NCBI RefSeq assembly: GCF_020164745.1
Contig: NZ_JAIUGV010000011.1
Coordinates: 124,001 to 188,000 of the forward strand
Length of the DNA stretch: 64,000 nt
From: Mesorhizobium sp. ES1-4
GTDB taxonomy: Bacteria; Pseudomonadota; Alphaproteobacteria; Rhizobiales; Rhizobiaceae
Direction of reading: 5' to 3'
Made by a program: the position numbers and the translations under genes. The notes under the pieces were generated by a model, which did not search any database, had not been told where the DNA came from, and was given only the letters and a program-made list of their open reading frames with translations. Below, in pieces: positions 1 through 64,000 of this stretch (within the stretch, counting starts at the first letter, position 1; each line of letters opens with the position of its first letter).

Positions 1-1052
1 ACCAGCCGGGCATTCACCTCGGCCAACAGGAACGGCATGCCACCGGTCATCATCTTGTGGGCGACCCGGATGCGGTGGCGGTAGGCAGGAGGGCAAGAAA
101 GCCAGCCGCCACGAAGACCGGCGGCGACGGATTTCGACAGGCCGCCGGCAATGATGGTGCGTTCGGGCGCGAATTCGGCAAGCAGCGGTGTCGGGTCGTC
201 GGTCAGGTGCCCGTAGAGGTCATCCTCGATCAGGATGATGTTATACTCACGGGCGACGCGCGCGATCGCCTCGCGGCGCGCCGCCGACAAGGTCACCAAG
301 GTCGGATTCTGCGCCGTGGGGATCAGGAACATCATCCTGGGGTGCTTTTGCGCGCAGACGCGTTCGAAATCGGCCGGATCGAGGCCTTCATCGTCCGAAG
401 CCACCAGCGCGGTGCGCCGGCCGATCAGGCCGGCACTGCGGGAAATCTGCGAGTAGGTAAGGTGCTCGAAGGCGACATAGTCGCCGGGCGTGGTCAGGGC
501 GGCGATCGCGGCCATGACGGCGGCATGGGTGCCGAGGGTAGGGACGATCGTATCGGCCGTTGGCCGGAAGGCGTTACGTGAAAGCCACCTGGCGCCGGCT
601 TCGTACCAGCGATCCGGGAAATCGCGCGTGTAGCTCGAAATCTCATAGGGGTGGTCCTGTGCGGCGCGCGACAGGACTTCGGCTACAATGGCACCCTGGC
701 CGATGTCAGGGGCCGCGGTGCTGTCGAAACGCAGCTTGTCCTTGGGCGCATCGACATAACGCGTGCCTTCCACGCTGGTGTCGGGCACCTCCGGCTTCGT
801 AACGCCGATGTTCTCGCCAAGCACATAGGTTCCCCGTCCGACCTCGCCACTGACGAGACCGCGCTCACGCAGCACTTGATAGGCCCGCCCGACCGTGCCG
901 ACCGTGGCGCCGATATCGTAGGCGAGGTCGCGCTGTGGCGGCAGCTTGGCCCCCGCACCGATCACCCCCCGGTCGATATCCGCCTCGATGGAATCCGCGA
1001 GGCGCTGATACAGCGGACCTGAACCGATGAGATCTGGAATCCAATTTGTCAT
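1..1052 (-). CDS. MocR/PdxR-like GntR-family regulator with aminotransferase domain (partial, 3' end off window)
   Basis: About 350 codons are visible; the C-terminal end lies beyond the left edge. Residues about 12-75 form a GntR winged helix, including KLPPQRDLA and VGRAYQVLRERGLV. The rest is a fold-type I aminotransferase domain. The PLP lysine is expected at K307 in GGLSKSVAAG, and IEDDLYGHL is the usual aspartate/tyrosine region. MocR proteins are PLP-sensing transcription regulators and usually control a divergent neighbour, here the DUF1127 gene at 1145. The ATG at 1052 gives the family N terminus (MTNWIPDLIGSGPLYQRLA). The effector and target are not known from sequence. Confidence 0.9.
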   Translation of the reverse strand, partial: MTNWIPDLIGSGPLYQRLADSIEADIDRGVIGAGAKLPPQRDLAYDIGATVGTVGRAYQVLRERGLVSGEVGRGTYVLGENIGVTKPEVPDTSVEGTRYVDAPKDKLRFDSTAAPDIGQGAIVAEVLSRAAQDHPYEISSYTRDFPDRWYEAGARWLSRNAFRPTADTIVPTLGTHAAVMAAIAALTTPGDYVAFEHLTYSQISRSAGLIGRRTALVASDDEGLDPADFERVCAQKHPRMMFLIPTAQNPTLVTLSAARREAIARVAREYNIILIEDDLYGHLTDDPTPLLAEFAPERTIIAGGLSKSVAAGLRGGWLSCPPAYRHRIRVAHKMMTGGMPFLLAEVNARL

Positions 1053-1064
1053 GGTGACAATTTT

Positions 1065-1108
1065 CTATATTGCGCCGTTTTGTGAGTCAATACATACCTA
1101 TATTGCGC
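1065..1108. promoter_or_regulatory. Direct-repeat operator candidate between mocR-like gene and DUF1127 gene
   Basis: Two exact copies of CTATATTGCGC lie at 1065-1075 and 1098-1108 in the 92-bp divergent intergenic region. They are 33 bp apart, about three helical turns. GntR/MocR regulators are known to bind direct repeats in such gaps, so autoregulation and control of the DUF1127 gene is inferred. Confidence 0.5.
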
Positions 1109-1144
1109 TAAAAGGGTGCAATTGACAATTCCGGCAGAAAGAAA

Positions 1145-1396
1145 ATGGATACAATCGGAACATTCCGCCTCTCAAGAACCGAAATGCTCAGCCGGCCTGG
1201 ACGTCCGTTTGGGCAGCGCGGCTTCGCCAGCCGACTTGTGCAAGTGCTCAGGTCGCTGGCGAAATGGATCGACTATCTGCTGGAGCGCAGGCGCGGCCGG
1301 CTGGCACTGCTGGAGATGACGGACGACCAACTCAAGGACATCGGCATCTCACGCTGCGACGCGCATCGCGAGGGCATCAAGCCGTTCTGGGAATAG
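1145..1396 (+). CDS. DUF1127 (YjiS-like) small protein
   Basis: An 83-residue protein with the C-terminal DUF1127 signature, residues about 35-80: LLERRRGRLALLEM, TDDQLKDIGISR and the tail REGIKPFWE. Arginine-rich DUF1127 proteins are common in alphaproteobacteria, and some have been linked to RNA-related or phosphate/stress functions; the role here is unknown. The gene is divergent from the MocR-like regulator and close to two direct repeats, so regulation by it is likely. Translation probably starts at ATG 1145; the upstream purine-rich AGAAAGAAA is only a weak ribosome site. Confidence 0.8.
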   Translation: MDTIGTFRLSRTEMLSRPGRPFGQRGFASRLVQVLRSLAKWIDYLLERRRGRLALLEMTDDQLKDIGISRCDAHREGIKPFWE

Positions 1397-1418
1397 CGCC
1401 CGGCCTATCGGGCGCCTT
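1396..1418. terminator. Shared hairpin between convergent genes
   Basis: A 7-bp stem (GCGCCCG 1396-1402 with CGGGCGC 1409-1415) and a 6-nt loop sit between the DUF1127 gene and the convergent membrane-protein gene, followed by CTTTG. The stop codon of the minus-strand gene lies in the loop. The T tract is short, so termination is likely but weak. Confidence 0.45.
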
Positions 1419-2045
1419 TGCTCCTGAGGCTCCCGATACCATGGTCGACGAAAACGGCGGCGACGCAGATCACCAGGAACAACGCGATGATGGCGAGCGC
1501 CGCGACGGCGACGCTCGCCATGCCGTTCTTGGCGATGTCGAGGAAGGGGTATGGCACCTCGCCCGCCAGCGGCGCCCGTGCCAGCGTATAGGCCAGATAG
1601 GCAATGGGATAGGTAACCCACCAGGAGATGTCGCTCCATCTCGTTCTGCCATCGGCGCCTGATATCAGCCACCCAGCACGAACAGCACCGGCGTCACGTA
1701 GTGCAGCAGGACGTCGCAAAGCAGGAACAGGCCCTGTGGCTGCCAGAGCGGCGCCAGCACGGTGGCATAGACGATGAGGACCAGGGTGATCGAAACTGCG
1801 ACGCCCCCTCGCATCCGCGGTCCGGCAAAGGCCGGCAGCCACGCATAGCCGCTGGATGACAACAGCGAGGTGTGGACCAGCACGGCGCCGATGTTGGTCA
1901 GGATGGTGAAGAAGCTGAGATAGAAGACGATCGAGCCGGGCAGGCCGCGGCCCGCTTCCATCGACGCTGGAATGGTGATCGAGAACTGCAGGGCGAGCGC
2001 AATAAGGCCGACAACCAATCCCGCGATCTGCAGGAAGCGGCCCAC
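1405..2045 (-). pseudogene. Pr6Pr-family membrane protein, frameshifted
   Basis: The first frame begins at a GTG about 2045, 8 nt after the upstream stop, and encodes several transmembrane segments (FLQIAGLVVGLIALALQF, SIVFYLSFFTILTNIGAVLV, HYVTPVLFVLGG). It then hits TGA at 1665. The sequence continues in another frame with the rest of the family pattern (DISWWVTYPIAYLAYTLARA, PYPFLDIAKNG, a final helix). One missing base near 1665 explains this. The protein would be about 210 residues and of unknown function. It may be a true pseudogene or an assembly error. Confidence 0.7.
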
Positions 2046-2052
2046 GGCAGGT

Positions 2053-2460
2053 TCAGGCGGTGGCTGCGCAGGCCGGATTGCCCGCCTGCCAGCGCGCGAT
2101 ATCCGAACTGATGCGCCCGCCAAGCGGGTCGTTCATTAACGGTCCGAAGACGTCGACGCGGCTTGAGCTTCCTTGTGCCTGCACGACCAGCAACGGTTTG
2201 CCGCCATAGTGCTTGGCCGGCACCAGCAGGAAGCGCGGCGTGCCGCTGAACGAGTTCAGCTCATTGGCCATCTGATACTGCTTGAAAGCCGGATCCTTGC
2301 TGGCGATCCAGCATTTGTGGGCCGATATCGCCACCTGTTCCATGGCCAGCAGCGCGGCGCTTTTGCCCGAGGGCACGGGCGTGCTCTTGGGGCTCGACTG
2401 GCACGATGCCAGCGCGAACCCCGCCACGGCGACGATGACGATCGTGCTGGTCTTGATCAA
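2053..2460 (-). CDS. Small lipoprotein, function unknown
   Basis: Starting from TTG at 2460, whose TTGA overlaps the stop of the upstream GST gene, the protein has a short signal peptide (IKTSTIVIVAVAGFALASC) ending in a lipobox LASC. The mature part is about 115 residues. An alternative longer start (2520) would lie inside the GST gene and would bury the signal peptide. The start/stop overlap suggests translational coupling to the GST gene. No domain was recognised. Confidence 0.7.
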   Translation of the reverse strand: MIKTSTIVIVAVAGFALASCQSSPKSTPVPSGKSAALLAMEQVAISAHKCWIASKDPAFKQYQMANELNSFSGTPRFLLVPAKHYGGKPLLVVQAQGSSSRVDVFGPLMNDPLGGRISSDIARWQAGNPACAATA

Positions 2461-3122
2461 GCGGCACCCATCTCGAGTTCGGACAGAAAGACAGTCAGGC
2501 CGTCTGTCATCTCGCCCCACACCCTGGACAGGGCGGGATGCTGCGAGGCGATCTGCTCATAGGCATCGAATTTGGGATAGGCATCGAGCAGGTCGTGCCG
2601 GCCCGTCATGGCGCGGAAATTGTTGAAGATGAACCGCGTCGGCGTCAGCCAGGCATCGGCGAAGCTGATGTCGTGGCCGAGCGCGAAGGGACCTTGCGCC
2701 ATGCGTGCCTCGATGGCCGCCAGCCCATGGTGGAGACGGACGAATTGGGCGTCGATCTCGACAGGGTTGCGCTTCGGCACGAAATGCAGCTCGAAAAGCT
2801 TCATCGTCGGCGTCAGCACATCGAGATCGGTGATGCGGGCGAACATGCGCACTAGGGCGCGGTCCTTCGAATCGGGCGGCAACAGCGCCGGCTCGGGAAA
2901 CCGCTCCTCGAAATATTCCGCGATGACCACCGATTCGACGATGGTTTCGCCCGAGCCGGTGATCAGAACCGGAATCCGATTCATCGGTGAGATGGCGCGA
3001 AACTCTTCAGGAATGGGAAAACCCTGCGGCGGCGCGATGATCTTGAGCGGCACGTCCTTGATGTAGGCCAGTGCCCGCACGATCGAAGAGTAGGGCGACA
3101 ACGGCCGCGAATAGAGTTTCAT
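2457..3122 (-). CDS. Glutathione S-transferase family protein
   Basis: At 221 residues it matches the usual GST length. The N-terminal thioredoxin-like domain (about 1-80) has MKLYSRPLSPYSSIVRALAY, the cis-proline region NRIPVLITG and the glutathione-contact motif ETIVESVVIAEY. An all-helical C-terminal domain follows. It would conjugate or reduce small electrophiles in the cytosol. It lies 64 nt downstream of purQ on the same strand and heads a short run with the lipoprotein and the Pr6Pr gene. The substrate is unknown. Confidence 0.88.
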   Translation of the reverse strand: MKLYSRPLSPYSSIVRALAYIKDVPLKIIAPPQGFPIPEEFRAISPMNRIPVLITGSGETIVESVVIAEYFEERFPEPALLPPDSKDRALVRMFARITDLDVLTPTMKLFELHFVPKRNPVEIDAQFVRLHHGLAAIEARMAQGPFALGHDISFADAWLTPTRFIFNNFRAMTGRHDLLDAYPKFDAYEQIASQHPALSRVWGEMTDGLTVFLSELEMGAA

Positions 3123-3186
3123 GACCGTCTCTCCCTCACGCTATGATCTTGAATTACCGCAATTCTTAAGGTCGCGGTTGCAAACT

Positions 3187-3855
3187 TCAAGCGGCAATGC
3201 CCAAGGCACCTTCGAACAGTGCCCTGCCGTCACTGCCGCCATGCGCTGCTTCTATCAGGTTCTCGGGATGCGGCATCAGACCAAGCACATTGCCTTGTTC
3301 ATTGACGATGCCGGCGATGTCGTTGATCGAGCCGTTCGGATTGGTGCCTTCGGCATAGCGGAACACCACCTGGCCTTCGCCTTCGATCCGGGCAAGCGTG
3401 TCGGCGTCGGCAAAGTAATTGCCGTCGTGATGCGCCACCGGCGAACGGATGATCTGGCCCGGCTGGTAGCGGCGGGTGAACATGGTGTTGGCGTTGGCGA
3501 TCTCGAGCTTGACCTGCCGGCAGACGAATTTCAGCGAGGTGTTGCGCATCAGCGCACCGGGCAGCAGACCGGCCTCGACCAGGATCTGGAACCCGTTGCA
3601 GACGCCGATGACCATGACGCCCCTGGCCGCCTTTTCGGCGACCGCCCGCATCACCGGCATGCGCGCGGCGATCGCGCCGCAGCGCAGATAATCGCCGAAG
3701 GAGAAGCCGCCCGGAATAGCGATCAGGTCGACATCGGGGATTTCCGTGTCGGTCTGCCAGACGGTTGCCGGCGGTTTGCCGGAAATCTTGGTCAGCGCCG
3801 CGATCATGTCGCGGTCGCGATTGAGTCCGGGGAGAAGGACGACGGCGGATTTCAT
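3187..3855 (-). CDS. purQ: Phosphoribosylformylglycinamidine synthase, glutaminase subunit
   Basis: This is the 222-residue class-I glutamine amidotransferase subunit of FGAM synthase. It supplies ammonia to PurL in step 4 of purine synthesis. The nucleophile is C86 in GVCNGFQ, and the catalytic His/Glu are H196 and E198 in MPHPEN. The N terminus [12 protein letters not shown] is typical. It is the last purine gene of a minus-strand purC-purS-purQ run and needs PurS and PurL as partners; purL is not in this window. Confidence 0.97.
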
Positions 3856-3863
3856 TTTGGTTC

Positions 3864-4059
3864 TTAAGGCCTCTGAGCTTCGGTAAGTTCGCGCAGGTCG
3901 AGACGGCGTTCTACGCGTTCAGGTCTGTCACTTTGCGTTGCCACCATGTGCCTCGCATAACATTCAATTCGTCTCCGAAACGTCCCGACGAAGCTCACCA
4001 ATTTCGTGATGCACGTGCTTCAGCAGCTCGAACATCAACTCATTCGTGACTTCCGGCAT
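3864..4059 (-). pseudogene. Frameshifted small coiled-coil protein between purS and purQ
   Basis: A strong ribosome site (GGAGGAAGC) precedes ATG 4059 and a 31-codon ORF (VTNELMFELLKHVHHEIGEL) that stops at 3964. The +1 frame carries on with RHMVATQSD and [18 protein letters not shown] to a stop at 3864. Together they look like the roughly 65-90-residue coiled-coil proteins that rhizobia often carry at this place, broken by one frameshift near 3970-3980. If the short form is made, it is a 31-residue peptide. No function is known. Confidence 0.55.
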
Positions 4060-4077
4060 GCTTCCTCCGACACAACC

Positions 4078-4320
4078 TCAGGTGAGTGTCACACTATAGT
4101 TCTCGATGACCGTGTTCGCCAGAAGCTTGTCGCACATGGCCTTGAGGTCGGCTTCGGCCTTGGCCTTGTCGGTCTCCGCCAGCTCGACGTCGAACACCTT
4201 GCCCTGCCGCACCGCGCCGACGCCACCGAAGCCCAGCCCCGACAGTGCGTGCTCGATTGCCTTGCCCTGTGGGTCCAGAACGCCATTTTTGAGGGTGACG
4301 GTAATGCGGGCCTTGATCAC
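4078..4320 (-). CDS. purS: Phosphoribosylformylglycinamidine synthase subunit PurS
   Basis: The 80-residue PurS forms the structural bridge of the small-type FGAM synthase with PurQ and PurL. It has the usual IKARITVTLKNG start, GKAIEHALSGLGF and NTVIENYSV near the end. GTG 4320 is preferred because AGGAG lies 10 nt upstream and the protein then begins exactly as in the family; an ATG at 4329 sits only 1 nt after that AGGAG. It lies 43 nt downstream of purC and is probably co-transcribed. Confidence 0.93.
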   Translation of the reverse strand: MIKARITVTLKNGVLDPQGKAIEHALSGLGFGGVGAVRQGKVFDVELAETDKAKAEADLKAMCDKLLANTVIENYSVTLT

Positions 4321-4363
4321 GCTGGACATGCTCCTGTTCTGGGTTTGGGGTGGCAAACCGCTA

Positions 4364-5158
4364 TCAGTGCGGCTTGCCCTTGAAGCCATCGGTCGAGGCG
4401 ACGAGCACCGGACCGGTGGGGCGCGGCGGCTCGTTCTCGTTCATGATGCCGAGGCGGCGGGCGACTTCCTGGTAGGCCTCGACGAGGCCGCCCATGTCGC
4501 GCCGGAAACGGTCCTTGTCGAGCTTGTCCTGCGTCGCCACGTCCCACAGGCGGCAGGAGTCCGGCGAAATCTCGTCGGCGACGACGATGCGCATCATGTC
4601 GCCCTCGAACAGGCGGCCGCATTCGATCTTGAAGTCGACGAGCTGGATGCCAACCCCCATGAACAGGCCGGAGAGGAAATCGTTGACGCGGATGGCCAGC
4701 GCCATGATGTCGTCGATCTCCTGCGGGCTCGCCCAGCCGAATGCCGTGACGTGCTCTTCCGAAACCATCGGGTCATCGAGCGCGTCGGCCTTGTAATAGA
4801 ATTCGATGATCGAGCGCGGCAGGACGGTGCCTTCCTCGATGCCGAGGCGCTTGGACAACGAACCGGCGGCGACATTGCGCACCACCACTTCAAGCGGGAT
4901 AATCTCGACTTCCTTGATCAGCTGCTCGCGCATGTTGAGCCGGCGGATGAAGTGGGTCGGAATGCCCATGCGGTTCAAATGATTGAAGATGTATTCGGAA
5001 ATGCGGTTGTTGAGCACGCCCTTGCCGTCGATCACCTCGTGTTTCTTCTTGTTGAACGCCGTTGCGTCGTCCTTGAAGAACTGGATCAGCGTGCCCGGTT
5101 CCGGCCCCTCATAGAGGATCTTGGCCTTGCCTTCATAAATGCGGCGGCGATTTTTCAT
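4364..5158 (-). CDS. purC: Phosphoribosylaminoimidazole-succinocarboxamide synthase (SAICAR synthetase)
   Basis: A 264-residue enzyme joining CAIR and aspartate with ATP in purine synthesis. Typical features are [20 protein letters not shown] at the N terminus (ATP site), [11 protein letters not shown], and the signature region [10 protein letters not shown] followed by [14 protein letters not shown]. The ATG at 5158 was chosen because the longer frame adds 36 residues foreign to the family. First gene of the purC-purS-purQ run, divergent from the zeta-subunit gene. Confidence 0.97.
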
Positions 5159-5432
5159 CTGATTTTTCTCTGGATTTCCGGACAGGCGGCAAGCGGCCAC
5201 TTCCTGTCCGTGCGCCTGAATTGGTGCGGCGACGGTGACGTACAATGCCGGGTCTATCCCAATCACATCGTTTGCTCAATCGGCAAATCCTTCCAATCAA
5301 CCGCTTTCGGGACTGAAATGCCGCAGCGCAGCATATGACGAAGCATATTGACCGGCCCGCGACCTTTTGGTTTGTGCTTCGACAACACACATATTCACCG
5401 CCAACGAATCGGATTTGACCCGGAGGGACGCC

Positions 5433-5753
5433 ATGAGCAGCATGAAAGACCGCGAAGAGGGCTTCGAGCGCAAATTTGCATTCGACGAGGAGCTTCGGTT
5501 CAAGGCTTCGGCGCGGCGCAACAAGGCGCTTGGTCTGTGGGCCGCCGAAAAGCTCGGAAAATCCGGTGCCGACGCCGATACCTACGCCAAGGAAGTCGTC
5601 GTTTCCGACATCGAGGAAGCCGGCGACCACGATGTGTTCCGCAAGATACGCAGGGATTTCGATGCCGCCGGCATCGAGCAATCCGATCATCAGATCCGCC
5701 GCACCATGGACGAACTGATGGCGCAGGCGATCGAGCAGATCAAAAACACCTGA
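5433..5753 (+). CDS. F1-ATPase inhibitor subunit zeta (DUF1476)
   Basis: A 106-residue protein of the DUF1476 family. Its Paracoccus member is the zeta subunit that blocks ATP hydrolysis by F1FO-ATP synthase. The inhibitory N-terminal stretch MKDREEGFERKFAFDEELRF is well conserved, followed by the helical part with RNKALGLWAAEKLG and DFDAAGIEQSDHQIRRTMDEL. GGAGGG ends 5 nt before ATG 5433. Transcribed divergently from purC and followed by a strong terminator, so probably monocistronic. Confidence 0.92.
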   Translation: MSSMKDREEGFERKFAFDEELRFKASARRNKALGLWAAEKLGKSGADADTYAKEVVVSDIEEAGDHDVFRKIRRDFDAAGIEQSDHQIRRTMDELMAQAIEQIKNT

Positions 5754-5774
5754 TCCATCACACTGGACCAATCG

Positions 5775-5803
5775 ACCGCCCGGCCGCGCCGGGCGGTTTT
5801 TCT
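5775..5803 (+). terminator. Rho-independent terminator after zeta-subunit gene
   Basis: A perfect 10-bp stem (ACCGCCCGGC 5775-5784 with GCCGGGCGGT 5788-5797), a 3-nt loop and a T-rich tail (TTTTTCTTT). Confidence 0.88.
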
Positions 5804-5859
5804 TTGCCTTCGCCATGGTTTCGGGCTGAAACTGCGATCCCTAACAAGGAAGAGATCAG

Positions 5860-6633
5860 ATGTCCCTGAAGTCCCGTCTTGCCGCCGATGAAACCCTGGT
5901 CACCGCGTGGTCGGGCGTGCCGGACGCGCTGACAGTGGAGATACTCGCCAGGCAGGACTTCGATGCGGTCACACTCGACATGCAGCATGGCGGCCATCAC
6001 GAGGACAGCGTCCTGCGCGGTCTGGCGCCGGTGCTGGCTACCGGAAAGCCGGCGCTGGTGCGCATTCCCGTTGGCCGCTTCGACATGGCCAGCCGGGCTC
6101 TCGATTTCGGCGCCGAAGCGGTCATTGCACCCATGGTCAACTCGGTGGCCGATGCAAAGCTGTTCGCCGCGGCCATGAAATATCCGCCGCTCGGCGAGCG
6201 CTCGTGGGGTCCGACCTATGCCTTTCCGCGCCATGGCAAGGGCGACTATGCCGAATGGCTGCGCGACACCAACCAGCGCACCTTGGCTTTTGCCATGGTC
6301 GAGACGCGCGCCGCGCTCGATGCGCTCGATGGCATCCTCGACACGCCGGGCATCGACGGCATTTTCCTCGGGCCATCCGATTTCTCGATCGCCTGGACCA
6401 ACGGCGCCACGGTCAGTTCCACGCTGGAAAGCATGATGGAGACGGTGGCCTCGGTTGCCGAGCGCACCCGCAAGGCCGGCAAGCATGCGGCGATCTACGT
6501 CGTCGAACCGGCCATCGCCGGCCGTGTCGTATCGATGGGCTACCGGCTGCTCGCCACGGGCTCCGAGCATGCGCTTATTTCGCTGGGGGCAAAAAACCTG
6601 CTCAAGGACATCAAGGATTCGATCGGCGCCTGA
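5860..6633 (+). CDS. HpcH/HpaI-family aldolase (2-keto-3-deoxy acid aldolase type)
   Basis: A 257-residue class-II aldolase of the HpcH/HpaI/RhmA type, which cleaves 2-keto-3-deoxy acids to pyruvate and an aldehyde using a divalent metal. Visible motifs are DAVTLDMQHGGHH, LVRIPVGRF, the glutamate in MVETRAAL and GIDGIFLGPSDFS. The usual family length is about 255. Its true substrate cannot be read from sequence. AAGGAAGAG lies upstream of ATG 5860. It is convergent with the hydrolase at 6636-7190. Confidence 0.88.
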   Translation: MSLKSRLAADETLVTAWSGVPDALTVEILARQDFDAVTLDMQHGGHHEDSVLRGLAPVLATGKPALVRIPVGRFDMASRALDFGAEAVIAPMVNSVADAKLFAAAMKYPPLGERSWGPTYAFPRHGKGDYAEWLRDTNQRTLAFAMVETRAALDALDGILDTPGIDGIFLGPSDFSIAWTNGATVSSTLESMMETVASVAERTRKAGKHAAIYVVEPAIAGRVVSMGYRLLATGSEHALISLGAKNLLKDIKDSIGA

Positions 6634-6635
6634 TG

Positions 6636-7190
6636 CTAGGGCTTCAGGTCCGTCAGGAACTTGGCGAACGTCATCGAACCCTCCGGCCAGGGGCCAAAGC
6701 CTGAATCCTCGCTGAGATGACCGGTCTCGCCGGCGTCGATGAACAGCGAGCCCCAGGCGCCGGCGATGTCCTCGGCGACATCGAAGGGACAGAAGGGATC
6801 GTTGCGGCTGGCGATCACGATGGACGGAAACGGCAGCGGCTCACGCGGATAGGGGCCGAAGGTCATCAGGTGTCTCGGCTTGATCTTGGGATTGGCGACG
6901 TCGGGGGGCGCCACGAAGAAGGCGCCGGCGACCAGCTTCTGAAATTGCGGAATGGCTTGTATGGCCGCCGCCACTCCCAGTGAATGGGCAACGAGAACGA
7001 CAGGTTTCTCGGCCTCGTTGACCGCTTTGGCCACACTCGCCGTCCAGTCCTCGCGCACCGGCTTCGACCATTCGGCCTGCTCCACGCGACGCGCCGTCGA
7101 CAGTTTCGATTGCCAGCGGGTCTGCCAATGCTCGGGCCCGGAATTGGTGTAACCGGGAACGATCAGAATATCTGCGTCTTTGACCTTCAT
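6636..7190 (-). CDS. RBBP9/YdeN-family alpha/beta hydrolase
   Basis: A 184-residue small serine hydrolase. The N terminus ILIVPGYTNSGPEHWQTRW is typical of the RBBP9/YdeN family. The nucleophile is S70 in AHSLG, and the likely acid and base are D131 (RNDPFCP) and H158 (ETGHLS). These are cytosolic esterase-like proteins of uncertain substrate. Only 2 nt separate its stop from the convergent aldolase gene. Confidence 0.87.
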   Translation of the reverse strand: MKVKDADILIVPGYTNSGPEHWQTRWQSKLSTARRVEQAEWSKPVREDWTASVAKAVNEAEKPVVLVAHSLGVAAAIQAIPQFQKLVAGAFFVAPPDVANPKIKPRHLMTFGPYPREPLPFPSIVIASRNDPFCPFDVAEDIAGAWGSLFIDAGETGHLSEDSGFGPWPEGSMTFAKFLTDLKP

Positions 7191-7416
7191 GGCGCTGAGA
7201 TAGCGAGCGCGATTGTCTCATGCAACCGTTGATGGTTGCGCTCATCTTCGAAACGGTGAACAACATGTTCGCTTTTCGCTGTCTTGTGTGAACGATCACG
7301 ATCGACGATCTGTCGCGAGGAGAGAAACAGCCGGATTTTGGCGCCGGCATCACGTAGAATGATCGGGGCACGGGACTTCTGGCTTTGGAGGTCACCAAGC
7401 GCCGCAACGGAGACCA

Positions 7417-8232
7417 ATGATGAGCGAACTGCCATTTGCCGCCACCACGCCGGTGAGCGTCGCCCGGGTCGGGCTGAAGGCGCGTGACGCCGAAGGCCTC
7501 GCGGCCTACTACCGCCGGGTTGTCGGCCTGCAGGAGCTGAGCCGCGCCGACGGCGCGATCACCCTGGGTGCTGCGGGCCGTCCGCTGTTGGTCCTCGAGC
7601 CGGACGCGTCCGCCAAGCCGGACGATCCGCGCAGCGCGGGGCTCTTTCACACGGCCTTCCTGCTGCCCAGCCGTGCCGACCTCGGTCGCTGGATCAACCA
7701 CGCCATATCAGACAAGATCGCCATCGAGGGTGCTTCGGACCATCTGGTCAGCGAAGCGCTGTACCTGACCGACCCCGAGGGCAACGGGATCGAGATCTAT
7801 GCCGATCGCCGCCCGCAGGACTGGAAATGGAACGGTGACAGGATTGCCATGGCGACCGAGCGGATGAACATTCCTTCTGTCGTTGCCGAGGTGCCGGCCG
7901 GCGATGCGGGCTGGCAGGGCGCGCCGGAAAACAGCATCGTCGGCCATGTCCATTTGCGCGTCGGCAGGCCGGAAGAGGCCGAAGCCTGGTGGAACCAGGA
8001 ATTCGGCTTCGACACGGTCGCCAAATATGGCGGCCAGGCGGTGTTCCTGTCTTCAGGCCATTACCACCATCATATCGGCGCCAACGCATGGCAAAGCGCC
8101 GGCGCCGGCCGCCGCGACCCGTCCCGCTCGGGCCTCGCCTGGGTCGAGATGCGTTCCGACAATGTGAGCAGCGAAACGACCCGTGAAGACCCGTGGGGCA
8201 CGGTGATCAGGACGGTGCCAGGCAAGGCCTGA
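7417..8232 (+). CDS. VOC-family ring-cleavage dioxygenase-like protein
   Basis: A 271-residue two-module vicinal oxygen chelate protein, like CatE-type catechol 2,3-dioxygenases. Module 1 (about 10-130) carries LFHTAFLLP and the metal glutamate in GNGIEIYADR. Module 2 (about 160-265) starts with IVGHVHLRVG and has SSGHYHHHIGANAW. These are the expected Fe(II) His/His/Glu sites. The second ATG at 7420 sits at a better distance from GGAG (7409-7412) and may be the real start. Whether it cleaves a catechol or another substrate is unknown. Confidence 0.82.
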   Translation: MMSELPFAATTPVSVARVGLKARDAEGLAAYYRRVVGLQELSRADGAITLGAAGRPLLVLEPDASAKPDDPRSAGLFHTAFLLPSRADLGRWINHAISDKIAIEGASDHLVSEALYLTDPEGNGIEIYADRRPQDWKWNGDRIAMATERMNIPSVVAEVPAGDAGWQGAPENSIVGHVHLRVGRPEEAEAWWNQEFGFDTVAKYGGQAVFLSSGHYHHHIGANAWQSAGAGRRDPSRSGLAWVEMRSDNVSSETTREDPWGTVIRTVPGKA

Positions 8233-8274
8233 TCGAGCGTCGACACAGCTTCTCTCCCCGTCACTGTATGTACG

Positions 8275-8393
8275 TCTAGAGCATGATGCCGAAAAGTGTG
8301 AAGCGGTTTTCGGGCAACATCATGCTCTATCTCTTTGATTTAGAGACGGATTCAGATTCAGGTCGACTCGACCTGAAATCATCCGGCTCTAGA
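8275..8393 (+). repeat. Intergenic mosaic repeat, family A, copy 1
   Basis: A 119-bp element flanked by TCTAGA on both ends. A near-identical inverted copy is at 21599-21717. Inside are a long hairpin (AGAGCATGATG paired with CATCATGCTCT) and the palindrome TCAGGTCGACTCGACCTGA. It resembles rhizobium intergenic mosaic (RIME) elements and lies between the convergent VOC and purB genes. Confidence 0.85.
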
Positions 8394-8410
8394 GACGGGG
8401 AGAGGGAAAG

Positions 8411-9718
<1,308 letters not shown>

Positions 9719-9940
9719 ACGGATCGTTTTCCAGCTTCGCGTTGCGTTGGCCGCGTCCTAACAGAGGTGGGCAAAATGCTCAACGTTGCTGCCGCGCAAA
9801 CCAGAGGCGTGCACTACGGCTGACGAGACGCCATCTCCCTGGTGAGAGGATCGCCAAGTCAAAACGCCGTGCCGACCACAGCCGATGCATCCAATCCGCT
9901 CGCAATTTGTTATTGTCGGCAATCCCAATGGAGAACCACC

Positions 9941-10195
9941 ATGACCGACACCAGCAAAATTCGTGAGCACATGGAAGTCGTCGGCGCCGATGGCGTGCAT
10001 ATTGGCACCGTCGACAAGGTTGATGGCCAGCGCATCAAGCTGACCAAGGCCGATAGCGGCGAGGGCGCTCACAAGGGCCATCACCATTATATTTCGCTGG
10101 CCCTCGTCGCTGAGGTCGATGGCAAGAAGGTGTGGCTGTCCGCGAATTCCGATGTCGCGGTGACGTTCGAGGAAGAAAAATCCGATCCAGTTTGA
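9941..10195 (+). CDS. DUF2171 family protein
   Basis: An 84-residue protein with a PRC-barrel-like small beta domain: IREHMEVVGADGVHIGTVDK, DGQRIKLTKADS, HHYISLALVAEVDGKKVWL. DUF2171 proteins are short, soluble and of unknown function. ATG 9941 follows TGGAGAACCACC, a usable ribosome site; the longer open frame upstream has no coding character. Confidence 0.85.
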   Translation: MTDTSKIREHMEVVGADGVHIGTVDKVDGQRIKLTKADSGEGAHKGHHHYISLALVAEVDGKKVWLSANSDVAVTFEEEKSDPV

Positions 10196-10213
10196 TCGAA
10201 GGCTTTAGCCGGA

Positions 10214-11230
10214 CTAGCGGCGCGCCGACCAGACCGGAAACAGGTCGTTGTCGGCTCGCGTCGCGGCAAACACGCCACGGCTGATGGCGCGCGCCATCGT
10301 GGCCCCGGCAGCGGCGTAGAGGTCGACCGCCGCGTCGGCGGTGAGTTCGATCCCGCTCTTGCCGGTGGCCAGCGCGAACACCAGGTCCCCGTCGGCCGGC
10401 GTATGCGTCGGCCAGATGGCGCGCACGAAGCCGTCATGTGCCGAAATCGCCAAACGTTTGGCGGCGGCCTTGGTGAGGACCGCGTCCGTGGCGATGACCG
10501 CTATGGTCGTGTTGCCGCCTTCCGTCTGCCGTCCCTGATCCCCGCGGTATTTCAGCAAGATCGTCCTCGCGTCTTCGGGCATGGGCACGGGATAGCCGAG
10601 CTTGCCGAATTCATTGCCGATCTCGAAGGGTGCCGCCCAGAAATGGCGGGTGCTGCCGACGGTCACCGAGCCGGTCGGATTGACGGCGGCCAGCGCGCCG
10701 ATGGTGACGCCATTGTCCAGCAGCGTCGAGGCGGAACCCAAGCCGCCCTTCAGCCCCGAAGTCAGCGCGCCGGTGCCGGCGCCCGCCGTGCCCAGCTGGA
10801 AATCGACGGCGGCAGCCTGCACCGAGTCATAGCCGAGGTCGCGATAGGGCGGATATCGGCCCCAGTCCTTGTCGCCGCCATTGCGCAGGTCGAACAGGAT
10901 CGCCGCCGGCACGATCGGCACCCGGAACCCGCCCACCTCGAAGCCGATGCCGCGTTCGCGCAGTGCGGCCTGAACGCCCGACGCGGCATCGAGGCCGAAA
11001 GCCGAACCCCCCGACAGCACGACGGCATGGATTTTCTCGATGGAATTGTGCGGTTCCAGCAAATCCGTCTCACGGGTGCCCGGCGCGCCACCAAGAATCT
11101 GGACACCGGCTACGACCGGCTCGTCGCAAAGCACAGTTGTCACGCCTGACTTCAGCCTGGCATCGGAAGCATTGCCGACGCGCAGGCCGGCAACGTCCGA
11201 TATGAGGTTGCGCGGGCCGGTACGAAACAT
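10214..11230 (-). CDS. P1-family peptidase (DmpA/NylC-like N-terminal nucleophile hydrolase)
   Basis: A 338-residue S58/P1 peptidase. These autocleave to create an N-terminal Ser/Thr nucleophile and act as aminopeptidases, beta-peptidases or amide hydrolases. Here the likely cleavage is N240-T241 in EGGNTTIAVIATDA, the Asn-Thr type seen in NylC. Other family signatures are SGGSAFGLDAA and GVTIGALAAVNPTG. Its ATG shares one base with the stop of the upstream binding-protein gene, so the two are translationally coupled, which suggests that the bound ligand is an amide or peptide. Substrate unknown. Confidence 0.88.
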   Translation of the reverse strand: MFRTGPRNLISDVAGLRVGNASDARLKSGVTTVLCDEPVVAGVQILGGAPGTRETDLLEPHNSIEKIHAVVLSGGSAFGLDAASGVQAALRERGIGFEVGGFRVPIVPAAILFDLRNGGDKDWGRYPPYRDLGYDSVQAAAVDFQLGTAGAGTGALTSGLKGGLGSASTLLDNGVTIGALAAVNPTGSVTVGSTRHFWAAPFEIGNEFGKLGYPVPMPEDARTILLKYRGDQGRQTEGGNTTIAVIATDAVLTKAAAKRLAISAHDGFVRAIWPTHTPADGDLVFALATGKSGIELTADAAVDLYAAAGATMARAISRGVFAATRADNDLFPVWSARR

Positions 11231-12300
11231 CAGTTGTTTTCCAGGGGCACGAAGCGGGTGCCGTCGAAGCGGAACACACGGTAGGGGCTCTGGGTGAGGT
11301 CACCCTTGGCGTCGAAGCGGATCGGCCCGATCGCCGTGGTGAAGTCATGCCCGGTGAGTGCGTCGGTCAGCGGCTTGCCGGAGCTTGCAGCGTCCGCCGC
11401 CGCCTTGGCGATCTCGACGGCTGCATAGGCCGGCAAGGTGTAGCCGTCCGGCATGATCTTTTGCGCGGCGAAGCCTTCCAGCACTTTCGGGTCGGCGACA
11501 TCGGCCCATTCGGGCGGCGCGATCATCAGCGTGCCCGTCGCATAAGGAACGTCGCCCGGCGGCGTGCGCAGGTTTTCGCCGCCGGCAAAGACGATGCCCG
11601 CCTGGAGTTGAGCTGCATCGCGCCCCATGATGGCGATGTCATCGCCGTCGCCGCCGGCAAAGACATGCGTGGCGCCGGCCTTTTTCAGTCGTCCGATCAG
11701 GCCGATCTGGTTGTCGAGCTGCGGCCGGAACGTGTCGACGAAGACCGGTTTCAGCGCAGCCTGCTCCGCCGCGGCGCGAAATGTCTCGGCGATCTCGCGG
11801 CCATAGATGGTGCCGTCGTCGATGATGGCGAACAGGTCGTCACGCCAGAGCCGGGTGAGGTTAGAGGCGACTGCGTTGCGCTCGTCATCGCCACGCGGCC
11901 CGAGACGATAGACCGGCCAGCCGGTCTTGGCGCGGCGGTCGGTCAGGCTTTCGGTTCGCACGCCGACGGTGATGACCGGGATGTTGGCATCCTTCAGGAC
12001 AGGCATCGCGGCCTCGATCGCCTCCGTGCAGAGGAAGCCGATCACGACATTGACCTTGGCTGCGGCGAACTCCCTGGCCGCCGCGGCACCGCCGTCCCCG
12101 GTGCAGGCGTCATCCACGATCTTGAGCTGGACGCCTTTCACCTCTGCCGCCAGCCCGGCGCCGGCCTCGATCTGTTTGCCGAGGATAGCCGATGGTCCCG
12201 ACAGGGGCGCGGCGACGCCGATCGTGAGCGTCTGGGCGCCGGCGGCACCGGTCAGCAACAGCCAGGCCAGCGCGATGGATATCGTTGCCCCCGATCGCAT
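11230..12300 (-). CDS. Branched-chain amino acid-type ABC transporter substrate-binding protein
   Basis: A 356-residue periplasmic protein of the LivJ/Leu-Ile-Val type. A cleavable signal peptide (SIALAWLLLTGAAGAQ) is followed by LTIGVAAPLSGPSAILGKQ. The ATG at 12300 places the signal at the N terminus; the longer frame adds 19 unlikely residues. No permease or ATPase genes are near, so it must use a distant transporter or act as a sensor-type binding protein. It overlaps the P1 peptidase start by one base. Confidence 0.87.
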   Translation of the reverse strand: MRSGATISIALAWLLLTGAAGAQTLTIGVAAPLSGPSAILGKQIEAGAGLAAEVKGVQLKIVDDACTGDGGAAAAREFAAAKVNVVIGFLCTEAIEAAMPVLKDANIPVITVGVRTESLTDRRAKTGWPVYRLGPRGDDERNAVASNLTRLWRDDLFAIIDDGTIYGREIAETFRAAAEQAALKPVFVDTFRPQLDNQIGLIGRLKKAGATHVFAGGDGDDIAIMGRDAAQLQAGIVFAGGENLRTPPGDVPYATGTLMIAPPEWADVADPKVLEGFAAQKIMPDGYTLPAYAAVEIAKAAADAASSGKPLTDALTGHDFTTAIGPIRFDAKGDLTQSPYRVFRFDGTRFVPLENN

Positions 12301-12480
12301 CCTGCCGAACCGTCCCTCCAAGCCCGCGACACGCGCGCGGGCACCAATTCCCGCCAAGACCTAAAGGCTGTCCGGTCTTGGTGCAACACGCGAATTCGGG
12401 ATATGGGCCAAGCACTTCGCTTGTGGCATGGGATATCTGGCCATATATGTCAGGCGAACAATGGCCATGGAAAAATTCCA

Positions 12481-13008
12481 GTGCTGAAGAAGAACGATAT
12501 TGGACCGCAAGCGTATCGCGACGCGATGAGCCATTTTGCCGGTCACGTCCATGTGGTTACCACCGACGGACCCGCCGGCAGGCGCGGGACGACGGTGATC
12601 GCCGCCTGTTCGGTGTCGGACACGCCGCCGACCATCCTGGTCTGCCTCAATCGTGAAAATGCCAAGAATGAGCTGTTCGTGAAGAACGGCAGATTTGCCC
12701 TGAACACGCTGGCTTCGCATCAGGAACCGCTGTCGATCGGATTTTCCGGCATGACCGGCCTGCCGGTCGAAGAGCGCTTTGCGCTCGGCGAATGGGACGT
12801 GATTTCCACCGGCGCACCGACGCTGAAGGGCGCGCTCGCCGTATTCGACTGCGAGTTGATCGACACCAAGGACCTCGCCACCCATCGTGTGCTTTTTGGC
12901 AAGGTGACAGGCCTGCGCATGGGCGATAATTTGCGACCGCTGATCTACCACGCGCGCGGCTACCACGTCCTGGAAAGTGGGGCGGCCGCACCCACGGAGA
13001 ACGAATGA
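12481..13008 (+). CDS. RutF/HpaC-like flavin reductase
   Basis: A 175-residue FMN-binding split-barrel flavin reductase. RutF-like motifs are AMSHFAGHVHVVTTDGPAG, TPPTILVCLNR, NTLASHQEPLS and RVLFGKVTGL. These use NAD(P)H to reduce flavin for a partner monooxygenase or other oxidoreductase. No ATG is available in a suitable place; GTG 12481 gives the family N terminus (KNDIGPQAYRDAMS). First gene of the + strand Mo-hydroxylase maturation run; its TGA overlaps the next ATG (ATGA). Confidence 0.82.
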   Translation: MLKKNDIGPQAYRDAMSHFAGHVHVVTTDGPAGRRGTTVIAACSVSDTPPTILVCLNRENAKNELFVKNGRFALNTLASHQEPLSIGFSGMTGLPVEERFALGEWDVISTGAPTLKGALAVFDCELIDTKDLATHRVLFGKVTGLRMGDNLRPLIYHARGYHVLESGAAAPTENE

Positions 13009-13934
13009 GCGACTTGAAACCGCGCCCTGCGCCGCGGACGATCGACGAGACGCTCGATCTGCTGACCGGCGCGGACTATGTCGCGGACCGGTCGCTGGCA
13101 ACGGTGCTTTTCTTGTCGCTGCGCATGAAACGGCCGCTTTTTCTCGAGGGCGAGGCCGGCGTCGGCAAGACCGAGATCGCCAAGGTGTTGGCCGAGGCGC
13201 TTGGCCGCCGGCTGATCCGCCTGCAGTGCTATGAAGGGCTCGACGTCTCCTCGGCGGTCTATGAATGGAACTACGCCGCGCAGATGATCGAGATCCGCAT
13301 GGAGGAGGCGGCTGGCAAGGTCGATCGCTCCGCCATGGAGCGTAACGTCTTTTCTGAAAAATACCTGATCCGCCGGCCGGTGCTCGATGCGCTGACCGGC
13401 AAGGCAAATGCGGCCCCGGTCTTCCTGATCGACGAACTCGACCGCACCGACGAGGCCTTCGAAGCCTTCCTGCTCGAAATCCTCTCGGACTTTCAGGTGA
13501 CGGTGCCTGAGTTGGGCACGATCAAGGCCGAAGAGCCGCCGATCGTCATCATCACCACCAACCGAACGCGCGAGATTCACGACGCGCTGAAGCGGCGCTG
13601 CCTCTATCACTGGGTCGATTATCCCAATGCCGAGCGCGAACTTGAGATCGTGCGCCGCAAGGTGCCTCGGGCCAACCAGCGCCTTTCGGCCGAAGTGGTG
13701 TCGTTCATCCAGAAGCTGCGCCAGATCGAGCTGTTCAAGGTGCCGGGCGTCGCCGAGACCATCGACTGGGCCGGTGCGCTGACCGAACTCGACAAGGTGG
13801 CGCTCGATCCGGAGACCGTGTCCGACACGATCGGCGTATTGTTGAAGTACCAGGACGACATTGCCCGCATCGGCGCGGGCGAAGGCCGGCGCATCCTCGA
13901 CCAGGTCAAGGCCGAGCTCGCGGCGGCGGAGTAG
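13005..13934 (+). CDS. MoxR-type AAA+ ATPase, CoxD-like
   Basis: 309 residues. Walker A is GEAGVGKTE (49-57) and Walker B is VFLIDELDR (139-147), followed by the sensor ITTNRTREIHDALKRR. It closely fits CoxD, the MoxR-class chaperone that, with the VWA protein CoxE, helps build the CuSMoO2 centre of CO dehydrogenase in Oligotropha. Its ATG overlaps the flavin-reductase stop by 4 nt, and the CoxE-like gene follows after 5 nt. Function in maturing a molybdenum hydroxylase is inferred. Confidence 0.88.
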   Translation: MSDLKPRPAPRTIDETLDLLTGADYVADRSLATVLFLSLRMKRPLFLEGEAGVGKTEIAKVLAEALGRRLIRLQCYEGLDVSSAVYEWNYAAQMIEIRMEEAAGKVDRSAMERNVFSEKYLIRRPVLDALTGKANAAPVFLIDELDRTDEAFEAFLLEILSDFQVTVPELGTIKAEEPPIVIITTNRTREIHDALKRRCLYHWVDYPNAERELEIVRRKVPRANQRLSAEVVSFIQKLRQIELFKVPGVAETIDWAGALTELDKVALDPETVSDTIGVLLKYQDDIARIGAGEGRRILDQVKAELAAAE

Positions 13935-13939
13935 CGGGA

Positions 13940-15190
13940 ATGAAGGCGTCCCGTCCTGACCCCAGAGAGGCGACGGCGGACGGCCGGATCGCCGACAACA
14001 TCGTCTATTTCGCCCGCACCCTGCGCAAGGCCGGCATGCGCGTCGGGCCGGCCTCGGTCAAGGATGCGATCGAGGCGGTGCTCGTCGCCGGCATCGGCTC
14101 GCGCGATGATTTCTACTGGACGCTGCACGCCGTTCTTGTGTCCAGGCACGAGGATCACCAGACCTTCGACGAAGCCTTCAGGCTGTTCTGGAAATCGCGC
14201 GAACTGATCGAGAAACTGCTGGCGATGTTTTCGCCGGTGGCGCCTGACGTCAGGGAGAAGCAGAAGCCGCGTCCGGCTGAAAGCCGCGTCAGCCAGGCGA
14301 TGTTCGAGGGTCATCAGAAGAACCAGCCGCCGCGGGAAATCCCCGAGATAGAGGTCGATGCCCGCTTTACCTTCTCCGGCAATGAGCTGTTGCGCGGCAA
14401 GGATTTCGCGCAGATGAACGCTGCCGAGATGGCCGATGCCAAAAATGCCATCGCGGCGTTGCGGCTGCCCGTCGATATGGTGCGGACAAGGCGCTTCAAG
14501 GCCGATGCCCGTGGCCGCCGCATCGATCCACGCGCCATGATGCGCTCGGCGGCACGCACCGGCGGTGAACTGATCCTGCCGAAATTCCGCTCGCTCCGCG
14601 AGGTCCACCCGCCGCTGGTGGTGCTCGCCGATATCTCTGGTTCGATGAGCCAGTACACGCGAATCTTCCTGCATTTCCTGCATGCGCTGACGGAAAAGCG
14701 CCGGCGCGTGCACACCTTCGTCTTTGGCACGCGGCTGACCAATCTTACCCGGCAGATGCGCCACCGGGACCCCGATGCCGCCCTTGCCGAGTGCGCGGCG
14801 GCGGTCAAGGACTGGTCGGGCGGCACGCGCATCGGCGATACGCTGGCCGAGTTCAACCTTGTATGGTCTCGTCGGGTGCTGGGGCAGGGCGCGGTCGTGC
14901 TTCTGATCACCGACGGGCTGGAGCGCGATGATGTCGTGGGCTTGTCGGAAGAGATGGAGCGGCTGCACAAATCCTGCCGGCGGCTGATCTGGCTGAATCC
15001 GTTGCTGCGCTTCGACGGTTTTCAGGCGCGCCCGCGCGGTGTGAAGGCGATGCTGCCACATGTCGACGAATTCCGCTCTGTACACAATCTCGACGCGCTC
15101 GCCGATCTCTGCGCCTCGCTGGACAAGAAATCGGCGCTTTCGGTCGATCCGCGGCGGTGGATGGATGCTGGCGCGAGGCGCGCCGCATAG
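13940..15190 (+). CDS. CoxE-like VWA-domain protein
   Basis: A 416-residue CoxE-family protein. The N-terminal half contains charged helical sequence, and the C-terminal VWA domain has a metal-binding MIDAS motif at about residue 231 (LADISGSMSQ) plus a late aspartate motif LLITDGLERDD. MoxR and VWA proteins work in pairs as metal-cofactor insertion chaperones, and the pairing with the CoxD-like gene fits this. Complete, with no frameshift. Confidence 0.87.
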   Translation: MKASRPDPREATADGRIADNIVYFARTLRKAGMRVGPASVKDAIEAVLVAGIGSRDDFYWTLHAVLVSRHEDHQTFDEAFRLFWKSRELIEKLLAMFSPVAPDVREKQKPRPAESRVSQAMFEGHQKNQPPREIPEIEVDARFTFSGNELLRGKDFAQMNAAEMADAKNAIAALRLPVDMVRTRRFKADARGRRIDPRAMMRSAARTGGELILPKFRSLREVHPPLVVLADISGSMSQYTRIFLHFLHALTEKRRRVHTFVFGTRLTNLTRQMRHRDPDAALAECAAAVKDWSGGTRIGDTLAEFNLVWSRRVLGQGAVVLLITDGLERDDVVGLSEEMERLHKSCRRLIWLNPLLRFDGFQARPRGVKAMLPHVDEFRSVHNLDALADLCASLDKKSALSVDPRRWMDAGARRAA

Positions 15191-15239
15191 CCATATGTCT
15201 CCCTGCTCCTTGGAAAAACAGACCGTGAGAGAAGCAACC

Positions 15240-15578
15240 ATGAGCGACAGCATTTATCTCGATGAGGCCCGCGATCCGCTGATCATCGCGGAAGCCTGGA
15301 TGAAGGACGGCAAGGATGTCGCTATCGCCACCGTGGTGGAAACTTGGGGTTCGGCGCCGCGTCCGGTCGGCAGCCACCTTGTCATCGATGCCGATGGCAA
15401 CTTCCACGGCTCCGTTTCGGGCGGCTGCGTCGAGGGCGCTGTCGTGACCGAGGCGGTCGACGTCATCGGCTCCGGCAAAGCCAGGATGCTTGAGTTCGGC
15501 GTTGCAGATGAGACGGCCTGGCAGGTGGGCCTGTCCTGTGGCGGCCGCATCAAGGTCTATGTGGAAAGGCTCGGCTGA
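15240..15578 (+). CDS. XdhC/CoxI-family protein, N-terminal type
   Basis: A 112-residue protein matching the N-terminal XdhC/CoxI domain: VAIATVVETWGSAPRPVGS, NFHGSVSGGCVEGAVV, SCGGRIKVYVERL. XdhC proteins bind molybdenum cofactor and help its sulfuration and insertion into xanthine-dehydrogenase-type enzymes. The conserved cysteine in SGGCVEG is present. The start at ATG 15240 follows GAGAGAAGCAACC. The matching Rossmann half is encoded separately by the next gene, 4 nt downstream. Confidence 0.88.
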   Translation: MSDSIYLDEARDPLIIAEAWMKDGKDVAIATVVETWGSAPRPVGSHLVIDADGNFHGSVSGGCVEGAVVTEAVDVIGSGKARMLEFGVADETAWQVGLSCGGRIKVYVERLG

Positions 15579-15582
15579 TCCA

Positions 15583-16287
15583 ATGGATCCCTACGCGCTG
15601 AAAACGCTCAATGCCGAGCGGCGCGCCCGCCGCGCGGCGATCCTCGTCACCGATCTCGGTGATGGCCGTGACCGTATCGTGCGCGAGGGCGACCAGGTCG
15701 CCGGCGATCTCGGAGCGGCGATCGCCAAGGCGTTTCGATCCGGCAGTTCCGGTGCCGTCGAGGCGGAAGGACGGACCTTCTTTCTCAATGCGCACCTGCC
15801 GCAGCCGCGCCTGATGGTGATCGGCGCCGTCCATATCAGCCAGGCGCTCGCGCCGATGGCCAGGATCGCCGGCTATCCCCTCGAGATCATCGATCCGCGC
15901 TCCGCCTTCGCCACGCCGGACCGTTTTCCTGATGTCGCCTTGCATGCCGACTGGCCGCAGGATGTGCTGGATCGCCAGCCGCTCGACAGTTACACCGCGC
16001 TCGCAGCCGTCACCCATGACCCGAAGATTGATGATTTCGCGCTGAAGGCGGCACTCGACGCCAACTGTTTCTATGTCGGGGCGCTCGGCAGCCGCAAGAC
16101 GCATGCCAAGCGCGTCGAGCGCTTGCTGGCGCTGGGCGCGAGTGCCGACCAGGTCGCGCGTATCCACGCGCCGATCGGCCTGGACATCGGGGCGGCAAGC
16201 CCCGCCGAGATCGCCGTCGCCATTCTTGCGCAGACAATCCTTGCCTTCCGCTCGCGCGGCCTCGATGTGAAGGGCGCGGCGGCGTGA
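15583..16287 (+). CDS. XdhC/CoxI Rossmann-domain protein
   Basis: A 234-residue protein with the C-terminal XdhC Rossmann domain: PRLMVIGAVHISQALAPMA, DPRSAFATPDRFPD, DPKIDDFALKAAL, FYVGALGSRKTHAKR and PIGLDIGAASPAEIAVAI. Together with the preceding small XdhC protein it makes up one split XdhC/CoxI unit. The GTG start of the next gene overlaps its TGA. Confidence 0.88.
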   Translation: MDPYALKTLNAERRARRAAILVTDLGDGRDRIVREGDQVAGDLGAAIAKAFRSGSSGAVEAEGRTFFLNAHLPQPRLMVIGAVHISQALAPMARIAGYPLEIIDPRSAFATPDRFPDVALHADWPQDVLDRQPLDSYTALAAVTHDPKIDDFALKAALDANCFYVGALGSRKTHAKRVERLLALGASADQVARIHAPIGLDIGAASPAEIAVAILAQTILAFRSRGLDVKGAAA

Positions 16288-17894
16288 AATTCGGTCCGAT
16301 ACCGATCGAGGCCGCCGAGGGGGCGGTGCTGGCGCACGCCACCACCGCCGGCGAAAGGCGATTTCGCAAGGCGCACAGGCTGAGCGCCGAAGATGTCTCC
16401 ACGCTCAAGAGGGCCGGCATCGTGGAAATCGTCGCGGCCGTGTTGGCCCCGGACGATCTCGGCGAGGACGCCGCGGCGCAAAGAATTGCCGAGAGCATGA
16501 CCTTTGGCGGCATCGAGGCGCGGCCCGCCGCCACCGGTCGGGTCAACCTCCACGCCAAGGCGGCTGGCATCTTCACGGTCGATGCAACTGTCATCGACGC
16601 CATCAATGCCGTCGATCCCGCCATCACCATCGCCACGCTGGCCCGGCACGCGCCGGTGGAGAAGGGCCAGATGGTTGCGACGGTGAAGATCATTCCCTTC
16701 GCGGTCTCTACCGCGCTGGTCGATGCCGTGAGGGAAGTCTGCGCCGACGGCGAAATCTTTGCCGTCAACGCCTACCGGCCGGTGCGTGTCGGTGTCATTC
16801 AGACCGTGCTGCCGGGCATCAAGCCCGGTGTGCTCGACAAGACGTTGCGCGTCACCGAAGCACGGCTGGCGCGCTCGGGCGGCAGGCTGACGGCGGAGCG
16901 CCGCACGCCGCATGAGATCGCTCCTGTCGCCGAGGCCGCCATCGCGCTGGCGCGCGACAACGACATGGTGGTGATCTTCGGGGCCTCCGCCATGAGCGAT
17001 TTCGCCGATGTCGTTCCGGCGGCGATCGAGAGGGCCGGCGGGACTGTCGTGCGTGCGGGCATGCCCGTCGATCCCGGGAATCTGCTGGTGCTCGGCACGC
17101 TCGCCGGCAAGCGCGTCATCGGCGCGCCTGGCTGCGCCCGCAGCCCCAAGGAGAACGGCTTCGACTGGGTGCTCGACCGGTTGATTGCCGGCCTTGACGT
17201 CACGGCGGGCGACATCGCCGGCATGGGTGTCGGCGGCCTGCTGATGGAGATACCGACGCGGCCGCAGCCGCGCGAGCCGCTGCCGGCCAGAAACCGGCTC
17301 AAGGTCGGCATCGTGCTTCTGGCGGCGGGCCGGTCGAGCCGCATGGGCGGACCGAACAAGCTGATGGCGCTGTTCGACGGCCAGCCGTTGGTGCGCCGCA
17401 CCACCGAACGCGCTCTCGCCTCGAAGGCTTCGGGCACGATCGTCGTCACTGGCCATCAGCGCGAGCGCGTCCGCGCGGCATTGTCAGGCCTCGACGTTAC
17501 CTTCGCCGATAATCCCGACTTTGCCGACGGCCTGTCCACGTCGCTGAAAGCCGGTATTGCCTATCTGCCGCAAGACATCGCCGGTGCAATGATCGTTCTC
17601 GCAGACATGCCGGGCGTGGCACCTGACGACCTCGACCGGCTGATCGATGCGTTCCGCACGGCCGGAGGCAATTCCGTGGTTCGCGCCTCGCACGAAGGCA
17701 AACGCGGCAATCCGGTGCTCCTGCCGCGTTCGCTGTTCGCGGCCATCGCCCATCTCGAAGGCGACACCGGCGCACGCCATCTGGTCGAGGCCGAGGGGCT
17801 CGATGTCATCGATGTCGAGATCGGCGAGGGCGCGTCCGTCGACGTCGACACGCGAGAAGCGCTGAAAGGCGCCGGCGGCGTGCTGCAGGATTGA
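16284..17894 (+). CDS. Molybdopterin-binding / MobA-like nucleotidyltransferase fusion
   Basis: A 536-residue fusion. Residues 1-335 are a MoeA/MoaB-type molybdopterin-binding part (EIFAVNAYRPVRVGVIQTVL, FGASAMSDFADVVP, VIGAPGCARSPKENGF). Residues 345-530 are a MobA/MocA-like NTP transferase (VGIVLLAAGRSSRMGGPNKL, VLADMPGV, GKRGNPVLLPRS). The second part fits cytidylyl- or guanylyltransfer to molybdenum cofactor. The GTG start shares GTGA with the upstream stop. It completes the maturation run and would deliver the dinucleotide cofactor used by the oxidase that CoxDE/XdhC assemble. Confidence 0.87.
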   Translation: MKFGPIPIEAAEGAVLAHATTAGERRFRKAHRLSAEDVSTLKRAGIVEIVAAVLAPDDLGEDAAAQRIAESMTFGGIEARPAATGRVNLHAKAAGIFTVDATVIDAINAVDPAITIATLARHAPVEKGQMVATVKIIPFAVSTALVDAVREVCADGEIFAVNAYRPVRVGVIQTVLPGIKPGVLDKTLRVTEARLARSGGRLTAERRTPHEIAPVAEAAIALARDNDMVVIFGASAMSDFADVVPAAIERAGGTVVRAGMPVDPGNLLVLGTLAGKRVIGAPGCARSPKENGFDWVLDRLIAGLDVTAGDIAGMGVGGLLMEIPTRPQPREPLPARNRLKVGIVLLAAGRSSRMGGPNKLMALFDGQPLVRRTTERALASKASGTIVVTGHQRERVRAALSGLDVTFADNPDFADGLSTSLKAGIAYLPQDIAGAMIVLADMPGVAPDDLDRLIDAFRTAGGNSVVRASHEGKRGNPVLLPRSLFAAIAHLEGDTGARHLVEAEGLDVIDVEIGEGASVDVDTREALKGAGGVLQD

Positions 17895-17926
17895 CAAACC
17901 CGGGCCGAATTACGCAAGCCTTCGGC

Positions 17927-18823
17927 ATGGCTTTTCGTTTTCTTTTTCCTCTCCACGCCTTTGTGGCCGCTGCATCTCTTCTAGGCATCGCCGGTCATGC
18001 CGACGCGCTCGAGCTAAAACCCTTCAAGGACGATCTCTTCGCCTATCCGGCCACGCTCTCGTCTGACGGCAATGGCGCCTACACGGTCCTCGACTACCGT
18101 GAAATGCGCGACATCAACCAGCGCGACGAGGTGCCGGAAAAGCGTGTACATCCGCAATATACCGATACCAGTGTGCGCAAGGTGCAGCAGGATCTGATGC
18201 TGAAGACGGATGCCGGCGATGTCAGGCACGTCGCCGTCGGCAAGACGCAAGGCGCCGCCGTCATCGTGCTCTACCTGCACGGGCAAGGGGGCAGCCGCAA
18301 GCAGGGCGTCGACGACTTCACCTTCGGCGGCAATTTCAACCGCATCAAGAACCTGATGGCCGGCAGTGGCGGCCTCTATATCTCTCCGGATTTCCCCGAC
18401 TTCGGCGACAAGGGAGCGGCGCAGGTCGCGGCCGTGATCGATCATTATGCCGACCAATCTCCGGGCGCGAAAGTCTTCGTCGCGTGCGGCTCGATGGGTG
18501 GGGCGCTGTGCTGGAAGCTTGCGGGACGCAAGGACACGGGCGGCCGCATCGACGGTTTGTTGCTCCTGGGTTCCCTTTGGGACGAGAGCTTTTTCAGCAG
18601 TCCCGCCTTCAAACGCCGCGTGCCGGTCTTCTTCGGCCAGGGCAGCCATGACGTGGTCTTTCCGGTCGCAAGTCAGGAAGCCTTCTTCCGCTCGATCCTT
18701 GCGAAATCAAAGACCTATCCGACCCGTTTTGTTCGTTTCGAAACCGGTACCCACGGCACGCCAATCCGCATGGTCGACTGGCGTGGAACGCTCAACTGGA
18801 TGCTGTCGAAAGCGCCGCAATAG
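17927..18823 (+). CDS. Secreted alpha/beta hydrolase
   Basis: A 298-residue protein with a signal peptide (FRFLFPLHAFVAAASLLGIA) and an alpha/beta-hydrolase core. The oxyanion strand is VLYLHGQGGSRKQG, the nucleophile elbow is ACGSMGGAL, and the late histidine is in ETGTHGTPIRM. It is probably periplasmic. ATG 17927 is preferred over a TTG that overlaps the preceding stop at 17891, because it puts the signal at the N terminus. It may be co-transcribed with the Mo operon, but a functional link is not obvious. Confidence 0.72.
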   Translation: MAFRFLFPLHAFVAAASLLGIAGHADALELKPFKDDLFAYPATLSSDGNGAYTVLDYREMRDINQRDEVPEKRVHPQYTDTSVRKVQQDLMLKTDAGDVRHVAVGKTQGAAVIVLYLHGQGGSRKQGVDDFTFGGNFNRIKNLMAGSGGLYISPDFPDFGDKGAAQVAAVIDHYADQSPGAKVFVACGSMGGALCWKLAGRKDTGGRIDGLLLLGSLWDESFFSSPAFKRRVPVFFGQGSHDVVFPVASQEAFFRSILAKSKTYPTRFVRFETGTHGTPIRMVDWRGTLNWMLSKAPQ

Positions 18824-18840
18824 CCAATGCATCGGCCGCT

Positions 18841-19890
18841 CTAAGGCGCGGTGTTGTAGTCGACGATCGTCTGCGGATTCTCCTCGCCGTCATAGGACGC
18901 GTCGACGTCATACTGGACCAGCGAAAAATCGCCGTTGCGGAACAGATAGATCCCGGCATCGGAAGCATCGCCGACGCCGCGCCATTTGTTGAACGTGGTG
19001 ATGGTGTGAGCCACCTGGTCATAGTCGGAATTGACCGCCCACCCTGTGGTCCGGAAGCCGATCACCGTCACGCTCAACAGCTTACCGTCGCTGTCGTTGT
19101 TCTCGTAGCGTATATCGGTCTCCGGCTCGGCGAACTGCAATTGCCTGACACCGTCCGCCTCGTCGGTCATGTAGTAGACCGAGCTTTCATTGTAGGCGGC
19201 GGCCGAGCAGGAGAAGTGGAACAGCCGGGTTTCCTTGTCCGGATCGCCCGGCTGAGCATTCTTGTCCTTGTACGTGATCGAAAAGACTTCCGGCTCTTTG
19301 GCCAGGAGTTGCTTGTCGCACTGGTCGCCATAGGTCGCAAGGAAAGCCTTCTTGGCCTGCTCCAGCGCCGTATCCTTCTTCGGCGGCGGCGGACCGTCAC
19401 CGCAGCTCGGCGGCAACGCTTCGTCGAAATCCGCGGTGGATGGTTTCAGCGCGCCCTTGTCGATGAAGATCGGCTGGAACGGCGGCGCCTGGATCTGGGC
19501 GTTGACCTGGCGCAGCGTGTAGCAGCCGGCGAAGACCTTCGCCTCGCCCCTCTTGTCGGTTGCCTGGATGGCGACCGGCACGTTGTAATAGATGCTGCCT
19601 GCTGCGCCCTCGTCGGAAATAGCGCCGGTCTTGACCTCCACCGTATCGGTGCCGTCATAGCCTTTGACGAATGTATCGAAATCCTTTGCCGGCTTTGTAT
19701 CGCCGTAATAACCCCAGGCGCGGGCGAATTCATGCCGGTTGATGGCGCTGTAGAGAGAGCGGACGACCGCATCCGCGCTCGACCGGTCATCGACGTAAGG
19801 CGCTTCAGGCCTGTCGCTGGCTGCCAATGCTGCTTGGCCTGCAGGGGCAAGGCAGAGAAGGGCAGTCGCTGCGAGAAGGACGCGTCTCAT
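18841..19890 (-). CDS. DUF1176-like periplasmic protein
   Basis: A 349-residue protein with a clear signal peptide (LLAATALLCLAPAGQAALA). The C-terminal half fits DUF1176: RLFHFSCSAAAYNESSVYYM, YDQVAHTITTFNKWRGVGDA and a DAGIYLFRNGDFSLVQYDVD end. A proline-rich linker (GDGPPPPKKD) separates it from the N-terminal half. Function is unknown. It ends 17 nt from the convergent hydrolase gene. Confidence 0.75.
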   Translation of the reverse strand: MRRVLLAATALLCLAPAGQAALAASDRPEAPYVDDRSSADAVVRSLYSAINRHEFARAWGYYGDTKPAKDFDTFVKGYDGTDTVEVKTGAISDEGAAGSIYYNVPVAIQATDKRGEAKVFAGCYTLRQVNAQIQAPPFQPIFIDKGALKPSTADFDEALPPSCGDGPPPPKKDTALEQAKKAFLATYGDQCDKQLLAKEPEVFSITYKDKNAQPGDPDKETRLFHFSCSAAAYNESSVYYMTDEADGVRQLQFAEPETDIRYENNDSDGKLLSVTVIGFRTTGWAVNSDYDQVAHTITTFNKWRGVGDASDAGIYLFRNGDFSLVQYDVDASYDGEENPQTIVDYNTAP

Positions 19891-20031
19891 CGGGAATCTC
19901 CGCTCGATAACGAAGATTCTACCATGGCGATTGCGGCGACGTGGTGACGCCGTGCGGCTGCGGCTTGAAGAATCGTGCGCGGAGGCGCTACCTGCCTTCC
20001 GCCGGCGCTCAGACCGGACAGGAGATCTGAC

Positions 20032-20538
20032 GTGACGATATCGATGTATGAGGCATCCGTTCCCGTGTTTTCAGCCAGGCTGAAGGCACTTTCCAGTGTG
20101 CTGGCGGCCGCCGAACAGAATGCGATTGACCGCAAGATCGACCCGCAGGTGTTTTTGACCGCGCGGCTTGCGCCCGACATGTTCGCTTTGACCCGGCAGG
20201 TGCAGATCGCAACCGACCATGCCAAGGGAGCGCCTTCGCGGCTGGCTGGCCGCGAAGTACCGAAATATGAGGACAATGAGGCAAGCTTTGCCGATCTCGA
20301 GGCGAGGATCGCCAAGACACTGGCCCATCTGTCGACTTTTTCGACCGCCGATATCGACGGTTCCGAAGACAAGACGATCGAGTTGAAGCTCGGCGGACGT
20401 AAAACGACGATAGGCGGCATGCAGTACCTGCTGCATCTGGCCATGCCCAACTTCTATTTCCACCTCACCACCGGCTACGACATCCTTCGCCACAATGGCG
20501 TGCCGCTGGGCAAGGCGACGTTTCTGGGATCGCGTTGA
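20032..20538 (+). CDS. DUF1993 family protein
   Basis: A 168-residue protein of the DUF1993 four-helix (DinB-like) type: YEASVPVFSARLKALSSVL, LAPDMFALTRQVQIATDHAK, YLLHLAMPNFYFHLTTGYDI and RHNGVPLGKATFLG at the end. GTG 20032 is chosen because AGGAG lies 7 nt upstream; ATG 20044 is the alternative. Function is unknown; related folds bind metals. Confidence 0.85.
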   Translation: MTISMYEASVPVFSARLKALSSVLAAAEQNAIDRKIDPQVFLTARLAPDMFALTRQVQIATDHAKGAPSRLAGREVPKYEDNEASFADLEARIAKTLAHLSTFSTADIDGSEDKTIELKLGGRKTTIGGMQYLLHLAMPNFYFHLTTGYDILRHNGVPLGKATFLGSR

Positions 20539-20548
20539 AGGTGCAATG

Positions 20549-20580
20549 CGAGATGTCCCGGATCGGTCCGGGACATCTCG
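20549..20580. terminator. 14-bp perfect hairpin between convergent small genes
   Basis: CGAGATGTCCCGGA (20549-20562) pairs perfectly with 20567-20580 around a TCGG loop, between the DUF1993 gene and the convergent 54-residue gene. There is no T tract on either side, so it may act as a transcript-end stabiliser or a bidirectional terminator. Confidence 0.55.
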
Positions 20581-20588
20581 CAGCCTGC

Positions 20589-20753
20589 TTAGCGGATGGA
20601 CATTTCGCGGGCGATGCGCGGGAAATCCGCGGGCTTGATGCCGATATCGGCGCGCTCGGCATTGCTCATCGAATGAAGCAGCGCGAGCGCCGCGCGGTAT
20701 CTCAGATGTTCCTGCGGGCGCGGGCGGGCGAACATTTCCGTGAAGAAACCCAT
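20589..20753 (-). CDS. Small conserved protein, 54 aa (DUF1127-like)
   Basis: A 54-residue reading frame (starts GFFTEMFARPRPQEHLRYR, ends FPRIAREMSIR) with AGGAG 8 nt before ATG 20753. The arrangement ALLHSMSNAERADIGI recalls the end of DUF1127 proteins. It is too short for a domain call and its function is unknown. A strong hairpin follows its stop at once. Confidence 0.65.
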   Translation of the reverse strand: MGFFTEMFARPRPQEHLRYRAALALLHSMSNAERADIGIKPADFPRIAREMSIR

Positions 20754-20809
20754 GATTCAGGCTCCTGGTTGGTCCTCCACGGCAGCCAATATAGGTGAAT
20801 CGTGACAAT

Positions 20810-20992
20810 TGTGCAGTGCAGCATTTGCATGCCTGCCATGTCCGGATGATTTTTCATAAAATTCTCGTGCGGCGCGGTGAAACATTCGCGCAACGCCCGC
20901 CGTACACTTGGATGCTGGCACATGGCCGGTTTTTCCTCGCCACTCCTGGCGAATTTCCGGGCTGCACGAAGGTGCAGTCCGGCTTTTTGTTT
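20810..20992 (+). ncRNA. Candidate small RNA ending in a Rho-independent terminator
   Basis: The 355-bp gap between genes holds no convincing ORF but has two hairpins in a row on the + strand. One is TCGCC-ACTCCT-GGCGA at about 20938-20953. The other is the terminator at 20957-20992. The 5' end is a guess; GTGACA at 20802 and CATAAA at 20855 are weak promoter elements. The layout fits a rhizobial trans-acting sRNA but no family was identified. Confidence 0.35.
20957..20992 (+). terminator. Rho-independent terminator without an upstream gene
   Basis: An 11-bp stem (20957-20967 with 20972-20982, one G-U pair), loop GAAG, then CTTTTTGTTT. The nearest + strand CDS ends more than 400 bp upstream and is closed by its own hairpin. 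Confidence 0.75.
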
Positions 20993-21140
20993 ATTGAGCC
21001 GGACGCAATCTTTCGAACAGCTAAATTCATCAAGACCGTTGGCATCTATTCTTAACGAGCGGGTCCTATGTTTCTGATAACAGAACAGTCGAGCAAGGGA
21101 GGCCGACATCGCTACCAGCGCCACGCGTGATTTCGCTTCG

Positions 21141-21602
21141 TTGCTCGACGACCTCTTCGTTGCCTCCAACAAGGGTGATGGCATCGAGAGCGACGAGGCG
21201 GGCGCGCGTCCGTCCATTCCGTTCGACTATCTGTCGGTGGCCGATGAGCTCCATTCCGGTCGCATCAAGGTATCCGCCGCGGAATATCGCGAGGCAGGCT
21301 CCGATTTGGCGAGCGAATTCGCCGCCTTGCTGGACCACGCCAAGCTGGCCCTGGCCGGCGAAGAGCCGAAGCCCGAGGAAAAGCTGCCGCCGATCGATCC
21401 TGAATCGATCGCTGCCGAACTGGGACTGGATCGGCCCAAGGGGGGCGCCGATTTCAGCCGCATGCGCCGCAGCTTTGCCTTCGCCAACCATCCCGATCGC
21501 GTCGCCCCGCATCTGCGCCAGCGCGCCATGATCCGCATGCAGATCGCGAATATGCTGATCGACGAGGCCAAGCGCCGGGCCTTGGCCGGCGCACGCCGCT
21601 AG
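21141..21602 (+). CDS. Conserved protein with HPD-containing J-like C terminus
   Basis: From TTG 21141 there are 153 residues, rich in Glu/Ala. The C-terminal helix pair carries FSRMRRSFAFANHPDRVAPH and RMQIANMLIDEAKRRALAG, which looks like a degenerate J-domain with an HPD. The reading frame stays open upstream with good coding sequence (ATSATRDFAS) back to about 21078, and a perfect AAGGGAGG (21095-21102) lies 5 nt before an ATC codon at 21108, with no ATG, GTG or TTG there. The true start may be that ATC, or ATG was lost. The stop TAG (21600-21602) lies within the adjacent repeat. Confidence 0.6.
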   Translation: MLDDLFVASNKGDGIESDEAGARPSIPFDYLSVADELHSGRIKVSAAEYREAGSDLASEFAALLDHAKLALAGEEPKPEEKLPPIDPESIAAELGLDRPKGGADFSRMRRSFAFANHPDRVAPHLRQRAMIRMQIANMLIDEAKRRALAGARR

Positions 21603-21717
21603 AGCCGGATGATTTCAGGTCGAGTCGACCTGAAATCTGAATCCGACTCTAAATCAAAGAGATAGAGCATGATGTCATCCGAAAACCGCTTCACACTTTT
21701 CGGCATCATGCTCTAGA
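21599..21717 (-). repeat. Intergenic mosaic repeat, family A, copy 2 (inverted)
   Basis: Near-identical inverted copy of 8275-8393. Its CTAGAGC end supplies the TAG stop of the gene at 21141. Internal palindromes are the same, with small differences near GATGTCATCC. Confidence 0.85.
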
Positions 21718-21836
21718 CGCCGTTCAATTCCCGCAAAAGTCGGTCCGGCCAGGCTTGGAGAGTGTCTCCGCTTTCCTGTAAGATGCGATCTCCTCCCGCG
21801 CACCGCGCAAGCCTTCCCTCCGGAGCAGAAATTCCC

Positions 21837-22904
21837 ATGCACAAACGCCGTCTCGGTGGGACCGATCTTCTTGTTACCCAGATTTGCCTTGGTTCGATGA
21901 CCTGGGGCCAACAGAACACCGAAGCCGAGGGCCATGCCCAGATGGACCTGGCCTTTTCGCGTGGCGTCAATTTCATCGACACCGCCGAGCTCTATCCGAT
22001 CCCGCCCAAGGCGGAGACGCAGGGACGGACCGAGAGGATCATCGGCACCTGGATGAAGGCCAAGGGCAATCGCGACAAGGTGATCCTTGCCTCGAAGGTC
22101 GTCGGCCGCACGGCCAACCGCTGGTTTCGCGGCGACCGGCCCTCACAATTGGTGCGGGCCGATATCTTTGATGCCATCGACAAGTCGCTGGCCAAGCTCG
22201 GCACGGACTATCTCGACCTTTATCAAATCCACTGGCCGGAACGAGACATTCCCTGGGGCGCCAACCCGACACGCGTCGGCGCGGTGGGGCGGCGTGCCGA
22301 TTCTGTCGGCGCGTCAGTCGGCGAGACGCCGATCGCCGAGACGCTTGCGGTGTTCGACGAATTGGTGCGGGCAGGAAAAATCCGCCATTTCGGCCTTTCG
22401 AACGAGAGTTCGTGGGGCGTGATGCGCTTCCTTGCGGAGGCAGGCAAAGGGATCGGTCCGCGCGTCGCCTCGATCCAGAACGCCTATAATCTGGTCAACC
22501 GCACCTTCGAGGTGAACCTTGCGGAGGTCTGCGAGCGCGAAGAGGTGTCGCTGCTCGCCTATTCGCCACTGGCGCAGGGCTATCTGACCGGCAAATACGA
22601 CCATGGCGCCCGCCCGCAGGGCTCGCGCTCGCAGCTCTTCAATCGCGGTCAGCGTTACGAGACGCCCAATGCCGCCGAAGCGCAGCTCGAATACAATGAC
22701 CTGGGGCGCTCTTTCGGCCTGGAGCCGGCGCTGTTTGCCAATGCCTATGTGTCGAGCCGGCCTTTTGTCACGTCGAACATTGTCGGCGCGACATCGGTTG
22801 CACAGCTCGAGATGGCGCTGTCTTCCGTCGATGTCGTCTGGACCGAAGAAATGCAGAAGGCGGTGGATGCGGTTCACCAGCGGGTCGGCAATCCCTGCCC
22901 GTGA
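21837..22904 (+). CDS. Aldo/keto reductase, Tas-like
   Basis: A 355-residue NADP(H)-dependent aldo/keto reductase (TIM barrel). Motifs are KRRLGGTDLLVTQICLGSMT, the catalytic Asp/Tyr region FIDTAELYP, YLDLYQIHWPER, IRHFGLSNES and LLAYSPLAQGYLTGKY, with the cofactor part IVGATSVAQLE. Length and the insert after IHWPER fit the E. coli Tas group. ATG 21837 follows CGGAGCAG. The next gene begins 41 nt after its stop, so they are probably co-transcribed. Confidence 0.92.
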   Translation: MHKRRLGGTDLLVTQICLGSMTWGQQNTEAEGHAQMDLAFSRGVNFIDTAELYPIPPKAETQGRTERIIGTWMKAKGNRDKVILASKVVGRTANRWFRGDRPSQLVRADIFDAIDKSLAKLGTDYLDLYQIHWPERDIPWGANPTRVGAVGRRADSVGASVGETPIAETLAVFDELVRAGKIRHFGLSNESSWGVMRFLAEAGKGIGPRVASIQNAYNLVNRTFEVNLAEVCEREEVSLLAYSPLAQGYLTGKYDHGARPQGSRSQLFNRGQRYETPNAAEAQLEYNDLGRSFGLEPALFANAYVSSRPFVTSNIVGATSVAQLEMALSSVDVVWTEEMQKAVDAVHQRVGNPCP

Positions 22905-22945
22905 CCGGGCCAGGAATTTCAAGCAACAGCAAAGGGGTGGAGACA

Positions 22946-24214
22946 ATGGTGGATTTTTCGATCGAGGCCGTGCGTGGAAAATTTCCCGCTCTCTCGCTGA
23001 CCGACAAAGGACGCCGGCGCATCTATCTCGACAATCCTGCCGGCACGCAGGTGCCTCAGGCGGTGGCCGACGCGGTCTCGCGCTGCCTGTTGACGACCAA
23101 CGCCAACCTTGGCGGCTATTTTGAAACGACGGTCGCGGCGCAGCAGGTCGTTGACGATGCGCATCAGGCGATGGCCGATTTCCTTGGCGCGGCGAGCCCC
23201 CGGGAGATCGTCATTGGCGCCAACATGACGACGCTGACCTATCACATGTCACGCACGCTTGGCCGCACGATGAAGCCCGGCGACGAGATCATCCTCACCC
23301 GCATGGACCATGAGGGCAATGTGTCGCCCTGGCTGCAACTGGCCGAGGACCTTGGCCTCGTCGTGCGCTGGCTGCCGTTCGATGAAAAGACCTGGCAGGT
23401 CGAGGAGGCGACGCTCGCCGGTCTGCTATCCGGGAAGACACGGCTGGTGGCATTGAACTACGCCAGCAATCTCACCGGCTCGATCAACCGGGTCAAGTCC
23501 TTGACGCAACTTGCGAAACAGGGCGGCTCGCTGGTTTATGTCGATGCCGTGCAGTTCGCGCCGCATGGTTTGATCGACGTGCAGGAGCTCGGCTGCGATT
23601 TCCTGATCTGCTCGGCATACAAATTCTTCGGTCCGCACATGGGCATTTTATGGGGCCGGCGCGAGGTCATCGAAGAGCTGGAGGCCTATAAATGCCGCTG
23701 CTCCTCGAACGGCCTGCCGGAGCGCTTCGAACTCGGCACACCGCAGATCGAACTGATGGCCGGGCTCACCGCCACGGTCGACTATTTTGCCGGGCTCGGC
23801 GCCTCGGCCGGTGAGGGTGGGTCGAGAAGGCGCAGGATTGCCAAGGCGTTCGAAGCCTCCATCGCCTATGAAAATCCGCTGGCGCAAAGGCTGATCAATG
23901 GCATGTCCGACATTTCAGGGCTGACAGTCCACGGCATCACCGATCCGAAACGGCTGCGCGATCGTGTGCCGACGGTCTCGTTCACCGTGGACGGTATAGC
24001 GCCAGAAACGATCGTGCGGCAGATGAACGCCGAAAACATCTTCCTGTGGTCGGGCCACAACTATGCCTGGGAAATCGTCCATCAACTCGGCATTCCAGCC
24101 GAGCAAGGCGTCGTGCGCATCGGCATCGCGCATTACAATACGGCGCCCGAAATCGACGAGACGCTGGAGAGCGTGCACCGGGTGGTTGGCATGCTCAGGC
24201 AGCAACGTTCTTGA
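22946..24214 (+). CDS. Cysteine desulfurase-like class V aminotransferase
   Basis: A 422-residue fold-type I PLP enzyme of the CsdA/SufS-like family. RRRIYLDNPAGTQVPQAV is the N-terminal signature. The PLP lysine lies in LICSAYKFFGPHMG, and DAVQFAPHG carries the PLP aspartate. Family members include desulfurases and related lyases; a catalytic loop cysteine could not be assigned, so activity is uncertain. ATG 22946 has GGAG 5 nt upstream; a GTG at 22901 overlapping the previous stop is the alternative. Confidence 0.85.
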   Translation: MVDFSIEAVRGKFPALSLTDKGRRRIYLDNPAGTQVPQAVADAVSRCLLTTNANLGGYFETTVAAQQVVDDAHQAMADFLGAASPREIVIGANMTTLTYHMSRTLGRTMKPGDEIILTRMDHEGNVSPWLQLAEDLGLVVRWLPFDEKTWQVEEATLAGLLSGKTRLVALNYASNLTGSINRVKSLTQLAKQGGSLVYVDAVQFAPHGLIDVQELGCDFLICSAYKFFGPHMGILWGRREVIEELEAYKCRCSSNGLPERFELGTPQIELMAGLTATVDYFAGLGASAGEGGSRRRRIAKAFEASIAYENPLAQRLINGMSDISGLTVHGITDPKRLRDRVPTVSFTVDGIAPETIVRQMNAENIFLWSGHNYAWEIVHQLGIPAEQGVVRIGIAHYNTAPEIDETLESVHRVVGMLRQQRS

Positions 24215-24229
24215 CGTGGGCTCGAACGG

Positions 24230-25258
24230 TCACCGCGCCTTGCCGCCAAAACCGGTGAGGAAGGCGGTAAGATTGTCGCTGAGTTCGTCGCAGAGATAGC
24301 CGCCTTCCTGGACGATGACCGTGGGCAGTCCGAGCCCGGCGATGGCCTCGCCGATGCGCGAGAAGCCTGGCGTCGTCACCGAAAGTCCGCCGAACGGATC
24401 GCGCTCGAAGGCGTCGAGCCCGAGCGCCACGACCAGCGCATCGGGCGAGAAGGCGCGAATGCGCTGGAATGCCACGGCGAGCGCCTCCAGAAACGCGGCA
24501 TCCGCGGATTTGCGTGGCAGCGGCAGGTTGAAGTTGTAGCCGAGGCCAGGCCCTTCGCCGCGCTCGTCGGCATGGCCCCAGAAGAAGGGATAGAAGCGCA
24601 CGGGATCGGCATGCAGCGAGACGGTGAGTACGTCGGGCCGCGCATAGAAGATGCCTTGCGTTCCGTTGCCGTGATGGAGGTCGACATCGAGGATGGCCAC
24701 GCGCGCGGCCTGCTTGCGCAGCACCTGGGCCGCGACGGCCGAGTTGTTGATGAAGCAGAAGCCGCCGGCGACATCTGCAAAGGCGTGATGGCCAGGCGGG
24801 CGGCACAGCGCATAGGCGCCGGAAGCGCCTGCCATGACCGTTTCCGCCGCTTCAACCGCGCTCCAGGCGCTCCACAGCGCGCTTTGCCAGGTCTCGCCGG
24901 AGATCGGGCAGGCGGTGTCAGCCATGTGGTAGCCGGCCTGGCCGACCGCCGAGGCCGGATAGGAACCGCTGCGCGCGATGGGATGGATGTTGGGAATCAC
25001 CTCGGCAGAGGCGCCCTCGATGCGCTGCCAACGCTCAAAAATGTGCTTGAGGAAGTCGAGATATTCGGGCGTATGTACCGCCGCGACCGGACCAAGCCCA
25101 TGATCGCGGGGCCGTTCGATCGTGCAGCCGGCAGATTTTGCGCCGGCTAACAATCTCTCGACGCGCTCCGGCTTTTCCGGATTGGGCTGCGGCGCGCCAC
25201 TGGAAAGAAAGGCCTTGGGGTCGTGCCGCTTCTGCTCCTCGGCATAGAACGCTTTCAT
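24230..25258 (-). CDS. Histone deacetylase/acetylpolyamine amidohydrolase family protein
   Basis: A 342-residue arginase/deacetylase-fold enzyme. Zinc and catalytic motifs are all present: CRPPGHHAFADVAGGFCFIN, AILDVDLHHGNGTQ, ALGLDAFERDP and VIVQEGGYL. Bacterial members remove acetyl groups from acetylpolyamines and other amides. The ATG at 25258 overlaps the stop of the upstream acetyltransferase (ATGA), so one operon encodes both an acetylase and a deacetylase. Last gene of the five-gene catabolic operon. Confidence 0.9.
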   Translation of the reverse strand: MKAFYAEEQKRHDPKAFLSSGAPQPNPEKPERVERLLAGAKSAGCTIERPRDHGLGPVAAVHTPEYLDFLKHIFERWQRIEGASAEVIPNIHPIARSGSYPASAVGQAGYHMADTACPISGETWQSALWSAWSAVEAAETVMAGASGAYALCRPPGHHAFADVAGGFCFINNSAVAAQVLRKQAARVAILDVDLHHGNGTQGIFYARPDVLTVSLHADPVRFYPFFWGHADERGEGPGLGYNFNLPLPRKSADAAFLEALAVAFQRIRAFSPDALVVALGLDAFERDPFGGLSVTTPGFSRIGEAIAGLGLPTVIVQEGGYLCDELSDNLTAFLTGFGGKAR

Positions 25259-25773
25259 TCCTGTTCCCCGTTTTCCGGCGCGTCCGCAAAGGCGAAAAAC
25301 GCCTCGCCGACGATTTTCTGAGTCTGCTCGTAGCTCGACCAGGCAATGCCCAGCCTCTCGTAAAAACCCTTGGCGCCCTCGTTGTCGGTGTCGACGGACA
25401 GCCTGAGATAGACCCCGCCATCCCTGCGGCACTCGGCCGCCACGCGCCGCAGCAGGCGTTCGCCGATCTTGCGGCCGCGAAACCGGTCCTCGACATAGAG
25501 GTCCTGCACATAGACGCCAGGCCGTCCCATCCAGGTCGAGAAGATCGGAAAGTGTAGGCAAAGCCCGGCGAATTCGCCATCAACTTCGGCAATCAAGGTC
25601 GAGAAGGCGGGCTTTTCGCCGAAACCCCAGATTCTGAGATCGTCCGCCGTCGAGATGATTTCCTCGGGCGCGCCGATATGGGTGCCGAGCTTCAGGATGG
25701 CCGCGTGGATGGTTTCGACGTCATCGATGGTGCCGGGGCGGAGGATAACAGCATTGGAGGCTGGATTAGTCAC
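25255..25773 (-). CDS. GNAT N-acetyltransferase
   Basis: A 172-residue GCN5-type acetyltransferase similar to diamine/spermidine acetyltransferases. The acetyl-CoA motif is VQDLYVEDRFRGRKIGERLL, and VDTDNEGAKGFYERLGI is the family C-terminal signature. It probably acetylates an amine. It sits between BKACE and the deacetylase, overlapping the latter by 4 nt, which hints that the pair handles the same amine intermediate. Confidence 0.88.
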   Translation of the reverse strand: MTNPASNAVILRPGTIDDVETIHAAILKLGTHIGAPEEIISTADDLRIWGFGEKPAFSTLIAEVDGEFAGLCLHFPIFSTWMGRPGVYVQDLYVEDRFRGRKIGERLLRRVAAECRRDGGVYLRLSVDTDNEGAKGFYERLGIAWSSYEQTQKIVGEAFFAFADAPENGEQE

Positions 25774-25782
25774 CGTCTTGTC

Positions 25783-26712
25783 TCAAAACGCCACCCGGTC
25801 GCCGCCCTTGAGCGCCAGCATGTCGCGCGCTTCAGCCGGCGTGGCAACCTCCAGCGACAGCCCATCGAGGATGCCACGGATGCGGCGCACCTGGTCGGCG
25901 TTGGATTTCGCCAACTGGCGGCCGTCATAGAGACTGTCTTCCAACCCGACACGCACATTGCCCCCCATGGCCGCGGCGATCGAGATCAGTGGCATCTGGT
26001 TGCGCCCGGCGGCCAGCACCGAGAACTGGTAGCTGTCGCCAAACAATTTGTCGGCGATACGCTTCATATGGATGAGATTGTCGGGATCGGCGCCGATGCC
26101 GCCCAGAATGCCCAGCACGAACTGGATGAACAGTGGCCCCGAAACCAGCCCCCGGTCGCGGAAATACGCCAGCGAATAGAGGTGGCCGACATCGTAGCAC
26201 TCGAATTCGAAGCGCGTGCCACAGCCCTTGCCCAGTCTGTCGAGCACACCTTCCATGTCGGCAAAGGTGTTCTTGAAGATGGTGTCGCGGGTGGCTTCGA
26301 GCAGTTTGGGCTCCCATTCGTGCTGCCACTCCCGGGGCTTGTCGAGCATCGGGAACAGCGCGAAATTCATCGAGCCCATATTGAGGGAGCACATTTCGGG
26401 CTCGGCCCGCAGCGGTGCCGCCAGCCGCTGGTCCAGCGTCATCAGCGAGGAGCCACCGGTGGTGATGTTGATCACCGCCGATGTCGCCTGCTTAATGCGC
26501 GGCAGGAACTGCATGTAGACGTCCGGATCGGCCGTCGGCCGTCCGTCCTTGGGGTCGCGGGCATGCAGATGCAGGATCGAGGCGCCGGCTTCGGCCGCCG
26601 CGATGGCGTCAGCGGCAATCTGGTCCGGCGTCACCGGCAGGTAGGGCGACATCGACGGCGTGTGCACCGAGCCTGTGACGGCGCAGGTGATGATGACTTT
26701 TCGCGGCGCCAT
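25783..26712 (-). CDS. BKACE (DUF849) beta-keto acid cleavage enzyme
   Basis: A 309-residue TIM-barrel enzyme of the Kce/BKACE family, which condenses a beta-keto acid with acetyl-CoA and releases acetoacetate and a new CoA ester, using zinc. Motifs are KVIITCAVTGSVHTPSMS, the zinc site ILHLHARDPKDGRP, INITTGGSS and GGNVRVGLEDSLY. ATG 26712 gives the family start; the longer frame adds 18 residues. The substrate is not predictable. It lies 4 nt after the aminotransferase stop. Confidence 0.92.
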   Translation of the reverse strand: MAPRKVIITCAVTGSVHTPSMSPYLPVTPDQIAADAIAAAEAGASILHLHARDPKDGRPTADPDVYMQFLPRIKQATSAVINITTGGSSLMTLDQRLAAPLRAEPEMCSLNMGSMNFALFPMLDKPREWQHEWEPKLLEATRDTIFKNTFADMEGVLDRLGKGCGTRFEFECYDVGHLYSLAYFRDRGLVSGPLFIQFVLGILGGIGADPDNLIHMKRIADKLFGDSYQFSVLAAGRNQMPLISIAAAMGGNVRVGLEDSLYDGRQLAKSNADQVRRIRGILDGLSLEVATPAEARDMLALKGGDRVAF

Positions 26713-26716
26713 TCCT

Positions 26717-28102
26717 TTACCCCCGGCCTTCGACAGGCAGGTCGAGTTCGGAGGCCAGAACCTCAAGCGAATCGCCGATGATCGAGATGATCTCGCCGAC
26801 CTGATCGCTGGTGACGATCATCGGCGGTGCGACCATGAAATTGTCGCCGTCGACGCCGCCCTTGACCCTGCGGCCATAGATGATCAGCCCCCGTTCATAG
26901 GCGAGGTCGAGCAACCGCTGCGTCGCTTTCTTGCTCTGCTCGATCGGTTTCAGCGTATCGGGATCGGCGACCATTTCGGCACCTGTAAGCAGCCCCTTGC
27001 CGCGCACGTCGGCAATGAACGGAAAGCGCTTCGCCAGCCCCTTCAATCCGTTCATCAGAACATCGCCCATGGCAGCCGCATTGGCGATCAGATCGAGCCG
27101 GTCCATTTCGCCCAGCACCGCAAGCCCGGCTGCGCAGGCCAGCGGGTTGCCGGCGTAGGTGTGGCCGTGCTGGAAGCCGCCGGAAGCGAGCAGCGGCTCG
27201 ACCAGTCGCATAGGCGCCGCCAGCGCCCCGAGCGGCGCATAGCCCGAGCCCAGTCCCTTCGACAGCGCGACGATGTCCGGCTTGCAGTTCCAGTGGTCGC
27301 CGCCGAGGAACTTGCCGGTGCGGCCGGCACCGCTCATCACTTCGTCATGGATGAGCAGGATGCCGTAGCGGTCGCAGATCTCGCGGACCCGGGCATAGTA
27401 GCTGTCGGGGGCCACCAGGGCCGCGGTCGCGGCCCCGCCGATCGGTTCCATGATGAAAGCGACGACGCTTTCGGCACCTTCCGCGAGGATCTTTTCCTCC
27501 AGCATGTCGGCGTAGCGGACGCCGCGCTGTTCCATCGAGAGATTGTCGCGGTCGCGCCAGGCGGTCGGCGCCGGCACCGTCGGCATCACCCGCATCATCG
27601 GTTCAAAAGTCTCGGCCAGCGCGTCGTCGCCGGTGATCGAAAGCGAACCCAAAGTGCCGCCATGATAGGAGGGGAAGCGCGTGATCACCTTCCAGCGGCT
27701 GGGCTGGCCGGTGGCGACAGCCCATTGCCGCGCCAGCTTGATACAGGATTCCGTCGCCTCCGAGCCGCCCGAAACGAAGAAGATACGGTCCATGCCTTCC
27801 GGCAGTTTTCCCGCGAGTTCACGCGCGAGTTCTTCCGCCGGCTCGTTCTCGAAATGAAGGCGGTAGGCGAAGGTGGCGCGGTCCATCTGCCGCTTCATAG
27901 CGTCCAGCACGTTGCGGTTGGAATGGCCGATATTGGCGACCATGGGGCCGCTCGATCCATCGATGAAACGGCGGCCGTCCTGCGTCCACATGTAGATGCC
28001 TTCGGCGCGGTCGATCAGCGGCCGGCGCAGGCTGGACAGATAGAACAAATGCGATTGACGCCGGGCGTCGGCGTCTTGAATGGCAGGCTGGACCTTAGAC
28101 AT
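26717..28102 (-). CDS. Class-III (omega) aminotransferase
   Basis: A 461-residue PLP enzyme. The key regions are FVSGGSEATESCIKLARQW, AFIMEPIGGAATAAL, LLIHDEVMSGAGRTGKF and the PLP-lysine segment PDIVALSKGLGSGYAPLGA. Such enzymes deaminate terminal amines or beta-amino acids. Together with BKACE downstream it suggests conversion of an amino acid to a beta-keto acid and then cleavage. ATG 28102 lies after TTGGAAAG at the end of the upstream gene. Confidence 0.92.
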   Translation of the reverse strand: MSKVQPAIQDADARRQSHLFYLSSLRRPLIDRAEGIYMWTQDGRRFIDGSSGPMVANIGHSNRNVLDAMKRQMDRATFAYRLHFENEPAEELARELAGKLPEGMDRIFFVSGGSEATESCIKLARQWAVATGQPSRWKVITRFPSYHGGTLGSLSITGDDALAETFEPMMRVMPTVPAPTAWRDRDNLSMEQRGVRYADMLEEKILAEGAESVVAFIMEPIGGAATAALVAPDSYYARVREICDRYGILLIHDEVMSGAGRTGKFLGGDHWNCKPDIVALSKGLGSGYAPLGALAAPMRLVEPLLASGGFQHGHTYAGNPLACAAGLAVLGEMDRLDLIANAAAMGDVLMNGLKGLAKRFPFIADVRGKGLLTGAEMVADPDTLKPIEQSKKATQRLLDLAYERGLIIYGRRVKGGVDGDNFMVAPPMIVTSDQVGEIISIIGDSLEVLASELDLPVEGRG

Positions 28103-28103
28103 G

Positions 28104-29747
28104 TCAGGACTTTCCAAGATAGCGATCGAGGACATTTTGGGTGACCCGTTCGACCATCGGGTCTTGTCTTAGCAGGCCGGCAACCCATTCGCAGCTTCCG
28201 GCGTGGAATACTTCGCCCTTGCCGCGTGGAAAATTGACGATCATGCCATTGCTGCGTTTGACCTTTTCAAGATTGGCGTCGCTCCCCTCGCCAAACAGCG
28301 TTTCGGCGCTGAAGCGGCCATCCTCGTCGGTCAGGAACTGGTCCTCGACCGGGATGTCGGCACTTTCCTCGACCTGGCTTGCCATGCCGACGGCCAGCAC
28401 CTGCAAGCCGTCGGGCGCACCGCTGGTCGCGGTCGGGTAGGGCAGGCCACCGCGTAGTTCGAAATCGAGCCCATCGACCTCATAACCATAGACATGGCTG
28501 TCGGCGCCGAGCAGGTCGCCGTAGTAGATGCCGGTGCCGGCGAAGGCCCAATGCTCGGGCCGGTAGACCGGAAAACCGCGCACGCCCCGCGGCGCGCAGC
28601 CGCCCCAGCCCGCGTAGAGGCCACGGGTGGCGTTGAGCCCGAAGGTCGCGGAACCCGGTCGGCCGATTTCGGGCGCTTCCCAGGAATTGGTGGCGCGCGT
28701 CACGTCGCCACCGCGATAGGCGGGATCTTCGGCGCGCGCGCGGTATTTGTAGCAGACCTGCCGGCGGCCTTCGTCCTCAAGCCGCGTCTGCCACATGAAA
28801 TTGCCGGCAAAGCGTGCCGCATGGCCGCCGCGCTCGACATAGCTGTCGACCGCGTCGCGCATCTCCCAGGTCCAGTATTCGTCATGGCCGACAAAGGCCG
28901 CGCAGTCGTATCCGTCGAGAATCTCCGGCGAAAAATGCAGGTCGTGCTGGCTGGCGAGGTCGACGCCGTAGCCTTGTCGTTCGGCAAAGCGAAAAAAATG
29001 GCTGTCGTAGCTGGCCCAGCCCGAGGAGGCGTATTTCTTCGAATGACCGGTGGCGAGCGCCCATTCCATGTGCGGATAACGCGGCACGGTCTTCGGCGGC
29101 ACCGCGACCTCCAGTGGCACGCGCGGCGCATCCCTGGGCAGCACGACGAAGCCGCGGCACCAGGGGCGCTGCGTCGACACGATGGGCGAATACCGGTCGC
29201 GGTCCGGCCCGGTGATGCCCTGATAATGGTTGGAGCCGCCCCAGGTGTTGTAGGCAAGCCAGGTACCTGTCGCCGCAACCTGCAGCATGCGGCCGGGTTT
29301 TCGGCCAGGCTGGGGGCTGACGATGAACAAATGGTGGCATTGGATCGGCTTGCCGCCGCGTCCATCGGCGGTCAGCGTCACGCGGTAGGGCCCGGACGAC
29401 CAGTCGCTCCCTACGCGAAGCTCAAAGGAGGCTTCCCAGCCGCAGCCTTCGGCCGAGCACTGGTCCGGACTGTCCTGCCAGCGTGCCGCGATGCCCGATT
29501 TCTCGAACATTTTCGTCTCGGTGCCGCCGTCCCGAACGATCGTCATCCCGAAGGACGGAGCGGTCGAGCTGACATACAGCGTAACCGTCTCACCGGCACG
29601 ATACGAAAACCGGTCGCTGTAGCACCAGATTTCGCCGCGCTCGCCGTCCATCCCGGGCCATTCGTAATAATGGCCGCGCACCGCGTGGCGGCGCTGCTCC
29701 ACGGTCAGTCCGAAATCGGGGAATTCAGGGATCAATCTGGTCATCAT
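28104..29747 (-). CDS. N,N-dimethylformamidase large-subunit-like protein
   Basis: A 547-residue protein like the beta (large) subunit of N,N-dimethylformamidase. It has a beta-sandwich N-terminal region (FSYRAGETVTLYVSS), then LAYNTWGGSNHYQG, SHFFRFAERQGYGVDLAS, FVGHDEYWTWEMRDAVDSYV and ARFAGNFMWQTRLEDEG. Real DMFase also has a small alpha subunit, which is not seen here, so it may act on another amide. First intact gene of the operon, 5 nt after the stump of an ABC ATPase gene. Confidence 0.83.
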   Translation of the reverse strand: MMTRLIPEFPDFGLTVEQRRHAVRGHYYEWPGMDGERGEIWCYSDRFSYRAGETVTLYVSSTAPSFGMTIVRDGGTETKMFEKSGIAARWQDSPDQCSAEGCGWEASFELRVGSDWSSGPYRVTLTADGRGGKPIQCHHLFIVSPQPGRKPGRMLQVAATGTWLAYNTWGGSNHYQGITGPDRDRYSPIVSTQRPWCRGFVVLPRDAPRVPLEVAVPPKTVPRYPHMEWALATGHSKKYASSGWASYDSHFFRFAERQGYGVDLASQHDLHFSPEILDGYDCAAFVGHDEYWTWEMRDAVDSYVERGGHAARFAGNFMWQTRLEDEGRRQVCYKYRARAEDPAYRGGDVTRATNSWEAPEIGRPGSATFGLNATRGLYAGWGGCAPRGVRGFPVYRPEHWAFAGTGIYYGDLLGADSHVYGYEVDGLDFELRGGLPYPTATSGAPDGLQVLAVGMASQVEESADIPVEDQFLTDEDGRFSAETLFGEGSDANLEKVKRSNGMIVNFPRGKGEVFHAGSCEWVAGLLRQDPMVERVTQNVLDRYLGKS

Positions 29748-29752
29748 CTTGC

Positions 29753-29975
29753 TCAGGCGGAAAGATGTTTCTTGAGGAAGGCGCGCGTGCGTTCCTTCTG
29801 CGGCGAACGGAAGATCTCGATCGGTGGGCCTTCCTCGACGACCACGCCGCCGTCCATGAACAGCACACGGTCCGCGACTTCGCCAGCAAAGCGCATCTCA
29901 TGGGTTTACGATGAGCACGGTCATGTGCTCGGCCGCAAGCTGTTTCATCACCGCGTTGACCTCGTCGACCAGTCT
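29753..29975 (-). pseudogene. Stump of amino-acid ABC transporter ATPase gene
   Basis: Only the last third of a GlnQ/GltL-type ATPase remains. LVDEVNAVMKQLAAEHMTVL is followed, after a one-base insertion near 29903, by THEMRFAGEVADRVLFMDGG and SPQKERTRAFLKKHLSA with a stop at 29753. The sequence before LVDEVN is unrelated, so the 5' part and any permease genes were lost by deletion ending about 29975. The stump shows that the catabolic operon once followed its own transporter. Confidence 0.8.
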
Positions 29976-30108
29976 GAATTCTGTCCTCTGGATGGAGCGC
30001 GAAGGCTTGTTCTTGGGAGGCGTTGGGGCGCTCTCCTGCCGGTAATGATTGCCTTTGCTCCAGCATTGCGCAAATAGATAATGGAAATAGAGAGCATAGA
30101 TATCAGGA

Positions 30109-31068
30109 ATGGCATTGCCGCGCCCCGAACGGCTGGTCTGGGATCTCGACTGGAACCTGCTGCGCACATTCGTCGTCATCGCCGAGGTGAAAAGCATCAC
30201 GCGCGCCGCCGAGCGCCTCAATCTCAAGCAACCCAGCGTCAGCAACGCTCTGCGGCGCCTGGAGGATCGGGTTGGCCGGCGACTGGTCGAGCGCGATGCG
30301 ACACGCTTCGAACTCACCGAGGTCGGGCGCCTGATCTATGAGCAGAGCGTGGAGGTGTTCGGCACCATATCGCAACTGCCGCTGCTGATGCGCGGAATCA
30401 GCGACGAGGTCACTGGCCACGTCATGGTCGCGACCGCCAGCCACGTCGTCTCACCACTCTTCGACCGGGCGCTGGCGGAATTCCACCGCAACTACCCGCG
30501 CGCCTCCATCACAATCTCGGTCGCGGCAAGCACGGAAGTCGCCAAGCAGGTGCGGGAGCGCCGCGCTTCCTTCGGCATCTGCCTTGTCGGCCAGCGAGAT
30601 CCGACGCTGGATTACGCGATGGTCTACCGCGAGTTTTTCGGCTTTTTCTGCGGCCCGCGGCACAGGCTCTATGGAAAAACCGGGCTGACGCTTGCCGACC
30701 TGCGAGGCGAGCCGTCCGTGTCCTTCCAGACCGATCACATTTCGGATGCCTTGCGGCCGGTGGCGTTGCTGCGCAGCGAGGCCAAGCTGAACGCCGATGT
30801 CGTCGGTGTGTCGTCTAGCCTGGAAGAGGTGCGGCGCATGATCGTCGCTGGGCTCGGCATCGGCCCACTGCCGCTGCATGTGGCGCGGCGCGACGTGGCG
30901 GACGGGGCGCTGTGGCGGCTGCCGCCCTACGATGCGCCGCCGGCTATCGACATATTCCTGCTGACCAATCCCGATAAGGCGATGAATCGGGCGGAGAAGG
31001 CGCTTTTGTCCGGGATTCAGGCCTTGATCGCCGAAACGCCCCTGCAGGATCGTATCTACGGCGATTGA
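30109..31068 (+). CDS. LysR-family transcriptional regulator
   Basis: A 319-residue LysR regulator. The N-terminal HTH (about residues 14-73) has NLLRTFVVIAEVKSITRAAE and KQPSVSNALRRLEDRVG; the effector domain follows (GHVMVATASHVVSPLFDRAL, GPRHRLYGKTGLTLADLRG). It is divergent from the catabolic operon, the usual position of a LysR activator, so it likely controls that operon, although the deletion upstream of the operon may have removed the original promoter. Confidence 0.9.
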   Translation: MALPRPERLVWDLDWNLLRTFVVIAEVKSITRAAERLNLKQPSVSNALRRLEDRVGRRLVERDATRFELTEVGRLIYEQSVEVFGTISQLPLLMRGISDEVTGHVMVATASHVVSPLFDRALAEFHRNYPRASITISVAASTEVAKQVRERRASFGICLVGQRDPTLDYAMVYREFFGFFCGPRHRLYGKTGLTLADLRGEPSVSFQTDHISDALRPVALLRSEAKLNADVVGVSSSLEEVRRMIVAGLGIGPLPLHVARRDVADGALWRLPPYDAPPAIDIFLLTNPDKAMNRAEKALLSGIQALIAETPLQDRIYGD

Positions 31069-31083
31069 AAGGCTAGCGTCGCC

Positions 31084-31497
31084 CTATTCGACGAGGAAGG
31101 CCGAAGCGCGGTCACGCATTGGATCGTCCAGCGCCACCGAGGCGCGCGCGGCAAGGTCGAAGCGCACGCTGGTCGTCCGGCTCGATGCATGGACTACACC
31201 GTCGAGCGAGCCTGACATGACCTGTTCGAAGGTGACGGAGGTCCGGCCGATTTTCGCGACATGCGAGCGGATGGTGATCAGCGAGCTGGCTTTCGTTTCG
31301 TGGCGATAGTAGATCTCGGTGCGCACGTCGGCCATCCGATCCTTGACACCTGGCTGCCGTCCTGTCCGGCGATATGGCCGAGCAGCTGGAAACTGGCATC
31401 GTCGAACATCGCCGCGTATGGCGCACGTTCATGTCTCCCATCACGTCGCACATCCAGCATGGGCTACGCCGACGAAGGTGAGTAGGGATTTGGTCAT
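31084..31497 (-). pseudogene. Acyl-CoA thioesterase (4HBT), multiply frameshifted
   Basis: Pieces of one hotdog thioesterase lie in three frames: MTKSLLTFVGVAH at the 5' end, then MCDVMGDMNVRH, AAMFDDASFQLLGHIAGQDG, and the long C-terminal part MADVRTEIYYRHETKASSLI, VAKIGRTSVTFEQVM, SVALDDPMRDRASAFLVE. Three indels between 31330 and 31460 are needed to join them. Thioesterases of this kind sit beside BKACE genes in carnitine-type pathways, so it may once have belonged to the nearby cluster. Confidence 0.75.
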
Positions 31498-31654
31498 GGT
31501 GCGGTGCCCCGGTTGAGATCGCGAGACGCCATATCGAAACGCGTGTGAGAAGCAAACCGGTGGACGGGACGATATTCATTAGCCGCGCCCTTGGCCCTCC
31601 TGAACAAACCGACTATCTCAGGAAGACGGCGGCCGTTCCGCCACGGGGACAGGC

Positions 31655-31903
31655 ATGCTGAGGGTGCAAAAGGTCAAGGTCGACGACATCTACGTGCCCA
31701 CCGCGCGCAAGAAGACGCTGCATCCTGAAACTGTCCGGCATCTCGCCGAGGACATATTGGAGAACGGCATGAAGACGCCGATCCAGGTCCGCCACGACGG
31801 CAAGCGCCATATCCTCGTTGAAGGCCTGCATCGGCTCGAAGCCGCAAAATGGCTCGGCGAGACAGAGATCGACGCCTATCTGGTGCAAGCCAAGCGCCAC
31901 TGA
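31655..31903 (+). CDS. ParB/Srx-fold N-terminal domain protein
   Basis: An 82-residue protein consisting only of a ParB-N/sulfiredoxin-like domain: KVDDIYVPTARKKTLHPETV, ILENGMKTPIQVRHDGKR, ILVEGLHRLEAAKWLGE. The GEGLHR-type box (here VEGLHRLEA) is the nucleotide-binding motif of the ParB fold. No HTH follows, so it is not a partition protein. Stand-alone forms are found in many rhizobia; the function is unknown. Confidence 0.82.
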   Translation: MLRVQKVKVDDIYVPTARKKTLHPETVRHLAEDILENGMKTPIQVRHDGKRHILVEGLHRLEAAKWLGETEIDAYLVQAKRH

Positions 31904-31959
31904 GGCGCGCTCCTTCGTCCAACCCGCGCAATCTCCGAGCGAGACGGCAGGCCTGCTGT

Positions 31960-32988
31960 TCAGGAAACCCTGGTGCGGCGCGGCTGCCTCAGATGCTTGA
32001 TGCCGCTCATCTCGACGAAGTTCGTCGCCGACTCCCAGAGATAGTCGCCATAGAGAAACGGCTCGAAGGGTTCGGCGCCCGCCAATGGCAGGGCCGCGAT
32101 TTCCGCGTCGACGCGCGGCTCGTAGAAGAACGGGATGGAGAACCGCACCGTTTTTGGCGCAATGACCCGGTGCCGTGTTGCTCGCACGCGGCTGCCGGTC
32201 CAGCGTTCCAGCAACTGGCCGAAATTGACCGCCAGCGTGCCGTTGGCTGGTGGCACGTCGATCCATTCGCCGGCCAGGTTCTTTGCCTGCAAGCCGTCGA
32301 CGCCGTCCTGCGCCAGCAAGGTGACGAAGCCTGAATCGGCATGTTCGCGGCCGATGATGGTGCGCGTCTCGCCTTTGTGGATCACCGAGAACTCCGGGCC
32401 GCTTGTGTCGACGCCGGCATTGGCGTCGCGCAGGGGATAGCGGATCAGGCGCAGCGTCGAGATGCCGCCGTCGAAATATGGATCGAAGATCGTTTCCGGG
32501 AGGCCAAGCCCGCGGGCGATCGACCGCATCAGCATGTTGCCGACCGTCTCCATCGCGCGATAATAGTCGGCTGTGGCGGTTCGCCAGCCGGGCAAGGCAT
32601 TTTCGGCCGGCAATGGGGTCGGCTCGCACAAGGGATCGTCGGAAAGAGCCCCGCGCGCCGGATCGGCAAGGTCCGGCCCCATGTCGATACCTTCCTTGTA
32701 GGAAACGGCTTTCGGCTGCAGCGGGAACCAGCCGCGGTAGAAATTCTTGCTCGTATGATCGAAATTCCAGCGCAGCAATTCCCGCTTCCCGGCATCGGGA
32801 AGCGCGAAGATGCGCAGCAATCGCGCGCGCTTGTCCGGTGTCAGCCAGTCATCGCCGGGAAAATCCCGGACCGCCACGAAGCCGATGCCGGACGCGGCGG
32901 CCATGATCCTGGCGTCGGCGCGGTCGCGGGCCGGCGAGGGCGGTCCGAACAGGTCTATAATGCCGATCGTTTCGATGTCCGGTGTCAT
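31960..32988 (-). CDS. 2-oxoglutarate/Fe(II)-dependent oxygenase (isopenicillin N synthase family)
   Basis: A 342-residue oxygenase. The iron ligands are the HxD in GREHADSGFVTLLAQDGVDG and the histidine in VRATRHRVI. The 2-oxoglutarate arginine is in VRFSIPFFYEP. The N-terminal DIOX_N region (IGIIDLFGPPSPARDRADAR) is present. Members hydroxylate or desaturate small molecules; the substrate is unknown. Confidence 0.9.
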   Translation of the reverse strand: MTPDIETIGIIDLFGPPSPARDRADARIMAAASGIGFVAVRDFPGDDWLTPDKRARLLRIFALPDAGKRELLRWNFDHTSKNFYRGWFPLQPKAVSYKEGIDMGPDLADPARGALSDDPLCEPTPLPAENALPGWRTATADYYRAMETVGNMLMRSIARGLGLPETIFDPYFDGGISTLRLIRYPLRDANAGVDTSGPEFSVIHKGETRTIIGREHADSGFVTLLAQDGVDGLQAKNLAGEWIDVPPANGTLAVNFGQLLERWTGSRVRATRHRVIAPKTVRFSIPFFYEPRVDAEIAALPLAGAEPFEPFLYGDYLWESATNFVEMSGIKHLRQPRRTRVS

Positions 32989-33100
32989 GAAGGTCCTGCC
33001 GCATCACGATAGTCGATGACCTTGTATCAAAGCTTTTCAATTGACCCAACCGGCCACGCCGGTACCTTCCGCCTGTTCACTCCACCAACGGATCCTGGCG

Positions 33101-33496
33101 ATGGCAGAATATGAGGGCGGATGCCTGTGCGGGGCGGTGCGCTATCGCACCGACGCCGCCCCCGTCAACGAGAGAATCTGTCATTGCCGACTCTGCCAGA
33201 AGGCGATCGGCGCGGCCTTCAATGCGCGTGTCCTGTTCCGCATCGACGATGTTACGGTCGAGGGCCCGTGGGCCACGGTCTATACCTCGCCGGACCTCAA
33301 GCGCGGCTTCTGTCCGAACTGCGGCACGACGATGTTTTCGCGGCGCGATTCCGCCGGCACCATCGGTTTGACCACCGGCTCGCTCGACGACCCATCGCTG
33401 TTCAGGCCCCAGATGCATATCTGGACCGCTTCGAAACAGCCCTGGGTGATGCTGGACGACGGCCTGCCGCAATATGAAGGCGCTCCGCCGGCCTAG
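33101..33496 (+). CDS. GFA/CENP-V family zinc protein
   Basis: A 131-residue glutathione-dependent formaldehyde-activating (GFA)-like protein. The zinc cysteines are CLCGAVRY, CHCRLCQKA and FCPNCGT. Most GFA relatives are not true formaldehyde enzymes, so only the zinc fold can be claimed. ATG 33101 gives the family N terminus (AEYEGGCLCGAVRY); the longer frame is unsupported. Confidence 0.88.
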   Translation: MAEYEGGCLCGAVRYRTDAAPVNERICHCRLCQKAIGAAFNARVLFRIDDVTVEGPWATVYTSPDLKRGFCPNCGTTMFSRRDSAGTIGLTTGSLDDPSLFRPQMHIWTASKQPWVMLDDGLPQYEGAPPA

Positions 33497-33647
33497 GCTT
33501 CCTCCTTCCCGTCCACACGAGAGGCCTGCCTAGGCATGGCCAAAAATTAATCCAAACAGACACGCGATAGCCGGCAAAGCGTCATTGGCAGGCCATCTTT
33601 GTCTCCCTATCTAAGCGTCGCGGGCCCGGCATTCGAGGAGACGACGG

Positions 33648-33845
33648 ATGAACGACAGCATCAGCACCCTGGACGAGCTTTTGAGCGATCCGATGGTCCT
33701 GCTTGTGATGGAGCGCGACCGTGTGCGCCCTGAACAGGTCCGCATGCTGCTGGAGCGGGCCCGCCGGCCTTCACGCGAGGAACCGGTTGTCCCTCCGGCG
33801 CATGTGATCGCCAGGACCTGCCAGAAACTGTGGCTGTGCCCCTGA
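33648..33845 (+). CDS. Small hypothetical protein, 65 aa
   Basis: GAGGAGACGACGG precedes ATG 33648. The product is helical and charged (STLDELLSDPMVLLVMERD, VRPEQVRMLLERARRP) with an odd Cys-containing end (ARTCQKLWLCP). A terminator follows 37 nt after the stop, which supports a real transcription unit. No family was recognised. Confidence 0.6.
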   Translation: MNDSISTLDELLSDPMVLLVMERDRVRPEQVRMLLERARRPSREEPVVPPAHVIARTCQKLWLCP

Positions 33846-33881
33846 ATCGCCTTGCTGATTTGCCCCTTTCCGCGACACAGG

Positions 33882-33901
33882 CCGGCCCTTGGGCCGGTTT
33901 T
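33882..33901 (+). terminator. Rho-independent terminator
   Basis: CCGGCCC (33882-33888) pairs with GGGCCGG (33891-33897) and is followed by TTTT, downstream of the 65-residue gene. Confidence 0.7.
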
Positions 33902-34043
33902 GAACTGCGTGCATTCGGCGCGGCGGCGCCAGCTTACAAATCCGTAAATTGATTATACGATCCGTGACGGTAAGGCTTGCTCCCGGACTGGCCGATAGGG
34001 GCCGGTTCATCGCAATTTAGATCTCTCGCACACGGAACCCGAC

Positions 34044-34916
34044 ATGGCTGACATCTGCACTCAAGGCGTGGATACGGGCTTCGTTGGCCTTGGATTTGCC
34101 AAGGTCGCGTTTCTAGGCCTGGTGCAGGGCATCACCGAATTGCTGCCAATTTCCTCGACCGCCCACATGCGCATCGTGCCGGCGGTGCTTGGCTGGCAGG
34201 ATCCGGGTTCCGCCTTCTCCGCAGCCATGCAGCTTGCCGCTCTTGCCGCCGTGGTCAGCTATTTCTGGGGCGATGTGAGGGATCTCCTCTTCGGATCGAT
34301 CAACGCCCTCACGCGCCGCGATTTTGCCGACCGGCATTTCCGCCTGGCGCTTTGGATCGTGCTCGCGACGATCCCCATCGTCATTGCCGGCGTGGCTCTC
34401 TCGGGCGTTCTCAACACCTGCAATTCGCCGCTGCGCAGCCTGAGTGTGATCGGCTGGGCCTGCATCGTCATGGCGATCCTGCTGGCGCTGGCCGAGATTT
34501 TCGCCCGCCACCGCCGCAGCATGGGGGAAGCTTCGCTTGCCGACGCGCTTCTGGTCGGCGTCGCCCAGGTCGGCGCGCTGATACCCGGCGTTTCGCGCTC
34601 GGGCTCGACTTTGACGGCGGCATTGGGGCTCGGCTTCAAGCGGGCCGAGGCGGCACGCTTCTCGTTCCTGCTCGGGCTGCCGGCCATCGCGCTCGCCGGC
34701 CTCAAGGAATTGTGGGAACTGCACAAGGTTCACCTCGATGCCTATGGCTGGTCGGTTCTCGGCCTCGGACTGGTGGTCGCCTCGATCTCCGCCTTCTTCG
34801 CCATCTGGGGCCTGATGCGTGTGCTCGAACGCTTCTCCGCATGGCCTTTCGTCATCTATCGAGGTGTGCTCGGGGTCGTCCTGCTGCTGGGCGTGGCAAC
34901 CGGATGGCTTGCCTAG
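34044..34916 (+). CDS. uppP: Undecaprenyl-diphosphatase (BacA/UppP family)
   Basis: A 290-residue polytopic membrane enzyme that dephosphorylates undecaprenyl diphosphate, recycling the lipid carrier for peptidoglycan and other polymers. Motif 1 is GLVQGITELLPISSTAH and motif 2 is GALIPGVSRSGSTLTAALG. About eight hydrophobic segments are visible. Over-expression of such genes confers bacitracin resistance. It lies near DedA and a GH25 muramidase in an envelope-related group; the organism may hold a second copy elsewhere. Confidence 0.93.
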   Translation: MADICTQGVDTGFVGLGFAKVAFLGLVQGITELLPISSTAHMRIVPAVLGWQDPGSAFSAAMQLAALAAVVSYFWGDVRDLLFGSINALTRRDFADRHFRLALWIVLATIPIVIAGVALSGVLNTCNSPLRSLSVIGWACIVMAILLALAEIFARHRRSMGEASLADALLVGVAQVGALIPGVSRSGSTLTAALGLGFKRAEAARFSFLLGLPAIALAGLKELWELHKVHLDAYGWSVLGLGLVVASISAFFAIWGLMRVLERFSAWPFVIYRGVLGVVLLLGVATGWLA

Positions 34917-35060
34917 GCCGGATCGCACGCTTCCGGTGTTGCGCCGCTGCAACCGCCACGGTGCATCGGGCAACGCCCGAAGATGTGATCGGAAGCCTTC
35001 ATTGACTCCCGCCAATGTCCGCCCTTAACGTTCTGTTAATAAAACAGGGGGCGGAGCCGC

Positions 35061-35687
35061 ATGGCATCCTCGTTGGGTTTGCGCCGGAAGGCGAAGGGGC
35101 TGGGGCTCACGATTGCCTTGATTGCTTTCTGTTCGGCGGCGAATTCCGCCTACACGGCTCCCGTTTCCATGGTTGTCGGCGGCTCAACCTCCCAGCCGAT
35201 AGGTCACTATGATTTTTGCCGGATTCATGCCGCCGAGTGCTCGATCCGTACGCCCGATAGCGAGCCGGAACGCATGACCGCCAAGCTGTCGCGGGAGATC
35301 AGCGCCGTAAACCTTTCGGTCAACACGCGCGTCAGTCCGATGAGCGACATGGACAATTACGGCAAGGAGGAATGGTGGGCTTATCCGGACAATGGCTTCG
35401 GCGATTGCGAGGATTACGCGCTGGAAAAGCGGCGCGAGCTCAACAGTCTTGGCATCGCCGTAGCCAATCTCCTGATGACGGTGGTTCGCAAGCCGGACGG
35501 CGAGGGCCACGCCGTGCTGACGGTGCGCACCGACAAGGGTGACTTCATTCTCGATAATCTCGTCGACAAGGTTCGTCTCTGGAACCAGACGCCGTATTGG
35601 TATCTGAAAAGACAGGCGAGCGACAACACGGGACACTGGGTTTCCATCCTTGCCGGCGAAGAGAAGCTGGTCAGCGCCGTCAAATAG
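35061..35687 (+). CDS. Bacterial transglutaminase-like cysteine proteinase (BTLCP)
   Basis: A 208-residue exported protein. After a signal peptide (GLTIALIAFCSAANSAYTAP) comes the BTLCP domain with the catalytic cysteine in NGFGDCEDYALEKRRELN, the histidine in GEGHAVLTVRT and the aspartate in GDFILDNL. BTLCP proteins such as LapG can cleave surface adhesins; here no c-di-GMP partner gene is adjacent, so the target is unknown. The start ATG 35061 follows GGGGGCGGAGCCGC. Confidence 0.88.
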   Translation: MASSLGLRRKAKGLGLTIALIAFCSAANSAYTAPVSMVVGGSTSQPIGHYDFCRIHAAECSIRTPDSEPERMTAKLSREISAVNLSVNTRVSPMSDMDNYGKEEWWAYPDNGFGDCEDYALEKRRELNSLGIAVANLLMTVVRKPDGEGHAVLTVRTDKGDFILDNLVDKVRLWNQTPYWYLKRQASDNTGHWVSILAGEEKLVSAVK

Positions 35688-35801
35688 CCGTGGCCGGGCG
35701 TCCCGGCCGTCATCCACGCTTTCCCCTGAGCAAATCCTTCATCCTGCCGGCGAGCGGTGCTATCCACGACATTTCGTTGGAACCGACAATCCGGAACGCT
35801 G

Positions 35802-36593
35802 ATGGATTTTTTGACACTGCTGCATTCGGCGCCCTTGTTGCTGACTTTGGTCAAGGCCGCGTTGCCCCAGGCGGTCGCCACGACGATGGCGTTGGGCCAG
35901 TGGTTGGCGGCGGTGCCGCCGTGCCGTGACGTCGCCTTCGAGGCGGCCAGCTTTCTTGTCTGCGAGGTCGATCCGAAGCTGTATTCGATCGAATTGTTCT
36001 GGAAAGACCCGGCAGGCAAGCCGTTTCAATCGCTGCACAATCTCGACAGCGCCCAGCGCACCGCCGGCCGTACCATGCTGTTTGCCATCAATGCGGGCAT
36101 GTATCACCCCGACCTCAGGCCGGTCGGCCTCTATGTCGAACGCAGCCATGAAATGGCCGGTGTGAAGATGGGGTCGGGCAGCGGAAATTTTTCGCTGCAG
36201 CCGAACGGCATCTTCTACATCGGCGGCGGCAAGGCCGTCGTCCGGGCGACCAGGGACTTCGTCAGGCAACGGCCAGCCACCGACTATGCGACACAATCGG
36301 GCCCAATGCTGGTGATCGACGGCCAGCTTCACCCGAAATTCCGGGCCGACGGCACCTCGCGCAAGAGCCGGGACGGCGTCGGCGTGCGAAAGGACGGGAT
36401 CGTCGTCTTTGCCATCTCGAACGGCACGGTGACGTTCCATGCCTTTGCCCGCCTGTTTCGCGACGCGCTCGGCTGCGATAACGCGCTCTTTCTCGACGGC
36501 ACGATATCGAGCCTGCTCGCTCCGGCCATTGGCCGTAACGACGACTACTGGAACCTTGGCCCGATGATCGGCGTCTTCAGGAAACGCGGCTGA
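35802..36593 (+). CDS. Phosphodiester glycosidase-family (DUF2233/NAGPA) exported protein
   Basis: A 263-residue protein with a hydrophobic N terminus (FLTLLHSAPLLLTLVKAAL) and the DUF2233/NAGPA domain: FAINAGMYHPDLRPVGLYVE, GSGNFSLQPNGIFYI, ATQSGPMLVIDGQLHP, SRDGVGVRKDGIVVF and CDNALFLDGTISSL. This fold in NAGPA removes GlcNAc from a phosphodiester; bacterial roles are mostly unknown. ATG 35802 is chosen because GGAA lies 6 nt upstream. Envelope context. Confidence 0.85.
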   Translation: MDFLTLLHSAPLLLTLVKAALPQAVATTMALGQWLAAVPPCRDVAFEAASFLVCEVDPKLYSIELFWKDPAGKPFQSLHNLDSAQRTAGRTMLFAINAGMYHPDLRPVGLYVERSHEMAGVKMGSGSGNFSLQPNGIFYIGGGKAVVRATRDFVRQRPATDYATQSGPMLVIDGQLHPKFRADGTSRKSRDGVGVRKDGIVVFAISNGTVTFHAFARLFRDALGCDNALFLDGTISSLLAPAIGRNDDYWNLGPMIGVFRKRG

Positions 36594-36622
36594 CGCCCTG
36601 TCACCCTCGATCATGACAGGCC

Positions 36623-36726
36623 CTAGAACGGTTCAGCGTTTGATAGAATCGCTGAACCGTTCTACTCTTTGTTTTCACGCAATTCCGGACGGAAAACCGC
36701 TACGCACTTTTCCTGGAATTGCTCTA
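36623..36726 (-). repeat. Intergenic mosaic repeat, family B, copy 1
   Basis: A 104-bp element with an inverted near-identical copy at 39658-39762. The inner hairpin GAACGGTTCAGCG is paired with CGCTGAACCGTTC. The GCTCTA end carries the stop codon (TAG, 36724-36726) of the DedA gene on the minus strand. Confidence 0.85.
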
Positions 36727-37356
36727 AGCTTGTACATCGCGCTTGCCGCGCAGTCTGATGACAACCACGGCGACGATGATCGCCGCTACGATGGCGGCGG
36801 TCACCGCCAGGCCGAACAGGCTGGTCGCGTCGAGTTCGGGCAGGCTGCCCGCTCCCTTCGCCACCAGCCATCCGGGCGACAGCACGACCGGCGCCCATAT
36901 GACCGCCGACAGGATGTTGGCGATCTGGAAGCGGCGCCTGTTCATGCCCATCATGCCCGCGACCAGCGGCACTGTGGCACGCACCGGGCCGAAGAAGCGG
37001 CCGACGAAAACCGCGGCGAAACCGTAGCGGTGGAAGAACAGGCGCGCCCTGGCGATCTCGCGGCGATAGCGGTTGAGCGGCCATTTGTGCACGACGCCAC
37101 GCCCGAGCCATTTGCCGAGAAAATAGGATATGGTATCGCCGAGCGCCGCGCCAACCATCGCGGCGAGGAGAACGGGCAGGGGCTGGACGATACCGGCGCC
37201 CACCAGGCCGCCGACGATGATCAGCACCGTGGTGCCGGGCAACAGGATGCCGACCAGCACCAGCGATTCGCCGAAGGCCAGCAATCCGACCACGAGGCCT
37301 GCCCAGGCCTGATGGTTCTCGATGAAAGAAACGCTCTGGTCGATGAACGACTGCAC
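36724..37356 (-). CDS. DedA-family (VTT domain) membrane protein
   Basis: A 210-residue protein with four to five transmembrane segments. The DedA core is GESLVLVGILLPGTTVLIIV, ALGDTISYFLGKWLGRG, FFHRYGFAAVFVGRFFGPVR and PLVAGMMGMNRRRF. Some DedA proteins (UptA) flip undecaprenyl phosphate across the membrane, which would fit with the nearby uppP. The family arginines and the acidic residue in GES are present. The last codons and stop lie inside a repeat element. Confidence 0.9.
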   Translation of the reverse strand: MQSFIDQSVSFIENHQAWAGLVVGLLAFGESLVLVGILLPGTTVLIIVGGLVGAGIVQPLPVLLAAMVGAALGDTISYFLGKWLGRGVVHKWPLNRYRREIARARLFFHRYGFAAVFVGRFFGPVRATVPLVAGMMGMNRRRFQIANILSAVIWAPVVLSPGWLVAKGAGSLPELDATSLFGLAVTAAIVAAIIVAVVVIRLRGKRDVQA

Positions 37357-37380
37357 GCAAGCTGCCTTTGAAAGTGTTCC

Positions 37381-38349
37381 TCAGCTGCCGCTGTCGAGCA
37401 GGCTCCTGAGTTCGTCGAGCTTGTCGTTGACGAGCCAGCCGTAATAATTCTCCACCGGCAGCTTGCCGCCCTTGCCACCGGCAAGGGCGGCCGCCCGCAG
37501 CCGTGGCTGGCCGACATTGTAGAGCGTCGCGGTGATCCCGGGATTGCCCGAAATGTCGAAGCCTTGTTCCTTGTAGGCATCGATGGCGTCGCGCACGATC
37601 GCGGCAATGTAGACGATGCTGCGGTCCGGATCCATGACGTCGCGATAGATCGCCTGCGGGTTATCCGGCGTGAGCCTGTCGTAGCCGCTCACCTTGTTGA
37701 CCAGGTCCGTCACTTCGAGCGCGGTCAGCGGGCTGATCTGGCCGAGGCCGAAGGTCTGGCCGGCGAAGAACGGCTGGAAGAACGCCTGCTGGAAGGTCAT
37801 CGCGTCGTAACCGACGCCGTCGACCAACTTGCCACGGAAATGCTCGACCCAGACCCTGTCGCGGCAGCTCCACAGGGAAGCACTGTCCTTGGCCGCCGCG
37901 CAGCTGGCGAACTCCGGACGCTTGACAAAGGACTGCACCGTGACGCCCTTGTAGCGGAAGGCGAAGTCGAGGCCGGAATAGGACAGCGCCTTCACATAGT
38001 AGGTCTGCGCCGAGCCGACGGCGGTGACGTTGTAAGTATGCTCACCGACCAGCGCACCGACGACATGGATGGGGTCGATGTCGTAGACCGCCGCCACCTG
38101 CTTGATGTGGCCCACCAGCCTCTTCTCGCGCTTCAACAGCGCGACGATTTTTTCGTACTTCTCATCGTAGGTGGTCTTGAAGGCGCGGGTTCGGGTTGCC
38201 GATGCCTCCGGAATGGCCGGCTGTGTCGCGGAACGGTTCCCCTTGGGAACGACGACCAGCCCGCTCGCATGCGCGGCCTGTATCGAAAAAGCTTCTCCGC
38301 CGGGAGCGACGAGCAGTAGGATCAGGAGAAGTCGCTGCAACGCGGTCAT
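37381..38349 (-). CDS. DUF1402 family exported protein
   Basis: A 322-residue protein with a signal peptide (LQRLLLILLLVAPGGEAFS). The DUF1402 body has KYEKIVALLKREKRLVGHIK, DPIHVVGALVGEHTYNV, FFAGQTFGLGQISPLTALEV and GNPGITATLYNVGQPRLRA. The GLGQISP and TLYNVG parts recall the lysozyme-like/transglycosylase fold, so a peptidoglycan role is plausible but unproven. ATG 38349 puts the signal at the N terminus. It lies 24 nt upstream of dedA and may be co-transcribed. Confidence 0.85.
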   Translation of the reverse strand: MTALQRLLLILLLVAPGGEAFSIQAAHASGLVVVPKGNRSATQPAIPEASATRTRAFKTTYDEKYEKIVALLKREKRLVGHIKQVAAVYDIDPIHVVGALVGEHTYNVTAVGSAQTYYVKALSYSGLDFAFRYKGVTVQSFVKRPEFASCAAAKDSASLWSCRDRVWVEHFRGKLVDGVGYDAMTFQQAFFQPFFAGQTFGLGQISPLTALEVTDLVNKVSGYDRLTPDNPQAIYRDVMDPDRSIVYIAAIVRDAIDAYKEQGFDISGNPGITATLYNVGQPRLRAAALAGGKGGKLPVENYYGWLVNDKLDELRSLLDSGS

Positions 38350-38584
38350 CGAGTGCCTTTTGAAGAATCCTGGGAACGCCTGCAAAAAACGCCGCACGCC
38401 GTTCTCAACAGCCACATCATGGCGCTGTCAAGGCTTGGCAGCGCGTCCGCCGGCGACTGTCTGAAAGCGGCCACAGCTATGGTAAAAACTTGATTCAAAC
38501 TTTATTGGTAATTTCTCGTTCATAACTCGTCTGGTTGTCCGTTGGCCGTCGCCTTCGGTCTGTTGTGTTTGAGTACAGGTCCAG

Positions 38585-39661
38585 ATGCGGTTGCCAGGCG
38601 TCGTCAGTTTCATGATCGCATCGTTGTGCCTTGCCGGCTGTTCGTCGACATCGGGCATGGACGCGCTCGACCTGCAGAAGCCCTCCAATGAAACCACCAG
38701 TTCGGTGGTCCGGCCAAGCGCGCCGATCGCATCCGTTCCGGTGGCAAGGGCGAACGCGCCGCGCAAGCGGGTTGAGATTGCATCCGATGACGACACTGCT
38801 CGGCCCTTCGGCCTGGCGGAGGAAGAGACGGTGGCGTTTCCGGCGCCTGAGCTGCCCGACAGCGTCGAGCCGCCGATCGAGGAGGCTGCCCTGGTGTCGC
38901 CGCCCAGGCTGTTGTCGCGGGCGGCACCACCCATGCTGGCGGGCCCGGTCACGCGTTACGGCTTCCGCGATGCCAAGCCGATCGACTTCGGCCGCTCGTC
39001 GCCCCGTCACCTTGCCGTGCACGGCGTCGACGTGTCGCGCTGGCAGGGTGACGTGAATTGGGAAAAGCTTCGCGCCCAGGGCGCCAACTTCGCCTACATC
39101 AAGGCGACCGACGGCGGCGACCATCTCGATCCCCTGTTCATGAAGAACTGGCGCAATGCCGACGCCGCCGGTCTGAAGCGCGGCGCCTATCACTTCTTCT
39201 ACTGGTGCCGCACCGCCGGCGAGCAGGCCGACTGGTTCATTCGCAACGTGCCGAAGGTGGACGGCGCGCTGCCGCCGGTGATCGACGTCGAGTGGAACGG
39301 CGACTCCTCCTGCAAGCGGCGCCCGTCGCGCGAAAAGGTGTTGGAGAAGATGCAGGTTTTCATGGACAAGCTGGAGCGTCACTATGGCCAGCGTCCGATC
39401 ATCTACACCGCGCCGGATTTCTATCACGACAATCTCCGCGGCGCCTTCCCAGATTATCCCTTCTGGCTGCGCGCCGTAGCCCGGCACCCGTCAAAGGTCT
39501 ATCCCGACCGCAAGTGGCTGTTCTGGCAGTATTCCGGCTCCGGCCTGTCGCATGGCGTGACCGGCCGCATCGATCTCAACGTCTTCCATGGCGACGAGCG
39601 GCAATGGCGTGCCTGGGCTGCCGGGGGTAGTGGTCGGCAGATGATGGCTGAGTCGGACTAG
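38585..39661 (+). CDS. GH25 muramidase, lipoprotein
   Basis: A 358-residue protein with lipobox LAGC (FMIASLCLAGCSSTSG), a low-complexity linker of about 110 residues, and a glycoside hydrolase 25 domain from about residue 142. The catalytic motif is HGVDVSRWQGDVNWEKLR, with the second acid pair in PPVIDVEWNGDS; FAYIKATDGGDHLDP and KWLFWQYSGSGLSHGV are typical. GH25 enzymes cut between MurNAc and GlcNAc. It would be anchored to a membrane facing the periplasm. The stop TAG comes from the adjoining repeat. Confidence 0.93.
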   Translation: MRLPGVVSFMIASLCLAGCSSTSGMDALDLQKPSNETTSSVVRPSAPIASVPVARANAPRKRVEIASDDDTARPFGLAEEETVAFPAPELPDSVEPPIEEAALVSPPRLLSRAAPPMLAGPVTRYGFRDAKPIDFGRSSPRHLAVHGVDVSRWQGDVNWEKLRAQGANFAYIKATDGGDHLDPLFMKNWRNADAAGLKRGAYHFFYWCRTAGEQADWFIRNVPKVDGALPPVIDVEWNGDSSCKRRPSREKVLEKMQVFMDKLERHYGQRPIIYTAPDFYHDNLRGAFPDYPFWLRAVARHPSKVYPDRKWLFWQYSGSGLSHGVTGRIDLNVFHGDERQWRAWAAGGSGRQMMAESD

Positions 39662-39762
39662 AGCAATTCCAGGAAAAGTGCGTAGCGGTTTCCGTCCGGA
39701 ATTGCGTGAAAACAAAGAGTTAGAGCGGTTCAGCGATTCTATCAAACGCTGAACCGCTCTAG
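39658..39762 (+). repeat. Intergenic mosaic repeat, family B, copy 2 (inverted)
   Basis: Inverted near-copy of 36623-36726, ending in CTAGAGC and GCTCTAG. It begins with the stop codon of the GH25 gene. Confidence 0.85.
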
Positions 39763-39793
39763 GCGCCAGCCGCACAGGCGATCCATCCCCAGC

Positions 39794-39982
39794 CTATCGG
39801 AACTGGTTGCTCCCGCCGTTCTTCTCCTCGCTCAGCCGCAGCCGCGTCCTCAGGCCCATGATCTCGGCAATCGCGGCATCGATCATGGCGAGAAGCGTCA
39901 GCGTGTCGTGCTGGGTCGGATCGGCCCTTACATAGGCGAGTTGGTTCACGATATCGGTGTCGTCGTCGGCTTCGTCGCTCAT
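39794..39982 (-). CDS. Small acidic protein, 62 aa
   Basis: The 62-residue product (SDEADDDTDIVNQLAYVRAD, LTLLAMIDAAIAEIMGLRTR) is mostly helical with an acidic N terminus. AGGA lies 8 nt before ATG 39982; an ATG at 40006 is possible but lacks spacing. No function is known. It stands alone between the GH25 and tctA genes. Confidence 0.55.
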   Translation of the reverse strand: MSDEADDDTDIVNQLAYVRADPTQHDTLTLLAMIDAAIAEIMGLRTRLRLSEEKNGGSNQFR

Positions 39983-40006
39983 GTGCATCGTCCTGGCTGT
40001 TGTCAT

Positions 40007-40268
40007 CCTGAATCTTATCCGATCGGTTCGATCGTCAGATGGCCCTTTTAGCACGTCCAGGCAGTGGTCGAGCATACGGCGATGGTGTGTTCGTGGTTGG
40101 CGATCCTGCTCCGCCAGCAAACGTCATGGTGTTCGCAATGGACAGAATGGACCGATTGTTTTCTGGCCAGCAGGCATTGAGCCGTGTTCCGCGGTCACCG
40201 GCAACCTTCGAGCGACCGCCACCGGCGGTCGCCCTCGGTCAACAAGGTTTCTGGTCGTAAACGTAAAT
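40007..40268. other. Intergenic stretch with a palindrome, no gene seen
   Basis: No supported ORF. A perfect 9-bp hairpin (GCGACCGCC 40212-40220, loop ACC, GGCGGTCGC 40224-40232) lies 37 nt downstream of tctA on its strand. Lacking a T tract, it may mark the end of the tctCBA transcript. Confidence 0.4.
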
Positions 40269-41795
40269 CTAGCCGTCTGTCGCCGCCATCCGAGCGGTGC
40301 GAGCCACCTTCAATCGCCGCGAGCGCCAGGAAAGGATCGTCGGCAGGACTGCCACTGCCGCCGCCATGACCCACAACACGATGCAGATAGCGCTGGAGAA
40401 GAGGATCGACAACTCGCCGCCGCTGATCGCGAGGGCGTTTCGAAGGTTGATTTCCATGACATGGCCGAGCACGAAGCCAAGGATGATCGGCGCCATGTCG
40501 AAGCCCGCCTTGCGCAGCAGCCAGCCGGCCATGCCGATACCGAACATCAGAAAGATCGCGAAGACGGAGGCATGGCTCGAATAGACGCCGACAATCGACA
40601 AGACCAGGATGCCGGGAACCAGAAGCCAGTTCGGGACTGTCAGCACGCGGGCGAAGATATTGACCAGCGGAAGATTGAGCAGCAGCAGCAGAAAGTTACC
40701 GATGAACAGCGACGCCACCAGGCCGCCGACGATCTCCGGCCGTTCGGTCAGCAGCATCGGTCCCGGCTGGATGTTGTAAAGCATCAAGGCGCCAAGCATG
40801 ACGGCGGTAGTGCCGGAGCCTGGAATCCCGAGGGTCAGCATCGGCACGAAGGCCCCGCAGGCAGTGGCGTTGTTGGCGGCTTCCGGCGCCGCCAACCCGC
40901 GCACGTCACCCTTGCCGAAGGTGTCCTCGGTGTCCGACAGGCGCTTTTCGGTGGTGTAGGCGATGGCGCTGGAAACGGAAGCGCCGGTGCCGGGCAGCAC
41001 GCCGACGACGAAGCCGATCACCGAGCTGCGCAGCATGGTGCCTGTGCATCGCGCGACGTCGGCGGCGCGCACGGTCATGCGTCCGAGTTCGCGGATCACA
41101 GTAAAGCCGCGGCCCTGATGCTCGAGGATGACCAGCGCTTCCGAGATCGAAAACAGGCCGATCACCAGCACCACGAATTCGATGCCGTCCCCGAGTTCGG
41201 GCTGATTGAAGGTGAAGCGGTAGGCGCCCGACGTGGCATCGAGGCCGACAGTGGCGAGCATCAGGCCGAGCGTGCAGCCTATCAGCGTCTTGACGGGCTG
41301 GTTGCCGACCATCGAGCCGAGGGTGGCGAAAGCGAAGACCATCAACACGAAATATTCGGCCGGGCCGAAGCCGATCGCCAAGCTGGCGAGCACCGGCGCG
41401 AACAGCGCCAGGCCGATGGAACCGAGAATGCCTCCGACGAAGGACGAGATGCCGGACAGCGTCAGGGCTTCGCCGGCCCGTCCCTGCCGCGCCATCGGAT
41501 AGCCGTCGAGCGCCGTCATCACGGCGCCGGCATCGCCCGGCACATTGAGCAGTATCGACGAAATGCGCCCGCCATATTCGGCGCCGCAATAGATGGCCGA
41601 CAAAAGGATCATGGTGCTTTCGGCGGGAAGGCCCATCGAGTAGGCGATCGGCAGCAACAGGGCGATGCCGTTGATGGGGCCGATGGCGGGAAGCGCACCG
41701 ACAAGCGTGCCGATGAAGCAGCCGATCAGGCCGACGAGAAGGTTCTGGCCGGTCAGGGCAACGGCGAAACCATGCCAGAGATAATCGAGGTTCAT
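40269..41795 (-). CDS. tctA: Tripartite tricarboxylate transporter large permease TctA
   Basis: A 508-residue, roughly 12-helix permease of the TTT family that imports carboxylates using a periplasmic binding protein. Typical motifs are LVGALPAIGPINGIALLLPI, YCGAEYGGRISSILLNVPGD, VGVLPGTGASVSSAIAYTTE and MLTLGIPGSGTTAVMLGALM. ATG 41795 is the normal start; a longer open frame upstream runs through the tctB region. Third gene of the tctC-tctB-tctA run. Confidence 0.94.
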   Translation of the reverse strand: MNLDYLWHGFAVALTGQNLLVGLIGCFIGTLVGALPAIGPINGIALLLPIAYSMGLPAESTMILLSAIYCGAEYGGRISSILLNVPGDAGAVMTALDGYPMARQGRAGEALTLSGISSFVGGILGSIGLALFAPVLASLAIGFGPAEYFVLMVFAFATLGSMVGNQPVKTLIGCTLGLMLATVGLDATSGAYRFTFNQPELGDGIEFVVLVIGLFSISEALVILEHQGRGFTVIRELGRMTVRAADVARCTGTMLRSSVIGFVVGVLPGTGASVSSAIAYTTEKRLSDTEDTFGKGDVRGLAAPEAANNATACGAFVPMLTLGIPGSGTTAVMLGALMLYNIQPGPMLLTERPEIVGGLVASLFIGNFLLLLLNLPLVNIFARVLTVPNWLLVPGILVLSIVGVYSSHASVFAIFLMFGIGMAGWLLRKAGFDMAPIILGFVLGHVMEINLRNALAISGGELSILFSSAICIVLWVMAAAVAVLPTILSWRSRRLKVARTARMAATDG

Positions 41796-41833
41796 GGCGT
41801 ATGCCTTTCCGGTAAGGAGCGACCGACCCGCGG

Positions 41834-42292
41834 TCAGCCGAACAGTGTGCCCGTGGGCAGATAGACTTGCAGCAGGTACGAGAAGATGAACCACCACAGC
41901 GCCGCATGGCCGGCCGCGCCGACCGCCGCGTAACCGAGCGGTGCGCCGAAGATCAGGCCCGTGCCGAAGGTCAGCAGGAAGATTGACACCGCGAATCCCA
42001 CCGTCTCGAAGATCGCGATGCAGACCACCAGCAACAGCGGGACGGCGAGCACGCGCCACAAAAGGCGTCCGGACGGAAACGCCTCGGCAGTGCCTGGCGA
42101 GCGCACATAGAGCAGGCACAGCAGCCCGAGAATGATGGCCAGGCCCACTGGCACCATGCGAGGCCCGAGCGGGTCGGACGAGAAGGCGTATTCGATGCTG
42201 GCGCCGCCTATGCCATAGGCGACGGCCAGGCCGAACAGACACAATGCCGAGATGCGGCCGATCAGATGAGCAGTTCCGGCCTTGTCAGACAT
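41834..42292 (-). CDS. tctB: Tripartite tricarboxylate transporter small permease TctB
   Basis: A 152-residue protein with four hydrophobic segments (ISALCLFGLAVAYGIGG, MVPVGLAIILGLLCLLYV, VLAVPLLLVVCIAIFETVGF, AALWWFIFSYLLQVYL), the typical TctB size. GGAGGG lies 5 nt before ATG 42292. It pairs with TctA in the membrane. Sequence conservation in TctB is low, so the call rests on size, topology and location. Confidence 0.9.
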   Translation of the reverse strand: MSDKAGTAHLIGRISALCLFGLAVAYGIGGASIEYAFSSDPLGPRMVPVGLAIILGLLCLLYVRSPGTAEAFPSGRLLWRVLAVPLLLVVCIAIFETVGFAVSIFLLTFGTGLIFGAPLGYAAVGAAGHAALWWFIFSYLLQVYLPTGTLFG

Positions 42293-42386
42293 TGCGGCCC
42301 TCCGTTGATAGATTTTGAAGTCATTCGTGCGGGCTTCGGCAACGGACCTCCCAAAAAATCGGGGAGGATCCGTTTCCTTTTGCGGG

Positions 42387-43361
42387 TTACATCCCGGCGT
42401 CCTTGGCGAGTTGCTTGAAGCGCGCGACATCGGCCTTTACGCGTTCGTCGAAGGGCTTGCCGATCATGGTGAACTCGAACAGCCCGCGCTCCTCGCGCTC
42501 CTTGGCGAATTCGGGGGTCTTGCTGGCAGCCTCGAAGGCTTTCACCCACCAGTCGAAATCGGCGTCGGAGACATCCTTGCCGACGTAGTAGCCGCGCCAG
42601 ATCGGCCAGTCGATGTCAAAGCCCTGTTCGTGCGCGGTTGGAACGTCGGCCAGTGCACCCGTCAGCCGCTGCGGCGCCATGACGGCAAGGATACGGACCT
42701 TGCCGGCGACATGGTGCTTGACCATTTCGGCGGCGTCGCCCGATCCGACCTGGACGTGCCCGCCTTCGAGTGCCGTGAGAACGGCGCCACCACCTTCGAG
42801 GGCAGCGTAGTGCATCTTCTTGGGCTCCTGGCCGGCAGCCTTGGCGAGAAGCGAGGCCTTCATCCAGTCCTGCGAACCGACGGCGCCGCCGCCGGCGATG
42901 GCAAAGGAAGACGGGTCGGCCTTGTAGGCCTCGACGAGATCCTTGAGCGTCTTGTAGGGCGAGTCGGCATTCACGACGAGAACCCCGTAATCCGCGCCAA
43001 GCGCGCCGAGCCATCGTACGGCATTCTCGTCATACTGGCCGAATTTGCCCTGGGCGATCAGCAGCGCCGAGCCCGAAGAAGCGGCGGTGATCAGGTTGCC
43101 GTCCTTGGCGCGCTTGGCAATGACATGGTTGTAGGCGACCGCACCGACCCCGCCTTCCATGTAGGTCACGGCCATCGGCTGTGAAATCTGCTTGGTGGCA
43201 AGCAATGCGTTGGCGGCGAGGCGGCAGGTGAGATCGAAGCCGCCGCCGGGCTTGGCGCCGGCGAGGCATTCCGGCTTCGCCGGCTGGGCCAGCGCCGTGC
43301 CGCCCGCGGCCACTGCCACAAGGGCGGCAGCGGCCACCATCTTCGTTAGAAATCGGATCAT
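42387..43361 (-). CDS. tctC: Tripartite tricarboxylate transporter binding protein TctC
   Basis: A 324-residue periplasmic receptor (Bug family) with a signal peptide (AAAALVAVAAGGTALAQ). Notable parts are GAKPGGGFDLTCRLAANAL, VTYMEGGVGAVAYNHVIAK, MHYAALEGGGAVLTALEGG, GKVRILAVMAPQR and WPIWRGYYVGKDVSD. First gene of tctCBA; transcribed divergently from the tctDE regulators. The GG motif GGGFD where the carboxylate usually sits is present; the actual ligand is unknown. Confidence 0.92.
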   Translation of the reverse strand: MIRFLTKMVAAAALVAVAAGGTALAQPAKPECLAGAKPGGGFDLTCRLAANALLATKQISQPMAVTYMEGGVGAVAYNHVIAKRAKDGNLITAASSGSALLIAQGKFGQYDENAVRWLGALGADYGVLVVNADSPYKTLKDLVEAYKADPSSFAIAGGGAVGSQDWMKASLLAKAAGQEPKKMHYAALEGGGAVLTALEGGHVQVGSGDAAEMVKHHVAGKVRILAVMAPQRLTGALADVPTAHEQGFDIDWPIWRGYYVGKDVSDADFDWWVKAFEAASKTPEFAKEREERGLFEFTMIGKPFDERVKADVARFKQLAKDAGM

Positions 43362-43558
43362 CGTTTTCTCCTCATGGACGTGGAATGCCGGGGCGGAAAA
43401 CCAAACCGCCAGCGGCGGGCGAGCGCACGAACCCTTCGATCGCCACAGCGATGGCCGCGTTCGATCAAACGTCTCGTCTGTTTCGGGGCTCTCCTCCCCC
43501 GCGCATGTCCGGACACTCCTCGTGGCGCGGACAGGCGCAGCTCTGATACACCTCAAAA

Positions 43559-43576
43559 CTGTCACCATGCTGTCAT
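43559..43576 (+). promoter_or_regulatory. Pho-box-like direct repeat in the tctC/tctD intergenic region
   Basis: CTGTCAC (43559-43565), CATG, CTGTCAT (43570-43576): two heptamers at 11-bp spacing that match the PhoB consensus CTGTCAT-N4-CTGTCAY. It lies 69 bp upstream of the tctD start and about 200 bp from tctC. TctD is itself an OmpR/PhoB-family regulator and could use a similar site, so the identity of the bound protein is open. Confidence 0.5.
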
Positions 43577-43644
43577 GCCCGCCGGTGGCGGCGGTGGCGG
43601 CTTTGGCGCTTGAAAGCCGCCGGGTTCAGTGCAAGACCTTGCGG

Positions 43645-44319
43645 ATGCGTATCCTGCTGGTCGAAGACACTCACGATGTCGGCGAGGCGATCGTCCGCCG
43701 CTTCGAGGCGGTCGGACACACCGTCGATTGGGAACCGCATGGCGATGCGGCGTCGGAGATTCTCGACTTCACCGAATTCGACCTTGTCATACTCGACGTC
43801 ATGCTGCCGGGCCTCGACGGTTTCGAGATCCTGCGGCGGCTTCGGCAACGGAGCAATGCCGTGCCGGTGCTGATGCTTACCGCGCGCTCGGAAGTCGATG
43901 ACCGCGTCAGCGCACTGGATCTCGGCGCCGACGACTATCTGGTCAAACCGTTCGATTTTCGCGAGCTCGAAGCGCGCGCAAGGGTGCTGATGCGCCGGCG
44001 CGGCGGCGAGGCGACGAACCTTGTCGTCTGCGGTGACATCGTGCTCGACCGTGCCAATCGCAGTGTGCGCGTCGGCAAGCGCGAGGTGCAGCTGAAGCGC
44101 CGCGAGATCAGCCTTCTCGAGATTCTGGCGACCAAACCCGGCCGGGTTTTCGGCAAGGACGAATTGCTGGACCAACTGTTCGGGTTCGACGAGGCCGCCG
44201 GCGCCAACGCAATCGAGCTCTACATCGGCCGCCTGCGAAAGAAGCTGGAAGGCGCCAAGGCGCACATCGTCACAGTGCGGCACATCGGCTATAAGCTTGT
44301 CTCCGATGCAGAGCATTGA
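43645..44319 (+). CDS. tctD: OmpR-family response regulator TctD-like
   Basis: A 224-residue regulator. The receiver domain has the phosphoacceptor D51 in VILDVMLPGLDGF and K101 in DDYLVKPFDF; the winged-helix output has KRREISLLEILATKPGRVF and IELYIGRLRKKL. ATG 43645 gives the family start MRILLVEDTHDVG. It faces tctCBA and overlaps the kinase gene by 14 nt, so it likely controls tripartite carboxylate uptake. Confidence 0.92.
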   Translation: MRILLVEDTHDVGEAIVRRFEAVGHTVDWEPHGDAASEILDFTEFDLVILDVMLPGLDGFEILRRLRQRSNAVPVLMLTARSEVDDRVSALDLGADDYLVKPFDFRELEARARVLMRRRGGEATNLVVCGDIVLDRANRSVRVGKREVQLKRREISLLEILATKPGRVFGKDELLDQLFGFDEAAGANAIELYIGRLRKKLEGAKAHIVTVRHIGYKLVSDAEH

Positions 44320-45697
44320 GCGATCCCTCTTTTCGCGGCTGGTGCTGCGCGTCGCGCTGGTGTTGGCGCTGGGTGCGGCCATTCTGGTCACCGCCGCCTG
44401 GTACTATGCGCGTGCCGCCGCCGACGATGCCTATGATCGACTGCTGCAAGGCGCGGCGTTCCAGATGACCGAGAGCCTGACGGTCGAAAACGGAATGCTC
44501 ACCTTCCAGCTGCCGCCGTCCGCTTTCGAACTGCTCGGCCTGGCCGGGCGGGACCGCATCTTCTACAGGGTGATGGCGCCGTCGGGCCGGACGCTGACCG
44601 GCTATGACGATCTTCCGCCCGGGATCGATCTTGGCGCGGTGCGGTCGACCCCGGTGTTTCACTCGGCCGTCTATCGTGGCACGCCGGTCCGCGTGGCGGT
44701 CACGGGCCGCGCACTGTCCGACCCGGCGGTTTCCGGATGGGCTCACATCATCATCGCCCAGACAACCGAGGCGCGGGCGGAACTGGCATCCCAGCTGACG
44801 CTGCGGGCCAGCGTCCTGGTCGCCGTCATGAGCGTTCTGGCACTTGCCGGCTCGGCCTTGGCAGTACGCTATTCGCTGCGTCCGGTGGCCGATCTTGGCG
44901 AGGCGCTGCGCTCGCGCGATCCGCAAGACCTCACACCGCTTGCCGTGGCGGTGCCGCGCGAGCTATCGCCCTTCGTCGCCTCAATCAACCATTTCATGAA
45001 CCGGCTCGACGACCGGATGAAGCTGCTGCAGCGCTTCGTCGCCGACAGTGCCCACCAACTGCGCACACCGCTTACCGCGCTTTCGGCGCAGGTGAGCCTG
45101 ATCAATGACGACAGCTTGTCCGACCGCGACCGCCGCCATCTGACAAGAGTGCGCGACCGCGCGGCGGAACTGTCGCGTTTCACCAATCAGCTGCTCAGCC
45201 ATGCCATGGTCATCCATCGGTTCGATTCGGCGCAACTGACGCCGGTCAATCTCACCGAAGCGGCGCGCAAGGCCTTTCGCGCCGCCGTTCCGATCACCAT
45301 AGATCCGGACATCGTCGTTTCCTTCGAGGCCCCGGACGAGGAGGTGACCGTGCTCGGCGACGCCCTCAGCCTGCGCGAGGCAATCGTCAACGTCATCGAC
45401 AATGCCTTGCGCCATGGGACCATTTCCCGGCTCGAAGTGCGCGTTGCGGCCCGCGATGGGCTGGCGATGGTCGACGTGGAGGACGACGGCCCGGGCCTTT
45501 CGGCGGCGGACTTCGACTATCTGACCAGGCGGTTTACCTCCACCAAAAGCGGCGAGGGCAGCGCGGGACTTGGCTTCGCCATCGCTTCCGAGGTCGCGGC
45601 CGTTCTCGGCGGCGCGCTTCGGTTTCGCGAGAAGACCGGCGCACACGGTTTCACCGTGGTGCTGGAATTGCCGCTTCATGCGCAGGAGAAATCATGA
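44306..45697 (+). CDS. tctE: Sensor histidine kinase TctE-like
   Basis: A 463-residue kinase. The N-terminal transmembrane helix (LRVALVLALGAAILVTAAWY), a periplasmic TctE-like sensor region, a second helix near 168-188, HisKA with H250 in FVADSAHQLRTPLTAL, and HATPase motifs (IVNVIDNALRHG, DVEDDGPGLS, GLGFAIASEV). It is an EnvZ-type partner for TctD. The ATG 44306 overlaps tctD, and the stop overlaps the next ATG (ATGA). Confidence 0.92.
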   Translation: MQSIERSLFSRLVLRVALVLALGAAILVTAAWYYARAAADDAYDRLLQGAAFQMTESLTVENGMLTFQLPPSAFELLGLAGRDRIFYRVMAPSGRTLTGYDDLPPGIDLGAVRSTPVFHSAVYRGTPVRVAVTGRALSDPAVSGWAHIIIAQTTEARAELASQLTLRASVLVAVMSVLALAGSALAVRYSLRPVADLGEALRSRDPQDLTPLAVAVPRELSPFVASINHFMNRLDDRMKLLQRFVADSAHQLRTPLTALSAQVSLINDDSLSDRDRRHLTRVRDRAAELSRFTNQLLSHAMVIHRFDSAQLTPVNLTEAARKAFRAAVPITIDPDIVVSFEAPDEEVTVLGDALSLREAIVNVIDNALRHGTISRLEVRVAARDGLAMVDVEDDGPGLSAADFDYLTRRFTSTKSGEGSAGLGFAIASEVAAVLGGALRFREKTGAHGFTVVLELPLHAQEKS

Positions 45698-46779
45698 GAG
45701 CGACCCTGGCCACGCTGTGCGCCCTGGCTTTGCTGCTGTTTGCCGGCGTCGCCGGCGCCGTCGAAGGCGACCGGGTGTTCTTCAAATCGCAACAGGTTCA
45801 GTCGGCGGTGCTGACCATCCATGCGGCGACCGATCTCGACGCCATGCGGCCGCTCGTCCTCGACTTCCAGCAAATTGCGCCCGGCGTGTCGGTGGAGTTC
45901 TCCGACTACGTCACCAACGACCTGTTCCGCGAGGCGGAGCAGGCGTGCCGCCAGGGCAGCGGGCCAGGCGACATCCTTTTGTCGTCGTCGGTGGACCAAC
46001 TGGTGAAACTGGCCAATGACGGCTGCGCCCTGCAGCATGTCTCGGCCGAAGCGCGCTCGGCGCCGGCATGGGCCGACTGGCGCGAGGAGGTCTACGGCTT
46101 CACCTTCGAGCCGGCCGTCATCGTCTACGATTCCACGAAAGTACCGCCCCGGGACGTCCCTCATACGCATGACGAGCTCGCCGATCTTCTGCGCCGCGAG
46201 CCCGAGGTCTACCGCGGTCGCATCGGCACCTACGATGTCGCCGCCTCCGGCATCGGCTATCTGCTGGCCTTCAACGACGCACGCCAGGCGCCGACGATCT
46301 ACGGGCGGCTGCTGGAAAGCTTCAGCCGGGCGGAAGCGGTCAAACGCTGCTGCAACGCTGAGGTTCTCGGCGAAGTCGCCAATGGCAACATTCGCATCGC
46401 CTATAATATTCTGGGGTCCTACGCCTATGCCGCGTACCGCAAGAACCCCAACCTGAAGATCGTCGTGCCGCGCGACTACGCGCTGATCCTGTCCAGGGGC
46501 GTGATGATCCCAACAACCTCCGGCAACCCCGATCTCGCGGCGCGGTTTCTCGACTATCTGCTGTCCGAGCGGGGTCAGCGCGTCGCCCGCGAACAGGCGT
46601 TTTTCTTCTCGGAGAAATCGCCCTTGCCCGACGGCGTCGACGGGCCGGCGGCACTGATGGAATCGGGCATAGGCCGACCCATCCGCATCGGCCCCGCTTT
46701 GCTTGCCGCTCAGGACAGGATTCTGCGTGAGCGCTTCATCGCCGACTGGGCGAGCCTGATTGCCAAACCGTTGAATTGA
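45694..46779 (+). CDS. Iron-type/PgtC-like ABC solute-binding protein, third member of tctDE operon
   Basis: A 361-residue exported binding protein with a signal peptide (LCALALLLFAGVAGAV). LTIHAATDLDAMRPLVLDFQ is the SBP_bac start; GDILLSSSVDQLVKLANDGC, FEPAVIVYDSTKVP and IAYNILGSYAYAAYRKNPNL follow. Similar proteins are the PgtC component of three-part phosphoglycerate systems, where the binding protein transmits the signal to a kinase. Translationally coupled to tctE, it probably modulates the kinase rather than feeding an ABC transporter, since no ABC genes are near. Confidence 0.85.
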   Translation: MRATLATLCALALLLFAGVAGAVEGDRVFFKSQQVQSAVLTIHAATDLDAMRPLVLDFQQIAPGVSVEFSDYVTNDLFREAEQACRQGSGPGDILLSSSVDQLVKLANDGCALQHVSAEARSAPAWADWREEVYGFTFEPAVIVYDSTKVPPRDVPHTHDELADLLRREPEVYRGRIGTYDVAASGIGYLLAFNDARQAPTIYGRLLESFSRAEAVKRCCNAEVLGEVANGNIRIAYNILGSYAYAAYRKNPNLKIVVPRDYALILSRGVMIPTTSGNPDLAARFLDYLLSERGQRVAREQAFFFSEKSPLPDGVDGPAALMESGIGRPIRIGPALLAAQDRILRERFIADWASLIAKPLN

Positions 46780-46948
46780 TTCCCCTCGACAGCGATGCCG
46801 CGTTCCTTCGATTTCCGACCAGTCCGGCCGACCGCCGGACCTCGGAGGGCAACTGGTGGCTGGCAATTAGCGAATGATCAATCTTGCGGGGAAACGATGC
46901 CCAAGCGCGGTTCCACCGCGCACGGCATCAAGCGGCTACGATCGCCGG

Positions 46949-47190
46949 ATGAATGCCGCCAATGCGACACTGCTCCACAAATTGCCGCCCCAGGCCGAGC
47001 AAAACTCCGCCTGTCGCAGCCCGCATGGCTGGCCTTCCGCGACAGCGACGCGAAGGTATGCGACGCGCTCTAGGGGACAAGGCAAGGCACGATGTACGTG
47101 CCCATGCAGGCTGCCGACGCGACCAACGCCATTCGGGATCGGGCGGTTGAGCTGGAGCCCTATGTTCGCGTCATGGCGATCGAGGAGTGA
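46949..47190 (+). pseudogene. LprI/DUF1311-like gene remnant
   Basis: Fragments of a lysozyme-inhibitor LprI (DUF1311) domain: MNAANATLLHKLPPQAEQ in one frame, then KLRLSQPAWLAFRDSDAKVC in another. An in-frame TAG (47071-47073) follows, and then MYVPMQAADATNAIRDRAVE. The 5' part with the signal peptide is not seen. At least one frameshift and one stop codon break it. Confidence 0.55.
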
Positions 47191-47212
47191 TGGGGCCATC
47201 CAGTCGGATCGG

Positions 47213-47419
47213 CTACGCCTCTACGTATTCCGCCAAGCTGACGCCTTCGGGAGTATCTTGCCCGTCGGCAAGCAAGCCCTCGATGTGGAACCGGATGGCA
47301 TCACGGATTTCGATTTTTGCCTCATCGGCAGTCGCAGCCGTTGCAATGCAGCCTGGGAGGTCCGGCACAAAAGCGGAAAAATTGTTTCCCGCTTTTTCAA
47401 TCACCACCGCGTAACGCAT
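47213..47419 (-). CDS. hicB: HicB-family antitoxin
   Basis: A 68-residue protein matching the HicB partial RNase-H-like fold: MRYAVVIEKAGNNFSAFVPD, LPGCIATAATADEA and AIRFHIEGLLADG. HicB neutralises the HicA mRNA interferase and usually represses the operon. This short form lacks the C-terminal DNA-binding part of larger HicB proteins. Its toxin gene just upstream is truncated, so the antitoxin is now orphaned. Confidence 0.82.
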   Translation of the reverse strand: MRYAVVIEKAGNNFSAFVPDLPGCIATAATADEAKIEIRDAIRFHIEGLLADGQDTPEGVSLAEYVEA

Positions 47420-47423
47420 ATAG

Positions 47424-47519
47424 TCACTCCTTCAAACCGGACTGCTTGAGGATGCTGTTCAGCGTGCCTGGCGCAACCTCTTCAGGCGGTTTGCCGGCCA
47501 AGGATACTGGGTTGACGGC
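47424..47519 (-). pseudogene. hicA toxin gene, 5'-truncated
   Basis: Only the end of a HicA toxin remains (LAGKPPEEVAPGTLNSILKQ, then SGLKE and stop), 4 nt before the hicB start. The N-terminal part with the catalytic histidine and double-stranded-RNA-binding fold is missing; the sequence is replaced at 47519 by the end of another gene. Confidence 0.7.
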
Positions 47520-48193
47520 TAAGCGGGTTCATACTCTTCCCGAAGTTTTTCCGACCTTGCCAGAATCGATGCGTACAGTTTGACGAAGTCTGATTTTTCC
47601 TGGCCGTTAAGCGGAACATCTGACGGAGCAAAAGATTGGCCACGTATCACGTCGAGAATTCTGAACTCTTCTGGGGAATATTTTCCAACTGACGACATAA
47701 TCGCCCAAAGTCCAAGCCTTGCTGCATCGGCGCCCAGCGGAGGATCTTCGGAAAAGTATGGGTAAATGATTCGATTCTTCGAATTCCCGATTGCCAAGGC
47801 CAACAGGTTTTCTACCTTGACCGTGCAGCCCAACTCTGGAAATTCGATTGCGCCCTTAACCGCAAGCATCTCAGATTTGGACGCCTCATTTGTCCATCGC
47901 CGCTTGTTATCCCACCAATCAAGGAAGCCATCCCTCAATTCCGGGTATAAGCGCTCGCGCCTCTTATTAGTAGCAATGCGCTCGGCTACAGAAACCCCGA
48001 GGTATTTCTCCCCGTTCACGTGACCTTTAGCATCGCGCCAAAAAGGCACATGAAAATCGCCCCCTTCGCTTTTTTCTCCAGCCTGTTTGCGAATCTCGTC
48101 ACGAATGTCTCCCCGTAGCATTGAAATCTGCTTCGAGTTCTCGGCAAACATGAGGGTGAGTAGCTTCCGTAAATGTATCTTTTTCAGTGACAT
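47519..48193 (-). CDS. Hypothetical protein, 224 aa
   Basis: Starting from ATG 48193 (GGAG 8 nt upstream) the product is 224 residues, charged and helical (LRKLLTLMFAENSKQISMLR, GFLDWWDNKRRWTNEASKSE, VKVENLLALAIGNSKN). No domain was recognised. Codon use looks less GC-rich than the chromosomal genes around it, which suggests transfer. Its stop codon abuts the hicA remnant, so it was probably inserted with the event that cut hicA. Confidence 0.7.
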   Translation of the reverse strand: MSLKKIHLRKLLTLMFAENSKQISMLRGDIRDEIRKQAGEKSEGGDFHVPFWRDAKGHVNGEKYLGVSVAERIATNKRRERLYPELRDGFLDWWDNKRRWTNEASKSEMLAVKGAIEFPELGCTVKVENLLALAIGNSKNRIIYPYFSEDPPLGADAARLGLWAIMSSVGKYSPEEFRILDVIRGQSFAPSDVPLNGQEKSDFVKLYASILARSEKLREEYEPA

Positions 48194-48222
48194 CAACAAT
48201 CTCCAACGGGAATGGTTGCGAA

Positions 48223-48251
48223 GAAAAAAGGCCACCCAAAAGGGTGGCCTT
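48223..48251 (-). terminator. Rho-independent terminator (minus strand)
   Basis: A 9-bp stem (48229-48237 with 48242-48250), loop of four bases and, on the minus strand, a run of T after the stem. It follows the 57-residue gene at 48256. Confidence 0.85.
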
Positions 48252-48255
48252 TCGA

Positions 48256-48429
48256 TTACTTTTCTTTGCGAACGCCTTTGAAGGGCTTGTCATCGGCCTT
48301 CTGATCCATGAACTTACCGGTGTCGGTGTCCCGTTTAGTCCAGCGATCATTTTGGGGATTGTAGACCTGGGACCGGTCGCGCACTGCGCCATTCCTGTGA
48401 CCGTCGTCCTTGGGTGGGTTGGTGGCCAT
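48256..48429 (-). CDS. Small conserved hydrophilic protein, 57 aa
   Basis: A 57-residue basic protein (MATNPPKDDGHRNGAVRDRS, YNPQNDRWTKRDTDTGKFMD, KADDKPFKGVRKEK). Similar short proteins are frequent in rhizobial genomes and resemble intrinsically disordered phage- or stress-related proteins. AAAGGAGC lies 6-7 nt upstream of ATG 48429, and a strong terminator follows, so it is likely a single-gene unit. Function is unknown. Confidence 0.78.
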   Translation of the reverse strand: MATNPPKDDGHRNGAVRDRSQVYNPQNDRWTKRDTDTGKFMDQKADDKPFKGVRKEK

Positions 48430-48570
48430 GCTCTTTGCTCCTTTCTCCCGCATCACTTGATGCCCCGCGCTTTGTCGCGCTTGACATCGGTTGATCACGA
48501 GAACAGCATGCCCACGCTTTAGCGAGCGAGTGAGCTGCAAGGGCGGCGGGTCCGCCTTGGCTGTTCACGA

Positions 48571-48605
48571 AAGGCGGTGCGAGAAATTGCACCGCCTTTT
48601 TCTTT
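48571..48605 (+). terminator. Orphan Rho-independent terminator (plus strand)
   Basis: AAGGCGGTGC (48571-48580) pairs with GCACCGCCTT (48589-48598), followed by TTTCTTT. No + strand gene lies upstream; TTGACA at 48481 could be a -35 element of a short RNA of about 100 nt, but no matching -10 was seen. Confidence 0.65.
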
Positions 48606-48980
48606 GCATACATGAACCTCTGCCTCGATCCGGCGTTTGCCAAGTCCCCACTGTTATCCACATGGCCTTGTTGACGAATCAAGTTTTTGACTTTATCTCT
48701 TTACACCTACATATGCGCACGCAGTCGTAATTTGACACCATATCTATGTGGTGAGGCTAGTCAATGCCTCTGTCGCGAGAGTTGTGGACAACCGGTTTTC
48801 CACAGCCGTCATCCTAGATTTTTTCCCTGTTTCTGTCGCTGATAGCCGAATCACCTTGGACCCGAATTCGGTGCGAGTTCAGGCGTCAGGCTCACTGACC
48901 TACTCCCTGTCTAATGCTTCCATCGGCCCGATCTTGCGACCGGACCGATGATGTTACGGTTTAGCGTCTTGTAGGCATCC
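48606..48980. other. About 375 bp without a recognisable gene, AT-richer
   Basis: Contains short palindromes such as TTGTGGACAACCGGTTTTCCAC, but no supported ORF. A 67-codon open frame at 48748-48951 lacks coding character. This stretch borders the left repeat array of the TniQ element. Confidence 0.4.
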
Positions 48981-48981
48981 G

Positions 48982-49093
48982 CAAAGTTGTGCCCCACCCC
49001 CTTCGGATCTAATTGAAATTGTTGACGAATTTTCTAGGCATTTATTCCACACCCAAAGTTGTACCCCCAGGACACCCAAAGTTGTGCCCCCAG
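48982..49093 (+). repeat. Direct-repeat array, putative left end of the TniQ/TniB element
   Basis: Two tandem copies of ACACCCAAAGTTGT[A/G]CCCCCAG at 49049-49070 and 49072-49093 (23-bp period) and a partial third copy (CAAAGTTGTGCCCCAC at 48982). Repeated transposase-binding sites at element ends are typical of Tn7- and Tn5053-like transposons, and the array lies just outside the cargo gene at 49206. Confidence 0.5.
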
Positions 49094-49205
49094 TTTCAAA
49101 TTAGCTGACGATCGGCGGCTCGGTGGTAGCTGCGGGTAGGCTGAAAGCTTCTCCAGCTGGTGGGTTGCGAAGGCAGCCCCTTCCATGACCTGGGAGGAGC
49201 CCCCG

Positions 49206-49886
49206 ATGACCTACAAGCATTCCAACCTCCGGAACCGGATTCAGGCGAAGGCCAACCTCAAACGGCTCATGCCTTGGGTAGAGATGAACATGAAGGAGTT
49301 CGACGACCAGACCTGGCAGGCAACCGGCATCTCGGAGGAGTTCTTCGCTCACATGTCGGAGGAGCGTTTCTCCGGCATCCATATCTACCCTGATCAGGTC
49401 AGGGGGTGGCATGCCGATCTCGTTTTTGAGGGCATTGGACAAGGTTACGCGGACAAGCTCGGCAACCCCGAGGACCGGCCGCTGGATACTAAGGAGAATG
49501 CGGAGAGGCACGCCATTTGGATGATGGTATCCCTGCTGCCTCATCTGAGGGCGAGGACGAAGAGCGGTTACGGCGATGCGGCGTATGTCGATTTCAAGTT
49601 CGAGAACGCGACGGTCAAAATCCCGGCGGGTGCGATCGACTACCTCATCTATCAGTACACGAAACCGGACCACACGCTGGCGGATCTCGAGTCCTATGCA
49701 AGGACGCGGCTGGCCGACATCAGCGATGCACTTCCCTTCGATGGTGCGACTACCAACCGGCACCTCAGGCGCATGCGTGAGGATCACCGTGGAGAGATCG
49801 AAAACGCGTGTGCCGCGGCCTTGGCGGTAGGGATCACGGAGTGGCAGCCGGAGGAGCCTTCACCGCCTATGGCGCTCGGCCACTGA
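49206..49886 (+). CDS. Hypothetical cargo-type protein, 226 aa
   Basis: GGGAGGAG lies 6 nt before ATG 49206, a better start than 49185. The 226-residue product is acidic, without membrane segments (NLRNRIQAKANLKRLMPWVE, FSGIHIYPDQVRGWHADLVF, YARTRLADISDALPF). Not recognised. It sits between the repeat array and tniQ, convergent with tniQ and 4 nt from its end, so it is probably a passenger of the element. Confidence 0.65.
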   Translation: MTYKHSNLRNRIQAKANLKRLMPWVEMNMKEFDDQTWQATGISEEFFAHMSEERFSGIHIYPDQVRGWHADLVFEGIGQGYADKLGNPEDRPLDTKENAERHAIWMMVSLLPHLRARTKSGYGDAAYVDFKFENATVKIPAGAIDYLIYQYTKPDHTLADLESYARTRLADISDALPFDGATTNRHLRRMREDHRGEIENACAAALAVGITEWQPEEPSPPMALGH

Positions 49887-49890
49887 GCGT

Positions 49891-51897
49891 CTATGGGCGG
49901 ACGGTCAGACTTTTGCCTGCCGCCGGGTTACATTCGAGGTTAGATGTAATGGGCGTCCGTTCCGCGGCCTTCAGCTTGCGCAGCGCCTTCAGCGCGGATT
50001 CCTGATCGTAGTCCCAGGCAGCAGGATCGGTGCTTTCAAACTCGTCGACGGCCTCCCGGCGGTAGAAGAACGCTCCGGCGGATGCGGGTACAAGCTCGGG
50101 CAGGATGCCTGCCAACTTCAGGGTGGCTCTCACGCGCTTATGGTGAAGGCCGGTTTGCTGGCACAGTTCGCCCAGCGAAACGTAGTCGACAAGGAATGCT
50201 GCAATGCTCTCCATCGCCACGAGAGGTAGCATACGCCGCGCGTCATGACTGTATTCCTCGACCATCTCGAGATGGCCTTCGGCGATCAGCTTGTTGATGC
50301 CCCGGTCGTGCGCGCCGGGGATGAAGTCGCGAGCCTCTTCCTTTGTGAGGTGGGTACGCGTTCCCCGCGACCTGATGATCTTCGTAACTTCCTCTGCATC
50401 GAGAAGGAGGGCGCCGTAGTCTGTCCGGCCCTTCAGTCGGCCCTTCCACTTGAGTTGATCCGAGAAGATCATCGCGAGCACGTCGGGGATCGTGCACGTC
50501 GCCACCTTGCGGACGCCTGACACGTCCATCTGTCTTTCGGTGAGTTCGGAAACCTCGACGGCTCCCTTGAAGATCTGTTCCCTGACACGCTCGACCTCCT
50601 CAAGGGAAAAGCGGCGCTTGCCATTCCTCCGGTCAGTGTCGGCAAGGACGCGGATATGGCCGTGAACGACCATGTCGTTCAGGTGCATCCTCGGAACGCC
50701 CAGAACCTTTTCGACCGCCGGCGCTGTGACCGCTTTACGGAGCTCCGACACCACAGAGTCAATCTCCGCTGCTTTCACGAGAATTCGGTGGTCGAGTTTT
50801 CCAGACTGGTCGGCAGCTTCCTCAATCCCGAGGCGCTTGAACAGGCGGCGGATGCTCAGGGCGTGCATGCCGGAGTCCCGGGCGGCGGTCCGGACGGTGT
50901 GCACCTTGCGCTCCGTCGCCGTTACCCCGAGCACGTCCGTCCCCGGCTCGACGGGCATCGTCTCGAGCGCGAACTCGCGGACCAGATCCCGGGGCTTGGC
51001 CCAGGCCGGGTCCTTGGCGGTTTTTTGGAGGAGACCGTAAGCGTAGCCGTAGGTGTCCCGTGGTCCCCAGAAGCCTCGTGTCGAGGATTGCGCATCCGTC
51101 AGTCTCTGCAGCAATTGCCGCAACGCTGTCTCACCGGCGCTTGCGATCTCGAATCCAGCATCTGCGGCAGCTGCCCAATCTAGAGCGTTGAACTTCGAAG
51201 TGGGGACTTTCGGCGTATGCAGGGCGGATACTCCCAGCGCCTCGCAGAACGGGGCCGCGACGAATAGCGGAAGGTCGTCCAGCCAATTCCCTTCCGATCG
51301 ACGACCTTCGATCCGGTCCTGCAGCCACGCCTGGAATGGCGACTGTCCGGCTTGTGGCGCCTCATCCGCGTGCTGGTGAAGTTCCGGGATCAGAATGCGC
51401 ATCGTCTGGTTGAAATCGAATGGCGCGAACGGAATCCGCTCTGGACTGGTGACGGTCAGATGGACACGGTGCCGGCCACAAGACCGGAAATGCGAGATCG
51501 TCCATTCGAGGCGCAGCCACGGCCTGCTATACGAGACGCCGTCGTACTTCTGCATGTCCTCGATCGCGCAATGGGGACAGAACCTGAAATACGTCCTGTT
51601 CACGGACAGCCTCGGGAGAACCTCTCCTGCCACCTGATAATGTCGCGAATTCTTCTCGAATGGAGTGTATCGGAGAAGCTTTTCGATGTCGGCACTTCCC
51701 AGGATGGCGATCCTCCGGATTTCGGACTCTTCCGCCTTGTCGAGATTCCTGTTTGCGATCGCCATGTCCCTGAGAAGGTATTTCAGCGAGCGACCATTCA
51801 CGGCCGCCAGCCGGGATGCGAAGCCTGCCGCAGTCTCCTGGTGTTCGAGCGGATAGGCGAAAGCGAGAGGCTTCACCTCTTTCTTCAGTACGCGCAT
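49891..51897 (-). CDS. tniQ: TniQ-family transposition protein
   Basis: A 668-residue TniQ-domain protein, longer than the classic 400-residue TniQ. The N-terminal part (AYPLEHQETAAGFASRLAAV) precedes a zinc-finger-like region (FRFCPHCAIEDM with FRSCGRHRVHL); the remaining C-terminal 350 residues contain helical DNA-binding-like segments such as LSIRRLFKRLGIEEAADQSG and CQQTGLHHKRVRATLKLAGI. TniQ/TnsD proteins select target sites together with the TniB/TnsC ATPase. Its start lies 3 nt from the tniB stop. Confidence 0.83.
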   Translation of the reverse strand: MRVLKKEVKPLAFAYPLEHQETAAGFASRLAAVNGRSLKYLLRDMAIANRNLDKAEESEIRRIAILGSADIEKLLRYTPFEKNSRHYQVAGEVLPRLSVNRTYFRFCPHCAIEDMQKYDGVSYSRPWLRLEWTISHFRSCGRHRVHLTVTSPERIPFAPFDFNQTMRILIPELHQHADEAPQAGQSPFQAWLQDRIEGRRSEGNWLDDLPLFVAAPFCEALGVSALHTPKVPTSKFNALDWAAAADAGFEIASAGETALRQLLQRLTDAQSSTRGFWGPRDTYGYAYGLLQKTAKDPAWAKPRDLVREFALETMPVEPGTDVLGVTATERKVHTVRTAARDSGMHALSIRRLFKRLGIEEAADQSGKLDHRILVKAAEIDSVVSELRKAVTAPAVEKVLGVPRMHLNDMVVHGHIRVLADTDRRNGKRRFSLEEVERVREQIFKGAVEVSELTERQMDVSGVRKVATCTIPDVLAMIFSDQLKWKGRLKGRTDYGALLLDAEEVTKIIRSRGTRTHLTKEEARDFIPGAHDRGINKLIAEGHLEMVEEYSHDARRMLPLVAMESIAAFLVDYVSLGELCQQTGLHHKRVRATLKLAGILPELVPASAGAFFYRREAVDEFESTDPAAWDYDQESALKALRKLKAAERTPITSNLECNPAAGKSLTVRP

Positions 51898-51899
51898 GA

Positions 51900-52958
51900 T
51901 CAGTCTTCCTCGACTTCCAGGAAGAGGCCCGGATCAAGCCTCATGAAGTCGTCGGCCAGGAAGATGTTCATCTCCGGCCTGCCGCGGGCGTGAGAATGCG
52001 CGGCATACGCACGTGCGAGAAAATTGCGGGTGAGTTCGGTAGAGCGCTTCCTCGCCGCCTGCTGAATGCCAGCGAGGACGACCTGAGTGATGCGACCGTA
52101 CCGATAGCGCGCGGCGTGGGCGATCCGCTCCGGAACATCGCTCTGAATCGCCTGGGTAGGGTCGATGTGTGCCGCCTCGCACATTTCTCTGGTGATCCTG
52201 ATGACTAGGTCGCGTTCTTCGGGATGCGAGAGATCAACGTCTGGAAGGGGCAGGGGCATATGCCGACGCTCGAACTGCTCGTCCAACTGGGCGATCTTCG
52301 TGATCTCGGGCATCCCGGACATGACGAAGCTGACTGGCCAGGCTTGATAGTTCAGCACGCCCTTCAGCGCCTTTCGCAACTTTTCCCGGTCGTGATCGGT
52401 TTGCGTAAGGTTCAAAAGGTGCTGGGTCTCGTCCAGATGGATCAGCAGCACCTTCCTCAGATGAAGCTGCGATGGAAGGATATGCCAGACCTCGCCCTGT
52501 TCGAGGTTGCGGGTGATCTCGTAGCCAATGGCCTCGAGGATCGCGATGCCAAGAAACTTGAGAGTGGCCGGCCCCATCAGCGAATAGAATACGGAAGGAT
52601 AGATGGTGCCGAAGGTTCGGCGGAGTGGCTTGAACAGGGGATGCTGTGCGATGATCCGCTGCGAGATGGAAGTCTTGCCCGCACCGCTGTCCCCCGTGAC
52701 AACGAAAAGGCGTCCGTCGTCGCGCCGGTCTCCCTTTTTCGCCATCATGTTCGTCACGAACTCGCCGAAGCTGTCCGTAGCAACGCGGTCGCGGCCGCAT
52801 TCGACGTAGACGCCCTTAGCCCGTTCGAGGACTTCCTTGACGTACTGATCGTCCTCGGAGAGCCTGCCTGTGAGCTCCTGAAGATAGTCCTCGTCGGACA
52901 TGTCGTCGTCCCAATTGGACGGAAGGTTCTTGCCACGGCGCATCTTACTCATCGTCAT
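51900..52958 (-). CDS. tniB: TniB/TnsC-like AAA+ ATPase
   Basis: A 352-residue AAA+ ATPase of transposition regulators. Walker A is FVVTGDSGAGKTSIS (about 86-100), Walker B is KVLLIHLDETQHLLNL (about 168-183) and SFVMSGMPEITK contains a sensor motif. TniB/TnsC recruits the transposase to the TniQ-chosen target. It overlaps the 3' end of the transposase remnant by 14 nt, in the classic tniA-tniB-tniQ order. Confidence 0.87.
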   Translation of the reverse strand: MTMSKMRRGKNLPSNWDDDMSDEDYLQELTGRLSEDDQYVKEVLERAKGVYVECGRDRVATDSFGEFVTNMMAKKGDRRDDGRLFVVTGDSGAGKTSISQRIIAQHPLFKPLRRTFGTIYPSVFYSLMGPATLKFLGIAILEAIGYEITRNLEQGEVWHILPSQLHLRKVLLIHLDETQHLLNLTQTDHDREKLRKALKGVLNYQAWPVSFVMSGMPEITKIAQLDEQFERRHMPLPLPDVDLSHPEERDLVIRITREMCEAAHIDPTQAIQSDVPERIAHAARYRYGRITQVVLAGIQQAARKRSTELTRNFLARAYAAHSHARGRPEMNIFLADDFMRLDPGLFLEVEED

Positions 52959-53195
52959 CCCCGTCGTAGGTGTTCATGCTGCGGCTGCGGCGCTTCTTGA
53001 TCTCGGCCACTTTCGCGTCCGTCGGGTCGGCGGGGGTCGGACCGGGGCGGGTCTTCTTGGTCTTGCCGATCACGCGTCCGATTTCGTGGTCCTCCGACTG
53101 TTCGGCCGCGTGATTGATGGAGCCCATCGCAGCACGACCGCCGCGCTCCATGATCTTCTCGAGAATGTCGAGGACTGCGCGGGTGAGCGGCAGGT
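52945..53195 (-). pseudogene. Transposase (TniA/TnsB-like) C-terminal tail
   Basis: About 80 codons that precede and overlap tniB, ending in KVAEIKKRRSRSMNTYDG and an acidic tail. The catalytic DDE domain of the transposase is missing; at about 53195 the reading frame runs instead into a nucleoside-sugar epimerase-like sequence. That this is the transposase tail is inferred from gene order and overlap, not from a recognised motif. Confidence 0.5.
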
Positions 53196-53934
53196 CGCTC
53201 GCCTTCCCGATCGCGGCGGCGATTTCCGAGACCGTCAGAGGCGTCGCGTCCGCTACGTTCAGTACGCGCTGCAGCCGGGGATGTCATGCAGATTTCCGCG
53301 AGGTCAGCGATACCGCCCGCGCTGCTCGTATGGAAGACACTCCTGACGCCAAGGCAAACAGGGATGCGGTCCCGTCGGTCCAAAGCCCGTTTTACGAACC
53401 ACCATTCGCGCGGGTGTCTGGCAAGCGGGCCGTAGATTGCGCAAGGCCTAAGGATCGTGACGGGGACGCCGGCCGAGAGCAGGGCATGCTCCATGGCGAT
53501 TTTTCGCGTCGAATAGGTCTGCGGTCCCGGCTCGACGGTACGAGTTTCCTCGCTGATCGGTCCGTCGAAGACAGGGAACCCAGTGTTCTGGCTTCGTCCA
53601 GCGACCTGCCAACCTCATCAGCGTAGACGCTGGACGACGAGACGACGACCAGCGAGCCGATCCGGTTGCAGGCGGCGAGCAGGTCGATGGCATCCGGCAA
53701 GTCATAGGCGGTGGGAACGAATACGGCGTCTATCGGGCATTCGAGGTCACGGATAACCCCTTCATAGCTGCCATTCGTCCCCTCGATCGGGAGAAGGCCG
53801 CGTTGCAGGAGGGCCGCGGGCGGTATCCTGTTGCCGCGCGTCGCACCCCAAACCTGCCATCCGCTTGCAAGCAGTCGGTCGGTGACAGATGCGCCAAGCT
53901 GACCTGTCACCCCAAAAACCAGGGCCTTGTTCAT
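53196..53934 (-). pseudogene. NAD-dependent epimerase/dehydratase gene, frameshifted and 3'-truncated
   Basis: ATG 53934 starts MNKALVFGVTGQLGASVTDR, a Rossmann GxxGxxG, with SSSVYADEVGRSLDEARTL later. A frameshift near 53578 continues in another frame (GPISEETRTVEPGPQTYSTR, then KIAMEHALLSAGVPVTILRP, the YxxxK region). A second shift near 53285 leads into LNVADATPLTVSEIAAAIGK and then the transposase-tail frame. The epimerase 3' end is gone. It would have acted on a nucleotide sugar or related substrate. Confidence 0.75.
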
Positions 53935-54395
53935 CGGGTCAGTTTAGGCGACTACGCGTTTGGATCAACTTTTGCCCACTCAGTTCCGATCTTCCACCTG
54001 ATTGGCGGTTGCTGCCGAAGGCCGCGGACTGGCAAGTACGTCGAGCGATCAGTGCCGTGTCGTCGAGGGAAGCACGTCGATCGCCTCAAAGCATGACGCG
54101 CTGTGACAGGGCTAGCGGTTTCCATCAGCCGCTGCCTACGGCCTGGCTGCTCCGCGATGAGATCTTCGATCCGACAGGCAACGCCAGCGATACTCGCTTT
54201 CACCTTGTAGCTACACTGAAAATCAATCCCGAGCTCGTCCGATTCCTTGATGGTTTTCTCGATGACCATGTGGTTGTTGCTGTCACCGCCGTGCCGCCCG
54301 CACAGCTCGAAGGCGAATATTGAAAAGGGGAGAACTATAGATACGGCGTTGGACTTCTGCTATCGTCGTCCGGTCGGTGCACAAGCGGGGGCGCG
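53935..54395. other. 460 bp without a confident gene
   Basis: A minus-strand open frame of 105 codons (53952-54269) begins with coding-like sequence (VIEKTIKESDELGIDFQCSY) but its second half is not protein-like, and no ribosome site or family was recognised. It may be a fragment. Confidence 0.4.
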
Positions 54396-54668
54396 GTGTC
54401 ACAAAAGAAGTTGCTGGACCGTGTGGCCATTGCTGCACTCCCGAAAATCGATGAATCAAAGGTAAGTGAACGCCCGCTCTGGTGGTGGGTGCTTTTTTGG
54501 CCTGGGAAGCTCGTCCTGTGGGTTCAATACATGTGGCCGGGGCGTATATCTTCTGCATTTGGCAGCGCCAGACGACGCAACGTGCCGTTAATCCAGGTTC
54601 TTTACAGCCTTTACTTCTACCTTTGCGTCGTCCTCGCTTTGGGATGGCTGATCATTTCCATGCATTGA
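54396..54668 (+). CDS. Small membrane protein, 90 aa
   Basis: From a GTG at 54396 (GGGGGCGCG upstream) the product has two hydrophobic segments, WWWVLFWPGKLVLWVQYM and VLYSLYFYLCVVLALGWLII. It lies 15 nt before the J-domain membrane gene, so the two form an operon. The gene is AT-richer than the flanks. No family was recognised. Confidence 0.6.
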   Translation: MSQKKLLDRVAIAALPKIDESKVSERPLWWWVLFWPGKLVLWVQYMWPGRISSAFGSARRRNVPLIQVLYSLYFYLCVVLALGWLIISMH

Positions 54669-54683
54669 GACGAGCGGACCGGA

Positions 54684-55694
54684 ATGGCGAGAAGAAGAAA
54701 AAATGACGACGGCGCGACCTTCGTCATAGGTGCCGTAGTGATCGTAGGGATCGTCGTTCTTACAATCCTACTCACAGCAACTGTGTTTGCCCCAGCGATC
54801 TTGATGGTGGCCTTTGCCGTGTACCAGCTAAAGGCGGGTACCCGCCCGATGGTCGAGGAACCTCATGAATCCGAACTTCTCAACCTGTCCACGGTTGAAG
54901 AGGAACTCGCCGCCAAAATTGGTCGTCTAGAGGAAATCGAGGAGGTGGCTTTTGACGCAGATTTAATGAGGAACGCAGATTACAGCTTCCACCGCGGGAG
55001 CAGGTTGGGCAAACAGCTTAATGCGGAAATAGAGTCGCTAGGGCCGCGCGTATCCGAACTCCAGCGCCTAGCGGGCGATGTCCGCGCTGCGCCGCTTGCC
55101 AGCTTTCAGCAATGGGTCCACGTGACCGCAATGCGGTCAGCCATCGGACGGACTCTTGTCGTGTACCTAGCTATCTTTGCGGGTTCGTACTGGTTGGTAA
55201 TGGGCCCTTGGAAGGATCTGGGCGCTTTCACCGCCCGGCACGTCTTGTTTCACGCAGGCAATATGAGCGAAGTCGTATACGGCGCCGCATTCGTTTCAGG
55301 GTTATCAAGTACCATTGTGCTGTATCTGGTCTACCGTTCCCGGACCGGTCGTATTTTGTCCGAGCATGCTGAAATCGCCCAACGGTGGACGGAATTCGCG
55401 TCGTTTGAGGTCAGCCCGACGAAAGAGATCGCCGACGAGGAGGTCTATGAAGAAGATGTTTCGTCGCACCAGCATAGGAGCGTGCTAGACGACGCAAAAC
55501 GCGCTTGGCACGAGGTTCTTGGTGTCTCCTCTCGGGCTTCAGCCGACGAGATCAATGCCGCTTACCGAGCGAAAATGATGAAGAACCACCCCGACAAGGT
55601 AGCCGAACTCGACGACGAATTCAGGCAGTTGGCTGAATCGCGGGCTAAGATGCTGAACTGGGCAAGAGACGAAGGCATTCAGGCATCAGGATGA
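54684..55694 (+). CDS. Membrane protein with C-terminal J-domain
   Basis: A 336-residue protein: N-terminal helix region (FVIGAVVIVGIVVLTILLTA), a glutamate-rich coiled stretch, a second pair of helices (RTLVVYLAIFAGSYWLVMGP and VVYGAAFVSGLSSTIVLYLV), and a J-domain at about 277-330 with AWHEVLGVSSRASADEINAA and the HPD in KMMKNHPDKVAELD. J-domains recruit DnaK. It probably hooks an Hsp70 to the membrane; the partner small membrane gene precedes it. Member of the accessory region. Confidence 0.78.
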   Translation: MARRRKNDDGATFVIGAVVIVGIVVLTILLTATVFAPAILMVAFAVYQLKAGTRPMVEEPHESELLNLSTVEEELAAKIGRLEEIEEVAFDADLMRNADYSFHRGSRLGKQLNAEIESLGPRVSELQRLAGDVRAAPLASFQQWVHVTAMRSAIGRTLVVYLAIFAGSYWLVMGPWKDLGAFTARHVLFHAGNMSEVVYGAAFVSGLSSTIVLYLVYRSRTGRILSEHAEIAQRWTEFASFEVSPTKEIADEEVYEEDVSSHQHRSVLDDAKRAWHEVLGVSSRASADEINAAYRAKMMKNHPDKVAELDDEFRQLAESRAKMLNWARDEGIQASG

Positions 55695-56375
55695 AGCCAG
55701 GTTTGGGGCGCACTTCGCCTTGCAATTCAGGTACTGTTGCTCACCCAACAAGCAGAGGTCGACCGCAGGCCCCTCGGTGCTCCTCAATCTGTCAAGCAGA
55801 GTTAATCGCAGAGATCAAAGGGAGCCTAGGTCGTCAGGCAACCGCCACGGGGATGCAGAATGGGCGCCTGGCGGATACTACCGTCAGCGGCAATTCATCC
55901 GTCGAAACCGGATCGCCATACGAGTTCGCGTACTTTCCATCGGTGAGGCCACATGTTAGCGTCTGGCTCGGCGGACTTGTTTCGCCCGGCCGACGCTCTG
56001 AGCCAACCCACCCCCCCGCGCCCAATGAGCGTCGGCCGATTGCTCCGTCAGCATGCCCTGCATTGGCTATTAGGCCAGCGCGTTGTCCAGCTCTGGGATA
56101 GGTTTAGCCGATTCTTTTCTCGCCTGCCGCGCTGGTGTGGCGGCGCGGACTGGCACCGCCGCGAGGCAACGACGGCCTAAGGCGATCGAGATGGTGCCGA
56201 CTGGCTGGCCGTCGGCGTGGTCAGTCCGGCAAAGGTCTCGCCTTGACTACAAAGCTTTCCATTCCTAGCGCAGATGCAGCAGGCGCGGCGATGCTCACCG
56301 GAGTGTTGACAAAGGCGTTGCCCGATGGAGATTATATTGACGCAGGGCGGTGCGATTTCGTGCAAGTCGATCATC
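55695..56375. other. About 680 bp with no recognisable gene
   Basis: Several open frames overlap here in different phases, but none has a ribosome site or family match. It may be remnant sequence; it separates the J-domain unit from the cold-shock gene. Confidence 0.4.
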
Positions 56376-56964
56376 ATGAGCAAACATAGAGACCGTCGCG
56401 AGACGCATAGGCATCGCTATGACGATGAGCGCGCCTTCTTCTCGGAAGACCCTGTCGAGCCGAGCTACTTTCAGCGCTCCTCGGCGACGGCGGAGCCTCG
56501 CGGTGATGTGGTTCAACGCCAGCAAGGGCTTTGGATTTGTGAAGCTGTCGGACGGTGCCGAGGCCTATTGGCATATCCGCGTGCTCGAGTCTGCCGGGAG
56601 CCGTGGTGTTTCCGAGGGGATGCATCTCAAAGTCCGGATCGAAGAAGGCCCACGAGGCCGACACGTCGGGCAGGTGCTCAACATTCACGACGAAACGGCG
56701 ATTGCTCCACCGCCCCCGCGTCGGGTTGAGAGTGCGGGCGCTGGCTCAAATGCGATGGCAGAAACCGAGGGCACCGTCAGATGGTACAATTCCGAGAAGG
56801 GCTTCGGCTTCATCTCGATCACGAGTGAGGAGAAGGACGTTTTCGTCCATGCCACCGCGTTAGGTCGGTCAGGACTCACGATGCTCGTGGAGGGGCAGAA
56901 AGTGTTTATTGAATGCGGACAAGGTAAGAAAGGCCTCGAGGTTCGCAGCATTCGCCTCTCGTAA
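56376..56964 (+). pseudogene. Double cold-shock-domain protein, frameshifted near its N terminus
   Basis: ATG 56376 opens SKHRDRRETHRHRYDDERAF, the usual basic N-terminal tail of rhizobial two-CSD proteins. Near 56500 the frame breaks, and the two CSDs continue in another frame: VMWFNASKGFGFVKLSDGAE (CSD1) and GTVRWYNSEKGFGFISITSE with KDVFVHATALGRSGL (CSD2). The second frame has its own ATG at 56419, so a shorter protein (181 residues, both RNA-binding domains intact) may still be made. CSPs bind single-stranded RNA/DNA. Confidence 0.75.
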
Positions 56965-57459
56965 GGCATCCCATCGGTATGGCACCAAACCGCATGAATG
57001 GCGGGCGGCGAGAATGAAGCTGTTTTATGTACAGGGCTGGCTTCGGCGATGCGGTGGGTCGGTCCAAGAACGTCCAACCGGCGCTGTCGGCGATCCAATC
57101 GCCAGTCTCCGCGCGAAGCTCCGCGGTACGGTCATGTCGCAGGGAATGCGAAGTTCATACGGAGATCATTCCTCCGCGGCTCCGGGCTATTTTGAGGGCG
57201 AGCTACGCCCCTTGTCGGGCAGGCCTCCCGTGAGGCAAACGGTGCTTTGCGCCTACGGGTGGGGCTCGTCCGCACCCGAGCAGGCGAAAGTGCGGATCTA
57301 GGGTTTGGGGGGTGGAGTTTTGAGAGTTTCGTGGTGACCGAACTCAGTGCGTCGCCCCGTTGCTCTCGGCCTCAATTCGTTTCAAGGAAAGTCGAAAACC
57401 ACGTCCACACTTACCGCGACTAAGGCCGTCTGTTACAAAATCATAAAGGCCAAAAGGGG
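56965..57459. other. About 500 bp with no supported gene
   Basis: Open frames here are out of phase with each other and lack starts with ribosome sites. Nothing was recognised. Confidence 0.4.
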
Positions 57460-57786
57460 CTACTGTCGAAGAAGAACGCCCCCGAATTGCGCCCACAAGC
57501 GTTCGCATTCTCTCGCCCTCAGGCTCGGCGTCCCCGGCTGGCCGTAGAAGACCATCGCGCCGCGAACGTCGTATCCGAGCACCGAGGCGTTGGCGACGAA
57601 CTGAATGGCCATTCCCAAGGTGACGGCACCGATCTTGGCCTCAGTTTTGTTGGTGAGGTCTATTACACCAAAAACTTCTGCACTCTCGCTCTTCACGGCC
57701 AGAACGGAGTTCGAGATCGCATTGTTCCCTAGGAGCATTTGAGTTAGTCGCCCGCTGATAACGGCTTCCCCAACTCTCTGCCCCAA
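57460..57786 (-). CDS. Hypothetical protein, 108 aa, possibly 5'-truncated
   Basis: From TTG 57786 the frame reads like protein to its stop (VLAVKSESAEVFGVIDLTNK, IGAVTLGMAIQFVANASVLG, YDVRGAMVFYGQPGTPSLRA, CERLWAQFGGVLLRQ). The upstream in-frame codons up to TAG are also protein-like, yet lack an ATG, so the real 5' end may be lost. No family is known to me. Confidence 0.45.
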   Translation of the reverse strand: MGQRVGEAVISGRLTQMLLGNNAISNSVLAVKSESAEVFGVIDLTNKTEAKIGAVTLGMAIQFVANASVLGYDVRGAMVFYGQPGTPSLRARECERLWAQFGGVLLRQ

Positions 57787-57887
57787 AGTTTGTTCCCAAT
57801 CGCCAGTCGTCGCCTATCATAGGTAATCGCGTGCTGCACTTAACGTGGCGTAATTACCGGACAAGGAGTTTTTCGAGAGAGAACGCA

Positions 57888-58148
57888 ATGCTATATCCAG
57901 GTCGATTTTTGGAGCCGCGCGAAATCGCGATGCTCGCCCGCGTTGTTCAGACAGTCTGCAGAGAGCGCGGCCTTTCCCCTGTTTCTCAACAAGGGGAGCA
58001 CTTAGCTTCGCACTTGCTCAAGCTGTTTATGAATGGTTTGACCGGGGAGCACGAGTTGCTCGAGGTCGAGAGGGGCCCGGCTCGAGGGTATGACCGACTG
58101 CTCCAGCAGGTTTCTGCTAGTCACGCAGGGACGAGGGAAGTCGCGTGA
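57888..58148 (+). CDS. Small conserved protein, 86 aa
   Basis: ATG 57888 begins MLYPGRFLEPREIAMLARVV; VCRERGLSPVSQQGEHLASH and LLKLFMNGLTGEHELLEVER follow. The mix of helices and the short length recall a family of rhizobial hypothetical proteins. GAGAGAGAAC upstream is a modest ribosome site. No role is known. Confidence 0.65.
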   Translation: MLYPGRFLEPREIAMLARVVQTVCRERGLSPVSQQGEHLASHLLKLFMNGLTGEHELLEVERGPARGYDRLLQQVSASHAGTREVA

Positions 58149-58465
58149 TTCCTACGGTCGAGCCGCTCTCGAACGCGCTTGGCCGCTTCGCCGCTTTGGG
58201 GCAGCCTCCCAGACTTGCCTTCGATTAGCATCTGATTGCGGCGCCCGTTGAGGTGAACAAGGTCGAGGCATAGAAGACGAGTCTCGGCGAGTTTGGATTG
58301 CCCAGCTGCCGCTCGAGAGCTTGATAATGGGCGAGACGGTTGTGCCGAGCACGACATCATTGCCGTCGATGGCGGACGAACCGGCAGGGCAGTCGCTGCC
58401 CGTACGCCACAGGAGAAAAGACAACCTGGCGAGCCGATTTTCCACGCCTAAGCGAACAAGGGCAA

Positions 58466-58490
58466 GGAACCTACTGGGCTCGGCGAAGTT
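58466..58490 (+). promoter_or_regulatory. EcfG/RpoE2-type promoter of the Tat-SDR gene
   Basis: GGAAC (58466-58470), 17 bp, GTT (58488-58490), ending 31 nt before ATG 58522. The rhizobial general stress sigma consensus is GGAAC-N16/17-cGTT. Confidence 0.6.
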
Positions 58491-58521
58491 CGGGAGCTTC
58501 CCGCCCGCTCGGAGAAGTCGA

Positions 58522-59535
58522 ATGTCCAAAGACCATCCTCATTCGTTGTCCCGACGTGAAGTCATGGCCGCGGCAGGAGTCGTCGGAATAGCGGCCGGCG
58601 TCGCGGGGTCGGCCAGCGCCCAGCAAACAAGCCTCAACCCCACAGGGAATGGACCTGCCATGCAAGATCCCCGCTCCAAGTACCCCAAGCCGCCGTTCGA
58701 AGCACAGACCCAGCCCTGGCCCGGTCTGGCGCGCGAAATGAAGCCCAAACCGGACCACGGGGAGACCAGCTATAAAGGTTCAGGACGGCTGGCGGGGCGC
58801 AAGGCCCTCATCACTGGCGGCGATTCCGGCATGGGCCGGGCTGCTGCTATAGCCTATGCGCGCGAAGGAGCGGACGTCGCGATTAATTATTATCCGTCGG
58901 AAGAGCCGGACGCGAGCGAAGTCATCCAGCTCATCCGCGATGTCGGCAGAACCGGCATCGGGATACCCGGCGATCTGCGGGCAGAGGCCTTCTGCCAAAA
59001 GCTGGTGGCCGACGCCGTACAGCAGCTCGGCGGACTCGATATCGTCGTTTGCAATGCCGGACGGCAGCAGGCGAGATCTTCCATCTTGGACATCACGACC
59101 GACGATTTCGATGCCACGATGAAGACCAACATCTACGCGCCGTTCTGGATCATCAAGGCGGCGCTGCCGCATCTGAAGCCAGGATCGTGCATCATCGGCA
59201 CTACGTCGGAACAAGCCTACGATCCTTCGCCTGAGCTTTACGACTACGCCCAGACCAAGGCCGCGACAATGAATTATGTGAAGTCGTTAGCGAAGCAGCT
59301 TGGACCCAAGGGCATTCGCGTCAACGGCGTAGCGCCTGGGCCAATCTGGACTCCGCTTCAGATAAGCGGCGGTGCGTCGGAAGAAAAGTACAGGAAATTC
59401 GGCAGCACGACTGCGCTGGAACGCCCGGGCCAACCTGCGGAACTGGCTTCGATTTACGTGCAGCTGGCGGCTGACGACGCCAGCTTCGCAACCGGAAACA
59501 TCTATGGCTCTGGCGGAGGTCAGGGACAGCCGTGA
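58522..59535 (+). CDS. SDR-family oxidoreductase with Tat-like leader
   Basis: A 337-residue SDR of the YhdG/YghA type. An N-terminal twin-arginine leader (SLSRREVMAAAGVVGIAAGV then AGSASAQ) is followed by a linker and the SDR core: GRKALITGGDSGMGRAAAIA, VCNAGRQQA, the catalytic YDYAQTKAATMNYVKSLAKQ and VRVNGVAPGPIWTPLQ (IRVNGVAPGP). GGAGAAG precedes ATG 58522. The RR leader suggests export as a folded cofactor-bound enzyme, unusual for SDRs. Substrate unknown; probable stress induction from the promoter. Confidence 0.86.
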   Translation: MSKDHPHSLSRREVMAAAGVVGIAAGVAGSASAQQTSLNPTGNGPAMQDPRSKYPKPPFEAQTQPWPGLAREMKPKPDHGETSYKGSGRLAGRKALITGGDSGMGRAAAIAYAREGADVAINYYPSEEPDASEVIQLIRDVGRTGIGIPGDLRAEAFCQKLVADAVQQLGGLDIVVCNAGRQQARSSILDITTDDFDATMKTNIYAPFWIIKAALPHLKPGSCIIGTTSEQAYDPSPELYDYAQTKAATMNYVKSLAKQLGPKGIRVNGVAPGPIWTPLQISGGASEEKYRKFGSTTALERPGQPAELASIYVQLAADDASFATGNIYGSGGGQGQP

Positions 59536-59606
59536 TCAAGGCGAGGGGCAGCACCATGTTGGCGCCGCCAAGCACATCGCCGGAGTGTCGGTCGGCGCGC
59601 GGCGGG

Positions 59607-59851
59607 CTAATCCGGTCCGCGGCGCCCACATAATGGCATGTCTTCACCACCGTCAGAGCCATGCAAGAAGGACTAGATTTCATCCATGTCGATCTCCCGT
59701 CACCGTTCCGGCCGATCGCAGAGAAGATTCGGCCGACAGCTTCCTGGACCTCGTTCTCGGACAGCGACCCGTCAGCATTGGTGTCCAGAAGCGCGAGTAT
59801 AACTGGCATCCCGACGCCGTGCATCATGCGAGAACCGTGACGGCGAGCCAT
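59607..59851 (-). pseudogene. EF-hand protein, frameshifted
   Basis: ATG 59851 gives MMHGVGMPVILALLDTNADG and the EF-hand loop DTNADGSLSENE, then VGRIFSAIGRNGDG. The second loop continues only after a one-base shift (EIDMDEI) and then meets TAG. The protein would be a calcium-binding helix-loop-helix pair of about 75-80 residues, now broken by one frameshift and one stop. Confidence 0.65.
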
Positions 59852-60067
59852 CCTATGCTCACCGGCCGGCCTCCATTGCGGTGCCGCTGCCAACCGCCCC
59901 CACGGCGGGAAGCTTCCTCTTGGCGGTCGACACCCTCCTCTTGCCGATTGTTCCTTCCGAACGGGGCCGATCCCGTTTCTGCGAACCCTCGCGCATTGAG
60001 ACCGAAGGCACTCGAGTGCTTGATGGACTCAAGGCAATGCTCCGGCACCTCGAACATGCCCCATTAG

Positions 60068-60337
60068 AAAGATCGCCGAGAATTCGCTAGCGCTTACGTC
60101 GACCTCAACCAAGTCCATCCGGTTCGTGAAAGCAACGGGCGATCGCAGAAGGTCTTCTTCTCCTTGATCGCGCGCCGTTATGGGATCCAGCTAAACTGGG
60201 CTGAGATTTCCCCGGAAGAGCATAACAAGGCCGCGATCGACGGGTCATTCGGCGAGCTTGGCCTGATGGATCAGCATTTCAGGTCGATGGCCGTACGGAC
60301 CCTAATAAGGCTGGTTCTGATCGAAAGCCGACCGTGA
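60068..60337 (+). pseudogene. Fic-domain protein C-terminal remnant
   Basis: An ORF without start codon reads AYVDLNQVHPVRESNGRSQK, VFFSLIARRYGIQLNWAEIS, PEEHNKAAIDGSFGELGLMD and a stop at 60335-60337. It matches the end of a Fic adenylyltransferase core. The motif is HPVRESNGR where HPFxxGNGR is expected (F to V, G to S), so the active site is altered. The N-terminal half is missing, and an upstream stop (60065-60067) closes the frame. Confidence 0.72.
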
Positions 60338-60480
60338 GGATTGCAGATGTGGAGGGGCGGAGCGGTTGACCTTCTTGAGCGCCCGGTCGTCTGCTCCACA
60401 GTGCGACCTGCCGCAGGCATTCAGGAGGCCAGGCAATCGGGGGAGCAGCGCCGCGACCGCGCATAATGACAATGCCGCTC

Positions 60481-60747
60481 TTACGCTGGCTGTTCCTCGC
60501 TGAAATTGGGTGAAGCAGTCTCCAGGGGACCTATCCGGTCGAACCGCACGGAATGCCCCCGCTGGACGGCGCTTCGGGCCAGCAGATGATCCAGTTGGGC
60601 ATCTTCAATGGGGCTGCGGACCACCTGACGAATGGCCTTGCATGCCAGTTCGGTCGACACGAAGTCATACCTCCTGCTTCTGGCGAGAACATATTGTTCA
60701 ACCAGCATCTTCACGCGCCTGAGCGCGATGTCGTCGGCATGTTGCAT
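60481..60747 (-). CDS. Small conserved protein, 88 aa
   Basis: GGAGG lies 9 nt before ATG 60747. The 88-residue product is helical: IALRRVKMLVEQYVLARSRR, YDFVSTELACKAIRQVVRSP and DAQLDHLLARSAVQRGHSVR. It resembles a family of short rhizobial hypothetical proteins but no function is known. It carries an EcfG-type promoter (60771-60795), suggesting stress induction. Confidence 0.72.
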   Translation of the reverse strand: MQHADDIALRRVKMLVEQYVLARSRRYDFVSTELACKAIRQVVRSPIEDAQLDHLLARSAVQRGHSVRFDRIGPLETASPNFSEEQPA

Positions 60748-60770
60748 TTGGTGGTTCCTCCTGCGCGCCG

Positions 60771-60795
60771 AACTGCCGAACGGCTAGGTTGTTCC
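60771..60795 (-). promoter_or_regulatory. EcfG/RpoE2-type promoter of the 88-aa gene
   Basis: On the minus strand GGAAC (60795-60791), 17 bp, GTT (60773-60771), ending 23 nt before ATG 60747. Confidence 0.6.
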
Positions 60796-61027
60796 ACCTG
60801 ATTGAAAACTTGGAAAGCCCGCGCCTCCCGGCCGGGGAGCGCGCGGGCTGATCAGGTCGAGGGGAACCCAATCGCGCAGCGTCAAACGAGGGGAGCGACG
60901 ACGCCGCACGACACCGAACTTGCATCGACGCCAGTTGTTCCACTTCGCCTTCTTCGCGTTGTTCGCGCCTGAACGCACCCGAGGAGATCGCCTGCTTTCG
61001 CAGCCGGGAATTCGACCGATCCCCTCC

Positions 61028-61052
61028 GGAACAATCAGACGCCCCGCTGGTT
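61028..61052 (+). promoter_or_regulatory. EcfG/RpoE2-type promoter of the SDR-ADH pair
   Basis: GGAAC (61028-61032), 17 bp, GTT (61050-61052), ending 27 nt before ATG 61080. Confidence 0.6.
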
Positions 61053-61079
61053 CGGCCAGAACGAACCTCGGAGGACGTG

Positions 61080-61865
61080 ATGAATAATGCGAGGCTGGCC
61101 TTGGTGACGGGCGCATCGAGCGGCATTGGTAAGGAACTTGCCAAACTGTGTGCCAAGGACGGCTATAACTTGGTCATAGCTGCCGACGAGCCGGCGGTCC
61201 AACGGGCAGCCGAGGCTCTGGCTTCGCACGATGTGACGGTTGAGGCCATTGAGGCCGACCTGGCGTCCGTCGAGGGTGTCGATCAGCTCGTCACGAAGAT
61301 CGGCGATCGCGACATCGACCTTCTGTTCCTGAACGCCGGACGCGGTCTCGGCGACAGCTTCATCGACCAGGACTGGCAGAAAGTTCGCCGGGTCATCGAC
61401 ACCAACATTACGGGCACGGTCTACCTTGCGCATGAACTCGGCGCCAGGATGGCACGCCGTGGCTGTGGCCGAATTCTGTTCACCGGCTCGATTGCAGGCT
61501 TCATGCCCGGCACTTTCCAGGCCGTCTACAACGGCACCAAGGCATTTATCGATTCCTTCGGGATCGCACTGCGCCATGAGATGCGGGACACCGGCGTCAC
61601 GGTCACGGTGCTGATGCCCGGGGCGACTCAGACGCGGTTCTTCGAACGTGCCGAGATGATGGACACCAAGGTCGGTACCGACGAGAAGGACAATCCGGCC
61701 GATGTTGCCAGAACCGGCTACGAGGCGATGATGGCGGGCGAGGAACAAGTGATCACCGGCTGGGTGAACAAGCTGCAGGTCGCCGCCGCGCATGTCACTC
61801 CGGCAGGTACGCTGGCTGAACAGCACCGCAAAATGGCCGAGCCGGGGTCCGCGTCCAGAGACTGA
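61080..61865 (+). CDS. SDR-family NAD(P)-dependent oxidoreductase
   Basis: A 261-residue classical short-chain dehydrogenase. The cofactor motif is LVTGASSGIGKELAKLCAKD, with LFLNAGRGLG; the catalytic Tyr-Lys is in QAVYNGTKAFIDSFGIALRH, and VTVTVLMPGATQT follows. GGAGG lies 5 nt before ATG 61080; a GTG at 61077 is too close. No twin-arginine leader. Followed by the ADH gene on the same strand after 107 bp. Substrate not predicted. Confidence 0.88.
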   Translation: MNNARLALVTGASSGIGKELAKLCAKDGYNLVIAADEPAVQRAAEALASHDVTVEAIEADLASVEGVDQLVTKIGDRDIDLLFLNAGRGLGDSFIDQDWQKVRRVIDTNITGTVYLAHELGARMARRGCGRILFTGSIAGFMPGTFQAVYNGTKAFIDSFGIALRHEMRDTGVTVTVLMPGATQTRFFERAEMMDTKVGTDEKDNPADVARTGYEAMMAGEEQVITGWVNKLQVAAAHVTPAGTLAEQHRKMAEPGSASRD

Positions 61866-61972
61866 ACGCCGACCCCTTGCGAAGGTCGCAGACTGATCCC
61901 CGGTGGCCGCTCCTTTGCTTGAATGAATGGGGCATCGCCGACACCTCAAGCAGTTAACGCAGGAGCAACATC

Positions 61973-63151
61973 ATGAAAGCCCTCACATGGCACGGCAAAG
62001 GCGACATACGCTGCGATCAGGTGCAGGATCCGGCCATCGAGGATGACCGTGATGTCATCATCAAGGTCACCTGTTGCGCGATATGCGGCTCGGACCTGCA
62101 CCTGATGGACGGGTACATGCCCACCATGGAATCGGGCGACGTGCTTGGACACGAGACAATGGGAGAGGTCGTCGAGGTCGGCCGCGGCCATTCGAAGTTC
62201 AAGAAGGGCGACCGCATCGTGGTGCCTTTCAACATTTCGTGCGGCGAGTGCTGGTTTTGCCAGAAGGGGCTGTTCTCGCTTTGCGACCGGTCCAATCCCA
62301 ATGCCAAGCAGGCGGCCGAAGCGATGGGGCAATCGCCGGCAGGCCTGTTCGGTTATTCGCATCTCGTCGGCGGGTATTGGGGCGGCCAAGCCGAGTATCT
62401 TCGCGTTCCATTCGCCGATGTCGGCCCGATCAAGGTGCCGGAAGGCGTGGACGACGAGCAGGTGCTGTTTCTTTCCGACATCTTTCCGACCGGCTACATG
62501 GCAGCCGAAAACGCGGGTATCGAACCCGGTGAGACCGTCGCGATCTGGGGCTGCGGCCCGGTTGGCCAATTCGCCATCCAGAGCGCGTGGATGCTGGGCG
62601 CCGGACGCGTGATCGCGATCGACAAGGTTCCGGAACGACTTGCCATGGCTCGCGAACACGGCAGGGCCGAGACACTCGATTTTAGCAATTCCAACATCTA
62701 TGACGCCCTGATGGCGATGACCGATGGTCGCGGCCCGGATCGCTGCATCGATTGCGTCGGCACCGAAGCCGATGCCGGCGCCAGTGCCGACTCCATGCTC
62801 GACAAGGTAAAGGCGGCTGCGTTCATCGGCACCGACAGGCCGCATGTGCTGCGCGAAGCAATCTACTGCTGCCGCAAAGGCGGCACCATCTCCATCCCGG
62901 GCGTCTATATCGGTCTCGTCGACCATATTCCCTTCGGCGCCGCGATGAACAAAGGCCTGACCTTTCATATGGGGCAGACCCATACGCAACGATATCTCGA
63001 ACCGCTTTTGGCCAAGGTCCAGGCCGGGGAAATCGACCCGTCCTTCGTGATCACGCACAGGGCCGATCTCGAAGCCGGGCCCGATCTCTACAAGACGTTT
63101 CGCGACAAGCAGGACGGCTGCATCAAGGTGGTCATGCGGCCGCATGGCTGA
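61973..63151 (+). CDS. Zinc-dependent alcohol dehydrogenase (MDR family)
   Basis: A 392-residue medium-chain dehydrogenase of the formaldehyde/glutathione-independent ADH-like type. Catalytic zinc: CAICGSDLH and the [12 protein letters not shown] region. Structural zinc cysteines: [18 protein letters not shown] site: [20 protein letters not shown]. The C terminus ends with [16 protein letters not shown] lies upstream of ATG 61973. Likely co-transcribed with the SDR and stress-regulated. Confidence 0.9.
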
Positions 63152-63335
63152 GCCCATCCAACAGTGGCAAGAGCCGCTTGGTCGTGACGTGGCTCTCTCG
63201 TCAGCATCGCGCCATTGCTGTCGCGGAATTTTCAATCGTGCCGACGATTGAGGTTCGTGTGCCAGGAAAGGAACCAGAATCTGGCAGCAAAATCTTCTGC
63301 ATTGTCCACGGCGGCTTCGTCAGCGCGTCCGACTT

Positions 63336-64000
63336 GTAACGCGCTGTGCGCTTACTCTTACGGCGAGCCCGATCGCCTCCTCTCATTGCCAACACCGGCG
63401 GGACGTCACTTCCAGGAGCGCGAGCGCCGCATCGATCTGACGCTCGAAGACCTCCGTACACAATCATGTGCCCGCAAAATCGAACCGAGGGAATTCTTCT
63501 GGAGCGGCTGCGCGCGTTGGGCGGTGAGGTCGAACGTCCGCGGATGTGGTTGCGATCGATGTGGGGGGCAACAGCGTTGATCTGGCAATCATGCGACATG
63601 GCAAAGCGGAACAGATCCGAACCAACTGGCTGATCGGCTGTGACGGTGCTCATAGCGTGGTGCGCGCCGCCGCCGGTGTGGCATTCGACGGCGGTGCATA
63701 CGAGGAAAGCTTCGTCCTTGCCGATGTCCAGATGGAGTGGCCTCTCTCTCGCGAGGAGGTAAGCTTGTTTTTTTCACCGGCAGGATTGGTGGTGGTGGCG
63801 CCGTTGCCGGATGAGCGCTATCGGATCGTCGCTACCATTGATACAGCCCCCGAGCATCCCGATATTGTGTTCCTGCAGCGAATCCTTGACTCCCGCGGGC
63901 CACAGAGCGCGGGTTCGACCATCCAGGAAATAGCCTGGAGTTCGCGTTTCCACCTTCAACATCGTGTCACCGCCACGCCACGCGTCGGACAGGTGCTGCT
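63336..64000 (+). pseudogene. FAD-dependent aromatic monooxygenase, frameshifted, runs off window
   Basis: A PheA/TfdB-type FAD monooxygenase in pieces: YSYGEPDRLLSLPTPAGRHF and RRIDLTLEDLRT in the first frame; CPQNRTEGILLERLRALGGE in a second; and from about 63547 a third frame with VAIDVGGNSVDLAIMRHGKA, TNWLIGCDGAHSVVRAAAGV (the DG motif) and on to the edge. The N-terminal Rossmann part is missing. At least two frameshifts; the true 3' end lies outside. It would hydroxylate an aromatic ring using NAD(P)H. Confidence 0.72.

Follow-up and report, generated by a model that had tools for sequence, protein, structure and literature searches.

A probable relic of a Tn7-like transposon family that homes to nrdJ in Mesorhizobium sp. 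ES1-4

Introduction

Tn7 is described, in excerpts of one account (PMC2918618), as inserting about 20 bp past the glmS stop codon with 5-bp duplications, its TnsD protein binding the last 36 bp of glmS. Other Tn7-like elements use other attachment (att) sites; those named in sections of a 2024 review are glmS, yhiN, comM, parE and tRNA genes, with Tn7017 homing to parE by means of a TniQ/TnsD protein and Tn5053 targeting plasmid resolution sites instead (PMC11406308). The long C-terminal extensions of TnsD-type proteins are thought, according to an extract of a further report (PMC10293859), to recognise the attachment sites.

Here we analyse a 64,000-nucleotide stretch of the Mesorhizobium sp. 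ES1-4 genome (contig NZ_JAIUGV010000011.1, positions 124,001 to 188,000; hereafter the window, whose own numbering is used throughout), in which an earlier note, made from the sequence alone, had proposed a truncated Tn7/Tn5053-like module. The assembly is a draft of 46 contigs, rated 100% complete. We find that the window copy is very probably what is left of a Tn7-like element whose family homes to nrdJ. Genomes and contigs that need to be told apart are given by our survey labels, with G000 denoting this genome.

Results

The core of the module consists of two genes on the minus strand, tniQ (49891–51897), which encodes a TnsD-like target selector of 668 residues, and tniB (51900–52958), which encodes a TnsC-like AAA+ ATPase of 352 residues. 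Both frames are uninterrupted and match the Pfam TniQ (E 1.7e-18) and TniB (E 4.9e-13) families, in agreement with the intact TniB and long TniQ noted earlier. TniQ residues C107, C110, C140 and H143 are invariant in 12 aligned homologues and are read as a putative zinc finger. The window TniQ also has a long C-terminal extension of the TnsD type, in which a helix-turn-helix match was weak and below the Pfam cut-off; a structure prediction from two sequences gave a mean pLDDT of 34, and the C-terminus could not be modelled. The match of the TniQ profile to Tn7 TnsD (PDB 8glu) was marginal (E 0.057), while the TniB profile matched the TnsC proteins of Tn6677 (1.7e-12) and Tn7 (5.4e-05). TniB contains the Walker A motif GDSGAGKT, the D of which is replaced by E in the other nine aligned homologues, and a Walker B motif with D176 and E177.

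Convergent with tniQ is a passenger gene of 233 residues (49185–49886, plus strand). Its position, with the left end on one side and tniQ on the other, makes it part of the element, so that the passenger of unknown kind that the note had placed beside the left end proves to lie inside it. At the cut-offs applied, searches of Pfam, NCBIfam, PADLOC and PHROGs gave no match for the gene, and among the 385 genomes of the class sample the only match was the window gene itself. A distant homologue was found in the same position beside tniQ of G196 (25% identity, E 3e-11, in a two-sequence comparison). Searches of viral contigs confirmed no relatives of TniQ or of the passenger, and plasmid records held no near-identical copy of the module.

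Upstream of the passenger gene, two exact copies of ACACCCAAAGTTGT (at 49049 and 49072) form a 23-bp period; 0.09 matches were expected and two or more copies arose in 0 of 100 shuffles. The core of this repeat, CAAAGTTGTGCCCC, occurs once more starting at 48982, 72 bp before the first core of the pair. The transposon left end (48970–49093, plus strand) consists of TGTAGGCATCCG as its terminus and of three TnsB-type sites whose cores lie at 48982, 49054 and 49077 (spacing 72 + 23). A complete gene set with the same left end is present in Aquibium carbonis (L002), where tnsA, tnsB, tniB and tniQ are consecutive and complete and the TniB and TniQ proteins are 77% and 75% identical to those of the window. 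The L002 left end, which lies beyond that element's own passenger gene, is 88% identical to window 48970–49090 over 121 bp, and the similarity begins beside TGTAGGCATCCG. With a site matrix derived from the window sites themselves and the L002 sites, the left-end sites scored 28.6–30.3, and 10 shuffles gave no score above 18.8.

A core-motif cluster scan of 11 element sets revealed four left ends with the spacing 0/72–73/95–96, those of G000, G628.C21 (which is the L002 element), G390 and G469, and two of the sites in G597. No left-end cluster was found in the remaining six, a number of which are truncated at contig boundaries. Two further clusters, L009 10627–10682 and L091 12853–12937, were set aside as probable chance. 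The repeats are, as judged from motif and spacing, three TnsB-type sites of the true left end, which starts at 48970; what had been offered as a possible end is borne out by the same spacing at elements of three other genomes. The start first noted for the module, 48982, is 12 nt inside this terminus, and its noted end, 53195, is near the point where tnsB homology stops. The end motif also occurs in 8 viral contigs.

The same site pattern, with at most two mismatches allowed, matches six times in this genome: three matches are those of the window left end, two are on contig C1 and one is on C45. A reversed control pattern gave four matches, thus isolated two-mismatch matches mean little and the lone C45 match is at chance level. 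On C1, a right terminus, TGTAGGGATCCGCAAAGTTGTGCCCC, is located at C1:2279 and differs in one base from the 12-nt left terminus. We infer that TnsB would bind the sites at both ends. The right terminus lies 15 nt past the stop codon of a 1259-residue NrdJ and is followed by CGTCT (C1:2280–2284), a pentamer that also stands immediately before the left end (48965–48969). This NrdJ protein matches the NCBIfam vitamin B12-dependent ribonucleotide reductase model NF005736 over its full length (2314 bits, cut-off 1737) and contains the Pfam class II N-terminal domain (E 1.5e-43).

The DNA that borders the left end (48922–48969, plus strand) is chromosomal flank from just downstream of nrdJ, split by the insertion, and matches genus relatives. 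In a comparison that covered 29 of 60 genus relatives (G105 was looked at separately), this flank matched the nrdJ flank in 13 over 27–46 bp, with 82–94% identity and on the same strand, the matches ending 10–39 nt from the nrdJ end; one further relative, L038, matches inverted. Outer DNA (pieces between window 46976 and 47503) also matched within 1.5 kb of nrdJ, on the same strand, in 12 of the 29. In several relatives, e.g. L050 and L058, the site is uninterrupted and the two flanks are joined at CGTCT. The matching CGTCT on both sides together with this uninterrupted site indicates one insertion that duplicated 5 bp.

The two ends of the element are on separate contigs. An overlap of the window contig, C3, with C1 was rejected because their 400-bp ends share no 16-mer, and the C3–C1 link is therefore drawn from the matching ends, the duplication and the flanks. 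If the contigs are joined without rearrangement, the insertion would span at least 71.5 kb (69,241 bases of C3 and 2,279 of C1) and would be a mosaic. The region 53284–64000 of the window gives scattered matches in relatives (11 of 12 genomes), including a 2.8-kb piece located 1.1 Mb from nrdJ in G329; as the matches are scattered and no 16-mer is shared, the length of the insertion is only an inferred one. C1 carries a second, inner right-end-like pair, so that more than one insertion event must be involved.

Relatives of TniB (E <= 1e-30) were found in 18 of 394 family-sample genomes and 4 of 297 order-sample genomes, this genome being in both samples. The nrdJ flanks were compared in 12 genomes, namely this genome and 11 relatives, of which 10 have a TniB relative and one, G317, was added on the match of its flank to C1. 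Of the 18 family-sample genomes with a TniB relative the comparison covered nine; in the other nine (G365, G407, G447, G517, G553, G589, G675, G710 and G725) the TniB match is at 28–34% identity or is a broken fragment at 55%. A right-end motif pair is present behind nrdJ in 10 of the 12, with the terminus 12–17 nt past the stop codon when it is set 12 nt ahead of the first site. If this distance holds in every case, the nrdJ-side terminus starts with TGT in five of these 10, with TGG in four and with TAG in the remaining one. All 10 encode MVRNGTC(E/L)KCDTCG(A/S)TSGCS at the 3' coding end of nrdJ. G196 and G655, which have no motif behind nrdJ, contain the most distant TniQs (34% and 27%).

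Both ends are paired by a duplication at nrdJ in G390 (GTCTT, 117,768 bases), G469 (CGCTG, 33,817 bases) and this genome. In G628 the nrdJ-side end and the tns genes are both on contig C146. In G105, G562, G567, G243 and G597 the nrdJ-side end and the tns genes that were found are on different contigs, and their link to nrdJ is thus by motif only, while the 100 kb fetched from G317 contained no tns gene. A search of 394 genomes for the right-end pair gave 6 matches in 5 genomes and none with the reversed control, although the pattern was drawn from these same ends and the search is not an independent test. The nrdJ site accounts for five of the six matches, of which two, including the inner pair, are on C1. 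By eye, the sixth, in G567, adjoins what seems to be a different element's left end, an arrangement like that of a tandem array.

The element in G597 (TniQ 40% identity) lies at the 3' end of a gene for an EamA-type transporter (Pfam EamA E 4.3e-32), where it has both ends and a matching CGCAT duplication, and a further right end is present at nrdJ in that genome. Pairing of the G597 left end with this nrdJ right end was rejected, as the duplication agreed at 2 of 5 bases compared to 5 of 5 with the EamA-side right end. In the TniQ tree, which is rooted only for drawing and in which the inner order is partly weak and made unsure by long branches, G597 and G655 split (99/96) from ten rows that comprise the other nrdJ-site rows, G196 and L002, the latter with no site found. 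No insertion site could be located for the elements in G196, G655 and L002, nor was the L002 right end found. Ghost copies of the nrdJ tail, sought in the 12 genomes, were clearly above 100 mononucleotide shuffles only in G105, G567 and G562; the G000 match, which starts 4 nt after the nrdJ stop, was one point above shuffles and was not counted. In L010, nrdA/nrdB was rejected as a neighbour, there being by eye an IS-like fragment in between, and the right end is at nrdJ on another L010 contig.

Profiles provided a further means to place the family. The TnsB profile, built from 11 sequences of relatives, matched seven TnsB-containing chains (E 7e-53 to 2e-16), and 7 of the 11 members contain Mu-transpos_C, the L002 TnsB being without it. 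PF08722 was detected in 3 of the 10 TnsA members of relatives (best E 1.7e-07) and not in the L002 TnsA; when run against the PDB, the TnsA profile found no TnsA chain and gave 2 unrelated weak matches. For both TnsB and TniB, the top profile scores are with I-F3 CAST proteins, namely TnsB and TnsC, respectively. No cas genes and no second TniQ were noticed in the ORF lists and family scans read.

The window copy departs from L002 in its transposase. An open frame upstream of tniB (52945–53283, minus strand) contains 80 residues (52948–53187) that align at 64% with residues 671–750 of the L002 TnsB, which is complete at 750 residues. The remnant (52945–53214, minus strand) is the C-terminal tail only, about residues 671–750, and ends SMNTYDGDDDE. 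Residues 315–448 of the L002 TnsB we take to be the catalytic core with the DDE motifs; since the window keeps only about 671–750, this core is gone, just as the note had claimed. Altogether, by alignment with L002, tnsA and about 670 residues of TnsB are missing from the window copy. The tnsB homology stops at a breakpoint (about 53190–53214) between the remnant and a frameshifted NAD-dependent epimerase gene. This epimerase pseudogene (53215–53934, minus strand), on the side of the deleted tnsA and tnsB, occupies three reading frames by eye and matches Pfam Epimerase (E 3.7e-06) by an N-terminal piece only.

A rival explanation for this junction is an assembly error, with the strain in fact carrying a complete element. 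The assembly is a draft of 46 contigs, the element is split over two of them and the epimerase remnant appears frameshifted; but in that case the assembly should contain a complete cognate tnsA/tnsB at some other place, and a search of the 6.46-Mb genome with the L002 TnsB found none, which leaves this explanation very improbable. The search returned only the window tail and one distant Tn7-like element with a TnsB (25–28% identity) on contig C46. The full transposase that was to be looked for elsewhere in the genome was thus not found in cognate form. With the TnsB core absent in cis and no cognate TnsB found elsewhere in the genome, the copy does not qualify as autonomous, and self-movement has most likely been lost.

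The state of tniB and tniQ bears on whether the copy might be moved by others. Between the window and L002, dN/dS is 0.10 for tniQ and 0.14 for tniB, values that are rough since dS exceeds 1. Residue changes unique to the window compared to those unique to L002 number 27/53, 30/44 and 28/51 for tniQ with three outgroups (27/53 with outgroup G562) and 21/16, 18/16 and 21/20 for tniB, the latter about equal. Relaxed evolution of the two genes is not seen in these counts, which would fit a recent deletion and neither proves nor excludes a kept function. One could suppose that the retained TniB and TniQ are still used in trans with the TnsA and TnsB of another element, in which case the copy would be a living non-autonomous transposon. 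Both ends and both ORFs look intact, tniQ is not accelerated (27 window-only against 53 L002-only changes with G562), and the C46 element could supply a TnsB. However, that TnsB is just 25–28% identical, the site pattern has no match on C46 and no nearer TnsB was found in a genome rated 100% complete; such a role is therefore very improbable, and the idea put forward earlier of action on a distant partner finds no support.

The nature of the surviving parts raises another possibility, by analogy with a described contact: in excerpts of PMC9876797, a C-terminal hook of the ShCAST TnsB is what contacts the TnsC filament. The window retains only a target selector, an ATPase and the TnsB tail, and this tail, which is in an open frame and ends in the family motif, lies beyond the part aligned with solved TnsB domains (profile positions 178–670, best chain) and may be equivalent to the ShCAST hook. 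TniQ might then sit on the nrdJ end, TniB assemble there and the tail dismantle or block TniB, such that incoming relatives would be excluded. If true, transposition immunity would have been turned into a host or element trait that keeps related cargo-carrying elements off nrdJ. We consider this very doubtful, since a simple deletion would leave just these genes, no second copy of this kind was seen and the upstream part of the operon is gone, with no sigma-70-type promoter match between 48800 and 54000 (0 found, 1.1 expected in shuffles).

Discussion

By gene content and behaviour the family is Tn7-like. The relatives contain TnsA and TnsB, the window TniB and TniQ, and the gene set of the relatives is of the TnsA/TnsB/TnsC/TnsD type. 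Like Tn7, the elements have several TnsB-type sites per end (three left and two right in this copy) and insert site-specifically, with a 5-bp duplication and in a fixed orientation, shortly past the stop codon of one conserved gene, with the right end on the gene side. Unlike Tn7, with its canonical glmS insertion, the family inserts at nrdJ, 12–17 nt past the stop; its selector, of about 626–670 residues in those aligned relatives that have a right end at nrdJ (the G390 start is unclear), is only weakly similar to TnsD, and the window copy is without tnsA and nearly all of tnsB. The I-F3 CASTs (Tn6677, Pseudoalteromonas TnsAB) share with the family the best TnsB and TniB profile scores, whereas they and Tn7017 differ from it in target gene. 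Homing behind or into one conserved chromosomal locus is what the family has in common with the att-site elements of the 2024 review.

Tn5053 and Tn402 (tniABQR) resemble the family in the gene names tniB and tniQ, and they generate a 5-bp duplication as the nrdJ family does. Tn5053 is not known to carry TnsA. By contrast, relatives of the window element carry TnsA, and the nrdJ family sits behind a chromosomal gene. As relatives have TnsA and the insertion, flanked by a 5-bp duplication, follows a single conserved gene of the chromosome, the data point to Tn7-like homing rather than Tn5053-like behaviour. Of the designation given in the earlier note, the truncated Tn7-type part thus stands and the Tn5053-like part does not.

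The module is very probably the left part of a Tn7-like transposon that was inserted 15 nt downstream of the nrdJ stop by a TnsABC + TniQ pathway and later crippled. The left end, the right end, the 5-bp duplication, the empty site, complete homologues and the recurrent nrdJ position are all observed. In intact relatives, on the analogy of Tn7, the long TniQ would bind the conserved 3' coding end of nrdJ and recruit the ATPase TniB, which would call in TnsA and TnsB; these would cut at the repeat ends and insert just past nrdJ without harm to the gene, as TnsD directs at glmS. In the window copy, tnsA and about 670 TnsB residues would have been lost through a deletion or a rearrangement that fused the remainder to the epimerase pseudogene. 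The remnant was most likely crippled recently and is most likely immobile, with TniB and TniQ most likely passengers en route to decay. Both ends look usable, and a related incoming element could in principle mobilise the remnant in trans. Several observations count against this explanation: the two ends are on separate contigs, the insertion would be a mosaic of at least 71.5 kb, C1 has an inner right-end-like pair, the G597 element is at another gene, the terminal bases vary and tniB and tniQ do not decay as yet.

The window copy itself is an ordinary relic. The wider interest is in its site: nrdJ, which functions in DNA precursor synthesis, joins the short list of Tn7-like safe sites, with exact ends, duplications and a testable TniQ sequence. 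No report of nrdJ as a Tn7-like site was found in the literature searched, which comprised main texts and included few subscription papers and preprints. The string "nrd" is absent from the main texts of the 2024 review (PMC11406308), Faure 2023 and Benler 2021, and in PMC5962746, where nrdJ and Tn7 occur together, Tn7 is part of a laboratory strain genotype. The related TniQ of G597, with its element at the EamA-type gene, makes target switching by TniQ directly testable.

The relatives also carry cargo. L002, the right end of which was not found, has a Shango-type phage-defence set (SngA, SngB and SngC models) beside tnsA. An FtsH-like AAA protease gene, a family assignment made from the G105 protein, is present near the tns genes in five genomes (G105, G243, G196, G628 and G469). 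The Shango genes in L002 and the FtsH-like genes in nrdJ elements suggest that, in this bacterial family, defence cargo may have a hotspot at nrdJ.

Target-site history at nrdJ

The family that homes to the B12-dependent ribonucleotide reductase gene nrdJ includes a target switch, represented by a related 14.5-kb element in the relative G597 (contig C12; L100 4379-18924). This element, whose TniQ is 40% identical, is flanked by the target-site duplication CGCAT and sits at the 3' end of a gene for an EamA-type transporter. The nrdJ site itself carries older relics. On contig C1 of the window's own genome, a second, inner pair of right-end-like sites (L034 2134-2182) is located ~100 bp inward of the true right end, and in the relative G317 (L085 1096-1200) the same two-gene cargo as on C1 lies immediately behind nrdJ; it encodes proteins of 292 aa and 240 aa, the latter a borderline match to UPRTase. 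No tns genes were found in the 100 kb of G317 sequence examined there. In G567, inspection by eye revealed a right end separated by a few bases from oppositely oriented left-end-like sites (L144; contig C299, 33244-33274), an arrangement that suggests two elements in tandem.

Within the right end of three of the 12 elements examined, those of G562 (L126), G567 (L127) and G105 (L125), the 3' end of nrdJ recurs in degenerate form at 67-148 nt past the nrdJ stop codon. The copies, with residue patterns M.RN.TCE.., GTC..C..CG.T and G.CEK.D.CG, all scored higher than each of 100 shuffles, and they may represent a captured target, a regulatory decoy or a recombination scar.

A conserved stretch, approximately CCTGA[CT]GCGTCAC..ATCTCGCTCAACG...GCTC, was also noted by eye in several genomes (L043, L044, L046, L125, L126, L128 and L131), where it follows either nrdJ or the right end. 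It is found both with and without tns genes and may be the end of a different mobile element.

Cargo, flank and a second element

An FtsH-like gene encoding an AAA domain and an M41 peptidase recurs as cargo in G243, G105, G196, G628, where it is present twice, and G469 (L010 12863-14866, L009 12216-14288, L011 14305-16386, L093 6252-7841, L094 7032-8864 and L099 11881-13674). The G105 protein also scored against IetA models, and the gene may have a role in defence. In the chromosomal flank of the window's element, a 225-aa ORF (window 47519-48196, minus strand) gave no match in a Pfam scan.

The window's own genome harbors a second Tn7-like element on contig C46 (L035 6224-12356), in which TniQ was recognised by Pfam and TnsB by distant similarity; a TnsA-like protein of 234 aa and an AAA protein of 331 aa were identified by eye.
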